The notes under the pieces were generated by a model. The model saw only the letters and a program-made list of their open reading frames with translations, was not told the DNA's origin and did not search any database. A stretch of 64,000 bases of DNA from Salinispira pacifica (GTDB taxonomy: Bacteria; Spirochaetota; Spirochaetia; DSM-27196; Salinispiraceae), in NCBI RefSeq assembly GCF_000507245.1, contig NC_023035.1, forward strand, positions 2,833,570 to 2,897,569, given 5' to 3'. This document shows positions 1 to 64,000 of this stretch, piece after piece; the first letter of the stretch is position 1, and every line of letters begins with the position of its first letter. A program made the position numbers and the translations under genes.

Positions 1-1
1 T

Positions 2-529
2 CTCATTTCCGGCTTCATCGCCTACGGAGTACTGATATACCTCCACCAGTTCAATTCCCGCAGCCGCCGGCCGCGCTGGGGGGAACTGGCCGGAGGATTG
101 GGGGTATTTATCGTCATGGCCGTACTGATCGCCCTCCTCATTCCCGGCAATTCGGTGAGCAATCCCCGGGTATTCAACGGGCTGAACGACATTATCGAGC
201 CCAGACTGCGTCCCCTGGACCGGGAGAGCAACAGTCTTGAGCAGGGAGGCAACCTTCAGGGCGGTGCAGGAGAAGAGGGGCAGCAGGGAGAAGAAGGCCG
301 GGAAGGGGAAGTATACGTCATGTCCCCGGACAGCTGGGGTAACCAGGGAGGAAGCGGCCAGGGTTCGATGCAGAACCAGTATATGGTGATGGTAGTGGCA
401 TCCCCGGTGAATCCGGTGTACCTGGCCGACCGCTATTACAATCATCTTGATCCCTCCAGGGGCTTCTTCGCCGACCCTGACTTTCAGCTCAACAGGCTGC
501 CCGTGCCCAATACCTGGAGAGCTGGGTAA
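2..529 (+). pseudogene. TgpA-like transglutaminase, N-terminal fragment (partial, frameshifted)
   Basis: The reading frame is open from the first bases of the window, so the true start lies upstream. It encodes membrane-spanning segments (around IAYGVLIYL and VFIVMAVLIALLIPG) and then a Gly/Glu/Gln-rich extracytoplasmic stretch, as in the membrane-anchored part of TgpA-type (DUF3488) transglutaminases. The frame stops at 529. The natural continuation lies one frame away: from about position 505 the next frame reads QYLESWVNPDPLPLRNRSPVW and runs directly into the following ORF. The switch falls at a C-rich run (gcccgtgccc), which suggests a one-base deletion in the cell or a sequencing error. 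Read with the next entry as one gene. Confidence 0.7.
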
Positions 530-576
530 ATCCCGACCCCCTGCCCCTGCGGAACCGAAGCCCGGTCTGGATAGAC

Positions 577-1761
577 GTGTACTCAACCATCCGGGACAAG
601 GTGAGCTCCTACCAGCCCCTGGAGATCGAACCCAGCGTCATGGACACCCGGTATTATCCTCTGAGCTTCAGCTACCGGGCCCGCTCGCTCATCTCAAATC
701 TGTCGGTGCACCGGATCTTTCCCCGTACCGGGGAGTTGAGCAGCCGGGACCGGGAGGATATGGCGGAATACCTTGAAGTGAACTTATCCCCCCTGGAAGA
801 AGAGCGGTACCGGGACCATCTGAATTCCTTTCTCCCTGAAGAAGCGGGATATATGGAACGGATAACCGCCATCCTTAATCATTACCGGGAGTATCAGTAT
901 GAACTGGGCTTCACAGACGATGTAAGCATACCGGCGATTTCCGACTTTCTGTTCAACCACCGCAGCGGCGACTGTACGGAATTCTCCAACAGTGCGGCAA
1001 TTCTCGCCCGGCTTGCGGGTATTCCCTCCCGGGTTGTCACAGGGTATCTGGTATCCGACGGACTGCAGACAAATGCCCACAGACAGGCATTAGGTCAGCT
1101 GAGAGAACAGTTTCCTCCCCTGGAGAAGGAGAATCCTTCAGACCTGTACCTGGTCACCACCGTGCACCGCCACTCCTGGGCACAGTTCTACCTTCCCGTG
1201 TACGGCTGGGTGGACTTCGAAGCCACCAGCAGTGCCATTCCCCCCCAGGGAGGCATGGATCCCAACTCCCTGAATGTGGTAATCCCTGATCTGCAGGAAC
1301 GCACGGTGTACAACCGGCGCATCCCCATCCCCTGGGAGCTTCTGGGTACAATTGCCCTGATCATCGCGCTGCTCACAGCGGGAGGATTGTATTCCATTCG
1401 CTGGGGCCGGATTATCATGCTGGGAATCATCTCCCGGGGAAGCAGCGAAGCCTCTGCAAAGGCTCTCTACCGGCTGCTTCTGGTGCAGCTTCACGCAAAG
1501 GGCTGGGAACTGAAGCGTCCCGACCAGACACCCAAGGAATACGCCGGGGAAAACCCTCTTTTCGGGGATTTTGCCCGGCTCTATACCCGGATTCTCTACG
1601 CCCCCGGATGGGAGGCAGGGCAGACAGATCCTGAGCTGCGGGAGAAGCTCAGGAAGGAATACCGGAAACTGCTTAAAAGCGGCGATGCCGGACCCATCCC
1701 CGGCGCTGTGAAACGCATTCTGAGACTGATATTCGGACTCAGAGATATGAGGTATTTATGA
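577..1761 (+). CDS. TgpA-like transglutaminase, catalytic and C-terminal part
   Basis: This is the downstream part of the membrane-anchored transglutaminase-like protein begun at the window edge. The catalytic triad is visible: Cys in GDCTEFS, His in HRHSWAQF and Asp in GWVDFEATSS, the order of the transglutaminase core fold. A transmembrane helix follows (IPWELLGTIALIIALLTAGG, about residues 248-268). The cytoplasmic tail resembles DUF4129 (LYRLLLVQLHAKGWELKRPDQTPKEY), the layout of TgpA of Pseudomonas. The ATG at 577 is only the first Met after the frameshift; coding in this frame extends back to about 505. The stop overlaps the next gene by ATGA, so the two are probably translationally coupled. 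The substrate is unknown. Similar proteins act at the envelope face of the inner membrane. Confidence 0.85.
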   Translation: MYSTIRDKVSSYQPLEIEPSVMDTRYYPLSFSYRARSLISNLSVHRIFPRTGELSSRDREDMAEYLEVNLSPLEEERYRDHLNSFLPEEAGYMERITAILNHYREYQYELGFTDDVSIPAISDFLFNHRSGDCTEFSNSAAILARLAGIPSRVVTGYLVSDGLQTNAHRQALGQLREQFPPLEKENPSDLYLVTTVHRHSWAQFYLPVYGWVDFEATSSAIPPQGGMDPNSLNVVIPDLQERTVYNRRIPIPWELLGTIALIIALLTAGGLYSIRWGRIIMLGIISRGSSEASAKALYRLLLVQLHAKGWELKRPDQTPKEYAGENPLFGDFARLYTRILYAPGWEAGQTDPELREKLRKEYRKLLKSGDAGPIPGAVKRILRLIFGLRDMRYL

Positions 1762-3077
1762 GCAGACAGCACATGCAGGGAACCCGAAGCCGACGGCACA
1801 TACCAGAAAGCCAGCGGCACACATCAGGCATACTCTCCGCCGTTTCACTGCGCCTGCTCCTGCTCATTCTGGCCGCCGGGCTTGTCCTTGCCTCCTGTTC
1901 CGGACGGAGAGAGTGGATAGAGTTCCGGGGAAATCAGGGCATCGGAAAGGCTGAAACCGCCATCAACCCTCCCATTGCAGTCAAATGGAAGCTGCTGCTC
2001 CAGAAACAGGAGGGAGACCGGCGGCTGTTCAACCAGCCCCTGGTTCTGGACAGCACCATTTACTTCGGCTCCGCAGACGGAAACTTTTACTCCCTGGATC
2101 TGAACAGCGGATACATGAACTGGACGTTCCGCAGCGGCGGCCCCATCAACTCGGTGGCCTATGCGGACGATGAACAGGTGTATTTCGGCTCAAGCGACGG
2201 CAACATATATGCGCTGGACCGGGAAACCGGCGAAGAAGCATGGCGCTTTGCCGCCAGGGGCCAGGTCAATTCCACGGTGATCCCCTACAAGAATATGATC
2301 GTTGCCGCCGCAGATGCCGATGCCATGTACTTCCTGGACCGGCAGGGAAATTTGCAGTTCTCCCTGGATAACCAGGTGTGGCACAGAAATTCGTTCCAGA
2401 TTTTCAATGATATTCTTGCCTTTGCCCCGGGAAGCCCCCAGGATCCCTACAATCTCACAGTGTACGATCTGGAGACAGAGCAATACCTCTGGAGCCTGGA
2501 TGAAAGTCTGGATCAGTACTACTGGTACAGTTTTCCCGGAGTCAAAAACGACCGGCTCTTCTTTTCGGTCACCGGACTTCCCCCGGGAAGGGGCTGGGAG
2601 CATTATTTCGGCGCCATCGGACTCCACAGCGGCGAACTTCTCTGGGAACGTACCGAGCCCGCCGTCCTGCCCGGAGCCGGGGATCCACAGCTTGCGGTGG
2701 ACTATCTGCTGAAAAACAGTCTTCTTCTGGACTATGCGGCACCGGTGGTTTGGCGGAATCAGGTGATATATGCAATGGGTGACCTGCAGCTGCGCTCCTT
2801 CCACGCCGCCAGTGGTGAACTGCGCTGGAAAAGATCCTATGAGCGTCCGGTTTCCACCGCCCCCACCCTGGCCGGCGACCGCCTCTATTTCGGGCTTGAG
2901 GCTGATCCGGCAACCAACACCGGTACGCTGGTGTGCGCATCCCCCCGGGACGGAAGCATCCACTGGACCATGGAAATTCAGGGAAGCATACTCAATTCGC
3001 CGGTAATCGCAGGGCCCTGGATTATTTTCGGATCGGATGAAGGATACTTCTACGTTCTGGAAGAGGTGTTTCCCTGA
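1758..3077 (+). CDS. PQQ-like beta-propeller lipoprotein
   Basis: This 439-residue protein has an N-terminal hydrophobic signal ending in a lipobox (LVLASC, Cys about residue 47), so it should be a lipoprotein facing the periplasm. The mature part is built of repeats of the type IYFGSADGNFYSLDLNSGYMNW and VYFGSSDGNIYALDRETGEEAW, which are PQQ/quinoprotein-like propeller blades as in BamB. Nothing indicates a bound cofactor or an enzyme site, so a scaffold or binding role is most likely. The start overlaps the stop of the transglutaminase gene (ATGA). The long polar N-terminus before the signal could mean that a later start is used, although no better ATG precedes the hydrophobic core. Confidence 0.85.
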   Translation: MSRQHMQGTRSRRHIPESQRHTSGILSAVSLRLLLLILAAGLVLASCSGRREWIEFRGNQGIGKAETAINPPIAVKWKLLLQKQEGDRRLFNQPLVLDSTIYFGSADGNFYSLDLNSGYMNWTFRSGGPINSVAYADDEQVYFGSSDGNIYALDRETGEEAWRFAARGQVNSTVIPYKNMIVAAADADAMYFLDRQGNLQFSLDNQVWHRNSFQIFNDILAFAPGSPQDPYNLTVYDLETEQYLWSLDESLDQYYWYSFPGVKNDRLFFSVTGLPPGRGWEHYFGAIGLHSGELLWERTEPAVLPGAGDPQLAVDYLLKNSLLLDYAAPVVWRNQVIYAMGDLQLRSFHAASGELRWKRSYERPVSTAPTLAGDRLYFGLEADPATNTGTLVCASPRDGSIHWTMEIQGSILNSPVIAGPWIIFGSDEGYFYVLEEVFP

Positions 3078-3124
3078 TTACGGTAAAATCGCATGCTGCA
3101 GCGGAATTGATCGGCAATTTCTGC

Positions 3125-3139
3125 TATAGTATCTCCATG
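3125..3139 (+). promoter_or_regulatory. Candidate extended -10 immediately before the propeller/transglutaminase gene
   Basis: TATAGT at 3125-3130 is preceded by TG one base upstream (extended -10 form). The ATG at 3137 starts only 7 bases after the hexamer, where transcription would be expected to begin. No Shine-Dalgarno sequence is visible. If used, this promoter would give a leaderless mRNA. Confidence 0.3.
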
Positions 3140-5005
3140 TTTTCACACAAACGTCCCGCTGCCGCGGCGGCACTATGTTTGCCTGTTCTATTCATCGTCT
3201 CTCTTTCTGCGCTGAACGCCCAGCCTTCGGATTTCATTCAAACGGTTCAGCGTGAAACCCTGCCCCAGGAACAGATGCTCAGCAGCGGCGTGTACTCTCC
3301 CTTCGGAAATTACTTCGGTGTAATCAGCAGAAATAACCGGGTGAGAATGTACGATTCCAGCCACCGGCTGCTCTGGACATACCGCGGACGGGGACATCAT
3401 GGTACGGCCCCTGCCCTTTCAATCAGCAGGAGTGAAAAGTTCACGTTTTTTCCCGGCTACGGCTCGGAATCGGCCATCGCCATGGTTTCCACTTCAGACG
3501 GCGAGCTGATCCGGCTATTCAACGGCCACAGTAGCGAGGTCCGTTCTCTCATCCTCACGCCGGATAACTCCTACCTCATCAGTTTTGCCCCGGGAGAACT
3601 CTTTCTCTGGAGACAAAACGGGACGGGCTACACCCTGGCTCACAAGCTGAATACCGGAGAGCTGCGGATCAGCAGCATGGCGGTATCTCCCGACGGGAAC
3701 ACACTCGTCCTGGGCAACAGCAGCGATTATATCAACCTCTACCGGATTGACGCCGAAAACCACAGACTGGTGCCCCGGGGCGAACTCCGCCCCAACAGCT
3801 ATTTTTCCAATACCGGGTATCTCAACGGCCTTGCATTCTCCCCCGACGGTCAGTGGCTGGCAGCCGGTGTAAGGGAAGAGATCACCATCTACCGGCGGGA
3901 AGAGACCGGATATGAGCCGTTCCAGATCATTTCCGAACTAGACGACGGATATGTCTATTCCCTGGCGTTTGCTCCCGACGGAGAAAGCTTTTTTGCCGGA
4001 TTCGGCGGAGGTACGGTGGGCATCTGGAAGCCGGGAACTTTTTTCAACTCAGAGGATGCCGGAGATAATGGCCGGGAGAACCAGCCAGAAGCGATGGGGG
4101 AAAAGGAACCGGAAGAAGGCTGGAAATATCAGTCCGGGTTTTCCACCGGACAGGAATATATTGCAGGTCTGGCATTTCATCCCATGGGGCAGAGTCTGGC
4201 AACGGTGAGCATCTCACAAAACGGCGTGGTTCTGTGGGCACTGGAAGGCAGTTCCCCGGGCGAACCGGGAACCCTGGCACAGCTGCTGAGGCTCCACAGC
4301 GGAGCCCCGCGGCCCGGAGACGCCCAGCTTGAGGTTATTACCCGGGCGAGTGCCGGTGAGCTGCTCGCCCGCCTGGGGGGCAAGCCGGGGGATGACGCTC
4401 TGGCACCCCGGGGGATGTTTGAGACCGCAGAAGCCTATCGGCTCCGGCGCTTGCAAGGGGCGGAGAGGGCCTTTGACCTGGTCATGGAACTCATACGTGA
4501 GCGCTTCCAGGCCCGGGAAGAGGGTGGAGAAAGCGGCGGCATGCTGTTTCCCCTCCAGGGACGGGGGGTCTATGATGCCGACGGCACGCTCTACACTCTG
4601 CCGGTAGCAGGCGCAGAGGCAGGAGTTCACATGGCGCCGGGGGAGGCGGAGCAGCTGTATATGAACTGGCAGGATGCGGCGGTTCGGGCCAGACCTTCCC
4701 GGGAAAACGGATATGAGTGGCTGCTTCTCCATCCGGTTCAGAACAGGGAATATCCGATCATTTTTGAACGGGATCCCATCCTGGGAATCTCCTCAAAGGG
4801 TGATACCCGCACTATTCCCCGGCTCTCAATTGACGAGAGAATGTTCATGGAAAACATCCAGGCGTCTCCGGTTTTTCCAGTACTATACCGGAGCTATGCC
4901 CGGCAGCCGGTTGTGACAATGGAAATATCAAACAAATGGGACCGCCCCGTCCAGAACCTGAGTGTTCAGGCAGGAATTGAAGGCTACGCCCCGCCGGCGG
5001 AATAA
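3137..5005 (+). CDS. WD40-like beta-propeller protein with signal peptide (5' part of a frameshifted gene)
   Basis: The ATG at 3137 gives a good signal peptide (MFSHKRPAAAAALCLPVLFI, cleavage near LNA-QP). An upstream TTG at 3107 in the same frame would spoil it. The exported protein has WD40-type repeats (RSLILTPDNSYLISFAPGELFLW, LNGLAFSPDGQWLAAGVREEITIY, VYSLAFAPDGESFFAGFGGGTVGIW), so it folds as a propeller over about residues 40-400. The last section (MEISNKWDRPVQNLSVQAGIEGY) looks like the start of an immunoglobulin-like domain that breaks off at a stop. The next frame continues it without a gap (GGIIADGVIPPGESRELPV), with the switch at gccccgccggcgg near 4990. The natural product is therefore probably one protein of about 1,080 residues. 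It is the third gene of an envelope cluster with the transglutaminase and the PQQ propeller. Confidence 0.8.
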   Translation: MFSHKRPAAAAALCLPVLFIVSLSALNAQPSDFIQTVQRETLPQEQMLSSGVYSPFGNYFGVISRNNRVRMYDSSHRLLWTYRGRGHHGTAPALSISRSEKFTFFPGYGSESAIAMVSTSDGELIRLFNGHSSEVRSLILTPDNSYLISFAPGELFLWRQNGTGYTLAHKLNTGELRISSMAVSPDGNTLVLGNSSDYINLYRIDAENHRLVPRGELRPNSYFSNTGYLNGLAFSPDGQWLAAGVREEITIYRREETGYEPFQIISELDDGYVYSLAFAPDGESFFAGFGGGTVGIWKPGTFFNSEDAGDNGRENQPEAMGEKEPEEGWKYQSGFSTGQEYIAGLAFHPMGQSLATVSISQNGVVLWALEGSSPGEPGTLAQLLRLHSGAPRPGDAQLEVITRASAGELLARLGGKPGDDALAPRGMFETAEAYRLRRLQGAERAFDLVMELIRERFQAREEGGESGGMLFPLQGRGVYDADGTLYTLPVAGAEAGVHMAPGEAEQLYMNWQDAAVRARPSRENGYEWLLLHPVQNREYPIIFERDPILGISSKGDTRTIPRLSIDERMFMENIQASPVFPVLYRSYARQPVVTMEISNKWDRPVQNLSVQAGIEGYAPPAE

Positions 5006-5016
5006 TCGCCGATGGA

Positions 5017-6378
5017 GTGATCCCGCCGGGTGAGAGCAGGGAACTTCCGGTAACCATTAATTTCAGCAGGGAAATTATCAATTCCCAGTCAGCCGACAGC
5101 CTTGGACTCACCCTGGAATTTTCGTATATCAGGGGCAGCCGGCAACGGCGGGAAACCGTCACAATCCCCCTCACCCGCCTGGGGAACAACGCCCTGCAGT
5201 GGGATGATGACAGAAAAATCGCCGCATACATTCACACATCCCAGGATCCGCTGATCATGGAAACAAGCGGCTCAGTTCTGGCAGGCATACCCCGGGATAT
5301 TTCCGACATGTTTCAGGGCAACATTCAGCGGGCCGCAGCCCTGTTTGAATGGATGCGGTCCAGGGAAATCGTGTATCGCCCCGATCCGATTACGCCCTAC
5401 GCAGGCACGTCAGTCATCCCCGAAGAGATTGACTTCATTCAGTTTGCCAGGGAGACCATTCTGTTTCGTTCCGGGGACTGTGACGATCTATCTGTGCTGT
5501 ACGCATCCCTCCTGGAGGCTGCATCCATCTCAACCGCCTTCATCACCACTCCCGGACACATCTTCCCCGCACTGGACAGCGGAATATCGGCCGAACATGA
5601 AAGCGGCTATTTTGCAGATCCGGGCATGGTAATCCGGAGGGACGGGAAATTGTGGATTCCGGTGGAAACCACCATTCTTCAGGAAGGATTTTTCCGGGCA
5701 TGGCAGAAGGGTGCCCAACAGTGGCGGAGCACATCGGCGCAGGGAGATGCAGACTTCTTCACAACTGCAGAATCCTGGAGAATGTATCCGCCGGGGCATC
5801 CACCCCAAACCGTTCTTTCACGGAGCATTGACCCAGAAGATGAGAACGGGAAAGGAGCAAGCTTCCAGGAAGCCAGCTTCTCTCAAATCCGCAGCTATAG
5901 AGACCGTCAGATAGAACGTTTGATCAGCCTGCGTTCCCTGGAGAATCCGCAGAATGACCGGGATTACACCCGGCGAGGTATTATCTATGCACGCTTCGGC
6001 TTGAACTCCCGAGCTGGAACCGATTTCCGGGAAGCCATGAACCGGGGTGAGTCTGTGGAGCCGCTGCTTCACCTGGCGCGCCTTGCCTCGGCCTCAGGCG
6101 ATTCGAGCACCGCACTGGAATATCTCAGTGAAGCAGTCAACCTGCAGCCTGACAACCCCCGGGTGCAGCTCGCTCTTGCCGCAGAACACCTGCTCAACGG
6201 TGATCTTGAATCCGCACGCAGTGCGTATACACGGCTCAATGTTCTGGATCCCCGGATGGCTGAACGCTTTCCTCTCTTCACGGATTCACTGCAGGATGGT
6301 TCAGCCGCCCTTCGGTCTGCCGGAAACGCAGCATCTCCCGGTCTCAGAAACTACCTGGATAGCTACTGGAGCGAATAA
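5017..6378 (+). CDS. Transglutaminase-like plus TPR region (3' part of the frameshifted WD40 gene)
   Basis: This part has no independent ribosome binding site. Its frame is open back through 4990, where it meets the preceding propeller ORF, so it is best read as the C-terminal half of that protein. It starts with an immunoglobulin-like beta section and continues with a transglutaminase-like domain: nucleophile Cys in RSGDCDDLSVLYASLLEAA and probable catalytic His in TTPGHIFPALD. It ends in TPR-type helices (DYTRRGIIYARFGLNSRAGTDF, SGDSSTALEYLSEAVNLQPDNP, NGDLESARSAYTRLNVLDP). It should act in the periplasm with its N-terminal propeller. The neighbouring TgpA-like gene is also a transglutaminase, so the cluster seems dedicated to peptide or protein processing at the envelope. 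That is an inference; the substrate is not evident. Confidence 0.75.
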   Translation: MIPPGESRELPVTINFSREIINSQSADSLGLTLEFSYIRGSRQRRETVTIPLTRLGNNALQWDDDRKIAAYIHTSQDPLIMETSGSVLAGIPRDISDMFQGNIQRAAALFEWMRSREIVYRPDPITPYAGTSVIPEEIDFIQFARETILFRSGDCDDLSVLYASLLEAASISTAFITTPGHIFPALDSGISAEHESGYFADPGMVIRRDGKLWIPVETTILQEGFFRAWQKGAQQWRSTSAQGDADFFTTAESWRMYPPGHPPQTVLSRSIDPEDENGKGASFQEASFSQIRSYRDRQIERLISLRSLENPQNDRDYTRRGIIYARFGLNSRAGTDFREAMNRGESVEPLLHLARLASASGDSSTALEYLSEAVNLQPDNPRVQLALAAEHLLNGDLESARSAYTRLNVLDPRMAERFPLFTDSLQDGSAALRSAGNAASPGLRNYLDSYWSE

Positions 6379-6579
6379 TCCGGAAGCACAACGTACTACT
6401 GGTACATCAGGAATGCCCCCGCTTCCGGTACGTCGCCCGGCCGAACAGAATCAGGGTAATGTAAACCTGCGGCGGAAATCCCTGATCATCATCCGATGAT
6501 GCTCGTTGTGATCGTGCTTCTGATTGTGCTCTGAATATTGCTCCCCGGGTTTGCCCATGATTACGAACCTATCTCCCTT

Positions 6580-7893
6580 CTATCCTTTTTTTAAAAGTAA
6601 TCCCAATCGCAGGTTAGATTCCACCGTATCCCGCAAATTTCCGGATAATTGATAGTCCCTTGCCAATTGGTGGAACCGGGAAAAGGCTTCGCCCACCCGG
6701 CCGATTATCTCCCGGCTCTTCCTTTCGCTGAGATTACAATACCGGCCAAATTGCAGTAGATCTTCGTAAAGGAAATCATGATTTTTCCTGTTCAGCCGGC
6801 ACTGATGATTACGAGTGAATTTACCTCCGGGATCGTATGCATACGTCAGATCGAAAGCCGGGGAAAGGCGCCATTTCCCGGACCGATCCATAAGAAAACC
6901 GGTATTCTTGGTGTGATCATCCTGGTTCCTTCCAATAACATTAAAAACAGCCCGCCTGAAGATCTCCGTTTCTGCACCATGCCCAAGCTTCAACTTCCGT
7001 ATGAGCAATATTAATTGTTCATATGAGTGTGTTCCATCACGGTCCGCATGGTCCAATCCCGCCCATGAAACATAATGCAGCTTATCTAGTGTTCCGTTTC
7101 TGATTATTCGATCAAAGCGCTCTATCAAAAAATGGCGGTCTTTGGAATCATCAATCAGTTCAGTCCTCGGCATCTCGATACCCGCTTTGCGGGCAATCAG
7201 GCTGTAAATATATTCAAGGACGGGCATACCCCTGGGATCTGCTCCCTCCTTATCCTGATTGGAACTTGAATCGAATTTCAGAAGCCAGTACGTGTAATGA
7301 GGTCCATGGTTTACCGTACCATCCAATAGCTTCCCTGTACGTGATTTCGCAACAAGGGCTTTTGAGCGGGCGCCTCCCGCACTGGATCCTATTCGAATCA
7401 TAGTCAGCGCAGCAGCCCGGTCATCTGTGGAGAGCAGGTTTCCATGCAATGTTGATTGACGTTGCTGCACACGCTCGGCCAATTCCGAAAGTTGCTGGAC
7501 ATCAAGTGCCGAACGCTGCAGAGGAAGAGTCTCCCCCGGCTTATATTCCAGGGCCCCCATTCCGCGATCCGCTATATAGCTAAGCCTGTCCAGCGTGGTA
7601 ACCTCAGATGCCGGTATATTTTTTTCGGCCATATAGATGTCGATCAATTGGCTGCCGAATTTATCCGGCAGTGAATCCGCAATAAAGCCTGGAACACCCT
7701 GGAATGAGTTGAAACCAATTCCGCTGAAAGAAAAGCGGGCAGGAGGATACGTAAGATGAACAGGAGCGATTTGAATGCGGGATTCCATAAACTCCGGTTC
7801 GTATTCAAAAGTAGCTATGCGGGTTTGTCCCGGAGCATATCCAAGAGAACCGACCTTGGTACCCCAAAGTTGAACATCAACGGTTCCCCTCAT
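6580..7893 (-). CDS. hipA: HipA-type serine/threonine kinase toxin
   Basis: The protein is 437 residues, the normal HipA length. The N-terminal Couple_hipA region reads VQLWGTKVGSLGYAPGQ and FSGIGFNSFQGVPGFIADSLPDKFG. The HipA_C kinase part follows, with GSSAGGARSKALVA (nucleotide-binding loop), YWLLKFD, FLIERFDR, and the catalytic and metal motifs NQDDHTKNTGF (about residues 322-332) and SPAFDLTY. HipA proteins phosphorylate translation factors and cause dormancy unless bound by HipB. The start overlaps the stop of the upstream hipB by ATGA, the usual toxin-antitoxin operon arrangement. The pair lies outside the Tn7 element, between it and the host envelope genes. All key motifs look intact, so the toxin is probably functional. 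Confidence 0.9.
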   Translation of the reverse strand: MRGTVDVQLWGTKVGSLGYAPGQTRIATFEYEPEFMESRIQIAPVHLTYPPARFSFSGIGFNSFQGVPGFIADSLPDKFGSQLIDIYMAEKNIPASEVTTLDRLSYIADRGMGALEYKPGETLPLQRSALDVQQLSELAERVQQRQSTLHGNLLSTDDRAAALTMIRIGSSAGGARSKALVAKSRTGKLLDGTVNHGPHYTYWLLKFDSSSNQDKEGADPRGMPVLEYIYSLIARKAGIEMPRTELIDDSKDRHFLIERFDRIIRNGTLDKLHYVSWAGLDHADRDGTHSYEQLILLIRKLKLGHGAETEIFRRAVFNVIGRNQDDHTKNTGFLMDRSGKWRLSPAFDLTYAYDPGGKFTRNHQCRLNRKNHDFLYEDLLQFGRYCNLSERKSREIIGRVGEAFSRFHQLARDYQLSGNLRDTVESNLRLGLLLKKG

Positions 7894-8228
7894 TTTTCAT
7901 CTCCCCAGTGAAAGTCACCGTCAGTCTTCTGTTTATCCCGGACACGCTTCGGCAACTCGACCTCGCTGTTTACCCTGGGACTGTAGGATCCGGATTCCGG
8001 AAACATCAATTTAAGCCGGTCAAGCTCCCCCATGGCTCGCAGGAGACGTATGAGATTCTTCAGGCTTGTACCCGTGGATCCCTGTTTAAAGTTATAGAAG
8101 GTTTTCCGACTGATACCTGCGGACTCCTCGATCTCCGCTTCTTTCATGTGATGCCCGATGCGGATTCTATCAATCTCGCCGGCAAGATCGCGAATGATTT
8201 CCTCATCAGTCATAAGGTTATAATTCAT
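7890..8228 (-). CDS. hipB: HipB-type antitoxin / HTH transcriptional repressor
   Basis: This 112-residue protein has a Cro/C1-type helix-turn-helix in its first two thirds (HHMKEAEIEESAGISRKTFYNFKQGSTGTSLKNLIRLLRAMGEL). It is followed by a charged tail likely to contact the kinase. AAGGATG precedes the ATG at 8228 at good spacing. A second in-frame Met lies five codons later. It should neutralise HipA and repress the operon from the repeats just upstream. It overlaps hipA by 4 bases. Confidence 0.85.
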   Translation of the reverse strand: MNYNLMTDEEIIRDLAGEIDRIRIGHHMKEAEIEESAGISRKTFYNFKQGSTGTSLKNLIRLLRAMGELDRLKLMFPESGSYSPRVNSEVELPKRVRDKQKTDGDFHWGDEK

Positions 8229-8242
8229 AATACATCCTTACA

Positions 8243-8305
8243 AGCAATATATTACTCATTATAGCACAATAACATACTTAACAGGTAATATTTTACTCAT
8301 AATAC
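8243..8305 (-). promoter_or_regulatory. Candidate HipB operators (two similar AT-rich sites)
   Basis: Two related stretches lie directly upstream of hipB: ATATATTACTCATTATA near 8245 and ATATTTTACTCATAATA near 8287. Their starts are about 41-42 bases apart, close to four helical turns. Paired operators in the hipB promoter are the rule for this family. The exact HipB recognition sequence is not known here. Confidence 0.45.
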
Positions 8306-8400
8306 CCATTTCAAAGCACCAATAACCTTCAACGCCGGCTGATGGCAGCATTACTCCGCCAGCGCTCCCGCGGCGGTGTTTCCTCCCTCGGTCATGCGCG
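8306..8400. other. Gene-free host DNA between hipB promoter and Tn7 left end
   Basis: No coding region is supported. Read on the minus strand (the direction of glmS before insertion), it contains CCGCCGCGGGAGCGCTGGCGG, with CCGCC/GGCGG arms. This could be a weak terminator of the former glmS transcript, but no U-run follows. Confidence 0.3.
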
Positions 8401-8405
8401 AGCAA
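8401..8405. repeat. Tn7 target-site duplication, left copy (AGCAA)
   Basis: AGCAA directly precedes the terminal TGTAGGAT of the element. The same five bases directly follow the other terminus at 43102-43106. Five bases is the known Tn7 duplication length. Confidence 0.93.
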
Positions 8406-8542
8406 TGTAGGATCGAAATAAAGTTGGTAAAAATACCCCCATATTTCAATGCATTTTAGCACCTGATTACAAAATAAAGTTGGTAAATAACATCTTAAAG
8501 AAGCTAAAAAGACGAAATCAATAAATAATAAAGTTGGTAAAT
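8406..8542. repeat. Tn7 left end with three spaced TnsB-binding sites
   Basis: Three direct copies of a motif ending AATAAAGTTGGTAAA occur at 8414-8431, 8469-8487 and 8524-8541, spaced about 55 bases. This is the number and spacing style of Tn7L. The motif matches the Tn7 TnsB site core (ACAAAATAGTTGGGAAC) in layout and partly in sequence. Confidence 0.88.
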
Positions 8543-8620
8543 TTACAGCAAAATACTATTCACCATACCGGTAAGTTTTTCACCTTCATGCAGCAGCAAT
8601 TGATACATGTAAATATGTAA

Positions 8621-11563
8621 TTAAAATCCAATTTCAGCCCGAATTCTGTTAATACTTAGTTGTGGTACTCTGCTGTCATTCGATAAAAAGGCTATTAATG
8701 AAGAGGATTGTATCCGTATTTCTTGAATTAACTCAGCACCACGATATGAAATATCATTAATCTCAATAAATCTTGAAATGCTCCAAACGGCAAGTCGATC
8801 AGATGCACCGAAATTGAATAGATCAAGTTGTTGCAGACTACCTAATCCATACTGTAAGAGATTCCCCCAATTCATCGCTATTTCTGAAACTTGCATATCC
8901 TCATGAATCTCCGAGACTAAAACAATAAGCCTATTCAGAGCTTCCAATAACGAATAGCCGATATCTTTACTGAGAATCTTAAGCGCGGTTTCTATATCCT
9001 CGTTGATTACCTCAGCAATCTCATAATAGGTACAACCAGACATCCAGCTTTCAATCACTTTACGGATTATAAATGATTCATTTTCAAGTTGCATAACCGT
9101 CAGATCAAGGATGCTACCGATTATTTCATCCATCCATTCTTCAGAAAAAACTTCATCCAGTTCCCTCCAGATTGGATTTTTATCAATCTCTATATCCCTA
9201 ACAAGGCTCCAGAATCGAGGTGAAGAACCACTATTTTTTACTCCTATTCGTTGCTCCACAGGCACTGTGTCATGAAAATAGTTTATTCTCAAATTGAAAA
9301 TTTGCTTTATTCTCTGTTGAAGTTCGATTGTCGAACAAAATTGATAAGCGAGTGTTTTCTCGACAAGCTCATCCACAAATTGCTCTACTCCCTCATTAAG
9401 CATTTCCATCGGCATTATTTCGATTAATGCAATATCAATTCGATCTAACGTAGCTAGAAAACTGTTGTCTTGTGCCTCTAATAAATCATTATTAAGTTCG
9501 ATTTCGAAGTCGTTTATTGCTGTGTTAATGATATCCACTAGCTTAAAAAGAGCTCCTTTTGCAGGCTCCATATTCTGTTCTCGGAAGACATTTTCTAAAA
9601 TATTGCGCTCGTTATCGTTTACAACAATTATCCTACCCTTCGTCTCCTTTCCTGCTCTACCAACTCTCCCAATAATATTCTTAATATTCCTGTTATTAAT
9701 GGGTGAAAGACGATTCCCATCGTACCGCCTTATGGTATGTACGATTAAGGTCCGTATAGGCAAGTTCACCCCTTCTGCCAACGTACTTGTACAAAGTAAC
9801 ACTTGAATAATACCGGATTGTATAGCGTCCTCAATTTCCCTACGGATCTCCTGAGGCAGATCACCATGATGAAAACCAATTCCAAACTTCAATAATTTAG
9901 AGAGTCGATATTCGCTGCCAAAATGCAATTCTATATAGCGGCATAGCAAAGTAAGTTTTTTCGATGTATTATCAATTGGCTTAGATACAATATTCACATT
10001 AAGATTATGAAAATTTATCATGGTATCGGCTAGTCCATTAATCCCATTGCTCCCTTTCATAGTCGTAAAAACAGCAACTGGTCCAGTTTTCCTTGCCTTT
10101 AGCGCTACAGCGCATGCCAAGCTAGTATTTGTTGAATAGTTCCCAAGTAGTCTATATCTATTTGTAGCGAGGTTCTTATACCTGAAATCTTCTTTTGTTA
10201 AAAAATTAAGTATGAAATAGCTTTTAGGTCTTTCATATATAGTATTAAAATCCAATGCCCAAGAACGGTCATCTTGTCTCCGGATAAATGCAAAATCAGA
10301 CTCGACAGGTTTATAATGAGATTCGACTAATGTGCGTGAGCTTCCACCTAACCATTTATGGATATCATTAACATTTGGTAAGATAGCCGACATGAAAATC
10401 ACCTTCTTAGATGCATTTTCTGCTTTAATTAATCTGGTTAGGAGTAATTCATATTGGAACCCTCGATTATTATCATCAATCAAGTGACCTTCATCACAAA
10501 TTATTGTATCAAAGCCGCTCCCGATGCCTGGCTCGAACTGGGATAAAGCAATGAATTTCTCAGGTGTAATAATAAGGACATCCGAATCTTCAAGCGTAAG
10601 TCCTTGTACTTTTGTTGGCAAATTTCCACCGTAACTTGCAACAACCCTCACTTGTGCAGCACTTAACCGCTTAGTAATTCCAATTGCAATTTCAGAAGCA
10701 AGTGCTCTAAAGGGGACCAAAAAAAGAACTCTTCTATTTAGTATTTTGACTTCGTTATAAATAATAATCTCAGTTAAAGAAGTTTTACCGGAAGATGTGG
10801 GCATTTGCATGCTATAAATAGTATTTTCAGTATATAAGACGCCACTATCCAGCATTTTAATTTGGGATGGAAACAACTCCCATAATTTGAATGTCGATCC
10901 ATGATTACTTAATAGTGGCGCCCACTTCTCATAATTGAAACCTGAACTATTTCGAACTAAGGTTGTTACCAATGATTGTTTCTTAAATTGACTTATAATT
11001 TCTGCCATAAAACTTGAGGCAATGAATAGCCTTGGGTCTGTTTCCAAGCCTCGTTTTTTATTCGCTTGAAATTCGAGTAGTAGCTCATCTAATGCATTTG
11101 GATTTGAATATTCTAGATGGCTATTAAGCTTCTCATACCAAGTCCCGTCAATATCTAAGTCGCGATTTAGAAAATTGACAATAATTTGTTCTTCCTCACT
11201 TAGGGAATCAGTCTTTGATATATAGCCAACTAAATATGTTGCGGTAGCTGAATATCCCGCAATGTAAAACACCGATGCACAATAAAGTAAATTCAAATCT
11301 CTCTCTACACCGGTGATATACTTTGCGGCAGTGCTTTTTGAATATACAAGCAATGCTTTCGCAAGATCAATTAACGGGACTGAAGAAGCGCTATCCACTC
11401 GGCCATTTAACTGATCAAAGATCATTGAAATCAATGCAATATATAAATCATCACTTCTTTTTTTTACCTGATAATCTGCCCACTCACTCTCTGATATACC
11501 AAACTCAGTTGCACTCTCCCACGATTCAATTTCAGCCATTAAGTTTCGTAAGAGTTTACTCAT
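8621..11563 (-). CDS. hamB: HamB-like superfamily 2 helicase (Hachiman defence)
   Basis: This 980-residue protein is a Ski2/DEAD-like helicase. Walker A is MPTSSGKTSLTE (about residues 253-264), motif II is the variant DEGH (about 354), motif III is FMSAILP, and motif VI is NIIGRVGRAGKE (about 630). An N-terminal helical region of some 230 residues and a long C-terminal helical region flank the helicase core. It starts 8 bases inside the end of the upstream DUF1837-type gene (ATGAGTAA overlap), so the two are coupled. A large helicase paired with a small DUF1837-like nuclease is the Hachiman anti-phage arrangement. In that system HamB holds HamA inactive until it senses damaged or foreign DNA. 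The family assignment rests on this pairing and size, not on a profile search. Confidence 0.75.
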   Translation of the reverse strand: MSKLLRNLMAEIESWESATEFGISESEWADYQVKKRSDDLYIALISMIFDQLNGRVDSASSVPLIDLAKALLVYSKSTAAKYITGVERDLNLLYCASVFYIAGYSATATYLVGYISKTDSLSEEEQIIVNFLNRDLDIDGTWYEKLNSHLEYSNPNALDELLLEFQANKKRGLETDPRLFIASSFMAEIISQFKKQSLVTTLVRNSSGFNYEKWAPLLSNHGSTFKLWELFPSQIKMLDSGVLYTENTIYSMQMPTSSGKTSLTEIIIYNEVKILNRRVLFLVPFRALASEIAIGITKRLSAAQVRVVASYGGNLPTKVQGLTLEDSDVLIITPEKFIALSQFEPGIGSGFDTIICDEGHLIDDNNRGFQYELLLTRLIKAENASKKVIFMSAILPNVNDIHKWLGGSSRTLVESHYKPVESDFAFIRRQDDRSWALDFNTIYERPKSYFILNFLTKEDFRYKNLATNRYRLLGNYSTNTSLACAVALKARKTGPVAVFTTMKGSNGINGLADTMINFHNLNVNIVSKPIDNTSKKLTLLCRYIELHFGSEYRLSKLLKFGIGFHHGDLPQEIRREIEDAIQSGIIQVLLCTSTLAEGVNLPIRTLIVHTIRRYDGNRLSPINNRNIKNIIGRVGRAGKETKGRIIVVNDNERNILENVFREQNMEPAKGALFKLVDIINTAINDFEIELNNDLLEAQDNSFLATLDRIDIALIEIMPMEMLNEGVEQFVDELVEKTLAYQFCSTIELQQRIKQIFNLRINYFHDTVPVEQRIGVKNSGSSPRFWSLVRDIEIDKNPIWRELDEVFSEEWMDEIIGSILDLTVMQLENESFIIRKVIESWMSGCTYYEIAEVINEDIETALKILSKDIGYSLLEALNRLIVLVSEIHEDMQVSEIAMNWGNLLQYGLGSLQQLDLFNFGASDRLAVWSISRFIEINDISYRGAELIQEIRIQSSSLIAFLSNDSRVPQLSINRIRAEIGF

Positions 11564-12350
11564 GCAAATCCTGCTCTACAGGCGAGCTATATGTTTCTTC
11601 ATAAAGTTGTTTTAAATTGTGAATACCAAATGCTATAACCCTGAAATCATCTGATATTTCTGGCACACAAATATCTTTAGCTAATTCTTGTCCAATATAA
11701 TTCATGTCTATGAGTGATACAGCGCGATACTTCTTTTTAAAACTCGTCTCTAAAAGCTGATCTGTGAATCGAGATATATACTCTATGGTTTCTTTATTTT
11801 CATGCTTTATTGCTTGTTCCTTCAACCAAACAAGAGTTCGCGCCAATCTTCCTGTTTTATCATTTGCTGCTCCTTCAATTGAGGCCTCAATTGGTGAAAA
11901 ATTTCCATTAGTCGACTTAACTTTGGCTTCCGCGCTTAGTACATAGTCATTAGCTGAAGCAGTATCATCAGAGTCTCGAAATATTACAATAACATCTGTA
12001 TGCGGAGCAGGTTTATTTCTATCTTGCTTGTATCTCCATTTATATACTTTATGAACTTCTGAATGGGCATAATCAGATAAGTAATTGAGCGTAAAAATTT
12101 CACCGAAATCACCTGCCATTACGCTACCTCTATCAGGGAAAACACTCTTCAGAATTTCTCTTATTGACAAACCAGTACGTAATTGCTGTGTCTGTAATTT
12201 GGTGCCTGATATATAGCATTGAGACAGCTCACCAGACAGCAAATCCACCAAATAAACATTACATTTTTGGGGGATAGAATATACTTCAACATCAACTATT
12301 GGAGATGGACCAGAATAGGGGTAGAGTAGATCAATTATAGTTTTTTTCAT
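11556..12350 (-). CDS. hamA: HamA-like DUF1837 nuclease effector (Hachiman defence)
   Basis: The 264-residue product has features expected of a PD-(D/E)XK nuclease of the DUF1837 family. GDFGEIFTLNYLSD (about residues 79-92) supplies the early conserved Glu, HTDVIVIFRD (about 114) the Asp, and LSAEAKVKS (about 136-144) the E-x-K motif. It lies directly upstream of, and overlaps, the helicase gene. In Hachiman, HamA is the effector that degrades DNA once released by HamB. GAGAGG lies just before the ATG at 12350. An alternative reading is a generic restriction-like nuclease partner of a helicase. The E-x-K motif and the gene pairing support HamA. Confidence 0.7.
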   Translation of the reverse strand: MKKTIIDLLYPYSGPSPIVDVEVYSIPQKCNVYLVDLLSGELSQCYISGTKLQTQQLRTGLSIREILKSVFPDRGSVMAGDFGEIFTLNYLSDYAHSEVHKVYKWRYKQDRNKPAPHTDVIVIFRDSDDTASANDYVLSAEAKVKSTNGNFSPIEASIEGAANDKTGRLARTLVWLKEQAIKHENKETIEYISRFTDQLLETSFKKKYRAVSLIDMNYIGQELAKDICVPEISDDFRVIAFGIHNLKQLYEETYSSPVEQDLHE

Positions 12351-12402
12351 AACCTCTCGATACTAGTGTTTCAATACAGCTTCTTTCTAATCTAAAAGCT
12401 TC

Positions 12403-15400
12403 CTAGTAGTGCTCCTTTATATACCCATAAGCCTTTTCGAATAGTTCTTGCTCTTTATGAAGTTTATATTTAAAGAGCGCTTGCCGAAGCACTTTCTGTA
12501 TATCTTTCTGACCGGTATGCGTGCTTTGCCATCCGTCAAACCGTGTGACTTTTACAATCTGGTCTATATCCCCAACAACGTTAGCGATTATTTGAGGAGT
12601 TGTATCACTTTTTACTTCGAGAAAAATCTCTGTAAGAGCTTGCTTGTCATCGGGAATGACTTCTTCATGGGTCTCGTTTTCAAGGCGGACCATGTCCCGG
12701 GCGGCATCAAGGAGTTCCTTCAGCCAGTCGAGGCTACTCAGAACACCGGCTTCATATTTATCTTTGAGCCGCTCAAGGCGCTGGCCCAGTTCTTCAAAAC
12801 GAGGATCATTCTTCGAGCGGACCTTTGCCATTAGTGACAGATTCAGCTTTTTGGCTTTTTTCTTTTTCTCTTCCTCGGTCAATTCAAAGACCGATTCCGC
12901 ATCCATGATCAGCTCGTCGATATCACCCCTGATGCGATCAATCTCGGTGTGTTCATGAATCAGCTTGATGGTTTCCGGTCCAAGGGATTCCCAAAGCAAA
13001 GAGCCCAACCCACCGACAGGCTTAATCGACTCATAAACCTGCGCCAGCCAGCGGTAATCTTTGCGGAAGGCATTCAGATATGGGTCAGGTGTAATTGCTT
13101 CCCAGAAGCGTTTCAACACATTGAACTGAGCAGCAAAAGCGTCTTTCTTTTCATTTCCGACCAGACAATCCTGCGCGGCAATCAAACCTTCATAACCTTC
13201 AACGGTTCGATCAACACCCGGGAAATACTCCAGGCATTTTCCAATGGCTTCCGGGAACAGCTTTTTAAATGCCTCAACGCTTTCCACCACACCTTCGATT
13301 TCCTTGGGATCGTAATCCAGTGCCTTGGCGACATTCTCAAACACCCCGAGGTAATCAATGATTAGGCCGTGCTTTTTGGTGTCACTGTAAAGACGGTTGG
13401 TTCGACACATGGCCTGAAGCAAAGTGTGATCCCGAAGCGGTTTATCCAGATACATGCAGTAGCAGATCGGTGCGTCAAACCCGGTAAGCAGCTTGGCCGT
13501 TACCACAATCACCTTCAGCGGATCGGAAGCGTCACGATACCGATCAAGAAGCTGCTCTTGAACCTCCGGGCTGGCATCAATTCCCTGCCAACGTTTAAAA
13601 TCGTCTTTTTCTACCGGGAGATCGAGCTTCTGCCATTTAAGCCAGTCGGGCGCAATTTTCTTCGGCTTACCGTTCTCGTCCGTTTCTTCTTCAATGGTGC
13701 CCTGTGAAATGTTCATGACCACTTCCACCGCATCTTTCCCCAGACGCTCGCAGAGGAGGTAATACATCTGCACCACGGCATCCCGGTCATACACCACAAC
13801 CATGCCTTTGAACTGTTTCGGCTCCACATGGGTTTTGAAATGATCCGAGATGTCATCCGCGATGGCGGTGATGCGTTTAGGAGCCTTCAGCAGATGAGCA
13901 AGTTTCCCGGCTTTTTGAGAGATAAAAGTTTTTTCCTCTTCGCTCAGGTTGTTCTGCTCTGCCAGCTCCTCAAATTCCTTATCAATCGTCTCCCGGTCGA
14001 TGCGCAACTCAACAAGCCGAGGCTCGAATTTAACAGGTAGTGTCGCTTCATCACGGATAGACTGTTTATAGGAGTATCGATTGAGATATCTGCCCGGATC
14101 ATTGGGAGAACCGAACAGCTTAAAAGTGTTTCGTTCAAGACCTGAAATCGGCGTACCGGTCAACCCGAAGAAAAAAGCATTCGGCAGCGCCCAGCGCATC
14201 TTTTCACCCAGACTACCTTCTTGCGTGCGGTGCGCTTCATCCACCAGCACAATGATATTATCCCGGGGATTCAGGCCATCGGTCTGGTGTTCATCAATTT
14301 CCACCTCATCGAATTTGAAAACGGTGGTGATCAGGATCTGTCGGGAATCCTGCTTAAGCTCCTTAGCCAGTGCCTTACAGGACTTCACCGGCGTGACATT
14401 TTTGACAGCAGCATTGTTGAACACTGAGTTTATCTGACTATCCAGATCCACCCGGTCTACCACAACCACCACGGTTGGATTTTTCAGGTCTGGGTCTGCC
14501 TTGAGCATTTGCGCTGCAAACAGCATCAAGAGTGATTTACCGGAACCCTGAAAATGCCAGATCAACCCCTGACGGGCATCCTGTGTTTTTACACGCTCCA
14601 CAATGGCCTTGGCGGCTTCATACTGCGGGTAACGGGGAAGAATTTTGATTTTAAAGCTCGGCTTGCCTTCTCCCTGCTTGACAGTAGAGAACACCACAAA
14701 GGATTGCAGGATTTCCAGCAGCGTCTTCGGGTGCAGCAGACGCTCAGCACTCTTTAGCACGGTACGCATATCCTGCGGTATCTCTTCCCGGTCTTCGGTA
14801 CTATGCCACGGAGCCCAGTTTTTGAAACGGGCACCGATCGCGCCGTAATAGAAGGTTTTTCCCTCCGAGGCGAAGCAGAGCAGGTTCGGCACAAAAAAGG
14901 CTTTCTGGTTTTCCCAGTAATGTTTTTGGCCGCCCAGAAAATCCGCTGCACCATCCTGCCAACTGATGGCATCGCGCACCGGTGTTTTTACCTCGCCGAC
15001 CACCAATGGTAGGCCGTTGACATAAAGCACCAAGTCAAAATAACAATCTCTCGTGCCAGTAAACTGAACCTGCTGGCTGACCACAAAGTGATTGTTTTGT
15101 GGGATGTCGAAATCAAGCAGGTGAATGGTGATGTGTTCACCATCTTTGCCCAGAGGCATGGATATGCGTCCCAGCAGCCAATCCTGAAAAATCTCATTGG
15201 CCCGGATAAGCCCGCTGTAACCCGCTTCCAACAGCACGCCACGCAGGCGGTGAATCACTTCGTCCGCCAGATCCGGGTTGGCCGCCAGTGGTTTATTCAA
15301 TCGGCACAGAGCATCCTTGAGCCAGGAATCGACAAAAACATCCTGCGGCTGCTTGCCATAGAGCACCAGATTTTCACCATGAACATATTTCCACTTCAGG

Positions 15401-15525
15401 TCTCTGTTGCCCGCAATGTATTCGGCCGTCTCTTCAGCCACCATACCGCTTTGAGCGGTGACGGGCTTGCCAACGAGGTGGTCACGCAGAGCATTCTCGA
15501 TGGTATTCATCTCATTGAAGCTCAT
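12403..15525 (-). CDS. hsdR: Type I restriction enzyme, HsdR motor/nuclease subunit
   Basis: This 1040-residue protein has a complete HsdR layout. The N-terminal nuclease domain carries FDLVLYVNGLPLVVGEVKTPV (PD-(D/E)XK with E-x-K, about residues 160-182). The translocase has Walker A in WHFQGSGKSLL (about 322-332) and DEAH in VLVDEAHRTQEG (about 427). C-terminal helices are likely to bind the methyltransferase core (LNLSLMAKVRSKNDPRFEELGQRLE). It translocates DNA and cuts it when its complex meets unmethylated recognition sites. The start overlaps the hsdS stop by ATGA. It is the last gene of the hsdM-hsdM-hsdS-hsdR operon. Confidence 0.95.
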   Translation of the reverse strand: MSFNEMNTIENALRDHLVGKPVTAQSGMVAEETAEYIAGNRDLKWKYVHGENLVLYGKQPQDVFVDSWLKDALCRLNKPLAANPDLADEVIHRLRGVLLEAGYSGLIRANEIFQDWLLGRISMPLGKDGEHITIHLLDFDIPQNNHFVVSQQVQFTGTRDCYFDLVLYVNGLPLVVGEVKTPVRDAISWQDGAADFLGGQKHYWENQKAFFVPNLLCFASEGKTFYYGAIGARFKNWAPWHSTEDREEIPQDMRTVLKSAERLLHPKTLLEILQSFVVFSTVKQGEGKPSFKIKILPRYPQYEAAKAIVERVKTQDARQGLIWHFQGSGKSLLMLFAAQMLKADPDLKNPTVVVVVDRVDLDSQINSVFNNAAVKNVTPVKSCKALAKELKQDSRQILITTVFKFDEVEIDEHQTDGLNPRDNIIVLVDEAHRTQEGSLGEKMRWALPNAFFFGLTGTPISGLERNTFKLFGSPNDPGRYLNRYSYKQSIRDEATLPVKFEPRLVELRIDRETIDKEFEELAEQNNLSEEEKTFISQKAGKLAHLLKAPKRITAIADDISDHFKTHVEPKQFKGMVVVYDRDAVVQMYYLLCERLGKDAVEVVMNISQGTIEEETDENGKPKKIAPDWLKWQKLDLPVEKDDFKRWQGIDASPEVQEQLLDRYRDASDPLKVIVVTAKLLTGFDAPICYCMYLDKPLRDHTLLQAMCRTNRLYSDTKKHGLIIDYLGVFENVAKALDYDPKEIEGVVESVEAFKKLFPEAIGKCLEYFPGVDRTVEGYEGLIAAQDCLVGNEKKDAFAAQFNVLKRFWEAITPDPYLNAFRKDYRWLAQVYESIKPVGGLGSLLWESLGPETIKLIHEHTEIDRIRGDIDELIMDAESVFELTEEEKKKKAKKLNLSLMAKVRSKNDPRFEELGQRLERLKDKYEAGVLSSLDWLKELLDAARDMVRLENETHEEVIPDDKQALTEIFLEVKSDTTPQIIANVVGDIDQIVKVTRFDGWQSTHTGQKDIQKVLRQALFKYKLHKEQELFEKAYGYIKEHY

Positions 15526-16709
15526 TGGACACCTCCAGAAATAGCAAAGCTGAAATAGCTTCTTCTTGTATGTAAAAGCTGGCGGAGTTTTTTTAGAGTT
15601 ACTTGTTCAATTCCTTCTATTGATTTGAGCAAATCAATAGATTTTTTCTGAGCATTGGCTGATGGCAAAACAAAAGGTGTGCTTCTCAACAGTTCTAAAT
15701 TGATGCCTTTTACGGTAGTCCCTTTACCAACAGAGTCGAAGTAACTTTCTTTTGAAACTAACCAATAAAGTAGATATTCAGAAAGTAATACATCTTTCGG
15801 GAAAAGTGCTTTTAAATCCTGGTTTATTGTAATTGGCTTATCAAATATTGCAGCTTTTCCAACACCTATTCTTGTGGCCACAATAGGTGTTGCTTCAGGT
15901 ATTAAATTTGTGGCGCTGTTGTTTAAACCTTCTTCGGTGATCGACTCTAGTGAAGCGCTTAGTCGAACTCCTTTTAAATCTTTAACTGTTACCCAAGGTA
16001 TTTTGCCATTCCAATATTTAGTAACAGTTCTACGTGGTGTACCACCGCCAACAATTTTTTCAAGGACATCGCCTAAAGAACATTCTATAACCGTTTCGTC
16101 TTGATAAATTGAAATAGGGTCGTTTAATAGCTTATTGCTGATTATTTCTTTAAACAGATTGATTCGTTCAACCAATCTGATGTTTTTACCGTAATTATCC
16201 TCAACCTTCTCCAGCACTTCGAGGATCTCTTTCTGGCGCTCAATCGGCGGCAGAGGGAATTCAAATTCAGCCAGTGACTTCCATTTGGTTCTTGGGGATA
16301 GAGACCCGGAGGAAGTTTTCTCTGCCCAGTCAAAAAAGGCATCCGATTGAATGATAAAAGGCAGCAGCTCGGGAATGATTTTCTTCGGAATCGCATCCAT
16401 CACAATGATGTCGCACGAACAGATACCTTCAAAGTCTGCAACAGCAGCTTTCTTCTGATAGCAACGACGTTTGCCAAAGAGGATCTGCCCGGCAGAAAAG
16501 CGTCGGGTAAAGCTGGGATTGTCTTCTGCAATGATTCCTTTCCGAGCAATGCGCAGCGACTGCGGGTCTAAATGCTCAAGGCCGACATAAAACTCCAAAC
16601 CGTCCTCGGCAGGGTCTTTGGTTGTCGACTTCACTTCTTTGGCAATCTCCCCGAACTTAACGATTTGCCATCCGACCTTTATCTGCTTTTCTGAAAGTTC
16701 TATTGCCAT
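15522..16709 (-). CDS. hsdS: Type I restriction enzyme specificity subunit HsdS
   Basis: This 395-residue protein contains two target-recognition domains separated by a helical conserved region. The first half ends in LAEFEFPLPPIERQKEILEVLEKVEDNY. The second TRD starts at CSLGDVLEKIVGGGTPRRTVTKYWNGKIPWVTVKDLKG and ends in STPFVLPSANAQKKSIDLLKSIE. HsdS sets the DNA sequence recognised by the methylase and the nuclease. The gene lies 2 bases after the second hsdM and overlaps hsdR by 4 bases. The target sequence cannot be read from the protein. The second TRD region is noticeably more AT-rich than the rest of the operon, a common sign of TRD exchange. Confidence 0.93.
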   Translation of the reverse strand: MAIELSEKQIKVGWQIVKFGEIAKEVKSTTKDPAEDGLEFYVGLEHLDPQSLRIARKGIIAEDNPSFTRRFSAGQILFGKRRCYQKKAAVADFEGICSCDIIVMDAIPKKIIPELLPFIIQSDAFFDWAEKTSSGSLSPRTKWKSLAEFEFPLPPIERQKEILEVLEKVEDNYGKNIRLVERINLFKEIISNKLLNDPISIYQDETVIECSLGDVLEKIVGGGTPRRTVTKYWNGKIPWVTVKDLKGVRLSASLESITEEGLNNSATNLIPEATPIVATRIGVGKAAIFDKPITINQDLKALFPKDVLLSEYLLYWLVSKESYFDSVGKGTTVKGINLELLRSTPFVLPSANAQKKSIDLLKSIEGIEQVTLKKLRQLLHTRRSYFSFAISGGVQ

Positions 16710-16711
16710 TG

Positions 16712-18190
16712 TTACACCTCAATTCCTAAGTCAGCCAATGCTGCAAAAAGATTCTTAGACTGCTTTTTGAGTTCAACGCGGCCGACCTGCCAAGCCTCGA
16801 TGGTTGATTCCAAACTCTGACCGTCACCATTTGTACCATTGTGAACATACAGAGGAATCGAGAGGTTGTGCATGTTCTCTCTGATCTCTTCAATATCCGC
16901 TAAGCGGGCGACCTCTTCATGGTTTTCCGGCTCAAAATAGGCCGCCACCAGTCGCTCAAGGTTTTTGTCACTCAAGAAGCTGAACGCTCTTTCCCGGGTC
17001 ACTTCCTTAACACCGTTTATGAACAGCACTTTGTTCTTTCTCTCTTTGGGTTTGTTCATGCGCAGGATGACCACGCATGATTCCATGGGAGAGTTGTAAA
17101 ACAGGTTAGGCCCCAGACCGATAACAGCCTCAATCATGTCGGCTTCGATTACTTTTTTGCGGATATCCTGTTCGGAATCTCTGAACAGAACGCCGTGTGG
17201 CCAAAGCATGGCGGCCCTGCCGGTTTTAGGATTCAGGCTTTTGATGATGTGCTGAAAAAACGCATAGTCAGCGCAGCCTTGAGGAGGCACACCGAATTCA
17301 TTTCGTTTGAAAGGATCTGCACCAAATTTGCTTCTGTTCCACTTCTTGATCGAGTACGGCGGATTGGCAAAGATGACATCAAACTGCTTGAGGCGATCAT
17401 ATTCGAGAAACTTTGGCTCCGCGAGTGTATCGCCACGTTGAATATCAAACTCCTCAATATCATGAAGGAACATATTCATTCTGGCGATGGCGCTGGTCAG
17501 CAGGTTTACTTCTTGCCCGAACAGTTTGACCGTGCGCCATTCCTTACCATCGGTGCGCAAATCCATCACCGCATTAAGAAGCATGCCACCGGTTCCACAT
17601 GTCGGGTCATATGCGCTTTCGCCGGGTTTCAGCTCCATTACTCGAGTCATGAGATGGACCACTGTTCTGTTGGTGTAAAATTCAGCGGCTGTATGGCCGG
17701 AATCATCTGCAAATTTTTTGATGAGGTATTCGTAAGCTGCTCCAAGGTCGTCCTGGGTTACTGCGCTGATACCCAGCGGAATCTTGCTGAAATGTTCCAC
17801 CAATGACGCCAGCAGGTGATCCGGAAGCCGTTCTTTATTGGTCCATTGCGCATCACCGAATACGCCGTATAGACGCTGGTTGCTTTTCTCAATGGTCCGC
17901 AGTGCCTTTTGTATGAAAGCACCGATATTGGTCGAGGTCTCACGAAGTGTATCCCAACGGGCGGATTCTGGAATTATGAACCGATGCTGCTCAGGTAGTG
18001 CGGCAAACTCTTCATCCCCATCCGAAAAGGCCAGAGCTTCTTCATACTCGTCCTTATAAACGTCAGACAGTCTTTTATAGAAAAGCAGCGGGAAGATATA
18101 CTGTTTGTAGTCGGAAGCGTCGATTTGTCCCCGCAGGAATTCTGCGGCTCCCCAGAGCATGCTTTCCAGTTGTTGTTGCGAAAGACTCAT
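16712..18190 (-). CDS. hsdM: Type I N6-adenine methyltransferase HsdM (second copy)
   Basis: This 492-residue protein has the N-terminal HsdM helical domain (IDASDYKQYIFPLLFYKRLSDVY). The N6_Mtase core has the SAM motif YDPTCGTGGMLL (about residues 195-206) and the catalytic motif NPPY in FDVIFANPPYSIKKW. It is alignable along its whole length with the other hsdM just upstream, but clearly divergent, so it is an old paralogue and not a recent duplicate. Its start overlaps the stop of the first hsdM by ATGA. Both catalytic motifs are intact, so it should methylate adenine in the HsdS target. Having two M genes with a single S gene is unusual. Confidence 0.93.
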   Translation of the reverse strand: MSLSQQQLESMLWGAAEFLRGQIDASDYKQYIFPLLFYKRLSDVYKDEYEEALAFSDGDEEFAALPEQHRFIIPESARWDTLRETSTNIGAFIQKALRTIEKSNQRLYGVFGDAQWTNKERLPDHLLASLVEHFSKIPLGISAVTQDDLGAAYEYLIKKFADDSGHTAAEFYTNRTVVHLMTRVMELKPGESAYDPTCGTGGMLLNAVMDLRTDGKEWRTVKLFGQEVNLLTSAIARMNMFLHDIEEFDIQRGDTLAEPKFLEYDRLKQFDVIFANPPYSIKKWNRSKFGADPFKRNEFGVPPQGCADYAFFQHIIKSLNPKTGRAAMLWPHGVLFRDSEQDIRKKVIEADMIEAVIGLGPNLFYNSPMESCVVILRMNKPKERKNKVLFINGVKEVTRERAFSFLSDKNLERLVAAYFEPENHEEVARLADIEEIRENMHNLSIPLYVHNGTNGDGQSLESTIEAWQVGRVELKKQSKNLFAALADLGIEV

Positions 18191-19680
18191 AGTTCAAAAC
18201 CCTCCCGTTCAAGTAGCAGTTCCAGTTCATTTTCCGCAGTCTCAAGTTCTGCCAGCTTGGCTTTGAAATCACGGAGGGCTTCTTCTACGGTAATTTTTTC
18301 TTCTTCGAGCGGTTTTTGGACGTATCTTGCAATGTTCAGGTTGAAGTCATTTTCTTTGAGCTCGGCATACTCGACCCATCGGGTAACGCCTTCTTCCTCA
18401 AAAGAGCTCTGCTTTTGTTTCTTGTAGAGCTGGTAAATCTCGTCGGCCTGTCCGGTAGTCATGGTGTTTTGAGCTCGGCCTTTGGTGTAGATTTCCTCCG
18501 CATTGATAAACAACACCGGAGATTTTGCTTTGACTGATTTTCTTAAAACAAGGATGGAGGCAGGGATTCCTGTTCCATAGAACAAATTGCCTGCTAATCC
18601 TATCACCGCTTCAATAGTACCCAAGTCCAAGAGTTTCTTCCGGATCTTCGCCTCTGCACCGGACCTGAACAAAACCCCATGAGGCAGAACAACAGCCATC
18701 CGGCCACTGCCTTCCTTCATGGATGTGTACATGTGCATGACCCATGCAAAGTCACCGTTGGTCTTTGGGGCCAGTCCAAACGTATGCCTGTTAAAAGGAT
18801 CGGAAGACCACTTCTCATGGCCCCACTCTTTTAAGCTGAAGGGTGGATTTGCGATTACGCAATCAAACTGTTCAAGGCGGTCGTAAGTGAGAAACTTCGG
18901 ATCTCTCAGGGTATCTCCGCGTCGTATTTCAAAATCTTCCATCCCGTGGAGATAGAGGTTCATCCGGGCGATCGCTTCAGTCGTCAGATTCTTTTCCTGC
19001 CCTTTGAGCTTCAGCAAACGTGGGTCGCCACCATGCTCACGAACATGATGAACGGTCTCCAAAAGCATACCGCCGGTACCGCATGCAGGGTCGTAGACTG
19101 TTTCGCCGGGCTGAGGGCCCAGCACATTGACCATCAAGCGGACGATTGATCGCGGCGTATAAAACTCTCCGGCCTTCTTGTTGGCCTTGTCGGCAAATCG
19201 CTTGATCAGATATTCATAGGCTCTACCCATGTCGTCATCACGAACATGACCAACACCAAGCCTGATTTTGTTAAAGTGATTCAGGAGCTGGAGGAGAAGA
19301 TGGTCTGGTAGGCGTTCTTTGTTGGTCCATGGCGCATCTCCAAAAATTCCATAGAGACGGTCATTTGTCTTTTCGATTCCAAGAAAAGCAGCTTTCAGCG
19401 CTTTACCTACATCCTTTGTTGCAGCGATGACATCATTCCAATGGCACCCCTCTGGCACCTCAATACGGTGCTGTTCTGGCGCTTTTGCCATTTCTTCGTC
19501 GCCATAGAACTCCATGGCTTCTTCAAATTCTTCATTGTAAACATCACAAACCCGCTTAAAGAAGAGTATGGGAAAGATGTAAGTCTTATAGTCCGACGCA
19601 TCGATCGGGCCGGTTATGATATGGGCAGCTTCCCATAAATGACGCTCAATGTCTTGTAGCTTGATTGTTGATTGCGACAT
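18187..19680 (-). CDS. hsdM: Type I N6-adenine methyltransferase HsdM (first copy)
   Basis: This 497-residue protein is the first gene of the operon. The N-terminal domain reads GPIDASDYKTYIFPILFFKRVCDVY, the SAM-binding motif is YDPACGTGGMLL (about residues 200-211) and the catalytic motif is NPPF in FDCVIANPPFSLKEW. The C-terminus has a long coiled-coil-like tail (LRDFKAKLAELETAENELELLLERE), suited to contact HsdS or the partner subunit. It overlaps the second hsdM by 4 bases. Possible explanations for two copies are a heterodimeric M1M2S methylase, or one copy that was once served by a different, lost S subunit. The operon promoter must lie in 19681-19775, before the IS4 element. Confidence 0.93.
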   Translation of the reverse strand: MSQSTIKLQDIERHLWEAAHIITGPIDASDYKTYIFPILFFKRVCDVYNEEFEEAMEFYGDEEMAKAPEQHRIEVPEGCHWNDVIAATKDVGKALKAAFLGIEKTNDRLYGIFGDAPWTNKERLPDHLLLQLLNHFNKIRLGVGHVRDDDMGRAYEYLIKRFADKANKKAGEFYTPRSIVRLMVNVLGPQPGETVYDPACGTGGMLLETVHHVREHGGDPRLLKLKGQEKNLTTEAIARMNLYLHGMEDFEIRRGDTLRDPKFLTYDRLEQFDCVIANPPFSLKEWGHEKWSSDPFNRHTFGLAPKTNGDFAWVMHMYTSMKEGSGRMAVVLPHGVLFRSGAEAKIRKKLLDLGTIEAVIGLAGNLFYGTGIPASILVLRKSVKAKSPVLFINAEEIYTKGRAQNTMTTGQADEIYQLYKKQKQSSFEEEGVTRWVEYAELKENDFNLNIARYVQKPLEEEKITVEEALRDFKAKLAELETAENELELLLEREGFEL

Positions 19681-19775
19681 GTATTTCTCTCATATTCTAT
19701 TTCAGATATCACTGCTTAAAGATCATGATAACCTACTATAACAACAATGAGTAGAGTTTAATTTATTTGATTAAT

Positions 19776-19784
19776 GAACCATTT
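19776..19784. repeat. IS4-family element target duplication, left copy
   Basis: GAACCATTT here is repeated exactly at 21052-21060 on the other side of the insertion sequence. Nine bases fits IS4-family elements. Confidence 0.88.
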
Positions 19785-21051
19785 CACTGCTGTCCGGTTA
19801 AATAAAAAAAGCTAGTAATTTGCCTTTTATCTGTGCATAATGTGTTTACCACTAAACCATTACACAAAAGGAAATTACTAGCATGAAAAAGTATAGCACG
19901 GTGCTTGGCACATTGAATAGCGTCATTTCACGATATGATTTCAAGAAAATTGTCGATTTGCACGATGGAGATAAAGGAATACGGACCCTCTCCACAGATC
20001 TTCTTCTTAAAACAATGACCTATGCACAAGTTTCACAGGCATTCAGTCTGAATGAAGTCATAGCAACCATGCACTCCCAGCATGCTAAACTCTATCATGC
20101 CGGCATGGCGCCGGTAAAAAAATCCACTGTCGCTGATGCCCTGGCAAAACGCAGCAGTGATATCTTTAAGGATTTATTTTATCAGCTCCTTGGTCAGGCA
20201 GGTACAATGCATACGCCGAACCACCGTTTTCGCAATCCCTTGCAAATCATTGATGCCACGACAATCGACCTCTGCCTCTCGCGCTATGACTGGGCTCAGT
20301 TTCGTACAACAAAGGGGGCAATAAAACTGCACGCCAGCTATAACAGTGACAGCGCACTACCAAATTATGTACAGCTGAGTACCGGTAAACTCCATGAGAC
20401 GAATACGCTTTTAGATTTTCCCCGCAAGAAGGGAGATATTATGGTTTTTGATCGGGGGTATAATAACTATAAGTCATTTCACAAATTGCAATTAGATGAC
20501 GTTACATTCGTAACCAGATTAAAGAAGAATGCCAAGGTGAGAACAACTCTTGTATACCATAAGAATCCCGATGGGCCGGTACTTGAAGATGCTTGGATGA
20601 AGTTTACCCAAGATAGTGCCGAAGCAAACTATCCCGACCTGATCCGAGTGGTTACGTATAAAGATCCGGAGCATGGGAAGGTATACCGTTTTCTCACAAA
20701 CAACTTCGACTTGCCAGCACATGAGATCGCGGATATTTATAAGGAACGCTGGCAGGTTGAGCTATTCTTTAAATGGATCAAGCAAAATCTGAAAATTAAA
20801 ACTTTCTTCGGAACGAGTAAGAATGCAGTATGGAGTCAAATCTGGATAGCATTAATTGTGTATGTTCTCATTTGGATGATGAAGGTACTACATGGAATTG
20901 AATCGACGTTTCAAAAAATAATGCAGGTCCTCAAGTTAACCATTCTGGATCGCCGGGATATCTCCGAATTATTTCATCCGCCTCCACCTTCCCCTATTTC
21001 ATCAAATCTTTGGCTTTTTGAGGGGGCTGGAAATTAAACCGGACAGCAGTG
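19785..21051 (+). mobile_element. IS4-family insertion sequence, intact (1267 bp)
   Basis: The 15-bp terminal inverted repeats are identical (CACTGCTGTCCGGTT at 19785 and its complement ending at 21051). The element is flanked by a perfect 9-bp duplication, GAACCATTT, and carries a single full-length transposase. Perfect ends and duplication indicate a recent insertion. It separates the type I RM operon from the McrBC region. Confidence 0.92.
19883..21037 (+). CDS. IS4-family transposase
   Basis: This 384-residue DDE transposase has an N-terminal DUF4372-like region (LLLKTMTYAQVSQAFSLNEVI). The catalytic residues are in IDATTIDLCLSRYDWA (first Asp), MVFDRGYNNY (second Asp) and the IS4 signature YKERWQVELFFKWIKQNLKIK (Y-x2-R-x3-E-x6-K, supplying the Glu). 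It fills the element nearly end to end and shows no frameshift, so it is probably active. AAGGAAAT lies upstream of the ATG at 19883. Confidence 0.93.
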   Translation: MKKYSTVLGTLNSVISRYDFKKIVDLHDGDKGIRTLSTDLLLKTMTYAQVSQAFSLNEVIATMHSQHAKLYHAGMAPVKKSTVADALAKRSSDIFKDLFYQLLGQAGTMHTPNHRFRNPLQIIDATTIDLCLSRYDWAQFRTTKGAIKLHASYNSDSALPNYVQLSTGKLHETNTLLDFPRKKGDIMVFDRGYNNYKSFHKLQLDDVTFVTRLKKNAKVRTTLVYHKNPDGPVLEDAWMKFTQDSAEANYPDLIRVVTYKDPEHGKVYRFLTNNFDLPAHEIADIYKERWQVELFFKWIKQNLKIKTFFGTSKNAVWSQIWIALIVYVLIWMMKVLHGIESTFQKIMQVLKLTILDRRDISELFHPPPPSPISSNLWLFEGAGN

Positions 21052-21060
21052 GAACCATTT

Positions 21061-21571
21061 ATGAGATTATGCTTTTGTCTTCACTTGAGCTGTTATAGAC
21101 TGAAGATATATAACACATATAAGGCCCCCCGCCGTCAAGGCACGTTAATAGCCCGGCCCCGAAATTATTCCGTTTCCAAAGTAGGTCGCTGACGAATTAT
21201 GCCGAAAGTCATTCATTGTCTGAGGGGATTATTCTTCCCAGGGTTGCAGAACCTGTCTGCACCAAACACATATAGACGATCAGGCAGTCATTGCCAGCCG
21301 TAGAATTAATTCAGTACCCGTTTCAGCCTGATTCAAAAGAGGAGGTCGAAAGCAGAATGCCTTGCCTCAGTTACATATGCAGGTTCTGAAACGGTCAGAC
21401 AAGCAAATGACCAACGGCATACTTCGTATTTGTAAAAAGGACACAGGATAGCTCACCAATCAATCGTGAGGGATTCAGCGAAACGGGTATCCTACAATGG
21501 AAATTTTTGGCGGTCGCAATGCCGCATTTTTATCTTCCATTAGAACACGACGCCCCACTATGGCGATCCAG
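21061..21571 (-). ncRNA. Non-coding 3' region of the IS110-type element; possible bridge RNA
   Basis: No ORF of note lies between the IS4 duplication and the end of the IS110-family transposase gene. From 21121 (AAGGCCCCCCG) onward this belongs to the element. A long non-coding segment downstream of the transposase is characteristic of the IS1111 subgroup, where the bridge RNA that pairs target and donor DNA is encoded. Several self-complementary stretches are present, for example around 21340-21400 (gcaggttctga / tcagcctg region). No promoter or fold could be computed, so the RNA itself is an inference. Confidence 0.35.
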
Positions 21572-22631
21572 TTATATGACAGGTTCAGCTATCCTGGTCC
21601 CGAAAAACCGTTCTGCATCAAATGTCTGCCGGTGTTTGAGTATATGGAAAACCAGACGTCCAAGTTTCTGCGCAATTATTGAAAGACTTTTCGCCCGGCC
21701 ATATTTGGCAGAAAGACTTTGGTGCAAGCGTTTGGCTTCATCTCTTTCCCGGATGAGTAATACAGCTGCTTCACTGAATGCCCATTTCAGATGTGCATTT
21801 CCGATCTTATTATGACCTCCCTTGGATCGTTTCCCTGCAGATTCATGAGAGCATTTGACCAGGCGTGCATAGGAGATGAAATTGCCGACCTTTGGGAACC
21901 GCTCTATATCACCTATTTCATAGAGAATGGTAAGGGCAAGTACGGGACCTATTCCCGGAATTGAACGGAGAAGACTCAGTGCGTGCGCATCATCTGCCTT
22001 TGCATGGCGCATGACCGTCGATTCAATATCAAGAATTACCCGGTGATAATGATCAAGCAGATACTTGTCTGCGGTAATTGATTGGCGCACCGCTTCGGAA
22101 TCGAATCGATCCTCGATTCCCTCTCGATTCGATGCACGCAGCAGATTCGCTTTGATGGGTATATTGTTGTACTGGGTATTTGTATTGGTGATGTGGCTTA
22201 AGAGCGCTGCACGGTGGTGAACGAAGAACTGCCGCCGACGCAGGAGGTCCCTGGTTGCCCGTTTTGCTTTTGGGTACGCATGGGCGAGGGGAAACATGCC
22301 TCCCCGAAGCATCGATGCAATTTTCATTGCATCAATTCGGTCATTCTTGGTTTTACCGCTGTGAATCGCTTTCATATAAAGGGCATGACCAAGGGCAAAT
22401 GGGATCCGGTGCTCCTCACAGAAATCGGCTACCCAATACCAGCTGAACATGCATTCGACACCAATGACGATATCCGTACCGAACCGGTGAATAATGAGCG
22501 ACAGCTCGTCTGGTGTGGTAGGATGGTTTCGGTGGTGATGGATTTCTCCGGATGAATCAATGACACAGATGTACATTTGCATGTAAATCGATACCGGCGT
22601 AGAATTTGTGCTGTTTTTTGTAGAACCTCAT
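21572..22631 (-). pseudogene. IS110-family DEDD transposase, frameshifted near its start
   Basis: The body (336 residues from an ATG at 22582) is a typical Transposase_20/DEDD protein: VECMFSWYWVADFCEEHRIP, KNDRIDAMKIASMLRGGM, SIPGIGPVLALTILYEIGD, NAHLKWAFSEAAVLLIRE. It lacks the N-terminal GID motif that carries the first catalytic Asp. That motif is present in another frame. A start at 22631, with a perfect AGGAGG 7 bases upstream, gives MRFYKKQHKFYAGIDLHAN. This leads into MYICVIDSSGEI only if one base is restored near 22577. The gene is therefore inactivated by a single-base loss, unless the shift is an assembly error or translational slippage. Confidence 0.8.
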
Positions 22632-22724
22632 TAGGGCCTCCTAAATAAAAATTGGCGGCCGGCGCTTCGTACGCCGGTCAGCTCTTATAATTATGAGGCT
22701 AGGCCTCGCGGCTTACGACCTCCA
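22632..22724 (-). other. 5' non-coding end of IS110-type element
   Basis: It contains a strong hairpin, CCGGCG-CTTCGTA-CGCCGG, near 22654-22674 and the AGGAGG ribosome binding site of the transposase. No coding potential is seen. Confidence 0.5.
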
Positions 22725-22770
22725 CGGGGGGCCTTAATGAGTATCAATCTTTCATACCAAAGGAGAACCC

Positions 22771-25119
22771 ATGGCCAATTTATTCTTCGGAAAATTCAGT
22801 CAAAACTACCCGGAGCAAATAGAAGGAAAATTCTATGCCGCAGGTCCGGAGGGCACCAGTTGGTATGGAAACCTTCAACCGGGCGACTATGTGTTTCCCC
22901 TGTTCGGGGGAAAAGTTGCAGAACTGTGGAAAATGGACCGTTACGTGGAGCAAGCCGGTACCGATCGAAGACAAAAGGGACGTGCTGAATTCAAAGTGGT
23001 AAAAACCTTTCCCGAACCCATCGGCCTATCTGATGGATTTATTCCCTACAAGTATTTTGAACTCAATTTGAATATGCTCAACAAAAGTGTGAAGAGCGTG
23101 AAGAATTTAGGATTCCTCTCGATTACAACGACCACGGATGCACCAGAGCCCGAGAATATGGAGTTTCGTGAGGAGGATACAAGGAAGCTCTACACCGCTC
23201 CAGAATCGGCTATACCCGATTCTGGAAACTTCAAAGACGGCGATATCCGCGTACTCATCACAAACTCAGAAGATCAAAAGCCTGGATACATAGTAGAAAT
23301 TCAGGAGTATCAGAACGGCAGCTTCAACCGATACGAACCTCTCATGTCCTTATACGAGGAGCGAAACCTCCCGGAAGAGCGCTATTCATTAAATGAGCTG
23401 CTAGAATGGTCACGTGAGGACGGAGCTACAAAAAAGGAAAAATATTTACGAGCTGTCATCGACGACCTAGAAGAGCGCGGAATATACCTGGCAGTGAGTG
23501 CTGTGGCATTGTATGACAATGTGCTCGTGGGAAGAAAGCGCAGTGCATCAAATAGCAAAGCCGAAAAATCTCGGGAAACAGCCCTGATGGCCGAGAGCAC
23601 CGATCTTTCAGAAGATATCGATTCCTACGATATTTATCGGCAGCTACTCGAACATAACCCGAATATGATTCTCTATGGCCCTCCCGGAACCGGAAAGACG
23701 TATGCAATAGAGAAAATCATCGAAAACATGGAGCAGCATAGAACGGGAACCTACATAGATTTTCATACTATACAGGAAGATAAACGAGTGGAATTCCTCA
23801 CCTTTCATCAATCCTTCTCCTATGAAGAGTTTGTAGAGGGAATCCGACCGGTCCTCGATGGATATGATTCGAGTGAACTGAATGCAAATACGTCCACCCT
23901 TGGATACCGGATTGAAGATGGTATTCTCAAACGACTTGCTTCACGGGCATCTGTGAACAGAGTAAAGGAGGAAGAGGCAGATATTCCCGCCGAGTTAAGC
24001 CCCGATAGCCAGGTGTACAAAATCTCCCTTGGTCGACGTCATGGAGAAGATGAGATTTATAAATTCTGTCGGGATAACAGCCTGATTGCCATCGGTTGGC
24101 TTGAGAGCCATGACCTGAGCGAGTGGGACTATGATAAAATCTTTGATTCATTAAAAAGTGAACGGGAGGAAGGTAGTCAAGCTCCCACCAACGATGCCAG
24201 CAGCGTCGATTTCTTTGTAAATCAAATCAGCACCGGGGATATCGTCGTTGTATACGACGGCAAGTATACAATACGGGATATCGTCGTTGTCTCAGAGGAG
24301 TACCGATACCTACCAGACTCCTCAAGCAGATATCCACATCGTCGAAAGGTCAAATGGCTGCGGCATTTTGAGAAGCCAGTTGATATCCGCAATATCAACA
24401 ACGGCAAGCGGTTGACCATGAAGACCGTCTATCCTTTGAGGAATGTGGAAGTTTCAGACTTGGAACCATTCATAACAAAAATCGGAGCTGGCTCCGGGGA
24501 GCACAGCAACATCAAAAAAGCATTGCCACACTATCTGGTAATTGATGAAATAAACCGGGGAAACATTTCGAAAATTTTCGGCGAACTCATCACCCTTATC
24601 GAAGCAGACAAACGGGATAAGATCAGCGTACGCCTGCCCTACTCCCGTAAACCATTCACTCTCCCGAAGAACCTCTACATCATCGGGACCATGAATACCG
24701 CCGACCGATCCATCGCAATCATCGACACTGCCCTCCGGCGACGTTTTGTATTCATGGAAGTTGAGCCCGCACCTTCAGTACTGGCAATGAGCGACACCCC
24801 TTCTGTGGCCGGGAAAATCGACCTTGAGAAATTACTCACGGCATTGAATAAACGAATTGTGGAAAAGTTTGATCGTGATCACAGGATTGGACACGCATAC
24901 TTCATGGATCTCAACAATCTCGAAGCATTCAGGATTACCTGGTACTACAAGATTATTCCCCTTCTGATGGAGTATTTTTACAATGACGGCAAAACCATAT
25001 CCGAGATAATTGGCACTGCCTTTATCGATCCAATGACCTGTCAAGTAAAGCCGCTTTCGGGAAATGCTTTGATTGATTCAATACAAAAGATATACCAGAG
25101 AACAATCACAGCTCAATGA
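22771..25119 (+). CDS. mcrB: McrB-like AAA+ NTPase of a type IV (McrBC) restriction system
   Basis: This 782-residue protein carries the McrB-type AAA+ core. Walker A is NMILYGPPGTGKTYAIEKI (about residues 298-316), Walker B is LVIDEINRGNISKIFGELI (about 588-606) and the hallmark is NTADRSIAIIDTALRRRF (about 640-657). About 300 N-terminal residues probably recognise modified DNA and are not assignable from sequence alone. A further domain (about 411-566, VYKISLGRRHGEDEIYKFCRDN) is inserted inside the AAA module and looks like an EVE/PUA-type fold, a class that reads modified bases. AAGGAG precedes the ATG at 22771. The stop overlaps mcrC by ATGA. It should power cleavage of modified foreign DNA together with McrC. 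Confidence 0.9.
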   Translation: MANLFFGKFSQNYPEQIEGKFYAAGPEGTSWYGNLQPGDYVFPLFGGKVAELWKMDRYVEQAGTDRRQKGRAEFKVVKTFPEPIGLSDGFIPYKYFELNLNMLNKSVKSVKNLGFLSITTTTDAPEPENMEFREEDTRKLYTAPESAIPDSGNFKDGDIRVLITNSEDQKPGYIVEIQEYQNGSFNRYEPLMSLYEERNLPEERYSLNELLEWSREDGATKKEKYLRAVIDDLEERGIYLAVSAVALYDNVLVGRKRSASNSKAEKSRETALMAESTDLSEDIDSYDIYRQLLEHNPNMILYGPPGTGKTYAIEKIIENMEQHRTGTYIDFHTIQEDKRVEFLTFHQSFSYEEFVEGIRPVLDGYDSSELNANTSTLGYRIEDGILKRLASRASVNRVKEEEADIPAELSPDSQVYKISLGRRHGEDEIYKFCRDNSLIAIGWLESHDLSEWDYDKIFDSLKSEREEGSQAPTNDASSVDFFVNQISTGDIVVVYDGKYTIRDIVVVSEEYRYLPDSSSRYPHRRKVKWLRHFEKPVDIRNINNGKRLTMKTVYPLRNVEVSDLEPFITKIGAGSGEHSNIKKALPHYLVIDEINRGNISKIFGELITLIEADKRDKISVRLPYSRKPFTLPKNLYIIGTMNTADRSIAIIDTALRRRFVFMEVEPAPSVLAMSDTPSVAGKIDLEKLLTALNKRIVEKFDRDHRIGHAYFMDLNNLEAFRITWYYKIIPLLMEYFYNDGKTISEIIGTAFIDPMTCQVKPLSGNALIDSIQKIYQRTITAQ

Positions 25120-26381
25120 TCACGATATATCAGGATTATCAATCAAATCTCGGATCGGGTTGGGAAAATCACCGGACGAATCTCCTGAGTTTCAAACAAC
25201 TCATAGGTGATCAGAACCTCATCCTGCAGGCTGACGGAACACTACGCATTGCTCATTATGTGGGGTTTCTTTCAAAAGGAAATACACAGCTTCAAATTCT
25301 TCCAAAGATATTCGCCGGTGCATCATATCCAAATCCCTTGGAAGAACAACAGCAGGCAAGCCAGCTGCTGCATCGACTCCTGACCTGGTCGGACTTTATG
25401 AATTTCAAGGAACTCTCAGACAGTACAGTCACAGATGAAGAAGCATCCCTTCTGGAACAAATCATCAGACTATTTGTACATCGCTTCATTCGGCTGCATC
25501 AGCGGGATGTGCACCGAAACTACATTCATGAAGAGGATGAGCTGTTGTACATCCGAGGCAAAATCCTGTTCCCGGACTCGTTCTATACAGGACTGAAAAG
25601 GCCCGGATATCTGAAGAACAAATTCGATGAATTATCCATGGATAACCTTATAAACGGCACCATTAAGTCTACGCTCCAGATTATGCTCCTCAGCTCTCGG
25701 AGCATGAATAACAAACGGCTATTGCGGCAGGCCATTGGTTATCTGGAGGATGTCTCAGAACTGCCATTATCAATCGAGATCTTCAGTACTATTATCTTTA
25801 ATCGGATGAATCAACAATATGAATCTCTAATCAATCTTGCAAAGCTTATATTTCAAGGCAGACAACCAGGTTTCGCTTCCGGTGGTCAGAAGTCGTTGAG
25901 CCTGCTGCTCCCTCTAAACCTACTGTTCGAGCAAACTGTGTATCATATGCTTGTAGATGCTTTTCGTGAGGAAGGAGGAGAAGTACGTTTTCAGGAGGGG
26001 AAATTCTGGGGGAAATCAACCGACCAACAATATCACTTTAAGCTAATCCCGGATTTCTGGGTTACAAAGGGTAAAAACATCACTCACATTCTGGATACAA
26101 AATTCAAAAACCCCATAAGCAGTGATGGTAAAATTGAATTATCAGCCGGGGATATGTACCAGCTCAATGCGTATGCATCAAGATTTCAATGCGATCAGCT
26201 CTCTCTCATTTACCCCCGATTTATTGGGCAACCAAACTTATCAGGAAGAGAAACGTGCATTGAAACCTATCGCTTGGTAAATTTCGATAAGGAAGTGACT
26301 CTGCGTGTCATTCAAATCGATATCATGAAGGAGAACCGGGAGGAGATTGTTGAGGATTTGCGGTTGGGACTCAGTCAATAG
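25116..26381 (+). CDS. mcrC: McrC-like nuclease subunit of McrBC
   Basis: The 421-residue protein matches the McrBC 5-methylcytosine restriction component (PF10117). The N-terminal part reads LRIAHYVGFLSKGNTQLQILPKIF, the middle is helical (HRFIRLHQRDVHRNYI), and the C-terminal PD-(D/E)XK nuclease reads FKLIPDFWVTKGKNITHILDTKFK (Asp about 312, DTK about 325-327). It starts within the mcrB stop codon (ATGA), so the subunits are co-translated. McrC stimulates McrB NTPase activity and makes the double-strand cut. All catalytic residues are visible, so the pair looks functional. Confidence 0.92.
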   Translation: MITIYQDYQSNLGSGWENHRTNLLSFKQLIGDQNLILQADGTLRIAHYVGFLSKGNTQLQILPKIFAGASYPNPLEEQQQASQLLHRLLTWSDFMNFKELSDSTVTDEEASLLEQIIRLFVHRFIRLHQRDVHRNYIHEEDELLYIRGKILFPDSFYTGLKRPGYLKNKFDELSMDNLINGTIKSTLQIMLLSSRSMNNKRLLRQAIGYLEDVSELPLSIEIFSTIIFNRMNQQYESLINLAKLIFQGRQPGFASGGQKSLSLLLPLNLLFEQTVYHMLVDAFREEGGEVRFQEGKFWGKSTDQQYHFKLIPDFWVTKGKNITHILDTKFKNPISSDGKIELSAGDMYQLNAYASRFQCDQLSLIYPRFIGQPNLSGRETCIETYRLVNFDKEVTLRVIQIDIMKENREEIVEDLRLGLSQ

Positions 26382-26396
26382 CAGGAGAAAGAGACT

Positions 26397-26543
26397 ATGA
26401 CAGAATTATCTCAATGTAATTTTTATAATCACTTGAATACGGCGGAAAAGTGTGCGATATTAATGCTAACAGTACCCATCACGCGACTCACCTATGGTGA
26501 AGCGGACCAGGATGGGTTCTTTCTTTTAAACCCTCCTTGGTAA
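26397..26543 (+). CDS. Small ORF (48 aa) between mcrC and the Abi_2 gene
   Basis: An ATG at 26397 with AGGAG about 9 bases upstream opens a 48-codon frame: MTELSQCNFYNHLNTAEKCA, continuing to LNPPW. It ends 4 bases before the Abi_2 start. The tight packing and good ribosome site suggest it is translated. The product is not recognised. Because AbiF-like proteins are reported to work with a small RNA encoded next to them, this 166-base gap could instead, or also, encode an RNA. Confidence 0.5.
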   Translation: MTELSQCNFYNHLNTAEKCAILMLTVPITRLTYGEADQDGFFLLNPPW

Positions 26544-26547
26544 ACTC

Positions 26548-27471
26548 ATGAGTCATTACAAAGCGCCACCTACTACAGTTGAAGAGCAAATTGCACTTCT
26601 TGAAAGCAGAGGGATGTTGATTAAAGATCATCATGTTGCCACTCAGTTTCTAAAACAAGTCAGTTATTATCGGTTCGCAGGATACGCACTTCCATTTGAA
26701 AAACATTTCCCGAGAAAACGTACACATCGATATAAACCTTCGACTTCATTTGAGATGGTAACTCAGTTATATGAGTTCGATCGGGATTTAAGAGGAATCC
26801 TGCTCCGCGCTATCGAACGCATTGAAATTACATTTCGTTCCCAGATCTGTTTCCATGCGGCAAACATCACAAAAGATTCACACTGGACCACTGATATGAG
26901 ACAGTTTGATTCGCGTTTTGATTTCGCCAGATATATCGAGAAAATACAGATCGAAGTTGATCGATCAAGTGAGCCATTCATTGAATACTACCAGGAGACA
27001 TATGATACACCGGAAATCCCCGCATCATGGATGCTCATCGAAATACTGGGCTTTGGAACGTGGTCAAGGGTATACAAAAGCCTCAGAAGTGATGACATTC
27101 GGAGGCGGGTTGCCGATTATTTCAGCATATCCTCACACCTGCTTGAATCCTGGATTGAGGCTATTACCATACTCAGAAACATTTGTGCACATCATGGGCG
27201 TACTTGGAACCGTGCATCTCTAACGCTACCGAAAATGACCAACAGAATGAAGCGGCTGTATCCAGAAAGCTCCATTTCCAGATCCCGCATAATTATTCTG
27301 CTTGATGTGATTCACGAACTACTTCAGCCAATTGCTGAATCACAATCTGCGTTTACCAATGAGATTTCAGAATTATTACTGAATTACCCGAGCATTCCAC
27401 GCCACCCAATGGGAATGAATAGAACAGTCCCTAATTCAACTACAAATATCCGGGACCTTATTATCAGCTAA
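26548..27471 (+). CDS. Abi_2 / AbiF-type abortive infection protein (HEPN RNase candidate)
   Basis: This 307-residue protein has the Abi_2 family signatures: TVEEQIALLESRGMLI and LKQVSYYRFAGYALPFE at the N-terminus, LYEFDRDLRGILLRAIERIEI in the middle, and SWMLIEILGFGTWSRVYKSL. The HEPN nuclease motif R-x4-H is intact at RNICAHH (R210, H215). Such proteins stop phage growth by cleaving RNA, and AbiF-like members have been proposed as relatives of Cas13 nucleases. It follows mcrBC and the small ORF on the same strand and may share their transcript. The ATG at 26548 is chosen because it begins the conserved N-terminus. No antitoxin protein is recognised beside it. Confidence 0.88.
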   Translation: MSHYKAPPTTVEEQIALLESRGMLIKDHHVATQFLKQVSYYRFAGYALPFEKHFPRKRTHRYKPSTSFEMVTQLYEFDRDLRGILLRAIERIEITFRSQICFHAANITKDSHWTTDMRQFDSRFDFARYIEKIQIEVDRSSEPFIEYYQETYDTPEIPASWMLIEILGFGTWSRVYKSLRSDDIRRRVADYFSISSHLLESWIEAITILRNICAHHGRTWNRASLTLPKMTNRMKRLYPESSISRSRIIILLDVIHELLQPIAESQSAFTNEISELLLNYPSIPRHPMGMNRTVPNSTTNIRDLIIS

Positions 27472-27519
27472 TTCAGATCACACAGACAATTATGTGAACT
27501 TCTGCCATAGGTTTTTAAC

Positions 27520-27547
27520 TTGACAAATCTCCACAACGTCATAATAA
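27520..27547 (+). promoter_or_regulatory. Candidate sigma-70 promoter upstream of the 920-residue protein gene
   Basis: TTGACA (27520-27525, consensus -35) is followed after 16 bases by TAATAA (27542-27547). Transcription would start near 27554, leaving a leader of about 120 bases before the ATG at 27674. The leader contains a perfect small hairpin, AGCCT-CCTT-AGGCT, near 27569 and a GGCA...TGCC pair around a T6 run near 27596-27615. It could be an untranslated leader or a separate small RNA. Confidence 0.5.
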
Positions 27548-27673
27548 TGTTTAATGAAAGGAATGAGAGCCTCCTTAGGCTTCAGCTTTCAATCGGCAAT
27601 TTTTTGAACTGCCCTTGATCGATCCGCTACTGAACCCCATCAGTGGTCCTAATTGCACCAGTTAGGAGAAATA

Positions 27674-30436
27674 ATGGATCTACCAATCCCCGAACAAGAC
27701 ATTCTATTTTTTGAAGATGACTTCAATCATCTATCACAGGAATTTATCGATTGGGTTTGTGAAAAAGTGCTTCCAGACTACGATGCCTCGGACCCAATTG
27801 AATACAGGGATAATAAACAGCAGGTCGAAACTGCGCTTCACCATTTCAACACAACATTAGCGATAGCCCGCATAGAGAAAAATGAATGGCTGAAGCATGT
27901 GTTCTGTCTGATTCAAAATAACGAAACTGGACACGAATGGATTCATGGACTAATTACCGGATTAGCCAACAGTTTAGACTGGGCAACCTTTTATGCAGCT
28001 AGTGAGACAGCATCTCTGTTACTTCAGCTATATAAATGCAACCAACTCGATGGATTAATAGCCTCCCCAAAGGTTCCTGATGAAATCGTTAGCTGGTTTC
28101 AGCAACTTCCATTGGAATGGAGGATCAGGCTATACAATAAATCCACATCAATTCGCCCCCAATTCGCCGTATACGAAGACATTGATGTGCGTGAAGAACA
28201 ATGGAGACAGAAATTCCTGCTGAAGATCATCAGTCCGCCCCACTATCGAGTGATAAACACCACGGACACAAATGAATTCCTGGAAATTTTGACTTCCGAT
28301 CCAAAAAGCAATTTCGCAACTTTGATACTTCTACAGATCATGGATCCGTCGAAGACCCGGGTTCTTATAAGCAACCTTGAAATTCCAGTGCTGCTGCAAT
28401 TTGCGCAGCATGGCTATTCAGGTTGCGCTATCCAGGAACACCTTGATTTGCTGGTTACAAAATCCGAAGCAGGGAAACTGTGGGGAAAGAACATACTCTC
28501 GCAATTCTGGGCTGCGTTCTACATCGATGACGATGCCACATCGGACATTATAACCATGATCTCCGATGCAATTGAAAATCAGATTATAAAAGCACCTCTT
28601 GAAGACATATTGAACCTGGTTTTTGAACAAAACGCATTTGAGTACACGATGACATCAATAAGTGCGGATCAATCTGCAGATGCGCTCCTGGAAATCCTCT
28701 GGAATCTATTTGATGAATCTCAATCTGAAAGAGAACTCGAATCATGGCTCCGGAATCGAAACCCGATGTTAGATCAATATGGTGAATTTGCAACGAAATT
28801 TCTTCGAGACATTGCAGCCAATACAGATAGTCTTTATCCCTATTATTCACTTCTGCAATCTTCGAACCATTTTCTATACGATAATGGCAATACGGGCATT
28901 TTATCCGAGAATATGCTAGAATGGGCAAATACTTCAGCCGACAACATATACAAGTTGCTCACCCTCGACTGCGAAACATGGGTCATCGGAGGATACTCTC
29001 GCGAGATGTGGGTTGGAGATGTACTGCTGCACTGGACGCAATATGTTCTGAAACTTGACACCGATTCACCTGTAGAAATCCGGTCAGCCTTCGCAAGGGA
29101 ATTAATACAATCACAGGATTTTGGAAAATCAATCCCGATTTTCAATGCATCAGTAAGCATACTGGAAGACAGTTTCCCTGCAGATGTCTTCATCAGTAAC
29201 ATGGGAGATGGGCAGAGAATCATCCTTCAAACCCTTTTGGCCTGCAAACCCGATTTTGAACACCCGTACCTTGATCTCATGACTTCATTCGATCCTATTT
29301 TACAGGTTTCAAAACTACACTTGGATAATCCTCAATTGAAACCCACAAGTCTTTGTACACAGTATTATTCGCAGAGCAGCAAATACGGAAATATCCTGCC
29401 TCTCACATTCTGGACCAGCATGAGGATTGATGTTTCAGATGCTCTGGCGATCTGTCTGTCAAAAGATATTCAGGAGAGATCACCCAATATCTTTGCGGCT
29501 GTTATTGCATGGCAATCACGATTCCAGATCAGAAAGTTTTTAGATGAAAAGCCCGACGTGTATGATCACATATTGTCTTCAGATCTCTTCAGAGAGGTGA
29601 GATCGCTGCTCAGGATCATCTTTGCTTCAGATGAAATCGATGAAGAGCATTTTTCTAATGAGAAAATCATCAACCGTTATCCGGGTATCATAGATGAAGC
29701 ACGTCAGGTACTCATACAACTGCGCAGAAGTATAAAGACAGGAAACCATGCCGATTTGCCCGAATCGTACATTGTGGATCCTGCAATGAATATTGTTGCC
29801 ACTTTGGATTCTTGTTGGGAAGCATGGCGGCAACTGATGATGGCATTTCGCACCTTAACAACGCCTGCAGTCAATAGTTCGCTGGAACCACGACCTACCA
29901 ACGCGGAAGATGAGTTACTCGATAATGTTGGCACGATAATTGTCAACGCCGTCAAGCGCTGTGTTCGCATTGCAAAACTTAAAGGAGAGCTCGAGGATCT
30001 TCGGCGATTATTCGCAGTAGATTTATCCAAGAAGCTTGGAAAACTGAAAACAGATCGCAGTGAAAATAGCCAGATCTCATTACCGGTCCATGATGAACCT
30101 GGATTCGATTCGAACCTGAAAGAACCCGATCCTATCTGGCGCATAGCAACTATCCGCGCTCTCATGGATCTCGATATCAAAATGTCAGGAAAGAATCACT
30201 CAGTTATAGCAGTTCTCAAAAAAGTTGAAGAAACAGATCCATCTGAGAAAGTTCAAGAAACCGCACACCAAGTCTATGCGGAACTTAATCGCATGAGAAC
30301 AGCAAAAAAGAATGGCTCACCGTGGCGGATGTTGCATCAGGCGTGGTGGTGGATGCGCTATGCTCACCGGCACTCCCTCAACCTCCACTACGATAAGCAA
30401 GGAGCAGAAAAACTACGAACTAATGAATTTCGCTAA
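27674..30436 (+). CDS. Unrecognised large helical protein (920 aa), candidate defence gene
   Basis: The ATG at 27674 has AGGAG 6 bases upstream, so it is preferred over an in-frame TTG at 27653. The protein matches no family I recognise. It is soluble, with no signal peptide or membrane segment, acidic and Trp-rich, and looks helical throughout. It has no Walker motif, no DEAD box and no evident nuclease triad. The C-terminal part has a charged section (KRCVRIAKLKGELEDLRRLFAVDLSKKLGKLK) that could bind nucleic acid or form a coiled coil. It ends with a basic, Trp-rich tail (WRMLHQAWWWMRYAHRHSLN). It is followed on the same strand by DUF4258 and radical SAM genes and lies between AbiF and tnsE in Tn7 cargo. 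A role in defence is inferred only from this location. Confidence 0.75.
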   Translation: MDLPIPEQDILFFEDDFNHLSQEFIDWVCEKVLPDYDASDPIEYRDNKQQVETALHHFNTTLAIARIEKNEWLKHVFCLIQNNETGHEWIHGLITGLANSLDWATFYAASETASLLLQLYKCNQLDGLIASPKVPDEIVSWFQQLPLEWRIRLYNKSTSIRPQFAVYEDIDVREEQWRQKFLLKIISPPHYRVINTTDTNEFLEILTSDPKSNFATLILLQIMDPSKTRVLISNLEIPVLLQFAQHGYSGCAIQEHLDLLVTKSEAGKLWGKNILSQFWAAFYIDDDATSDIITMISDAIENQIIKAPLEDILNLVFEQNAFEYTMTSISADQSADALLEILWNLFDESQSERELESWLRNRNPMLDQYGEFATKFLRDIAANTDSLYPYYSLLQSSNHFLYDNGNTGILSENMLEWANTSADNIYKLLTLDCETWVIGGYSREMWVGDVLLHWTQYVLKLDTDSPVEIRSAFARELIQSQDFGKSIPIFNASVSILEDSFPADVFISNMGDGQRIILQTLLACKPDFEHPYLDLMTSFDPILQVSKLHLDNPQLKPTSLCTQYYSQSSKYGNILPLTFWTSMRIDVSDALAICLSKDIQERSPNIFAAVIAWQSRFQIRKFLDEKPDVYDHILSSDLFREVRSLLRIIFASDEIDEEHFSNEKIINRYPGIIDEARQVLIQLRRSIKTGNHADLPESYIVDPAMNIVATLDSCWEAWRQLMMAFRTLTTPAVNSSLEPRPTNAEDELLDNVGTIIVNAVKRCVRIAKLKGELEDLRRLFAVDLSKKLGKLKTDRSENSQISLPVHDEPGFDSNLKEPDPIWRIATIRALMDLDIKMSGKNHSVIAVLKKVEETDPSEKVQETAHQVYAELNRMRTAKKNGSPWRMLHQAWWWMRYAHRHSLNLHYDKQGAEKLRTNEFR

Positions 30437-30519
30437 ATAGCCAAAGGTCGCCAGACTACGGAGCCTATCATAGCTCACCTTGAGTTGGCCCTTGAAAATC
30501 TCACACTAAGGAGAAGTGT

Positions 30520-30828
30520 ATGCAAAAGAGATTTTCCGGGTCACCGGATATCATTTCACAAAGATCAGAACGAATAACAGGACTTTGCATCAGCCAACAC
30601 GCAAAGGAGCGAATGATCAGCCGCCAAATCTCGAAGAAAGACGTCGAGCGTGTCCTCCGACACGGTCTGATAGATGACACAAGAGATGATCGTGTCGTCA
30701 GATACATCCCCGAATCACCATTTTACCAGGTTCAGTCCCAAAAGCTGGAGGGACTGAGAGGATGCCGTGTCATTGTCTCCCGTGATGGAGTGATTGTAAC
30801 GGTAATGTGGAAGGAGGATGACGTATGA
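30520..30828 (+). CDS. DUF4258 small protein
   Basis: The 102-residue protein carries the DUF4258 pattern: ISQHAKERMISRQISKKDVERVLRHG, a central strand region (RVVRYIPESPFYQVQ), and a terminal strand pair (RGCRVIVSRDGVIVTVMWK). DUF4258 is related to the RelE/BrnT-like toxin fold, and members often sit in toxin or defence neighbourhoods. Its function here is not established. AAGGAGAAG precedes the ATG at 30520. The stop overlaps the radical SAM start by ATGA, which points to a functional pair. No antitoxin is seen next to it, so it may instead be an accessory or regulatory subunit. Confidence 0.8.
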   Translation: MQKRFSGSPDIISQRSERITGLCISQHAKERMISRQISKKDVERVLRHGLIDDTRDDRVVRYIPESPFYQVQSQKLEGLRGCRVIVSRDGVIVTVMWKEDDV

Positions 30829-32033
30829 ATATCCTGATCATCTCTTTCGATATACATAAACCGGAACACCCCGTTCGAAATCTTGCTATGGGAAATCTCT
30901 TATCGGCATGGAAACAGACAGTACCGAACGCAAATATCGAACACCAAAGTATTAATTGCATTGACCCTGAGTTTGATCTCAATTCTATGGTTCAGAAGCT
31001 TTTCGAAAGGAGAAAATTCTACTCGGAAGATTTTGTTGCATTTGCTGTCGCAATCTGGTCCGAACGATATGTACTTCAAGCAACAAAAATCCTGCAACGC
31101 CTGGGCTTTTCAGGCCAGTTTATCTTCGGGGGGTATCAAATCACAGGAACAGACCCAGATTCACTAACAGCAACCTATCCGGAAAACAGCATCTTCGTAC
31201 GAGGATTTGGGGAGTCTGCGCTGCAACACATCCTTGACTGTTCACCCAATTCAGAATGTAAGCAGACAGTTTTCTGCTTCAATGAGCTTTCGGATTTTCC
31301 CCAGCCATACACGGACGGTTCAATCCAGTTTACAGATTCCGTAACGTCTGCAAATATTGAATCGAAGAGAGGCTGTCCATATGCCTGTAGTTATTGTGCT
31401 CACGATACGGTACATAATCGCCAAATTTATGAGAAGTCTGTCACACACTCCATAGAAGAGATTGCGTTGCTGGTATCCCACGGTCTGAAGAAAATCAACA
31501 TTATCGATCCTGTATTTAACACGGGAAGATCTTATATGGAAATTGCTCACTGGATCTCAACATCAGCAAGTTCAGATACTCAATACACAGTCCAATATAA
31601 ATTACGGGATAACATGAAAAAATTTCTTCAGTACTGTAGCTCTGGGAAAATACACCTAGAAATAGGCATTCAAAGTCTGGATTCCAATGTGCTTGCGAAC
31701 ATAAATCGCTCGGAAAAACCGGAGGTCACATTAAATAGATTGAAGGAGGTTGCAAATTTCACTTCCTGCGAGGTGAGTATCATATACGGATTGCCTGGAC
31801 AGACACTCAAATCATTTGAAGACACCGTCAACAGGCTCCAGCGGATCAAGAACGTGATAATTAAAGCTTATCCACTAATGTTGCTGCCTGGGACTCAACT
31901 CCATCATCAAAGGGAGAAGTGGAAGTATGAGGAACGAATGGACTCTTCAGGAATCCCCTATGTATCAAAATCAACTAGTTTTTCCAAGGCTGCGTATCAA
32001 AAAATGGAAGAGATTGCATTGAATATAAAATAA
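30825..32033 (+). CDS. Radical SAM protein with N-terminal B12-binding-like domain
   Basis: This 402-residue protein has a Rossmann-like N-terminal half (MNILIISFDIHKPEHPVRNL, FSGQFIFGGYQITGTD) of the kind fused to B12-binding radical SAM enzymes. No clear D-x-H-x-x-G cobalamin motif is visible. The radical SAM core follows with the iron-sulphur motif C-x3-C-x2-C in KRGCPYACSYCAHD (about residues 184-191), HLEIGIQSLDSNVLANINR and SIIYGLPGQTLKSFEDTV. It should cleave S-adenosylmethionine to make a radical that modifies a substrate, which is unknown. It is translationally coupled to the DUF4258 gene and ends 33 bases from the convergent tnsE. Radical SAM enzymes are uncommon defence genes (viperins are one case), and this protein does not look like a viperin. 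Confidence 0.85.
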   Translation: MNILIISFDIHKPEHPVRNLAMGNLLSAWKQTVPNANIEHQSINCIDPEFDLNSMVQKLFERRKFYSEDFVAFAVAIWSERYVLQATKILQRLGFSGQFIFGGYQITGTDPDSLTATYPENSIFVRGFGESALQHILDCSPNSECKQTVFCFNELSDFPQPYTDGSIQFTDSVTSANIESKRGCPYACSYCAHDTVHNRQIYEKSVTHSIEEIALLVSHGLKKINIIDPVFNTGRSYMEIAHWISTSASSDTQYTVQYKLRDNMKKFLQYCSSGKIHLEIGIQSLDSNVLANINRSEKPEVTLNRLKEVANFTSCEVSIIYGLPGQTLKSFEDTVNRLQRIKNVIIKAYPLMLLPGTQLHHQREKWKYEERMDSSGIPYVSKSTSFSKAAYQKMEEIALNIK

Positions 32034-32066
32034 GCCAGTTGAACTTAGTGATAGTGAAAAAACTAC

Positions 32067-33668
32067 TCAAATAATAGTGCTGGCTGCGATATGAATTCGC
32101 TCGGGCCATTGCTTAAGCCATAAAGCTTGTTGTAAGGAAGGCATGTTTAAACGTGGATGTTTAACCCGAATGTACATATTGGGAGAAATGTTATTGAGAT
32201 AATCCGTGGGCCAATTCAATGATTGTTTCACAAGCTCACACTCTATTCTGAATTGCTCTTTCTCCCATAGAGAATCAAGCGTCGAGTTGTTTCGCTTGAG
32301 CAACAATGTCGACAATTTACCCGGACAATCGAAAGTATCAACCTCAAGAAGAATAATAGAATTACCCAGGAGCTTAATATGATGACTCAGAATCAATCGA
32401 TCCGATCCATCATCTAGGCAATACTTTGAATACCTACTTAATGCTGGCAGGGGGTGAGCACCAGAAGATATATGCTGCACATCTGCTCGTTGACATAATT
32501 TATTTATCATCATATTAAACTGAGTAAAGCTGGTGACATGATTATAATCAACATCATTTGCAAGAATTTCGATACCGGCAAATTCCGCAGGTTTAGCAGC
32601 ACCAAACACACTTGACTCATTTGTAGATACTTCAACGATGGATGATTCAGTAAAATCTTCATCAGTTTCTATTCCAGTTCCGGCAGTGCGTTTTTTGCCT
32701 CTTCCAGATCTCCTGATGGCAATCGGATGACGGAATTGGAATTTCACTTGGGGAGCTTCGATCTCTTGAAGGCCTTGATCTGGATTCGGGGTTTGATCAT
32801 TATCTATCTCAATCTCCGCACCGGGAGCAGAACCTTTTGAGTCTGCACCTCGACCTCCAGAAAAACTCATAGACAGTTTTGGATCTATAAATTCTACTTC
32901 TGCTGGAGAATCACTTTTAAGATTTGAAATTGAGTGGATTTCCCAACCGAAAAATACCTTCAGATCCTTATCTAATCTCCCATGGACTATTAGTTTCACG
33001 TCCTTTAGTGAGGGGGGATCAAATCGAAAATTCCACTTTCGGTAATTTTTCGAGACAGTGCTATTTTCTACTATATTTGTGAAAATGCTTTCATATGATC
33101 TGCGTGCGTCCTTATCAAATAGAAGCCAGGAAAGATGCTGCAAACTCGGATTATGCCGCCGAATATTACTCGGCAAATTAGAATTTGGTAGAATATTTAT
33201 ATAACTTTGGGAAGATGATTCTTCGACGGAAATATCAAATTCTTCTGCCAAACCATTCTGTTTCATGGATAGACTCGAAAGGTATGCGCTGTTAAAGAAT
33301 AGAGCTCGAGCTAATTCAAATTGAGGTAAGTAGCATTTTATATCTCCATAATCGAAAACAAAACAAAGTTGTTCTCCATCTCCATCCGAAGAAATACCAG
33401 GGAGCTCAAAATCACTTATGCTACAAGATTTCCATTCCCGAGCATCCGTAATGAAAATGTTTTTTTTATATCCTGCAGTTTTAGAAGCGTGACTTGGATT
33501 TAGAATCCTCCGACGCGCAAGCAAATGAATTTCTGAAAGATATGCGTAGCCTCTACTCTTTGAATCTCTAAGATTGATATTCAATTTCCAGTCCGAATCT
33601 CGATGTGATCTAAAAAAAGACCCGATCCCATAGACTGTGGAGTCTTTAGCTATGCCTTTTAATTTCAT
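32067..33668 (-). CDS. tnsE: TnsE, target selector for replicating / mobile DNA
   Basis: The 533-residue protein closely follows Tn7 TnsE (538 residues): GIGSFFRSHRDSDWKLNI at the start, CYLPQFELARALFFNSAYL, NILPNSNLPSNIRRH, SYESIFTNIV, KWNFRFDPPSLKDVKLIVHGR, and the C-terminal HIKLLGNSIILLEVDTFDCPGKLSTLLLK and VKQSLNWPTDYLN. In Tn7, TnsE directs insertion into conjugating plasmids and lagging-strand DNA through the sliding clamp. The start lies 23 bases inside tnsD. It is the last gene of the tns operon, facing the cargo. A true TnsE separates this element from the many Tn7-like elements that lack it. Confidence 0.93.
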   Translation of the reverse strand: MKLKGIAKDSTVYGIGSFFRSHRDSDWKLNINLRDSKSRGYAYLSEIHLLARRRILNPSHASKTAGYKKNIFITDAREWKSCSISDFELPGISSDGDGEQLCFVFDYGDIKCYLPQFELARALFFNSAYLSSLSMKQNGLAEEFDISVEESSSQSYINILPNSNLPSNIRRHNPSLQHLSWLLFDKDARRSYESIFTNIVENSTVSKNYRKWNFRFDPPSLKDVKLIVHGRLDKDLKVFFGWEIHSISNLKSDSPAEVEFIDPKLSMSFSGGRGADSKGSAPGAEIEIDNDQTPNPDQGLQEIEAPQVKFQFRHPIAIRRSGRGKKRTAGTGIETDEDFTESSIVEVSTNESSVFGAAKPAEFAGIEILANDVDYNHVTSFTQFNMMINKLCQRADVQHISSGAHPLPALSRYSKYCLDDGSDRLILSHHIKLLGNSIILLEVDTFDCPGKLSTLLLKRNNSTLDSLWEKEQFRIECELVKQSLNWPTDYLNNISPNMYIRVKHPRLNMPSLQQALWLKQWPERIHIAASTII

Positions 33669-35184
33669 AATCCTCTAGAAGTAGCCGATCTAAGTATAAT
33701 CTTGCCATATCAGTCAATCGTTCATCACTCAACCCAGCCTTTCGCATTAAACGCCATCTGGGTGGCTTAGTATACTCACTGAGTAAAGAATCATAAGCAT
33801 TTTCTATTCGACGAATCTGGTATGCACTTACATCTTCTGCATGGTTTTCTATAAAATTCCTGACCAGCGGTAACCGATTCAAATTCTTCTCAAGGGTTGA
33901 GGGTGAATCCGACTGTTTCAATAAAAAGCGCTTTGAGCGCCTGGGCGAAAATCTATTTTCGGATACAAACTTATATGCATCCATTAATTCTATATAATAT
34001 TTTTGATCCCGCGCAGGCCAGTCAACTCTTGACCTATTTCCGCTGCTTCGATCGAACCGCTTGTCCGAATTAACAGTTATCAACCATTTATGATCAGCTC
34101 TATACAATCTGGCATATAGTGCTTTATCGTACATCCTAGCCTGCTTTGGAGAAAGATTCTCGAGAAGTGATAGCCACGTAGTCTGATCTGTTGAAAGAGT
34201 ATGGATTAATGAATCTGTTTCGCATGTTGTCCGCTGATAGCTGATCACCGGAATTCGTTGGACACGATGAAGAACTTCCTTAATATTCCAATCCTCTCCT
34301 AATAACGCCTGGTGAACCACAATATGCTGTAGAAAACTGAAACTCTTCCTATGCTTTCGGAAAATCGCCCGCATCCACGACGTATCACTATTATCAAAGT
34401 CGTCAATCAATAAATTATTGTCCTGCAAAAAGCTACGAGACCAGCATTCGTTGATTTTCCCATAGATTCCCTCATGATCAATTTGTCTTGAACCTCGTCT
34501 ATAACCTAAGGAATAAGCCAGAGTATGATAGTACTCGGTCCACTGAGAGAATGATGGGGAGGATAGTTCCGGCAGACCCAACAATATTCTTACCTGTTCA
34601 TTAACAGCAAGTAAAAGAGGATCTATTTTTTTTTGATAAAATGATGGACACAAAGCAGGCGAAGCAGCTATAAAACGATGCCGAGCCGCTTGGGGTCGGG
34701 AAATTTGAGTGTTGATTAACTGCCCATGTTTGGTACAAAAATTTATGCCAGGTACCTGCCATTCCCTAATCCAATAATATTCTCCGTGGATATTAAATTG
34801 TTCCCTCATACAAGCCGGACAATATCTCACGTACTTTGACGTCTTGACGACAGAAGCCGCTACACCCAATGCAAGATGTGCAGATCCATAACTCGATTTC
34901 TTCATCCAGTTTAAACATCTCCGTCTATTCTCCTCCGGGACAAACGGTGCATATAACGGAAATAATGTATTTTCATAGATCAATCGCTCTACGGTATAGG
35001 ACTCCGTCAGCCAGTTTGCTACTTGATCCAAATGGGATGGTAAATCTATAGTAGCAATTACCATTCTGCTGCCAAACACCTCATCGAGTAGTTGCTTAGG
35101 ACTCTGAATCCCCTGCCTGACTCCAGCTCGGGCAATCACACTGTACAGCAGTTCATCACGATAGGGCAGAGGAAAATTAAGCAT
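33646..35184 (-). CDS. tnsD: TnsD (TniQ family), attTn7 target selector
   Basis: This 512-residue protein aligns along its length with Tn7 TnsD (508 residues): NFPLPYRDELLYSVIARAGV and SPKQLLDEVFGSR at the N-terminus, and YENTLFPLYAPFVPEE. The TniQ zinc-binding cysteines are in YCPACMREQ and FCTKHGQ. The C-terminal DNA-binding part has VDWPARDQKYYIELMDAYKF and SAYQIRRIENAYDSLLSE. TnsD binds the end of glmS and recruits TnsC. Its target sequence is present at the right boundary of this element. It starts 5 bases after tnsC ends. Confidence 0.95.
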   Translation of the reverse strand: MLNFPLPYRDELLYSVIARAGVRQGIQSPKQLLDEVFGSRMVIATIDLPSHLDQVANWLTESYTVERLIYENTLFPLYAPFVPEENRRRCLNWMKKSSYGSAHLALGVAASVVKTSKYVRYCPACMREQFNIHGEYYWIREWQVPGINFCTKHGQLINTQISRPQAARHRFIAASPALCPSFYQKKIDPLLLAVNEQVRILLGLPELSSPSFSQWTEYYHTLAYSLGYRRGSRQIDHEGIYGKINECWSRSFLQDNNLLIDDFDNSDTSWMRAIFRKHRKSFSFLQHIVVHQALLGEDWNIKEVLHRVQRIPVISYQRTTCETDSLIHTLSTDQTTWLSLLENLSPKQARMYDKALYARLYRADHKWLITVNSDKRFDRSSGNRSRVDWPARDQKYYIELMDAYKFVSENRFSPRRSKRFLLKQSDSPSTLEKNLNRLPLVRNFIENHAEDVSAYQIRRIENAYDSLLSEYTKPPRWRLMRKAGLSDERLTDMARLYLDRLLLEDYEIKRHS

Positions 35185-35189
35185 TATTT

Positions 35190-36848
35190 TTACCCATACG
35201 TATCAATCCATGCATCAGTATCAAACATTACACCTGAGCTTTTGAGTATTTCTACAAACTCATCTGTATTATCAGCTTGACTGGAAACGAAACGCAAATC
35301 ATCAGTTTCCAATGTATGCCAGTCTTTTGGGTGAATAATCTTGTAGGTGGAACCCGATTTTTTTTCTGGTTTTGTTTGCTCAGCACTCTTATACCATTCG
35401 ATAACTATCGGCATTATGTCTTTGAGCTCAACAGATGGATTATCCCTGAAAGCTTTAGATACAAGAGGCTCGAGCAGTGTAGATTCAAAACCCATATCTA
35501 CTAATTGTCGATATAATCGTATAGCACTACTGTTGTTTTCAAATTTAGGTTCTGAATTTACTTTTGCCACCTGCTTTTGAACTAATATAGACAATTCGAT
35601 AATTTTTTTATCGATATGTGGAATTGTCAGATCCGAGTATTTAGCTATTCTTTCTTTCAAACCAGAGCGCAGCGCGTCTATCATTGGATGGATAGGCTTC
35701 AACTCATCCTCATAGACTTTTCGCATCAGCTTTGGAGTAATTCGCTCTATACCTGAAACAACCGCGCGCATTTGTGATAAAACGTATAGCTTAATTACTA
35801 CGTCCATTATGCCCTGTGAAAGATCAAACCAAGTTTCACTTATTTCTGTTGATAGCACCGGGTCAGCTTTTGTAAGCCACTGCAATTTCCACAGTCGGTT
35901 TGTAAATCTACCCCACTCAGTCTTATCTATTTTTACTTCAAAATCCGGTCTTGCTAATGGCTCCCATAATAAAGCACCAAAACCCGACGCTCGACGGGCA
36001 GATCGCAAATCTAACTCAAAAATCGGTTGAGCCTTTGGTGTACCGACCATTAATACGGGTATGGATATTGTATTCACCAAAGTAACAAAGAAATTCAACA
36101 TTTTTTCTGCACCACCCGAGCGTTTGGTACTGAGATGTTGAATTTCATCTATTACAAGCAAACCAATGGCATATGTGTTCGCTATTTGAGCCATCAAGGC
36201 AATCAATGTTTCTACGCCATGCCGCTTTCTTACATAACGATCTACGTAATTTTCATGAAGTACCTCATCGAGCGCTCTGAAAAAATTATGACAAAGACTT
36301 TTCAGAGAGCCATCATAAGGACAATCGATCTTGAGAAATACTATCTGAGTAAAATTATATTTTTGATGATAAATTACCTGCGGATATGTCGCCAAAATTC
36401 TGTTGATGCTGGCAGTCTTCCCTGAGCCGGAACAACCAATGAAAGTCATACTTTTTGCGGTGGATTCAACATGCTCAAATCTTTGAACTTCCAGATCACC
36501 TTTCATCAATCGCTCATAGCCATTCTGAATGTGGACATTATGTCCTCCATCAATCAGATTTCGGCCTATATATCCTTGTCGAATCATCAACGAAATTTTC
36601 ATTTCCAGTTCAATATGTCGTGTGAGAGGTTGAAAGAAATGATCAATCAACTGAGCGATTGCATGAATTCTTTTATTACCATCCAAATAAATTTCAGAAG
36701 CCCGAAAATTTATTTGATTTTTGAGAGTAGCACTTACTTGAGTAGCATTTTTAATCGGTGGCAGGCATTCTATAAAAGGATTATTTCTGTATTGATCTAT
36801 AATAGACTCAACATATTCTGCCTGAATCCAACCATCATATAAGTTCAT
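35190..36848 (-). CDS. tnsC: TnsC AAA+ ATPase, transposition regulator
   Basis: This 552-residue protein is close to Tn7 TnsC (555 residues). Walker A is FIGCSGSGKTASINRILATYPQ (about residues 142-163) and Walker B is IGLLVIDEIQHLSTKRSGG (about 223-241). The DLRSARRASGFGALLW segment, DELKPIHPMIDALRSGLKERIAKYSD and the end VIHPKDW...DDLRF are also shared. TnsC forms ATP-dependent filaments that link the target selector (TnsD or TnsE) to TnsA and TnsB. The start overlaps the tnsB stop by ATGA. Confidence 0.95.
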   Translation of the reverse strand: MNLYDGWIQAEYVESIIDQYRNNPFIECLPPIKNATQVSATLKNQINFRASEIYLDGNKRIHAIAQLIDHFFQPLTRHIELEMKISLMIRQGYIGRNLIDGGHNVHIQNGYERLMKGDLEVQRFEHVESTAKSMTFIGCSGSGKTASINRILATYPQVIYHQKYNFTQIVFLKIDCPYDGSLKSLCHNFFRALDEVLHENYVDRYVRKRHGVETLIALMAQIANTYAIGLLVIDEIQHLSTKRSGGAEKMLNFFVTLVNTISIPVLMVGTPKAQPIFELDLRSARRASGFGALLWEPLARPDFEVKIDKTEWGRFTNRLWKLQWLTKADPVLSTEISETWFDLSQGIMDVVIKLYVLSQMRAVVSGIERITPKLMRKVYEDELKPIHPMIDALRSGLKERIAKYSDLTIPHIDKKIIELSILVQKQVAKVNSEPKFENNSSAIRLYRQLVDMGFESTLLEPLVSKAFRDNPSVELKDIMPIVIEWYKSAEQTKPEKKSGSTYKIIHPKDWHTLETDDLRFVSSQADNTDEFVEILKSSGVMFDTDAWIDTYG

Positions 36849-38651
36849 TCATCATCCTCAAATAAGATATCACTTAAATCGGGATAAGATGCATCATCAT
36901 CCTCTACATTCTCAGATTCATCTCGGGGAAACTGAATGATTTCCGTCTGATTGTCATCCGTTGCCTTTTTAGTTGAGTTCTCTTTCCGGGCAGTTCTTTC
37001 TCTATTTAGCTCAATTTCTCGTGCATTCTGTATTCCGGAAATTCGTTCCCGTTTACTCAAATCTATATTGCTGGGGCGCTGCTCCACAGCACCCTTTATA
37101 GTTTCCTGTATGAGTTTTTCCAATTCTCGTTTTTTCTGCCTTGCGGGAACCTTTGCTTTCGCATTAGTGTTTCTGACTTCTCTTATTCGGGCCTTCATTT
37201 CCCACAATGTAATACCCCTAAATTCTCTAGAACGATCTGTGAGGAAGCACTCCCAATAATTATTTTTCCCCGGTTCCGGAAAGAAAAATATCCTATCCAC
37301 GGATACTGGATCATAGGCAGCCATGAAAGAACTTGACAGCTTGCGTTCCGTCCTAAGAAGCCAACCAGACTTAACTAGCTCAGCTGATGAATAATAAGCG
37401 CCGAAAAACCGAATTCCATAATCTGAGATAGTAACTACTTTACGAGGCAGTAAAGCAATCCGAACACTATCTTCATTTACTGCACGTAAGCGTCCGCTTT
37501 TATGTTGGATTCCCCAATTCCAAATATTAATAGGGACTGATGGCATATCAGTAGGCATTTGGTATTCCCTGTCATAGTTTTCGAGCACAGAATAGCGGTT
37601 TCTATAAATTATGGAACTTACTATAATGGTCGTAAATTCACTCAATGTAAGCGCTGACTCAAGTCGATAGTCTTCACCGCCTTCCTTTTTTATTTTTGTT
37701 TTCTCCACAGCCCCTGGAGCAATCTTTTTGAAGTCAGCTTGGAGAGTTCGAAAATTCCGCTCTACTACACCTTTTGCATCTCCACGAAATGAAGGTGTGG
37801 TATCAAAGCGCACATTGAAAGCATTCTCCAAGAATTCTGCTTGATGGGACATCAGTTCACCTTTATCGGCAAGAATAGCATCTGGCAAGCCTATAGCTGG
37901 CCAATCCTCACTTGAATAGGCAATGGGTAAGAGCTTGAAAAGCTTTTCCTTATCGATTATCGCTAATTCTAATGCCAGCATCGCAGTTATATAAGAAGGA
38001 TTTTCCAAACCAATGTAAAAACCGACTATAAGTCGACTATATGCATCAACGACTACATAGATTGTTGGACGCCCGATAATTTCCCGTCGATCTGAAGATA
38101 CTAAATAAATATCTGCAATTGTTGCGTCTATCTCATATATCGCGCCAGGTCCATGGAGATTCGCTGCTACGGTACTGTGTAGTTGCCGGATATCTTTACG
38201 GAATTTTATTTTCCCAGCTCTTTTACGGATTGATTCCTCATTCGCGTATTCTCGCTCATAAAAATACCGAAGCTGGGCTAAGGTAGGATAATCTTCCTTT
38301 TTGATATGTCGATGTGAAGTCTCATACATATCCTCAAATCGACGATGGGCGAATGCAAGGGAATGTTTCTTTTCTGAAAGATAATGCTGATCCAGTACAG
38401 CACGAAACATCCTTTCGATCTCTACATCTATGATGACACCATCACCCGGTGTCGTAGTTCGGGGTCTACCTAATTTTGTAGCCCCTGCAGTTCGTTTTTT
38501 TCCTGGTCCACCAGATTTATCATAATCAGGCAATAGTGCATTAGGCGTACATCCTCTCTGCCAATATTTTCTTAATAGACTGTAAATCGTTTTAATAGCA
38601 ACATCGTTTCTTTCTGCGATTTTACGAACCAAAGGTCCTCGTAATCTTTTA
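36845..38651 (-). pseudogene. tnsB: tnsB, 3' part (transposase catalytic region), separated by IS insertion
   Basis: This segment encodes the last 600 or so residues of TnsB. It has HTH-type DNA-binding regions (VAIKTIYSLLRKYWQRG) and the DDE catalytic core: first Asp in YEIDATIADIY, second Asp in AILADKGEL, Glu in GDAKGVVERNFRTL. A C-terminal tail is likely to contact TnsC. The open frame continues to 38728, but the residues beyond 38651 come from the inserted IS. Joining this part to the 5' part at 41898-42192 through one copy of the TTTTA duplication restores one frame (PEIYIK then RLRGPLVRK), giving about 698 residues against 702 in Tn7. The gene is thus a clean knock-out of an otherwise intact transposase. 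Confidence 0.92.
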
Positions 38652-38744
38652 CCTGAATCCGTATAAAAGAAACGGCAACCCAAACCCAACTCAATGAGGT
38701 ATAATGGTTTACGCGAATAGACCAGCACACCCAGGAGGTGAAGT

Positions 38745-40046
38745 TTGGATTACCTGATTGATACTACCACGGATCAGCTTCATAGCACAGGCGGAATTGC
38801 ACTGGTCGGCAAGATATGTGAGCGAATCGGGTTTGGTTCCGCGTCATCCACAGTACCTCATCCGGAGATTCTGAAGTCTCTCGTCGGTCTGTTTGTTAAG
38901 GGCCGAACGCGCTACGAGGAGATGGAGCTGTTCCGACGCGACCGGCTGTTTCGCGACAGTTTTGGACTCGCCTATGTACCGGCGCCTGAGACGCTACGGC
39001 TCTATCTGGAACGGATGACGCCGAGCCATGTCCAGGAAGAAGTGGAGCGCGCCACGATCAGTCTTCTGAAGCGCTCAACGCTGACACCGATCCAAACCGG
39101 AATACAGTCATATGTTCCGGTGGACGTGGATACCTCGCCGTTCGATAATTCGAAAAGTCACAAGGAAGGCGTGAGCCGGACGTACAAACAGTTTGACGGC
39201 TACCACCCCATCTTCAGTTACATCGGTTGTGAGGGCTACATGCTCAGCTGTGAACTCCGGGAGGGGAAACAACACTGTCAGAATGGGACGCCTGCGTATC
39301 TGAAGCGGACGATCGGCTTGCTCGGACAACTGCCGATCACCACGCCGGTGTTGTTTAGACTCGACGGTGGGAATGACGCTGCGGACACACTGGAAACCTT
39401 GAGCGGGCATGAGGATCAGTTTTTTATCGTGAAACGGAATCTTCGCCGGGAATTACCCGAATACTGGCTCTCTGTAGCCCAGTCTGAAGGTGTTATCACC
39501 TACCATGATGGGACGAAAACGGTGTATACCGGCTTTCACACCGGCAAAACACCGACCGACGACGGTCCGGATATGGACATCATCTTTGAGGTTACACTTC
39601 GCCGGGTGGCCCACGATGGAACGAGGTTGCTGTTTCCCGAGATATCAGTAGAGACCTTCTGGACCAATCTGTATGAACCACCGGAGACGGTCATCGCCTT
39701 GTATCGTGACCACGGCACGAGCGAGCAGTTTCACAGCGAGCTGAAAAGCGACATGAACGTCGAGCGTCTTCCATCGGGAAAGTTCGCGGTAAACGCGATG
39801 ATCCTGCAGGTTGCCATGGTCGCCTTCAACATCCTTCGGTTCCTTGGGCAATCGGTACTCGGTATGGAAGAACTGCCGTACAAGACTGGAGTGACGCGAA
39901 AACGTCTACGGAAAGTGATCGACGACCTGATTCGGGTTGCGGTGAAGCTCGTGTATCATGCCCGTCAACATGTCATCAAGCTGTGGGACCGCGATCCGTG
40001 GCTCGGGTGCTTCCGAAAGCTCTACGACATCTGCGGCGCGTTGTAG
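38745..40046 (+). CDS. IS1380-family transposase
   Basis: The 433-residue protein has IS1380 hallmarks: VPVDVDTSPFDNSKSHKEGVSRTYKQFDGYHPIFSYIG (first Asp), LREGKQHCQNGTPAYL, LFRLDGGNDAADTLE (second Asp), and YRDHGTSEQFHSELKSDMNVERLPSGKF (Glu region). The start is a TTG at 38745 with a strong AGGAGG 6 bases upstream. The open frame has no internal damage, so the transposase could still be active. Its 3' non-coding tail (40047-40158) is where the second IS landed, so the coding region escaped. Confidence 0.93.
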   Translation: MDYLIDTTTDQLHSTGGIALVGKICERIGFGSASSTVPHPEILKSLVGLFVKGRTRYEEMELFRRDRLFRDSFGLAYVPAPETLRLYLERMTPSHVQEEVERATISLLKRSTLTPIQTGIQSYVPVDVDTSPFDNSKSHKEGVSRTYKQFDGYHPIFSYIGCEGYMLSCELREGKQHCQNGTPAYLKRTIGLLGQLPITTPVLFRLDGGNDAADTLETLSGHEDQFFIVKRNLRRELPEYWLSVAQSEGVITYHDGTKTVYTGFHTGKTPTDDGPDMDIIFEVTLRRVAHDGTRLLFPEISVETFWTNLYEPPETVIALYRDHGTSEQFHSELKSDMNVERLPSGKFAVNAMILQVAMVAFNILRFLGQSVLGMEELPYKTGVTRKRLRKVIDDLIRVAVKLVYHARQHVIKLWDRDPWLGCFRKLYDICGAL

Positions 40047-40176
40047 AATGCAAATGCTGAAAAACCCGTGATACTACGGAACAGGAGTGCGCTCGTCTTC
40101 CGGCGGTGGGCATTTTCTACCTCCGAATCCCGATTGATTCTCCAGATTCGGCCAATTAGGGCCTCCTGAAAAAACC

Positions 40177-41240
40177 CTATGCTGCCATATTACCATACCC
40201 CAATACCACGGGGTAATGAGACTTCGGAATTTTTCGGCTGCGTAACATAGCTATGATCAAGACGTAAAAAAGATCCTTCCGAATCTTTTCCAGGTTCATC
40301 ACCAGCATGATCATGGCCACCTGCGATTCACTGGTCTCAGCAAGCTTTGTCATTAATCGACCCATTGAGTACCGTCGTTTTGCTCTGCCGAATGTCCCTT
40401 CTACGGCGATTCTATCCAGCTCATCCTGACGGGCCAGCTTCTTTCGTTCTCGATTTTCTCCACGATCTTTCGGTGGACGACCAAGCGGCGGACCGGATAA
40501 TCTGATTCCCCGTTTCTTGCACCAATTTCGGTTGTCCCTGGTGCGGTAAATCTGATCGGCGTGTATTGATTCCGGATACACGCCATATCTCTGTTTGTAA
40601 TTTTCAGCCTGCATGTCTAAATCACCAGACTCGTTGTATGGATCCCATGAACAGCGATCGATGAACATGTACCCGTCAATATTGGCGGATGAAATCTTCA
40701 TGCCGAACTCAACCGGGGTACCGGCTTTTCCCCTGACTATGGGGCGAATATGGGGTTGGGATATGCTCACGATCCGGCCTGACATTCGATGATCTTTGTT
40801 TTCATACATCAGGGCCTGCTGGCGAAAGACTTCTGAGATCACCAGCAGATTCCGGTACTGCTGCCGAGACAGGCTATTCAAGCCGACTACCGTCGCTAAT
40901 TGCTCTATGTGCCGGAGATTACGGCGTATGTACCCCAGCTGCTTGCGTATTGCTTTGCGAATCTTGTTCTTGCTCGCTTTGCGCTTTTTGATGACCGCCA
41001 AAAAATCCTTTTGCGCCCTTTGCCGGTATGTTCGGGGTTTTGTCGCCCCCTTGGGCCGTTTTGCGTGAAGAACGTCTATGATGGTTTCCAGTTTTGTCCG
41101 GCTCTCATTTAAAAGGGAAAGGTCTGTGGGATATCGAATATCACCGGGTACGCAGGTGGCATCAATCAGAAGCTTTCCGTTGTTTTCTACCTCAGGATTT
41201 TCTTCTTTTTCAGCTTCCGTATCATCTTCAGTTTTTTTTT
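40177..41240 (-). CDS. IS5-superfamily transposase, second frame (catalytic part)
   Basis: This part continues the transposase in the -1 frame after an A9 run. Translation through the junction reads EDDTEAEKEENPEVENNGKLLIDATCVPGDIRYPTDLSLLNE, so the first catalytic Asp is in LIDATC. The second Asp is in SIHADQIYRTRDNRNWCKKRGI and the Glu in IAVEGTFGRAKRRYSMGRL. An isolated ORF from a Met at 41001 lacks the first Asp, so it cannot act alone. It is therefore probably the product of frameshifting from the upstream ORF. Confidence 0.8.
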
Positions 41241-41648
41241 ACGTTCTTCGGCAATAATCAATTCATTTGCGTGAGTGATCATGTCCATGCTGATTCGCTT
41301 TCTGAAATGGACCATCATTGATGGATCAAAAGGAGCCTCATCTTGGTACCCCTGCATTCCGATGAGATATTGCAGGTAAGGCGTCTCACGAATCTGCTCC
41401 ACGGTTTCCTCATCTGTAATTCCTAATTTTTCCTTTATAATCAGGGCACCCAATGCTGTACGGAAACGGATCGCCGGAGCGCCTTGCCCGCTTTCGATAG
41501 CAAACTGTGAGGCATATTCTGCTTCTAAATCTTCCCAGGGAATTAAATCAGCAAGCTGTACCCAGCGGTTATTGGGGTTCAGTTTGCCTCCAAATGGGAG
41601 ATAGAAATCTTCAAATGAAAGCTGCGTTTTGTCCTCAGTTCTATACAT
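41187..41648 (-). CDS. IS5-superfamily transposase, first frame (DUF772 N-terminal part)
   Basis: The ATG at 41648 has GGAGGG upstream and gives MYRTEDKTQLSFEDFYLPFG; the open frame extends further upstream without a ribosome site. The protein is the DUF772-type N-terminal domain (APAIRFRTALGALIIKEKLGITDEETVEQIRETPYLQYLIGM, FDPSMMVHFRKRIS). It ends shortly after a run of nine A residues (plus-strand T9 at 41232-41240). Slipping back one base there leads into the catalytic frame, as in IS elements that use programmed -1 frameshifting. A chance mutation is the alternative. Confidence 0.8.
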   Translation of the reverse strand: MYRTEDKTQLSFEDFYLPFGGKLNPNNRWVQLADLIPWEDLEAEYASQFAIESGQGAPAIRFRTALGALIIKEKLGITDEETVEQIRETPYLQYLIGMQGYQDEAPFDPSMMVHFRKRISMDMITHANELIIAEERKKKLKMIRKLKKKKILR

Positions 41649-41897
41649 AATCCCTCCCGCCAAGAAAACAGGTGCAAGGGTTTTTGCCTGGTTTTCGCAA
41701 AAACCGTGCACTTCATACACAAATCCTAGCAGTATTTCATTTATATGTATAGGGTTAAGGTTTTTTCAGGAGGCCCCAATTATCGGCGCTGCCTTCGTAT
41801 GAATATCCCTTGGGTCGGCGACGAGGCACGGCCAACGGCGGTTGCCCGCGAAAAACTCCCGAAACAGCCAGCTACCGTGCCCCTATACGGATTCAGG

Positions 41898-42192
41898 TTT
41901 TAATGTATATTTCAGGCGTCGAAACTAATTCAGCAATAAGTTCCAAACGTTTATCTCTGGTTTCCTTTGCAATCGATTCAGGTGGCGGATTAATCAATGT
42001 CAGATCAGAGTATGGGTCATCAATTATACGAAGTTCACTGGAAAGGAGAGCCTCTTCGATTTCAGCTTCTAAGATCTGTGCTGGAAACCCTTTGTCAACA
42101 TCTATTGAAATCCATAAATATCCTTCACTTGTGACTTCTAATATTCTATAGCGGGCGGACCCGTACTGAAGTACATCATTGATTTGCAGCAT
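41898..42192 (-). pseudogene. tnsB: tnsB, 5' part (N-terminal domain), separated by IS insertion
   Basis: This encodes the first 98 residues of TnsB: MLQINDVLQYGSARYRILEV, ISIDVDKGFPAQILEAEIEE, and IIDDPYSDLTLINPPPE, parallel to the Tn7 TnsB start (MWQINKVVLFDNDPYRIL). It then runs into the IS inverted repeat and stops after one foreign codon. It overlaps the tnsA end by 17 bases, as in coupled tnsA-tnsB genes. Without the IS it joins the 3' part in frame. Confidence 0.92.
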
Positions 42193-42994
42193 AACAAGTC
42201 CTTATTACGGACATTTCTGGACTTACCGTAATTTCACTGACAAGAATTTGTGACCACTCTTTACGCAGATCAAATTTTAGCAATCTATACGCAAGAAGAC
42301 TCCGAATTGTTCTTAAGGATTCTCCAGGTTCAAATGAGTATGCATTGTCAATTTTCATCGCTACCTGAGAAATTCGATCATCTGGGTTTTGACTGAAAAA
42401 ATCTGAATACAATGGTAGTTGCTCAATAAAACGATGAATATCATCACCAACACAACGAGCTGAATACATCCACTTAAGGTTTTCTATGATTAGCTTAGGT
42501 ATGTTTTGATCAGTTAATAAATAAAAGGGAATGCTTATTTTCTTCCAATAGCTTCTCTCGATTTCTAATTTTTCTATTGTCCCGTTATCTTTTAGATCGC
42601 TGATGTATTTGACTTGAAATGCGATTTGTTTTTGAGGGAAATCATTCAGATCGATAAGAAAATCGGAGGACATCACGTGAATGAACCCATTTTTTGTCGG
42701 GTGCCGGATACCGCGATTCTTAGCAATCTCGAGCGTATCATCAAGATTCAGAGGGTATTGTTCACGAACATCTATAACTGCGGGATGTAATTCCAACAAA
42801 TAGAATGCAGCTAATTCCAAGTCTGAGAGCAGATGATGTGTTCTTTGTGTCTTAAATCCGTATATCCGATGAGACCTGCCCTCGGAAGGCAGGTCTCGTA
42901 TTGTCAACCATGGTTTATATTCTTTTCCGTTGCCGGATCCTCGGCCTTGCTTTATCCAACTCTGTGTTTTCTTATCGAGATCATAGTTGGACAT
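42176..42994 (-). CDS. tnsA: TnsA endonuclease
   Basis: This 272-residue protein aligns with Tn7 TnsA (273 residues): QGRGSGNGKEYKPWLTIRDLP, SHRIYGFKTQRTHHLLSDLELA, IDVREQYPL, HVMSSDFLIDL, IAFQVKYISDL. The three catalytic residues correspond to E60, D111 and K129 here (E63, D114 and K132 in Tn7). TnsA cuts the 5' ends of the transposon while TnsB cuts and joins the 3' ends, giving cut-and-paste movement. It is the first gene of the tns operon, about 107 bases from the right terminus, so its promoter must overlap the TnsB sites there. This is the layout that makes TnsB autoregulatory in Tn7. Confidence 0.96.
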   Translation of the reverse strand: MSNYDLDKKTQSWIKQGRGSGNGKEYKPWLTIRDLPSEGRSHRIYGFKTQRTHHLLSDLELAAFYLLELHPAVIDVREQYPLNLDDTLEIAKNRGIRHPTKNGFIHVMSSDFLIDLNDFPQKQIAFQVKYISDLKDNGTIEKLEIERSYWKKISIPFYLLTDQNIPKLIIENLKWMYSARCVGDDIHRFIEQLPLYSDFFSQNPDDRISQVAMKIDNAYSFEPGESLRTIRSLLAYRLLKFDLRKEWSQILVSEITVSPEMSVIRTCYAANQ

Positions 42995-43034
42995 TCGCAG
43001 CTCCTTTAGGAAAAAGTATATCGCAGCGAATATT

Positions 43035-43101
43035 TATTACTATCTTTATTTCGAATTTACTATCTTTATTTCGAATTTACCAACTATATTTCAATCCCAC
43101 A
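43035..43101. repeat. Tn7 right end with three abutting TnsB-binding sites
   Basis: Read inward from glmS, the terminus TGTGGGA is followed by three directly abutting 20-bp sites: 43075-43094 (GAAATATAGTTGGTAAA), 43055-43074 and 43035-43054 (both GAAATAAAGATAGTAAA). Tight packing is the signature of Tn7R, which carries four overlapping sites, against the spaced sites of Tn7L. It also forms the control region of tnsA. Confidence 0.88.
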
Positions 43102-43106
43102 AGCAA
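43102..43106. repeat. Tn7 target-site duplication, right copy (AGCAA)
   Basis: It matches 8401-8405 exactly and abuts the terminal ACA of the element. Confidence 0.93.
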
Positions 43107-43125
43107 GCTCGCCCGCGACTCTCGC

Positions 43126-43165
43126 TCACTCCACCGTAACGCTTTTCGCCAGATTTCTGGGCTGG
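43126..43165 (-). promoter_or_regulatory. attTn7 recognition region (TnsD target) in the glmS 3' end
   Basis: The end of glmS encodes PRNLAKSVTVE and a stop, the conserved peptide whose codons form the TnsD binding site in other bacteria. The insertion lies about 20 bases past the stop codon, matching the known spacing of Tn7. The exact TnsD contacts were not determined here. Confidence 0.75.
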
Positions 43166-44964
43166 TCGATCTCCCGGCCCAGGGCGAGAGACACATAATA
43201 GGCAAACAGCTGAAGGGGAACCACCGCCAGGATGGGCGCAAGAACCTCATCGGTGGCGGGTATTTTGATAATATCGCTGGCCAGGTCTTCCAGCCGTGGG
43301 TCATCCGAGTCGGTGAGGACGATCACCTTGCCCTCCCGGGCCCGCACTTCCTGGATGTTCCCGATATCCTTATCAAGAAAATCACCGTCCATGGCAATAA
43401 AAAGGGACGGCATGTCCGGTGAGATGAGGGCCAGGGGTCCGTGCTTCAGTCCCCCGGAGGAAAATCCTTCGGCATGGATGTAGCTGATTTCCTTCAGCTT
43501 CAGGGCTCCTTCCAGGGCTATGGGATAATAATTTCCCCTGCCCATGAAGAGCATACTGCCGTACCCTTTGTATTTCTCCGCAATTTCCTTAATTCTGTCC
43601 CTGAGACCCAGCGTCTCATGAATCCTGTCCGGCAGCGCCATCATGGCGTCCACCAGCTCCTTGCCCCGGCGTACCGGCACATCCCGCATCCGTCCAAGAA
43701 GCAGGGCCAGCAAGGCCATTACCGTCACCTGGGAGGTGAATGCCTTGGTGGAGGCCACCGATTTTTCCGGTCCCGCATGGGTGTACACGCCCCCTTCGGT
43801 AAGCCGGGCAAGGGTGGAGCCCACCACGTTCACGATGCCCAGCACCCGGCCCCCTTTGTTCTGAACTTCCTTCACCGCCAGAATGGTGTCGGCGGTTTCG
43901 CCGCTCTGGCTGATTGCCAGGTAGAGGGTGTCCCGTTTCACAATGGGATTGCTCACACGGTATTCCGAAGCATCGAACACCTGCACGGGTATTCTGGCCA
44001 GATGTTCAATCATGGCACCGCCCACGCATCCGGCGTAATACCCGGTTCCCATGGCAAGGACATGAATCCGTTCGATATCGAAGAAGTCCCGCTTATCCAG
44101 GTTCAGCCCCCCCAGTTTGGCAGTTCCGAAATCGTGGAGAAGCCGTCCCCCCTCGCCCATGGCCCGGCTCACTGCCGCGGGCTGTTCAAAAATTTCTTTC
44201 AGCAGGAAGTGATCATACTCACCCTTCAGGGCCTGGGTTTCATCGATATCCACCTGTTCAACGGTTTTCTCAACCTCCCGGTCCTGACGGTTGATGGTCT
44301 TGTACTGTTTGGGCGTAAGAATTGCCATTTCGCCGTCTTCAAGATAGATGGCCTGCCGGGAGAGACCGATGAATGCGGTTGCGTCCGAAGCCAGAAACAT
44401 CTCTTTTTCTCCCACACCCACAATCAGGGGGCTGCCGTTTCTCGCCCCCACCAGCAAATCCGGGTGATCCCGAAACAGGACGATAATTCCGTATGTGCCC
44501 TCAATTCGGCGCAAAGCGCTTTTCACAGCGTCTTCGGGTTTTTCGGGATTCTGCTTCAGATAATCCTCTATGAGATGGGCCAGCACCTCGGAATCGGTCT
44601 CACTGAGAAAGCTATAGCCCTTGGTGATCAGCTCCTCTTTCAGCGCCACATAGTTATCGATGATGCCGTTGTGAACCACCGCCACCCTGCCGTCGGCGCT
44701 CTCATGGGGATGGGCGTTCTCGTCGGACACCCTGCCGTGGGTTGCCCAGCGGGTATGGGCAATGCCCAGAGTGCTGGCTGAACGGGACGGAAGGGCCTGT
44801 TCAAGATTGTTCAGTTTGCCCTGCTTCTTTATCACCTTAATGCTCTCACCCTGCAAAAGGGCGACACCGGAGGAATCATACCCCCGGTACTCCAGCTGAC
44901 GCAGTCCCTGCATCAGCACCGGCATGGCCTTCCGGGGACCGCAGTACCCTACAATTCCGCACAT
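43126..44964 (-). CDS. glmS: Glutamine-fructose-6-phosphate aminotransferase (isomerising)
   Basis: This 612-residue enzyme makes glucosamine-6-phosphate from fructose-6-phosphate and glutamine, the first step toward UDP-GlcNAc for peptidoglycan and lipopolysaccharide. The start at 44964 gives MCGIVGY, where Cys2 becomes the N-terminal nucleophile. AGGAG lies 8 bases upstream; the open frame reaches 45213 but that extension has no family support. The glutaminase domain (RQLEYRGYDSSGVAL, HTRWATHGRVSDENAHPH) is followed by two SIS sugar-isomerase domains (AISQSGETADTILAVKEV, MGRGNYYPIALEGALKLKEISYIHAEGF). It ends in the conserved LAKSVTVE. The gene is intact; Tn7 inserted beyond the stop and should not impair it, although its terminator is now displaced. 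Confidence 0.97.
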   Translation of the reverse strand: MCGIVGYCGPRKAMPVLMQGLRQLEYRGYDSSGVALLQGESIKVIKKQGKLNNLEQALPSRSASTLGIAHTRWATHGRVSDENAHPHESADGRVAVVHNGIIDNYVALKEELITKGYSFLSETDSEVLAHLIEDYLKQNPEKPEDAVKSALRRIEGTYGIIVLFRDHPDLLVGARNGSPLIVGVGEKEMFLASDATAFIGLSRQAIYLEDGEMAILTPKQYKTINRQDREVEKTVEQVDIDETQALKGEYDHFLLKEIFEQPAAVSRAMGEGGRLLHDFGTAKLGGLNLDKRDFFDIERIHVLAMGTGYYAGCVGGAMIEHLARIPVQVFDASEYRVSNPIVKRDTLYLAISQSGETADTILAVKEVQNKGGRVLGIVNVVGSTLARLTEGGVYTHAGPEKSVASTKAFTSQVTVMALLALLLGRMRDVPVRRGKELVDAMMALPDRIHETLGLRDRIKEIAEKYKGYGSMLFMGRGNYYPIALEGALKLKEISYIHAEGFSSGGLKHGPLALISPDMPSLFIAMDGDFLDKDIGNIQEVRAREGKVIVLTDSDDPRLEDLASDIIKIPATDEVLAPILAVVPLQLFAYYVSLALGREIDQPRNLAKSVTVE

Positions 44965-45019
44965 ATTCTTCTCCTGCTGTAGTATTATCCGTAAATAATC
45001 CGGCGGATCTGCCGGATGC

Positions 45020-45274
45020 TCAATGGGGGGCGGCGAAGCGGCGCTGGGGCAGCTCCTTTTCGATGCGGCTGAAAATATCCGCATTGGAGTATCCGGACCG
45101 CTGCAGCTCTCCATGACGCTGAACCACAAAATCCTGAACGCTCCGGTTCCAGTATTCGCTGATATCGTCCACAAGCATTTCCAGCTCGTGTTCGCCGATG
45201 GAATAGTTATCAAGCAGATGACGTTTCAGATTCGGGTCAATCCTGAGAATACATTCCTCCCCCGGACGGAGCAT
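45020..45274 (-). CDS. Small hypothetical protein upstream of glmS
   Basis: The 84-residue ORF lies 55 bases before glmS on the same strand. It is polar and predicted mostly helical (LLDNYSIGEHELEMLVDDISEYWNRSVQDFVVQRH, GYSNADIFSRIEKELPQRRF). No family is recognised. The ATG at 45274 lacks a clear Shine-Dalgarno sequence; a G-rich stretch lies about 12 bases upstream. A good promoter just upstream and the tight linkage suggest it is real and co-transcribed with glmS. Confidence 0.6.
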   Translation of the reverse strand: MLRPGEECILRIDPNLKRHLLDNYSIGEHELEMLVDDISEYWNRSVQDFVVQRHGELQRSGYSNADIFSRIEKELPQRRFAAPH

Positions 45275-45305
45275 TCAGACTGAATGCCCCCGTTCCATGG
45301 AGGAG

Positions 45306-45334
45306 AATGTAGACCACTGCACAGGATATTTCAA
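45306..45334 (-). promoter_or_regulatory. Candidate sigma-70 promoter for the small ORF and glmS
   Basis: On the minus strand TTGAAA (45334-45329) and TACATT (45311-45306) are separated by 17 bases. Transcription would start about 25 bases before the ATG at 45274. Confidence 0.45.
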
Positions 45335-45376
45335 TAAATACGGTCAATTTTACCCGTTTTCGGGCAGATATCTTCT

Positions 45377-46171
45377 CTATTCACCCAGGAGTGCGTCATC
45401 CCGGGCAAATTCTGTGCCGGTAACCGCATGAAAACGTTCCACCAGACCGGCAACCGTGAGACGCTTTTTTTCTTCGCCGTCCACGTCAAGGACAATGCGT
45501 CCCCGGTCCATCATCAGCAGACGGTTGCCGTGATCGATGGCATGCTGCATGTTGTGGGTAATCATCATACAGGTAAGGCCGAATTCCGACACGAACTGGC
45601 GGGTGAGATCCTGGATTTTCGCTGCATTCCGGGGATCCAGAGCAGCAGTATGCTCATCCAGAAGGATCAGCCGGGGCTGACTGAGCACCATCATCAGCAG
45701 GGTCACAGACTGCCTTTGCCCGCCGGAGAGCAGTTCGACGTTTTCCTTGAGCCGGTGCTCCAGCCCCATGTCCAGCCGTTTCAGCTGACTTCTGAAGTAC
45801 TCCCTGCGCTTCTCGTTCAGGGATATTTTCAGCCCCTTGAATCCTTTGGTGGAAGCAATCATCATGTTGTCTTCCAGGGTCATGTTCCCTGCGGTTCCCA
45901 TGGTGGGGTTCTGGAATATCCGGCCGATATATTTCGCCCGGCGGTGTTCCGCGAGACGGGTAATGTCCCGTTCGCCCAGCTGCAGGGTTCCCCGGGAAGG
46001 AGGAAGGGTGCCGGAGATCAGATTAAACAGGGTGCTTTTTCCCGCTCCGTTGGAACCGATAATGGTAATAAAATCCCCTTCCCGTACATCCAGATTCAGA
46101 TTGTGAATGGCCGTATGTTCGTCGGCGGTACCGGGGTTGAACACTTTACTGAGATGCGAAATCTGTATCAT
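45377..46171 (-). CDS. ABC transporter ATP-binding protein (TrpZ-like)
   Basis: This 264-residue ATPase has Walker A GSNGAGKSTLFN (about residues 38-49), the ABC signature LLSGGQRQSV, Walker B with RLILLDEHTAAL, and the switch His in MMITHNM. It energises import by the permease encoded just upstream, with which it overlaps by ATGA. The gene set (PF04392-type binding protein, BPD_transp_2 permease, ATPase) is the TrpXYZ/YtmI-like arrangement, often linked to aromatic amino acids. The substrate is not proven here. Confidence 0.93.
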   Translation of the reverse strand: MIQISHLSKVFNPGTADEHTAIHNLNLDVREGDFITIIGSNGAGKSTLFNLISGTLPPSRGTLQLGERDITRLAEHRRAKYIGRIFQNPTMGTAGNMTLEDNMMIASTKGFKGLKISLNEKRREYFRSQLKRLDMGLEHRLKENVELLSGGQRQSVTLLMMVLSQPRLILLDEHTAALDPRNAAKIQDLTRQFVSEFGLTCMMITHNMQHAIDHGNRLLMMDRGRIVLDVDGEEKKRLTVAGLVERFHAVTGTEFARDDALLGE

Positions 46172-47157
46172 GAGTTCTCCCCCGTTTCCTGTGTTGTGCC
46201 GCCGCCGGGACCAGAGGGATTTTCTGAATCCGCTCCATGTTCATCCTGCAGTGCATGCTGCAGGGCGATTCCCGCTGCCTTTTTCTGGCGCCTGTCTTCC
46301 TGAACCCGGGTGTAGAGCAGAAGCCCCACAATAAACAGCCCGTATATCAGCTGAAGATCGCTGGGCCGCAGCTGAATAAATACCGCCCGCCGTGCCAGAA
46401 ACATGAGGGAACGGAAAAGGATGGAACCCACGATCACCCGGAGGGTGAGAACCCAAATTCGGTTCGAGCGAAGCACCAGTTCACCGATCATCACCGAGGC
46501 AAGTCCGGCAATGACAATTCCCCGGCCCAGGTTCACATCCGCAGAGCCCTGATACTGACTTGCAAGAGCCCCGGACAGTGCAACCAGTGCGTTGGAAAGC
46601 CCCAGACCGATAATTTTCAGGGTCTCGGGGTTCACCCCCTGGCTCTTCACCATCTGTTCATTGCTGCCCATGGCTCCCATGGTAAGCCCCATATCGGTGT
46701 GAAAGAAAAGATCCAGTATGAGTTTCACCAGAAGAACCACCGCCGCAAATACGATGAGAATTACCGCCCCCCGGCCAAGACCGGGAAGGAGCCCCTGCAC
46801 CGTATCCAGCAGAGTATCGTATTTCAGAAAGCTGATATTCGGACGGTTTCCCTGAACCCGGAGATTCACCGAATAGAGCATGGTCATGGTAAGTATTCCC
46901 GCAAGCAGATGGGGCACCCGGAGCTTGGTGTGAATGAGGGCGGTCACCGTTCCGGCGGCAAATCCGCCGAAAATTATCAGGGCCAGGGTGACGGGACCGG
47001 GAATGCCCGCCACTATGGCCGATGCATAGATCGCCGCCCCGAGGGGAAAACTGCCGTCCACCGTGAGGTCCGGGAATTCAAGGAGCCGGAAGCTGATAAA
47101 CACTCCCAGCGCCATGATCCCGTATACCAGCCCTTCAGCAAGGATGGTTTGTATCAT
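46168..47157 (-). CDS. ABC transporter permease (BPD_transp_2 family, TrpY-like)
   Basis: The 329-residue membrane protein has about eight to ten hydrophobic segments and the family motif region FRLLEFPDLTVDGSFPLGAAIYA near the N-terminus. The later SNALVALSGALASQYQGSADVNLGRGIVIAGLASVMIGELV is typical of branched-chain amino acid and TrpY-type permeases. The charged C-terminal tail is cytoplasmic. It shares one base with the binding-protein gene and overlaps the ATPase gene by 4, so the three are co-translated. Confidence 0.93.
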   Translation of the reverse strand: MIQTILAEGLVYGIMALGVFISFRLLEFPDLTVDGSFPLGAAIYASAIVAGIPGPVTLALIIFGGFAAGTVTALIHTKLRVPHLLAGILTMTMLYSVNLRVQGNRPNISFLKYDTLLDTVQGLLPGLGRGAVILIVFAAVVLLVKLILDLFFHTDMGLTMGAMGSNEQMVKSQGVNPETLKIIGLGLSNALVALSGALASQYQGSADVNLGRGIVIAGLASVMIGELVLRSNRIWVLTLRVIVGSILFRSLMFLARRAVFIQLRPSDLQLIYGLFIVGLLLYTRVQEDRRQKKAAGIALQHALQDEHGADSENPSGPGGGTTQETGENS

Positions 47158-48143
47158 TATTCAACTTCACCGTTTCGGATGATTGATCCCGCCTGTTCAA
47201 CCAGTTCATCTGAAACTTCAATTCCAAGACGATCGGCAACGTCCAGATTGAGCACCAGCAGCAGATCCTCCGGATCGGTGAGAAAGCGGGTGGGAATATC
47301 CGCCGGTTCTGAGCCTTCGAGCACCTCGTCGATCAGCCGTCCGGTGGCCCGGCCCATTGCATAGTAATCGAAGCCGTAGGCTGCAAGCACATCATAATCG
47401 CCGAAACTTGAGGGGTCGGCGGTTATCACCGGCACGTTGTTCTGATTTGCAACTTCGATCAGCGCAGGAAGAGCGGAGAACACGGTGTTGTCTGTTGAAA
47501 CATACACGGCATCCACACGGTCCATAATCGCCTCGGCCGCCTGCTTCACCTGCCCTGAATCGGCTATAGTGGTGGAAACAAACTCAAGCCCCCGGTTTGC
47601 AGCAGCTTCCTCCGCAAGCTCTGCAAGCTTCACCGCATTGGGCTCGCCTGAGGTGTATACCGTACCGATGCTCTGGGCACCGGTGAGTTCGATGATCAGA
47701 TCAATCTGCTCTGCAACAGGGGTGAGGTCGCTTACACCGGTTACATTATTTTTTCCGCTTTCAAGATTATCAACCAGGCCTGCATCCACCGGATCGGTAA
47801 CCGCAGTGAAAATTACCGGACGGTCTGTGATTGCGGTGGCCAGGGCGATGGAAGTGGGGGTGGCGATTCCAACGGCAATGTCCACATCATCAAACAGGAA
47901 CTTGCTGGCGATCTGCCCGGCGGTATTCATATCACCTGCTGCATTCTGCACATCAAAACTGATGTCGTCATATCCCAGCTCCGCCATTTCATCCTTGATT
48001 CCCTGCTCCACGGCATTCAATGCCGGGTGCTCAACTATCTTGGAAATTCCGATTGTCACGCTTTTCTGTTCACCGGCGCAGCCGCTGAACAGCAGTACAA
48101 CAGCCGCAAGCACAGCCGCGGTCCGTATCGTAAAAATTTTCAT
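47157..48143 (-). CDS. ABC transporter substrate-binding lipoprotein (PF04392, TrpX-like)
   Basis: The protein has a signal peptide ending in a lipobox (VVLLFSGC, Cys about residue 22) and two Rossmann-like lobes of the ABC_sub_bind family: VTIGISKIVEHPALNAVEQGIKDEM, DIAVGIATPTSIALATAITDRPVIFTAVTDPV, VDAVYVSTDNTVFSALPALIEVANQNNVPVITADPSSF. The ATG at 48143 (MKIFTIRT) follows GGAGGTGGGT and is preferred over an in-frame ATG at 48155 (MEVGMKIF), which lies within that ribosome site. Relatives bind tryptophan or tyrosine. Its stop touches the permease start. Confidence 0.9.
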   Translation of the reverse strand: MKIFTIRTAAVLAAVVLLFSGCAGEQKSVTIGISKIVEHPALNAVEQGIKDEMAELGYDDISFDVQNAAGDMNTAGQIASKFLFDDVDIAVGIATPTSIALATAITDRPVIFTAVTDPVDAGLVDNLESGKNNVTGVSDLTPVAEQIDLIIELTGAQSIGTVYTSGEPNAVKLAELAEEAAANRGLEFVSTTIADSGQVKQAAEAIMDRVDAVYVSTDNTVFSALPALIEVANQNNVPVITADPSSFGDYDVLAAYGFDYYAMGRATGRLIDEVLEGSEPADIPTRFLTDPEDLLLVLNLDVADRLGIEVSDELVEQAGSIIRNGEVE

Positions 48144-48155
48144 ACCCACCTCCAT

Positions 48156-48542
48156 GGTATCCCGTACAATGACGGGCTCGGGTTACGTTGTATTCATTTA
48201 TTAATCTGCCGTAAAGACGCTTTGAAAATCCCGCTGCAAAAGGAGTGGACTTTACGCCGGAATTACATATTGCATGAATATACAATACTACCTGATTTCC
48301 GAAGGCTTTGGCAATTTCAAATTACCGATTTTCTTACTGCCCCGTAAGATAAAATCCGGCTGCCGCCGGCAGCATTCACTCAATCGGGCATTCCATCCGG
48401 CTCATTTTCCTGCTGCTCAAGCTCCGCCGGGTTATGTTTCTCCGGCTCAGCCTCCCCCGGCTCATGCTCCTCCAGCTTGATTTCAGTCGGGATTCCCGGT
48501 ATGGTGGTCGGTATCTGATGTATGACTTCAACCCTATTCCCA
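48156..48542. other. Divergent intergenic region (ABC operon / MFS gene)
   Basis: No coding region is supported. It holds an imperfect palindrome, ATTGCATgaatATACAAT, near 48268-48285, which could be an operator for the ABC operon. It also has CGTAAAG and CTTTACG arms (48209 and 48250 regions) in its leader, and a stretch at 48400-48480 with repeated CCGGCTCA-like words. None could be tied to a known regulator or to a T-box. Confidence 0.35.
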
Positions 48543-48579
48543 GGCTCTTTCAAATAATTTTTTGAAAGAGCCTTTGTTT
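48543..48579 (+). terminator. Strong hairpin plus T-rich tail just before the MFS start
   Basis: GGCTCTTTCAAA (48543-48554) pairs perfectly with TTTGAAAGAGCC (48561-48572) across a 6-base loop, followed by TTTGTTT. This is a good intrinsic terminator shape. It lies only 21 bases before the ATG of the downstream gene, with the ribosome site (CAGGAG) right after it, so it may act as an attenuator of that gene. Confidence 0.6.
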
Positions 48580-48593
48580 ACAGGAGCAGTATA

Positions 48594-49793
48594 ATGAAGA
48601 ATCAATCCCTGGAAGGCTGGCTGCGGGTAAGCGCCGGCCTGCTGATTAATCTCTGCATGGGAACCATCTATTCCTGGAGCGTGTTCCGCACCCCCATGGA
48701 AGAACAGTTTTCCCTCACCGCAGTGCAGAGCGGACTTCCCTATATGATCTTTCTGGCCATGTTCGCATTCAGCATGCCCCTTGGAGGCTGGGTAATCGGA
48801 AAAATCGGGCCCCGGCTCACCACGGTCACCGGTGCACTGCTTCTAGGCAGCGCCTGGGTTCTTGCGGGGATATCCGGCAGCTTCACCGTCATCGTTCTGG
48901 CCTACGGCGTCCTTGGAGGCGTGGGAGTGGGTCTGGCATACGGTGCGCCCCTTGCAGTTGCGGGGAAGTGGTTCCCCAGGCGGAAGGGCCTGGCAATGGG
49001 GATTGCCCTTGTGGGATTCGGGTTGTCTCCGTTTATTACTGCTCCCCTGGCGGAGTATCTCATCGTTTCCCGGGGTGTTCTCGCAAGTTTCTGGATTCTG
49101 GGTGCGGCATTTTTCGTTGTCATCGCCGTGCTGGGTCAGTTTCTGATCTATCCCAAAACCGATGGTCAATCCGATTCCCATAAGTCTGAACAGATGCGGG
49201 ATACATCCCCGGGGGAAATGCTCAGGACTCCTGCCTTTTATGTGCTCTGGACGCTGTATGTGATCGGTACGTTGAGCGGACTGATGGTTATCGGCATTAC
49301 ATCTCCGGCGGCACAGGAGATTGCGGGCTTAAGCGGACCGGCGGCGGCAATTCTGGTGAGCGTCATGGCGGTGTTCAACGGGCTGGGTCGGCCCCTGTTC
49401 GGAAGCATCACCGACAAATTCGGCGCAAGAAACAGCATTGCCCTGGCGGCGGTTCTGGTTGCCGCAGCTTCGGGACTGATGCTGATCATGCCGGAAGGAT
49501 CTCCGATTCTGTTCTCCCTGGCATTCGCGGTATTCTGGCTGCTGCTGGGCGGTTGGCTGGCTATTGCCCCGGCCGCCACCACGGTGCTGTTCGGATCCAA
49601 ATATTACAGTCAGAATTACGGAATCATGTACACCGCCTACGGGGTGGGAGCGATTCTCGGAACCCTCATATCCGGTGAAATCCGCAGCGCTTTCGGCTCC
49701 TACCGCCTGGCCTTTATTCCCACCCTGGGACTGGCTGCGGTGGCTCTGGTAATTGTGCTGATATTCATGAAAAAAGAGACGCAGAAGCAGTAA
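48594..49793 (+). CDS. OFA-type MFS transporter (oxalate:formate antiporter family)
   Basis: The 399-residue protein has about 12 transmembrane segments. Its start is typical of OFA-family carriers (GWLRVSAGLLINLCMGTIYSWSVFRTPMEEQF), followed by GGVGVGLAYGAPLAVAGKWFPRRKGLAMGIALVGFGLSP. The second half begins with LRTPAFYVLWTLYVIGTLSGLMVIGITSP. Relatives exchange small carboxylates such as oxalate/formate or carry lactate; the substrate here cannot be assigned. CAGGAG precedes the ATG at 48594. A strong hairpin upstream may control it. It converges on the chemoreceptor gene with a 21-base gap. Confidence 0.92.
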   Translation: MKNQSLEGWLRVSAGLLINLCMGTIYSWSVFRTPMEEQFSLTAVQSGLPYMIFLAMFAFSMPLGGWVIGKIGPRLTTVTGALLLGSAWVLAGISGSFTVIVLAYGVLGGVGVGLAYGAPLAVAGKWFPRRKGLAMGIALVGFGLSPFITAPLAEYLIVSRGVLASFWILGAAFFVVIAVLGQFLIYPKTDGQSDSHKSEQMRDTSPGEMLRTPAFYVLWTLYVIGTLSGLMVIGITSPAAQEIAGLSGPAAAILVSVMAVFNGLGRPLFGSITDKFGARNSIALAAVLVAAASGLMLIMPEGSPILFSLAFAVFWLLLGGWLAIAPAATTVLFGSKYYSQNYGIMYTAYGVGAILGTLISGEIRSAFGSYRLAFIPTLGLAAVALVIVLIFMKKETQKQ

Positions 49794-49814
49794 GCCCCTT
49801 TCCGGGCCCGGTCC

Positions 49815-52388
49815 TTACCGGCCGGGTCCCTCCTGGGACTCTGCCGGGCCCTCTTCCCTTGTGGCCTTTTTTAACTTGGCATCTTCTCTGTTGGCATCTT
49901 CTGGTTCAACCGGCTCATCCCCGGACCGGCGGGTCTTGAATCCGTCAACCTGACTGCGGATCTTCTGCAGCTGGCTGCGGTTTTCCTGCCCCAGCTGGGC
50001 CAGCTCGTTGGTGGAGTCCCGGATTTCCTTGATGCCTGCATCGATTTCGCTGATGCTTCCCGACACCGAGGTGGAAACCTCAAGAACATTGCTTACATTC
50101 CGGTGTATTCCTTCCGCACCATTGTTCAGGCGGCTGCTTTCATCTTCAACCCGGGTGGAAACCTGGGTAAGCGAACTGATGGTGTCCAGGATCTGGGTAC
50201 TGCCCTGGTTCAGCTCTTCCATGCTGGCTCCGATTTCCGCAAACACCGAGGTGAACTGTTCAACCTCCCGCTGGATGCCGGTAAAACTCTCGCCGGTCTC
50301 CCGTGAAGATTCCATGGCACGGTGGATCAGATCCACGGAGCTGTGAATGCTCTCGCTGATCACCACGGAATTTTCCCGGGTGGTTTCCGAAAGCTTCCGG
50401 ATTTCGTCGGCGACTACGCTGAATCCTCTCCCTGCATCCCCGGCGTGGGCGGCTTCGATGGCGGCATTCATGGCCAGAAGGTTGGTCTGTTCCGATATGG
50501 ACTGGATTATCTCTGTGGCCTCGGTAATCTTGTCCGCTGCCTGCTGTACCTCGGTAATGAGATCCACCGTGGATTCAAGTTTTTCGCCCCCGGCCCTGGT
50601 GATATTCAGAAGTTCGTCGCTTCGCTCCCGGCGCTCCCGGATGCTGTTGCTCACCGACTGGATGGAGGCCACCATCTCTTCGGTTGCCGAAGAAGATGAG
50701 TCAACCGCCGCCTTTTGGGTATTCACCGCTTCACTGAGGGTTGACGCTATGCCTCTGATATCTTCCACAGCCTGAAAGCTTGACTGTACGTGTTGATCCA
50801 GACCGGCAACCTGTTCGGATATTGAATTCAGGTTCCGGGATATCTGATACACCGCAGCAGAGCTTTCCTCGGAGCTGGCCAGAAGAGTGTCGGAAAGGTT
50901 ATCCGCCTGAACCACCGTGGATTGAATATTGCTGACAATCTCATGGAGTTTCTCCACAAAAATGTTGAAATAGCTGCTCATCCGACCAAGCTCATCTTTT
51001 CTGGTGATATCCAGGCGAACCGTGAGATCCCCCCTTCCCTGGGAAATTTCCCTGAGTATTTCAACGGTGTTCTTCAACGGCCGCGAGATGCTCCGGCTTA
51101 CTGCAGCAAACAGCAGAATGAGCAGCAGAAGCACTGCTGCGGCAATTACGGCAACCAGCCTGATCATATCGAACACCGCCGCCAGAGCTTCCCGGGCATC
51201 CTGTTCGGCTATGACCACCCATTGCACTCCCGGAATTTCCAGGGGAGCATAGGCTCCCAGGGTCATGGTTTCCCGGAAACTTTCGCTGAGCAGCACCCCT
51301 TTTTCTCCTTGAAGCGCACGGTCCACCGCATCGGTCCGCATGGGCAGATGAAGAATGGTGGTTTCAAAACTTGCAATTTCCGTGGCCAGGGGAGCCCTGT
51401 CCAATTCGGTATTCAGCATTTCATAGAATTCAGCAGGGCGCTCAAGAAACATGCGGTACTCGGTGCGGAGCATGCGGTCTGTTCCCGCAATATAGGTTTC
51501 TCCGGTGGCTCCCAGCCCTTCCTCCTCCCAGGATTGATTCCGGGTCATTACGGCTTCAATCTCCTCCACGGGCATTTGAAATATCAGGATCCCTGTGAGC
51601 TCTTCTCCCTGGTATATTCCGGTGGATATGAATGATGCGGGAGCGGCGTTTGACGGCAGATACGGACGGTAGTCGATGAGATAGCTTACCCCCTTCTCCC
51701 CGCTTAACGCAGACTGGAAGGCCTTGCCGATGCCGCTTGAAGTATAGGGACCGTTTTTCAGGTCGGTGGCGAAATCCGCTTCCTTTTTCACCGAATAGAC
51801 GATGGTACCGTACTCCGGTTCAACCAGGAAAATATCGTAAAACCCGAACTTCTCAAGATACGAGCGAAATACCGAATGGTAGCGGGAATGAATTTCATCA
51901 TAGCCGTCGATGCCCGGATTAATCAGATCATCCTTCCTGCCGACGGGGTTGGGGTTATTTACCAGATACCGTTCCTGGAGAATAAATGATGCAACATTCC
52001 TGGGAAGCAGGCGGCTGGTGTCGCTGGGGCGGACAGTTTCGGGAATGCGCATGAGCAGCTCGGTGCGAAGATACTCGGCTACTTTCCGGCGCATCTCAAG
52101 CAGCCGGTCCGAGGGGCTGTCCCTGAGCTCTGCATATTCCCTTCTGAAATCCTCAATTGCCTGTATCACCATGAGATTTACGGCCTGCGCCTCTACCTGA
52201 CGGGAGATCTGTTCAAAATAGTTCTCCACCTGGGTGGCTTTGATATCCCGTATTGCAGAAAGTTTTTCGAAAACCAGATCTCTCTGTGACTGCTGGGCAA
52301 TAAAAATAATCCCCGACGCTATGAGCGCCAGGGATACAAAAGTGATAATCAAAATGCCTGTAAGCCGTTGTCGTATCGTGAGGTTCAT
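49815..52388 (-). CDS. Methyl-accepting chemotaxis protein
   Basis: This 857-residue receptor has TM1 at about residues 11-31 and a large periplasmic sensor (about 35-405). The sensor has a dCache/double PAS-like pattern, including [22 protein letters not shown] before TM2 (about 406-429). HAMP ([19 protein letters not shown]...GELGRM type) follows. The long signalling coiled coil has its hairpin tip at [38 protein letters not shown] (about 629-666). It should report ligand binding to CheA through CheW. The ligand is unknown. The C-terminal tail is unusually charged ([20 protein letters not shown]) and has no CheR-docking pentapeptide that I can recognise. It lies 32 bases beyond the RND gene on the same strand. 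Confidence 0.95.
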
Positions 52389-52419
52389 GTTTTAGCCTAC
52401 AGGGTATATCAGTCCATAA

Positions 52420-55400
52420 TCAAGCACCGTGAAGAGAAATTTCCGCATAGAATATGCTCAACTCCCTCAGCACGGTAAAAAGCGTGAACCCCGATTGGTG
52501 AAGATTCCGGATTATCCTGCGCATGGCCAAATCGCTGCTTCCGCCCTGGCGGTGCAGGATGAGCTCCTGTTCATAGGCATCCAGCTGCAGGACAAAACTG
52601 TCTGAGGCATTTTCTGCGGAAGATATAAGCTGTCCGTACTGCTCCTGGAGCCGCTGAAGTTCCAGCTCAATTTCCTGTTCAGCCCGGCTGATCTGTACAC
52701 TGTTTCTCCTCAGACGCTGTTCATGGAGGCGCTTTTGAAGCCGGAAGCTCCTGCGGAAGGGGTCGGAAATATCAACGGCTGCTGTGAGGGTAAATATTTC
52801 TTCCCCGGGGTTTTCCAGCAGTCCCGGATTATCTGCTCCTCCCTCTGTCGGCTCAAATGGTGCCTGATAGTTCATATTTATACTCAATCTGGGCGCATCC
52901 GCCTGCCCTGCATCCATCAGCGCCGCCCGGGCATTTTCCATGTCGTAGCGGGCCTGCAAAATGTCGGGATCACCCTCGGTCATGCGTCGGCGGAGATCAG
53001 CCCAATCGGGAACCTTGGAAAGACGTGCCGGAGAAGGAAGCAGCCGGTCTGAGAGGAGAGCGGCAACGCGCCGGTCATCCCTGCCCAGGTCCGCAGATAT
53101 GCTGCGCTGAATCTCTCTGATACTGTTTTCCAGCTCTCTGAACCGGGTTTTTTGCACTTCCAATGCATCAGCTGCGGCATCCAGCTGATTTTGAGACGCA
53201 AGCCCCAGTTCCGCATCTTCTGTGATCTGCTGAAGTTCTATCTCCTGAATACTGATGCTCTCTTCCAGCAGATGAAGCTCCTGTATGAGATCCAGCCGCC
53301 GGCTCAGACGCCGGAGCATCCCCAGGCTCTGCTGATTAAGCCCTTCATCGTAGTTCAGCTGTGCCAGGGTAACCCCGTTTTCCGCCGCCTTCATTCCTGC
53401 ATCAAGGACATTGAAGCGCAGGAAGCTGCCGTCAAGAAAGAGGGGCTGGGAGAGTCCCGCCGACACTGAAGGGGAAAGAGCAAACGACCATTCATCTTCA
53501 GGGGATATCCGGTTTTGTGACAGTCCTGCGGATGCGGTTGCGAAGAGCTGGCCTCCGGTGGGCAGGGCCTGGTCTGCGGAAAGGCTCATTGACCAGTCAA
53601 TGGACTCATCGTCCCCGGGATCGTTTCCCGGAACCGGCTGTGCACTGAAATCCGGGCCCCTGGTATAGCTGAACATGCTGCCTCCCCCGGAGGGAGAACC
53701 CGCCCCGCCGATGCTCAGGCCGGGCAGTATGCTGCTTCGCTGAAACCGGTATTGGGCCTGTGCAGATTCCAGGGCTGAGTCCAGAAGCTGTATTCCGGCG
53801 CTCTGCACCATGCCCTGCCGTATTTCCGGCAGCAGCCTGCTGACCACGCTCTGCCGGGGCAAATTATCACCTGTAAGGCGGAATACCGCTTCTTCAGCGC
53901 TGCGGGAAAGCAGCTCAGGATCCGTTTCGGACAGCTGTTCCGGGGCATCGGGCAGACGGGGATATTCGGGAAGCAGAATGCTGAATCCGTCCTCTTCAGC
54001 TGTTGCCGGAGCTGTGTCCGCTGCTTCATTCTGCTGGGCGTGAAGGATTCCGTTACCTCCGGATAAACCCGGAAACAGGAACAGGAGAGCAAAAAGCCCC
54101 AGGGTCAATACACCCCTGGCACCCTTAAGATTTCCGCCGCCGGATTCTTCCGCCCGCTGTTCAGGGCTCTCTGCGTTACGCCGGTCGTAGAGAAGACCGT
54201 ACAAGCCGGGAATAATAAAGAGGGCGGTAATGGTGGAGAAGAGCAGGCCGAAAATAATAGTGCTCGCCATTGGTCCCCAGACCACCGAACTTCCGCCGAT
54301 CCCCAGCGCAGTGGGAAGCAGTCCTGCAATGGTTGTGAGAGATGTGAGCATAATGGGGCGCAAACGGGTTCCCGCTGCTTCCCGTACCGCATCCCCCACC
54401 GAAGCTCCTTTATCCCGCAGCTCGTTAATAAAACTGATGAGAACAATCGCATCGTTCACTGCGATTCCCGCCAACGCAACCCCTGCATAGAGCACAGTGG
54501 TGGAGAATGCGGTTCCGCTGAGTGCAAGGTAGAGTACCACTCCCACAAACGAAAAGGGTACCGAAATCAGAATAATCAGGGGCTGGGAGTAGCTCTTGAA
54601 TTGAGCTCCCAGGATGAGATATATCAGAAAAATCCCTAACAGAAAAACTCTGAGAATCTGAATAATCAGATCCTGAAACTCGGAGAACTCACCGCCGGTT
54701 CCGAACTCCACATCCGGATAGCTAGAGGCCAGCTCAGCCGCAAAAAAGGCTTCCACATCCTGATTTACTACAGCCAGATCCAGATTTTCCACGGCATCGG
54801 CGGTTACGGTGATCTGACGCTTCCCCTCCACCCTTCGGATGCTTCCCGCCGAACTGGGAAAATCAACAGATGCCACCGAGGAAAAGGGAATGAGCCGACC
54901 GGACTGGGTGGGGATCGACGACTGAACCAGATCATCATACCGTGCCGTTCCCGGAGTGGCATAGCGAAGAACAATTTCAATTTCCTCATTATCCTCGAAA
55001 TACCGTCCCAGCACCAGTCCGTCGAATTTGGCACGGATGAAGTTGCCCACCTGGGACACCGAAAGCCCCAGTGCTGTGGCCCGCTCCTCATTCACCTGTA
55101 TCCGGATTTCCGGATTTCCCGGCTGATAATTGTCCTCCACATTGAATACTCCATCGGCTCCCCGGAGATATTCCTGGAGATCCTCCGACGATGCGATAAT
55201 CTGTGGGTAATTATCGCCGCTTAAGGTAAAGGAGAGAGGTGAAGATGTTGGAGGCCCGTTTACCGCTTTACGGTACACCATCTCCTCCGGTCCTGCCAGG
55301 CTGCTCAAATCACTCTGAACATCCCGGATAATCGCATCGATGCTCCGGCTGCGTCCCTGTTCAACATCGGTGAGATCGACGGTTATTTGTCCCACATTGG

Positions 55401-57330
55401 ATGACGAATCGACCGAGGTGCTTGATGCCAGGCTTCCGGCGGTTGAAAGCACCGAGAGCACCTCTCCATCCCCCACCCGGTCCATCAGGCGGTTTTCTAT
55501 CCGGCCGAGCATGGCGTCGGTTTGGTCCAGGGGAGTTCCCCTGGGCATGGTGATATCTATGGTGAAATAGCTGAAGTCCTCGGCAGCAAACAGGTCCTGA
55601 TTGAGTAAGGGAATGAGGGCAAAACTTCCTCCGGCAACCACCAGTGCGCCGGCCAGCAGGAGTCCCCGCCTGGGATACACCCGGGCGAAGAGGCGGTCAA
55701 ACCGGGTGCGGATTACTTTGAACCAGGCTCCATGTTCACGCCGGGGACGATTCTTCCGCTCCCTGCCCCAATCGGCGAAATGGGAGGGAAGAATGTACAA
55801 CGCCTCCCAGGTGCTGGCAATCAACGCTATGGCCACCGTAAGAGGGATTACCCTGAGGAAACGCCCGATGGTGCCGGGAATGATCATCAGGGGCAAAAAG
55901 GCAGCAACGGTGGTCGCGGTTGCCGCAATTACCGGCCAGACCACCTGATTGGTTCCGGCTATTGCCGCATCGTGCCGGGAAAGTCCGCTCTGCTGCATAC
56001 GGTATGAGTTTTCGATAATTACAATGGCATGGTCCACGATCAGTCCCAGCACCAGTACAAGCCCAAAGAGGGTATTGGTGTTGATGGTTTCTCCAAGAAG
56101 TTCGAGAACAATAAACGTCAGGGCAAAGGTTACCGGTATGCCCAACGCAGTCATCAGGGCATTCCGCAAACCGATGAACAGGGCCAGAATCACCACCAGG
56201 AGAGCAAGTCCCATGAGGGCGTTCCCCGTGAGTACTGATAGGCTGTCGCGAATCTGTACCGTGGAGTCGTTCAGCAAGGTAACATCCAGCCCCCCGGGCA
56301 AATCCTCCTCTCTTTGGGTCAAATAATCCCGAATGCCCTGTACCACATCCAGGGAGCTGCCGCCGGGAACCTTGGTGACCCGGAGGGCAAGGGAGGTGTC
56401 GCCGTTGATTCTGCTTATCCCCGAGTCGGGATCAAATCCATCGCTCACCCGGGCCACATCCCTCAGTCTGATAATGCCGCTGCCGTCATTTCCGCTTCTG
56501 CGGATTATCACGTCCTGAAAATCATCGATTTCCCGGATGCTTCCCACGGTGCGCAGAATAAACTCCCGGTCTTCGGTGCTGAGAGTCCCGCCGGGAATGC
56601 TGGAATTTCTATCCTGCACCGCCTGAAGTATTTCGCTGCTGCTCAATCCCAGAGATGCCATCCGGGAAGGATCGGCTGTCAGGGTAATTTCCCGGTCCCG
56701 CAGCCCCACAATATCGGCGGATGAAACCTCGCTGATTCCAAGAATATCATCCTGAAAACGGAGAGCCTGCTGCCGCAGTTCCGCATAGGGCAGATCACCG
56801 CTGAGCACCACCTCAATGACCGGAGCAAAATCCGCCGAGGAAAAGTCATCCACCACCGGATTCAGGATTCCATCGGGCAAATCCACCCGGTTAAAACGGG
56901 TCTGGCTGTCCTGGAAAAGGGTCTCAAAACGCTGTTGACTGATGCCGTCGTCGAACTCAACCCTCACCACCGAGAGTCCCTCGCTTGTTGTGGAACTGAT
57001 CGTCTTCAGGTTATCAATTCCCTGAAACTCGTTTTCAACAGGTATGGTGACAATGGTTTCCAGATCCTCTGCGGAAACGCCGGGGTATGGAACAATAATA
57101 TTCACCCAGTAGAAGGGTACCTCGGCAAACTGCTCCTGGGGCAGCTGAAGCATGCTGAATGCCCCCAAGGCAATCACGGTGAACATGAGAATATTCACCA
57201 GAACCGGATTTTTCACGCTCAACGCACCGATTCCCCGTTCCAGCCGTGTGGTGTCAGGTTTTTCAGGGTATGCAGCAGTGCCGGATCCCTCATTGGAACC
57301 GGCTCCGCCATTGGATTCGTGTGTGCTCAT
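52420..57330 (-). CDS. RND efflux pump fused to a TolC-like outer-membrane channel
   Basis: This 1636-residue protein combines two parts of a tripartite efflux system. Residues about 1-1050 are an AcrB-type RND pump: TM1 PVLVNILMFTVIALGAFSML, porter domains (VPFYWVNIIVPYPGVSAEDLE), TM4 LVLVLGLIVDHAIVIIEN and TM10 LAGIAVNDAIVLISFINELRDKG. After a polar linker (RRNAESPEQRAEESGGG) comes a signal-peptide-like segment (about 1073-1098, GVLTLGLFALLFLFPGLSGG ending near LHA-QQ). Residues about 1100-1636 resemble an outer-membrane efflux protein, with long coiled-coil helices (LHLLEESISIQEIELQQITEDAELGLASQNQLDAA and RAEQEIELELQRLQEQYGQL). The frame runs through without a stop and no in-frame ATG or GTG exists at the junction. 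The membrane-fusion partner gene is 81 bases upstream. A lost stop between two ancestral genes is the alternative. Confidence 0.88.
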   Translation of the reverse strand: MSTHESNGGAGSNEGSGTAAYPEKPDTTRLERGIGALSVKNPVLVNILMFTVIALGAFSMLQLPQEQFAEVPFYWVNIIVPYPGVSAEDLETIVTIPVENEFQGIDNLKTISSTTSEGLSVVRVEFDDGISQQRFETLFQDSQTRFNRVDLPDGILNPVVDDFSSADFAPVIEVVLSGDLPYAELRQQALRFQDDILGISEVSSADIVGLRDREITLTADPSRMASLGLSSSEILQAVQDRNSSIPGGTLSTEDREFILRTVGSIREIDDFQDVIIRRSGNDGSGIIRLRDVARVSDGFDPDSGISRINGDTSLALRVTKVPGGSSLDVVQGIRDYLTQREEDLPGGLDVTLLNDSTVQIRDSLSVLTGNALMGLALLVVILALFIGLRNALMTALGIPVTFALTFIVLELLGETINTNTLFGLVLVLGLIVDHAIVIIENSYRMQQSGLSRHDAAIAGTNQVVWPVIAATATTVAAFLPLMIIPGTIGRFLRVIPLTVAIALIASTWEALYILPSHFADWGRERKNRPRREHGAWFKVIRTRFDRLFARVYPRRGLLLAGALVVAGGSFALIPLLNQDLFAAEDFSYFTIDITMPRGTPLDQTDAMLGRIENRLMDRVGDGEVLSVLSTAGSLASSTSVDSSSNVGQITVDLTDVEQGRSRSIDAIIRDVQSDLSSLAGPEEMVYRKAVNGPPTSSPLSFTLSGDNYPQIIASSEDLQEYLRGADGVFNVEDNYQPGNPEIRIQVNEERATALGLSVSQVGNFIRAKFDGLVLGRYFEDNEEIEIVLRYATPGTARYDDLVQSSIPTQSGRLIPFSSVASVDFPSSAGSIRRVEGKRQITVTADAVENLDLAVVNQDVEAFFAAELASSYPDVEFGTGGEFSEFQDLIIQILRVFLLGIFLIYLILGAQFKSYSQPLIILISVPFSFVGVVLYLALSGTAFSTTVLYAGVALAGIAVNDAIVLISFINELRDKGASVGDAVREAAGTRLRPIMLTSLTTIAGLLPTALGIGGSSVVWGPMASTIIFGLLFSTITALFIIPGLYGLLYDRRNAESPEQRAEESGGGNLKGARGVLTLGLFALLFLFPGLSGGNGILHAQQNEAADTAPATAEEDGFSILLPEYPRLPDAPEQLSETDPELLSRSAEEAVFRLTGDNLPRQSVVSRLLPEIRQGMVQSAGIQLLDSALESAQAQYRFQRSSILPGLSIGGAGSPSGGGSMFSYTRGPDFSAQPVPGNDPGDDESIDWSMSLSADQALPTGGQLFATASAGLSQNRISPEDEWSFALSPSVSAGLSQPLFLDGSFLRFNVLDAGMKAAENGVTLAQLNYDEGLNQQSLGMLRRLSRRLDLIQELHLLEESISIQEIELQQITEDAELGLASQNQLDAAADALEVQKTRFRELENSIREIQRSISADLGRDDRRVAALLSDRLLPSPARLSKVPDWADLRRRMTEGDPDILQARYDMENARAALMDAGQADAPRLSINMNYQAPFEPTEGGADNPGLLENPGEEIFTLTAAVDISDPFRRSFRLQKRLHEQRLRRNSVQISRAEQEIELELQRLQEQYGQLISSAENASDSFVLQLDAYEQELILHRQGGSSDLAMRRIIRNLHQSGFTLFTVLRELSIFYAEISLHGA

Positions 57331-57411
57331 TTCAAGTCTCCATGTGTAATTTTCTGAGTTTGCTCCCGGGGCAGGTGATGGTCTGCCCCGCCGGGAAATT
57401 CAAGGTGAGAA

Positions 57412-58554
57412 TCAGTTCATCTGCGCGATTCGGTCTTCGGTTCGCACAGGATCCCCGTCATTGAGATTGCCAAGACCGCTGATGAGAACTCTCTGTCCCG
57501 GAAGTTCTATCTGATTTCCGGCGGAGCGCACCGCCGCCATGGAACCGTATTGATCAAGCACCTCCACCTGCTGCTTCACCGCCGTTCCTTCCCGGAGAAG
57601 AAATATGGAATCCACTTCTTCCCGTATCAGAGCCCCTGTGGGCACAATGGGCTGCAGCCGTTCCACATCGCTTTGAATCTCCACTTCCGCGCTCATCCCC
57701 GCTTTGAGAATCTCAGGCCTGGGATTGTCAAACTCCACAATCACCTTCCAGCTGCCGGTCTGGGGATCGCTGCCTGCGGCAACGGCCTGTACGAATCCTT
57801 CGCCCAGAATTTCCCCCCTGGGGCTGGATATGCGGATTCGGGCCTCCTGACCTTCCTGAATCAGAAAAATCTGATCCTGTCCCAGGGACAACTCCACCCG
57901 CAGCCGTTGCAGGTTCACCACCCTGGCAAGCCGGGTTCCCGCTGAAATTCTGTCTCCGGGTATGAGCCCTTCGGCCTTGTCTGCAACTCTTCCTTCAATA
58001 GGTGAGGAAATTCTGGTATTTTCCAATGCATCCCCGGCCTGCTCAAGTCTGGCTGCCAGCCCGTCCACCCGGGCCTGGGCCTGGTTGTAGGCAGATTGGG
58101 AAATGGAGCCCCGTTCGTACAATGCCCGCTGGGATTCCAGATCGATTAGTGCACTATCGTACTCACGGCTCAGCTGGCGGAAATTCAAATCAGCAATATG
58201 GTCATCCAGCTGGAGGATGACTTCTCCGGTCCGGATCCGTTCCCCCAGTTCAAAATTCACTTCGGTGATAATTCCCGGGTTCACTGCACGAAGGATCACT
58301 TCTTCAAAGCCCCGGATAATTCCGCTGGCAAACACGCTGCTTCTCAGGCGACCCTCCTGAATGGTTGCGGTTTTTACCGCAGGAGGATCTTCGGGTGCAG
58401 ATTGCCGGGAAATGGAATCCCCGGCCTGTGTGCCGGCAGAACCGTCCTGATCCTCTGCCGGAGAGCAGGACAGAATAAGAACCGGGAAAATAAGAAGAGC
58501 CAGTATCTGAAGCAGCCGCACACTACCGTGTATGTTTTGTGTTCTGTGTTTCAT
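57412..58554 (-). CDS. RND efflux membrane-fusion (adaptor) lipoprotein
   Basis: The 380-residue HlyD/AcrA-type protein has a signal ending in the lipobox LILSC (Cys about residue 30). It is followed by the barrel-sandwich half motif VILRAVNPGIITEVNFELGERIRTGEVILQLDD, a short helical hairpin (LNFRQLSREYDSALIDLESQRALYERGSISQSAYNQAQARVDGLAARLEQA), the second half motif ISSPIEGRVADKAEGLIPGDRISAG, and the beta-barrel domain. It bridges the inner-membrane pump and the outer-membrane channel, which here are encoded by one fused downstream gene. The lipid anchor places it at the periplasmic face of the inner membrane. It is the first gene of the efflux operon. Confidence 0.94.
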   Translation of the reverse strand: MKHRTQNIHGSVRLLQILALLIFPVLILSCSPAEDQDGSAGTQAGDSISRQSAPEDPPAVKTATIQEGRLRSSVFASGIIRGFEEVILRAVNPGIITEVNFELGERIRTGEVILQLDDHIADLNFRQLSREYDSALIDLESQRALYERGSISQSAYNQAQARVDGLAARLEQAGDALENTRISSPIEGRVADKAEGLIPGDRISAGTRLARVVNLQRLRVELSLGQDQIFLIQEGQEARIRISSPRGEILGEGFVQAVAAGSDPQTGSWKVIVEFDNPRPEILKAGMSAEVEIQSDVERLQPIVPTGALIREEVDSIFLLREGTAVKQQVEVLDQYGSMAAVRSAGNQIELPGQRVLISGLGNLNDGDPVRTEDRIAQMN

Positions 58555-58894
58555 ATTTCACCTCATAGTTGGGGCAAACGCCCTTTTGCGGCAGAGCCCG
58601 GGGCAGGAACCCCTGATCGGCTTTTTGCCGGCACGTTATATTCGGAAGGCGAAATGCATGTTCGCATCCGTGTATTGAACGTACAAAGATCACATTATGA
58701 AATCAACAAAAACTTTACAGATGTGACTAAGTTTTTCGAAGGGATTTTACTACACTTCGTGATATTCTTTTTTCTGGTCAGATTCACACAGGAGATCTAC
58801 ACTGATAAAGAAAGTGATAATGAAAACAGAGCCCGGGGAATCCCGGGAGAACGTATTGGACCGGTGAGTATTCAGCAGAAAGGAGGCTTGGTAT
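58555..58894. other. Divergent intergenic region (efflux operon / hydrolase)
   Basis: No gene is supported in these 340 bases. An inverted repeat, CCCGGG-GAAT-CCCGGG, lies at 58832-58847, in the leader of the hydrolase gene. CGAAG and CTTCG arms flank an AT-rich stretch near 58737-58761. Either could be a regulator site; neither matches a consensus I know. GAAAGGAGG at 58879-58887 is the ribosome site of the next gene. Confidence 0.4.
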
Positions 58895-59695
58895 ATGCCG
58901 GATAAGGTAACAATTCGTGATTGCAGCATCGGATATGAACTGAAGAACGGTGAGGGGGTAACCAAGCTGCTTCTCAACGGTATCGGAATGTCAATGAATC
59001 ACTGGATGCCCTTCGTGGATGCATATTCACAGCACGCCCCGTTTCTCCTTCATGACTTCCGGGGGCAGCTGTTCAGTGAGAAACCCCGGGGAGGATACTC
59101 CCTTCAGAATCATGCCGATGATACCGTTCAACTGATGGATCATCTGGGAATTGAAACTGCGGATATTATCGGTACATCCTACGGTTCAGAAGTTGCCATG
59201 GAATTTGCAATTGCATATCCCCGGAGGACCAGAAGCCTTGTGATCATCGACGGAGTAAGCGAGCTGGACCCGGTTCTCACCGCAGCAGTCGAAAGCTGGA
59301 AGAGCGCAGCTTTGAGCGATCCCAGGGTGTTCTACCGCAGCCTCATACCGTGGAATTACTCCGCAGGATATCTGGAAACCCATCTGGCCCAGCTCCGTGA
59401 ACGGGAGGAACTGGTTGCCGGACTTCCACAGGAGTACTTTCAGGCCTTTGCTTCTCTCTGCGATGCATTCGCAGAAATAGATCTGACCCCACGACTTGAG
59501 ATGATACAATGCCCAAGTCTGGTGATGGTGGGTGAGAATGATATTCTTAAACACCGGGGCTTCGCCCGAATTATCGCCGACAATATTGCAGGATCCAGGC
59601 TTGAAATAATCCCTTCGGCCGGTCATGCTGTGGTGATTGAGCAGCCCGGGGAAGTTGCCCGGCGAACCCATGATTTTCTGAAGCAGCTGGAGTAA
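58895..59695 (+). CDS. Alpha/beta hydrolase
   Basis: The 266-residue protein has the alpha/beta hydrolase pattern. The oxyanion-hole region reads LLLNGIGMSMNHWMPFVDAYSQH, the nucleophile elbow is GTSYGSEVAMEFAIAYP (Ser in G-x-S-x-G, about residue 97), the acid region is SLVMVGENDILKHRGFARII, and the catalytic His is in IPSAGHAVVIEQPGEVARRTHDFL. No signal peptide is present, so it is cytoplasmic. The substrate is unknown; relatives include esterases and haloperoxidase-like hydrolases. AAAGGAGG precedes the ATG. A small gene follows after 3 bases. Confidence 0.92.
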   Translation: MPDKVTIRDCSIGYELKNGEGVTKLLLNGIGMSMNHWMPFVDAYSQHAPFLLHDFRGQLFSEKPRGGYSLQNHADDTVQLMDHLGIETADIIGTSYGSEVAMEFAIAYPRRTRSLVIIDGVSELDPVLTAAVESWKSAALSDPRVFYRSLIPWNYSAGYLETHLAQLREREELVAGLPQEYFQAFASLCDAFAEIDLTPRLEMIQCPSLVMVGENDILKHRGFARIIADNIAGSRLEIIPSAGHAVVIEQPGEVARRTHDFLKQLE

Positions 59696-59698
59696 CCT

Positions 59699-60133
59699 AT
59701 GATTCCGTCCAAAAGTATCAGCCCGCAGGTGCACAACACCCGCCGGGCACTGGCAAAAAAAACCGCTTCGGGGGCACAGCCGCCATCCGAACCTTCCATG
59801 CCCCCGTCCCTCCCCCGGGACGAAGCCGGACCGGAGTACCTCCAGCTTGAAAAGCTCTTCCGCTCGGCACTCTCCCGGCAGCGTCTACCCGATGAGCTGC
59901 TGGAAGAACTTTTCCAATGGGGCTGGGAACAGGCGGTTACGGGAGACCGGCCGGATTTTATGGGCGACATCGCAGACCTGTTCGCCATGCAGTACGACGA
60001 ACATGCCGACCCGCTGAACAGGGACGACTGGCAGAACCTGTCCCAACTGACAGCGGATTACGATTCCGAACTGGATATTCAGCTGCTGGAGTATATCATG
60101 ATGCAGGTGGTGGAACACCACGGCATGGATTAA
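59699..60133 (+). CDS. Hypothetical protein (144 aa) after the hydrolase
   Basis: This gene starts 3 bases after the hydrolase stop, so it is probably in the same transcript. The N-terminal 50 residues are Pro/Ser-rich and probably disordered. The rest is acidic and helical (YLQLEKLFRSALSRQRLPDELLEELFQWGWEQAV, LDIQLLEYIMMQVVEHHGMD). I recognise no family. The consistent codon use and tight spacing support a real gene; no function is proposed. Confidence 0.7.
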   Translation: MIPSKSISPQVHNTRRALAKKTASGAQPPSEPSMPPSLPRDEAGPEYLQLEKLFRSALSRQRLPDELLEELFQWGWEQAVTGDRPDFMGDIADLFAMQYDEHADPLNRDDWQNLSQLTADYDSELDIQLLEYIMMQVVEHHGMD

Positions 60134-60207
60134 ATATCTCGGCTTCCGCAGCTCCCCTCCTTGCCCTTGGGCCGCCATCTGCCTAGAATTCCGCCTGCAT
60201 CCGGCTG

Positions 60208-61476
60208 TCACTCCCTGACAATATCATCGCTGAACGGAGAATAGTGGGGAACATCCACCGGACATATCATTTTTCTGATGAACAGGAGAGATACGGCGGC
60301 GGCTGCGGAGACGAAGATAAATACCACAGTGTATCCGATAATTGATATCAGCCCGCCCATGATCAAGGGAAACAGGGCCAGAGAAATATTGAAGGTTCCG
60401 AACATACCGCTGTACAGAGCCCTGTTTTCATCGCTGCTGATCTCCATGAGCACAGCATCATCTGTCATTTTCTGAGCCCCCAGATACAATCCTGTGAAAA
60501 TAAAAACCGGCAGGAAACCCTGGAACGGGAACAGCCGTGCCGCCGCCAGTGCAAGGAGGGGCACGGAAAAGCCCAGAATACTCCAGACCCTGAGCATCCC
60601 CTTGAACCCGAAGCGCTTCACCACCCGGTGCCAGAGCAGATTCCCCAGCACCATGCCTCCGATCTGAATCAACACCAGATTACCTATCATCCCGGACTGC
60701 ACCTGGTACACCCGGTTGGCCAGAGCCACATAAAACGGAAGAAGCACGGTACCGAATCCCAGGAGATTTGCGGATATCACGTAGCGACTCAAAGTATGAT
60801 CTTTTTTCAGATATTCAGGAATTTTCCGTAATATGCCTGCCGCAGTTTCGGCATGCTCCCCTGACTCAACCGGTTTTTCCCTGATGAACCAGAACCCCAG
60901 GCTTGCCAGCAAAAGACTCGCGGCAGACAGGGCAAACAGCAGAGGGTAGCTATTCTCAGCTCCCAGAACAGCCAGAATCTGCCGGGTAAGCAGGGCGGAG
61001 AGAAGTATTCCCATGCTCATTACCAGTTGACGGCGAAGAACGAATTTCTGCCTGTCACCAGATGTAAACGATTTTCCCACCAGGTCGATGTAGCTCACCC
61101 CGGCAAATGCACCTCCCAGGTTAAACAGCAGCAGAAGGGAATACAAAGAAACCAGCAATACCGAAAGAGAATTTCCCCTTCCGTGAAACAGAAGCAGGGC
61201 AAGGCCCCCAAGGGAGGCAATCCGTAAATAAATACCCCCCAGAAGAGCTGGTTTTTTCCGGGATCGGGTGTGAAGCCAGCCTGCAAAAAGGAGCTGGGCG
61301 GCCAGGGGGACCCCCACCATAATGGCGGTGAGAATGCCCACATGAACTTCAGTCCCCCCCTCGCCGAGAATCAGTGAGGGAAGTACGGTGTTAATATCAG
61401 TGAAGGTAACCGTTACGGCGAGCAGGGCCGAGTGCCAGTAAAATGCAGCGCTGTTCCGGGGCCGGGAATTACTCAT
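60208..61476 (-). CDS. MFS transporter
   Basis: The 422-residue protein has about 12 transmembrane helices in two halves, with a charged central loop (FIREKPVESGEHAETAAGILRKIPEYLKKDHTLSRY). The N-terminal half carries GGTEVHVGILTAIMVGVPLAAQLLFAGWLHTRSRKKPALL, with the basic loop between TM2 and TM3 that is usual for the major facilitator superfamily. The substrate is not evident. It is transcribed alone, converging on the 144-residue gene. Start MSNSRPRN is the first Met before TM1. Confidence 0.88.
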   Translation of the reverse strand: MSNSRPRNSAAFYWHSALLAVTVTFTDINTVLPSLILGEGGTEVHVGILTAIMVGVPLAAQLLFAGWLHTRSRKKPALLGGIYLRIASLGGLALLLFHGRGNSLSVLLVSLYSLLLLFNLGGAFAGVSYIDLVGKSFTSGDRQKFVLRRQLVMSMGILLSALLTRQILAVLGAENSYPLLFALSAASLLLASLGFWFIREKPVESGEHAETAAGILRKIPEYLKKDHTLSRYVISANLLGFGTVLLPFYVALANRVYQVQSGMIGNLVLIQIGGMVLGNLLWHRVVKRFGFKGMLRVWSILGFSVPLLALAAARLFPFQGFLPVFIFTGLYLGAQKMTDDAVLMEISSDENRALYSGMFGTFNISLALFPLIMGGLISIIGYTVVFIFVSAAAAVSLLFIRKMICPVDVPHYSPFSDDIVRE

Positions 61477-61581
61477 GGCTGAAAGTATATAGTAGATGAG
61501 AAAATCCGGCCAGCAGTGATGATTTTCCAGCAGATGTCTACAAGAAGTTATTTACCATGAGTTATCCGCATCGGCATATGT

Positions 61582-62343
61582 TCAGGCTCTGCTGCCCCCC
61601 GGGGTAAAGATCAGAGTAGTATCCCCGGATAATTGTTTATTGTACCGGTAGCCCTCTATCTCTGCTTCCTTCAGCGCTTCCAGGCTGAATTCTTTCCGGG
61701 ACAGAATCCACGCTGCGGTATGACCCCGCATCTGCTTGGATAGGGCACTCACGCTTTTCCACTGCCCGTTTTTCCATTGCCTGAAATCAACCTTGGTTAC
61801 CGGCAGAACATCCCCGGGAATCATCCGGGAGAATTCAGTTGAGCAGAGATCAATGATATGGTCCAGGCGGCCGGCAGATTCCAGTTCCCGGAAATACCCT
61901 GCCACCCGGGGGCGCCAGAATTCAAGGAGGCTGTTATTTCCAGGCCGAACATCCCCGTGTGTTAAATCCAGCCGATAGGGCTGAATACAACTTTCCTGGC
62001 GAAGAATCCCGTAGAGGGCCGATAAGATGAACAGGCGGGAGCTACCCGCGGGCCGTTGATTGTTGAACGCCGAGAACGCGGGCCCCCGATACAGTTGGGC
62101 CGCAGGCATGCAGGGAGCATTGCCGCCGCCCCAGGACTGCCAGGTTGAATAGATGGCTTCTGCCTTTTGCATTCCCAATTTTGAACCATAGGTAAAATAC
62201 TCGGGAGTTTTCCCTTTCATAATGGCGGCAATCTCCCGGGCTTCAGCCATAAATCCGGGAGCAGAACCTTGATCGCCGGTAAGCGGGGGCCCCGGTACAT
62301 TCTGCGTCTTGGACGGTGAAAGGCATACTGCGGCAGCGATCAT
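61582..62343 (-). CDS. yaaA: YaaA-family (DUF328) peroxide-stress protein
   Basis: The ATG at 62343, with AAGGAG 6 bases upstream, gives a 253-residue protein that starts like YaaA (MIAAAVCLSPSKTQNVPGPPL). The family blocks include GLYGILR-type FILSALYGILRQESCIQPYRLDL, LLEFWRPRVAGYF, LDHIIDLCSTEFSRMIP and GHTAAWILSRK. YaaA limits iron-dependent oxidative damage in E. coli and has a DNA-binding fold. The open frame extends upstream to 63051, but that extension is antisense to the response regulator and has no family support. It is divergent from the signalling pair that follows. Confidence 0.88.
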   Translation of the reverse strand: MIAAAVCLSPSKTQNVPGPPLTGDQGSAPGFMAEAREIAAIMKGKTPEYFTYGSKLGMQKAEAIYSTWQSWGGGNAPCMPAAQLYRGPAFSAFNNQRPAGSSRLFILSALYGILRQESCIQPYRLDLTHGDVRPGNNSLLEFWRPRVAGYFRELESAGRLDHIIDLCSTEFSRMIPGDVLPVTKVDFRQWKNGQWKSVSALSKQMRGHTAAWILSRKEFSLEALKEAEIEGYRYNKQLSGDTTLIFTPGGSRA

Positions 62344-62427
62344 GAATTCTCCTTTGCGGACCTGATTTTTTTCCCCTGTGTATATTTCAACTGGAAAAAT
62401 CCAACCGGGATAGTTACCATGTAATAT

Positions 62428-62970
62428 ATGAATACAATCCGCTTCAGTGAAGAAGCTGAAGAGCAGCAGGAAAGGTACAACAGCAGGGCAGAGAGTGACA
62501 ATCCCTGGACGATTATCGTGGCGGATGATGAAGGTGATGTACACATGATCACCAAACTGGTTCTGGAGAACTTCCGTTTCGACAATCGGCCGGTTGAAAT
62601 TCTCAGCAGCTACTCCGGTGAAGACGCCCTGAAAACACTGGAAAAACATCCCAACACTGCGGTGGTGCTCCTTGATGTGGTAATGGAGAGCTATACCGCC
62701 GGTCTTGATGTGGTGAATCAGATTCGAAATCATTTTCATAATCAGGAAATACGAATCCTCCTGAGAAGCGGACAGGCAGGCTATGCGAATGTCTCCCAGA
62801 TTATCCAGGAATTTGAAATCAACGACTTCATCCGGAAAGAAAACCTGCGGTACCAGGATCTGAAGGATGCGGTGACCCTGGCGCTCCGGGCATTTCGCGA
62901 TATAAAGCAGGCTCAATATAAGACAGAGGGAGAAAACCGGCACAATGATGAACAGGGCTGCGGTGACTGA
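62428..62970 (+). CDS. Response regulator (receiver domain)
   Basis: The 180-residue protein has a CheY-like receiver at about residues 28-150: acidic pocket VADDEGD, phospho-acceptor Asp in VVLLDVVME (about 89), a Ser in LLRSGQ and a conserved Lys in IRKENL. There is no DNA-binding domain; short tails flank the receiver, so output is probably through another protein. This DR-type receiver is often found beside hybrid kinases. It ends 1 base before the kinase gene, so the two form a signalling pair. The N-terminal extension (EEAEEQQERYNSRAE) is a likely coiled coil. Confidence 0.88.
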   Translation: MNTIRFSEEAEEQQERYNSRAESDNPWTIIVADDEGDVHMITKLVLENFRFDNRPVEILSSYSGEDALKTLEKHPNTAVVLLDVVMESYTAGLDVVNQIRNHFHNQEIRILLRSGQAGYANVSQIIQEFEINDFIRKENLRYQDLKDAVTLALRAFRDIKQAQYKTEGENRHNDEQGCGD

Positions 62971-62971
62971 C

Positions 62972-64000
62972 ATGAAAGTCCGGCTTGGCGGCTGTCGCTT
63001 CATTTCCGGCGGCATGGGCCCCTTGGGTTTACTCCCGGTTCTGCTGGGCATCTATTTTTTTATCAGCCCGGTTGAGCCTTTGCGCTCGCAGACTCTTCAG
63101 GCAGCATTCATTCCCGATTTATATCCCCTATCGTATCTTGATCAGGACGGTACACGGACAGGATTTTATATAGACCTCTTACAGGCCCTGGCAGAGGAGC
63201 TTGACTACGAGATTCAGTATCGGGATGGAAGCTGGGGGGAAAGCTTCCAAAGAACGGTGGATGGCGACCTGGATCTTCTTATCAGTGTGACCTATACCCC
63301 TGAAAGGGATGAATTTCTGGACTACGTTCCCCTGCGGGTTTTGACTGGATGGACCCAGGTAATTCTCCCGCAAAATTCTGATGTTGAGAACGTAATCGAT
63401 TTACAGGGTCTTTCTGTGGGGGTTATGCGGGGTGATAACAACGGCGAAGCTTTTGTGGATTTCGTGGGGAGCTTTGAAATTTCTCAACCCCGTCTCATCA
63501 TTTATGACAGCTTCTCAGAAATTCTCACAGCTCTTTCAGCCGGCGATCTGGATGCAGGAGTTGTTCAGAGCTTCACCCCGGTGGAAAATTATCCGCGGCT
63601 AAAACGCAGCGCCATCATGTTCAATCCCTTTCACACCAGTTACGCAACTGCTTCGGGGAATATTCCCCAGGTAATTGAAGATATGGAAACGATTATAGGC
63701 AGATGGAAAGAACAGGAAAGTTCACCATATTACCGGATTTTCAACAGGTACTTCGGCGGAGCTGAACGGGTTGTCATCCCACCCTGGCTTACGGCAATTA
63801 TGATAATATTGATTCTGACTGCCGTATTTTCCTGGCTGATTGTCCGTTACCTCACCCTGGCCCTTCGACGGAGCAATCAGAGTCTGGAAGAACTGAATGC
63901 AACTCTTGAGGAAAAAGTTGAGCAGCGCAGCAGGCTTCTGGAAGATTCACGTAAAGAACTTCTGGAAAAGGAAAAAATGGCTGCGCTTGGAAACATGGTG
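62972..64000 (+). CDS. Sensor histidine kinase with periplasmic binding-protein sensor (partial, runs off window)
   Basis: The ATG at 62972 opens a frame that continues to the window end without a stop. A signal/membrane segment (GPLGLLPVLLGIYFFISPV) is followed by a family 3 solute-binding-protein domain (LYPLSYLDQDGTRTGFYIDLLQALAEELDYEIQYRDGSWGES, DLDLLISVTYTPERDEFLDY, LQGLSVGVMRGDNNGEAFV). TM2 is TAIMIILILTAVFSWLIVRYL (about residues 273-293). A coiled coil follows (SLEELNATLEEKVEQRSRLLEDS), and then the start of the HisKA domain (EKMAALGNMV), whose phospho-His lies beyond the window. It senses a small molecule outside the inner membrane and should phosphorylate the adjacent receiver or a C-terminal one. 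Confidence 0.9.
   Translation, partial: MKVRLGGCRFISGGMGPLGLLPVLLGIYFFISPVEPLRSQTLQAAFIPDLYPLSYLDQDGTRTGFYIDLLQALAEELDYEIQYRDGSWGESFQRTVDGDLDLLISVTYTPERDEFLDYVPLRVLTGWTQVILPQNSDVENVIDLQGLSVGVMRGDNNGEAFVDFVGSFEISQPRLIIYDSFSEILTALSAGDLDAGVVQSFTPVENYPRLKRSAIMFNPFHTSYATASGNIPQVIEDMETIIGRWKEQESSPYYRIFNRYFGGAERVVIPPWLTAIMIILILTAVFSWLIVRYLTLALRRSNQSLEELNATLEEKVEQRSRLLEDSRKELLEKEKMAALGNMV

Follow-up and report, generated by a model that had tools for sequence, protein, structure and literature searches.

Within the analysed window, a stretch of 64,000 nucleotides of Salinispira pacifica DNA, a single frame of 1636 codons, which begins with ATG and contains no internal stop (57330-52420, minus strand), encodes two complete domains, an RND permease followed by a TolC-type outer-membrane factor (OMF). 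The gene of a periplasmic adaptor lies 81 bp upstream; its product scores 163.7 bits against TIGR01730 (cut-off 94.9) and carries a lipoprotein-type N-terminus (LLIFPVLILSC). Together, the adaptor and the fused gene make up a three-part pump encoded by two genes. The features of the locus are as follows:

52420..57330, minus strand: fused RND-OMF gene, 1636 codons (ORF list, Pfam)
54193..57225, minus strand: RND permease domain, residues 36-1046, 12 TM helices (Pfam, hydropathy)
54117..54192, minus strand: charged cytoplasmic tail and linker after TM12, residues 1047-1072
54058..54114, minus strand: hydrophobic segment 13, residues 1073-1091, putative core of an internal signal peptide (hydropathy)
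54034..54045, minus strand: putative signal peptidase I site LHA/QQ, cut 1098/1099 (sequence and comparison with separate OMFs)
52423..54036, minus strand: OMF (TolC-like) part expected after cleavage, 538 aa, first 37 residues disordered
57412..58554, minus strand: periplasmic adaptor (RND_mfp, membrane fusion protein), 380 aa (TIGR01730)

The gene downstream of the fused one (49815-52388), judged by eye from its translation, appears to encode a chemotaxis receptor. Elsewhere in the window, and likewise by eye, we noted Tn7-type-like transposition genes (TnsB-like integrase, TnsC-like ATPase and TniQ-like) together with a 533-aa protein at 32067-38728, and a type I restriction-modification locus at 12403-19680 with two consecutive HsdM-like genes (16712-18190 and 18187-19680).

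The RND half is complete, as Pfam ACR_tran covers residues 36-1046 over essentially its full length (profile positions 3-1019 of 1021; E=5.5e-188, 627 bits). Hydropathy analysis places TM1 near residue 43 and further hydrophobic blocks at 370-575 and 888-1043, which corresponds to the 12 TM helices and two large periplasmic loops of RND permeases, and reveals an extra segment at 1073-1091. At the proton-relay position in TM4 (D407/D408 of AcrB) the protein has VDH, with D433 and H434 both invariant among orthologues, so that one Asp is kept. Among the named multidrug RND subfamilies of NCBIfam, the best match was RND_permease_2 at 533 bits, below its cut-off of 1250; since no NCBIfam score exceeded the curated cut-off, the RND half is assigned to no named pump. 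Its nearest solved relatives are MexK and other ordinary drug pumps, but the RND part is only distantly related to solved pumps (phmmer, best 316 bits). In the C-terminal third, Pfam OEP matches in two stretches above its cut-off (E=8e-17). An AlphaFold model of the 538 C-terminal residues, built with 14 homologues (mean pLDDT 78), shows a TolC protomer with the two repeats of long helices plus two strands that define this fold, and its best PDB matches in Foldseek were TolC, OprM, CmeC and VceC (E down to 1.6e-12). The OMF family profile, compared by sequence with PDB chains, matched none of them; the fold comparison alone succeeded. The uninterrupted frame, the ACR_tran and OEP matches and the TolC-type model bear out the original prediction that an RND pump and an outer-membrane channel are encoded here as one 1636-residue protein. 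The usual format, i.e., a separate OMF with its own N-terminal signal, is absent; the signal-like segment is internal and lacks a convincing start codon.

In principle, such a frame could stem from a mistake in sequencing or assembly, or the gene could be broken, as in neighbouring lineages there are two genes whose ends overlap and which one base could join. However, the genome of S. pacifica L21-RPul-D2 (CP006939) is complete, a single chromosome of 3,782,798 bp sequenced by PacBio at 365x (PMC4511686), and this depth makes a slip or base error at the junction unlikely. Moreover, the RND orthologues are fused in five other, independent genomes, as the original prediction had suggested checking, and their junctions have diverged differently: L127/G337 (1594 aa; another genus of Salinispira's family), L120/G385 (1582 aa), L126/G348 (1555 aa) and, at contig ends, L124/G374 (at least 1387 aa) and L125 (at least 1540 aa). 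Fused OMFs elsewhere are under purifying selection. The earlier claim that two-gene relatives differing by one base would speak against the fusion held in so far as two-gene relatives exist, but others share the fusion, and their junctions are divergent and vary in length without loss of frame. Hence, the fusion in S. pacifica is real; the independent genomes have already refuted the reading as an error, short of a shared artefact, and we give it a negligible chance.

Orthologues of the RND part occur throughout the class. In G340, G221, G457, G477, G488 and many others, permease and OMF have a gene each, and the two genes mostly overlap by a few bases; some RND relatives have no adjacent OMF. 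One candidate two-gene relative, G363 (L085/L128), which belongs to a family with fused members, was rejected, as no OMF adjoins its RND gene and unrelated reverse-strand frames lie next to it. The fused and separate OMFs of the clade are homologous and have in common a YP(D/S) motif just after the signal peptide; therefore, the fusion most likely arose in place by the joining of neighbour genes. The RND tree of this clade requires at least three changes of state, likely reflecting repeated fusion, or fusion followed by later splitting. Searching 296 genomes of the phylum with the OMF half alone returned few relatives, because OMFs diverge fast, and a first scan of genome contigs with the single protein as query gave no match.

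The junction itself agrees with the linker and signal-peptide-like segment ending in LHA-QQ that had been predicted. TM12 ends near residue 1044 and is followed by the tail, the hydrophobic stretch at 1073-1091 and LHA/QQ at 1098/1099 (window 54037/54036). All fused cases display the same order, i.e., TM12, a short tail, a hydrophobic stretch, mostly an Ala-X-Ala-like site and then the OMF. The sites, which were placed by eye, read LHA/QQ, TSA/QT, AEA/AD, LEA/DE, VQA/QT, AYA/QR, LPA/QT, SHA/QT, AHA/QS, SAA/QQ, LAA/QT, ISA/DD and VFA/ES; ISS/RE (L175), IFS/QE and GFT/QQ (G230) are less convincing. Hence both the hydrophobic segment and the small-residue site are kept across homologues, with a few weak sites (G230, L175). 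Leu at -3, as in LHA, is tolerated by signal peptidase I, though not ideal. In separate orthologous OMFs, an ordinary signal peptide comes first and a YPD/YPS motif next; the fused orthologues have preserved the signal segment, the small-residue site and the YP motif in unchanged order (e.g., AYA/QRYPS in fused L125 and LLPA/QSYPD in separate L089), so that the hydrophobic segment sits where a separate OMF has its signal peptide. Between G326 and G308, the signal-like stretch is 43% identical, compared to 82% in the RND part, and the flanking domains are under purifying selection; such fast drift with kept character appears to be the behaviour of a signal peptide and favours cleavage.

We propose, with a probability of roughly 70%, that one precursor is made and that signal peptidase I cuts it into RND and OMF. 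The first 12 TM helices would enter the membrane like those of any normal RND permease, leaving the C-terminus cytoplasmic; the charged tail would then act as n-region and hydrophobic segment 13 as h-region of an internal signal peptide, and the next 538 residues would go via Sec to the periplasm. A cut after LHA (1098/1099), presumably by signal peptidase I, would free the channel half, which would trimerise in the outer membrane and, by way of the neighbouring lipoprotein adaptor, dock onto the RND trimer, the latter keeping the signal helix. With one precursor cut in two, RND and OMF would be made strictly 1:1, a ratio that fits the 3:3 tripartite pump and may be of benefit to it.

The hydrophobic stretch by itself is no proof of cleavage, since the cytoplasmic C-terminus of the RND requires an extra N-in segment whether the chain is cut or uncut. 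If uncut, segment 13 would serve as a TM anchor, the OMF would reach the outer membrane on the disordered linker, and three chains would tie the membranes covalently. The length of the stretch (about 19-20 residues) would suit an anchor, the first OMF helix is preceded by 37 disordered residues that at full extension would cover about 130 A (our estimate), and in the S. pacifica model 39 residues separate the site from the first predicted helix, a distance at which geometry alone would allow a tether. The cleavage-site signal is also weak: our home-made score failed to tell fused junctions apart from true RND TM helices (TM7, 6.4; Salinispira junction, 2.5, with the peak not at LHA), and being too crude to distinguish signal peptides from such helices, it was not used as proof. 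Against the uncut chain, every group retains a stretch resembling the signal peptide of the OMF itself, in most cases with an Ala-X-Ala-like site, and separate orthologues also possess an N-terminal extension before the helices, which is not clearly an adaptation to tethering. We know of no precedent for outer-membrane assembly of an OMF from a chain anchored in the inner membrane. Moreover, in the L048 group (G308 type) only about 6 residues separate the site at 1040/1041 from the start of OEP at residue 1047. The first OMF helix (H1) is part of the equatorial domain, which sits at half height in a periplasmic barrel of 100 A (PMC8277102), so that an uncut L048-group chain could hardly reach the outer membrane. 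Hence, we consider an uncut chain unlikely.

The OMF might also, or only, be produced by internal initiation at TTG codon 1075 or by termination-reinitiation, the fusion frame being incidental. This reading draws on the presence of that in-frame TTG and on the ancestral arrangement of overlapping start and stop codons. As predicted, no in-frame ATG or GTG lies between TM12 and the hydrophobic segment in S. pacifica, and TTG 1075 is the only start-like codon. However, its upstream anti-Shine-Dalgarno pairing (-5.4 kcal/mol) is at background, being matched by 14% of random in-frame start-like codons of the RND part, and a start there would give a signal peptide without a positively charged n-region. 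The start sites of 11 separate OMFs pair with a mean of -9.3 kcal/mol, whereas the best internal start-like codons at fused junctions average -3.6 kcal/mol (p=5e-5, in a comparison built on related sequences), near the background median of -2.3 kcal/mol. Two fusions, L126/G348 and L175, have no in-frame ATG, GTG or TTG at all ahead of the hydrophobic segment, and none of the remaining junctions has a start-like codon above background except G374 and perhaps G308. In G374 (L124/L060), codon 1039 is an ATG with a strong AGGAGG (-10.3) followed by an intact signal peptide, which is in favour of internal initiation there; it is perhaps a young fusion, or a possible intermediate yielding both the fusion and a separate OMF. 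Nevertheless, the ribosome-binding site of the OMF has been lost in nearly all fusions, and the in-frame changes of linker length are expected only under read-through. We therefore regard internal initiation as improbable. An internal signal with cleavage, tied membranes and a TTG restart were the options named in the original prediction; this proved the right set, and the comparison favours the first over the other two.

Fusions of this kind also occur in other RND subfamilies, within Salinispira's order and more widely in its phylum, Spirochaetota. We found four further groups, namely G307/G305 (1553/1555 aa), G301 (1537 aa), G230 (1583 aa) and the L048 group (G326/G308, 1457/1452 aa), whose RND parts are 26-28% identical to that of S. 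pacifica and all of which keep the hydrophobic segment (e.g., AHA/QS, SAA/QQ, LPA/QT, LAA/QT and VFA/ES). In the joint RND tree at least five changes of the fused state are forced, on well-supported branches, the fused label never formed one clade in 200 bootstrap trees, and the OMF halves cluster with their own RND type. Salinispira's own genome encodes the G305-type orthologue as a separate RND (54% identical). The G308 type (L047, L048, L174-L181) shows long frames in all 10 members detected across the phylum; eight of them, further relatives from the phylum sample, have frames of 1424-1518 codons, and 7 of these 8 were read through in detail. This fusion appears to be old and stable, and the L048 group is the better model for structural and cleavage work. 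The long frame of G296 (L046, C68) contains an internal RND repeat and N runs, is probably a misassembly and was left uncounted. As a separate observation, the RND and OMF genes of Salinispira's other RND pump flank a conserved gene for a lipoprotein-like product of 385 aa, relatives of which occur in G130 and G252 (loci L001, L039, L092 and L099).

Similarly to AcrAB-TolC and MexAB-OprM, the S. pacifica system comprises an ACR_tran permease, an adjoining adaptor gene and a TolC-fold OMF; unlike in those pumps, RND and OMF are one open reading frame. Spirochaete adaptor-RND-OMF operons (L119, L121, L123, L155 and L172) are direct orthologues with the same gene order and the same YPD-motif OMF family, but there pump and channel are encoded apart, by genes whose ends usually overlap. 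In FbcH of Bradyrhizobium, the polyprotein precursor of cytochromes b and c1, one chain likewise comprises a membrane protein and its exported partner, with an internal signal that is cleaved. The putatively cut S. pacifica chain would resemble it, although the exported half of FbcH stays anchored in the inner membrane, whereas here it would go to the outer membrane. In Bacteroidota, CusA/CzcA-type RND proteins about 1450 aa long may end in an OEP domain; these would be alike in domain order but represent another RND class and phylum. When plasmids were searched for fused relatives from other phyla, no match covered 80% of the query; the one Bacteroidota plasmid pump that we inspected consists of three separate genes and is no test of such Bacteroidota fusions. 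A literature search, which covered few subscription papers, found no paper on RND-OMF fusion, nor on a mechanism for the Bacteroidota type. Thus, the components are unremarkable and the logic of the operon is familiar, while none of the papers found describes their in-frame joining with an internal signal peptide retained.

If cut, the protein would be a bacterial two-membrane polyprotein, in which one translation product gives rise to a pump and a channel in equal number and the general signal peptidase alone would suffice for processing. If uncut, it would be a one-chain trans-envelope machine and, to our knowledge, the first covalent bridge of such kind between inner and outer membrane. For annotation, proteins of this type, about 1500 aa long, hide an OMF that operon searches miss. 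Gene overlap, i.e., translational coupling, can proceed to full fusion, and repeatedly so, and the balance between RND and OMF numbers becomes directly testable.
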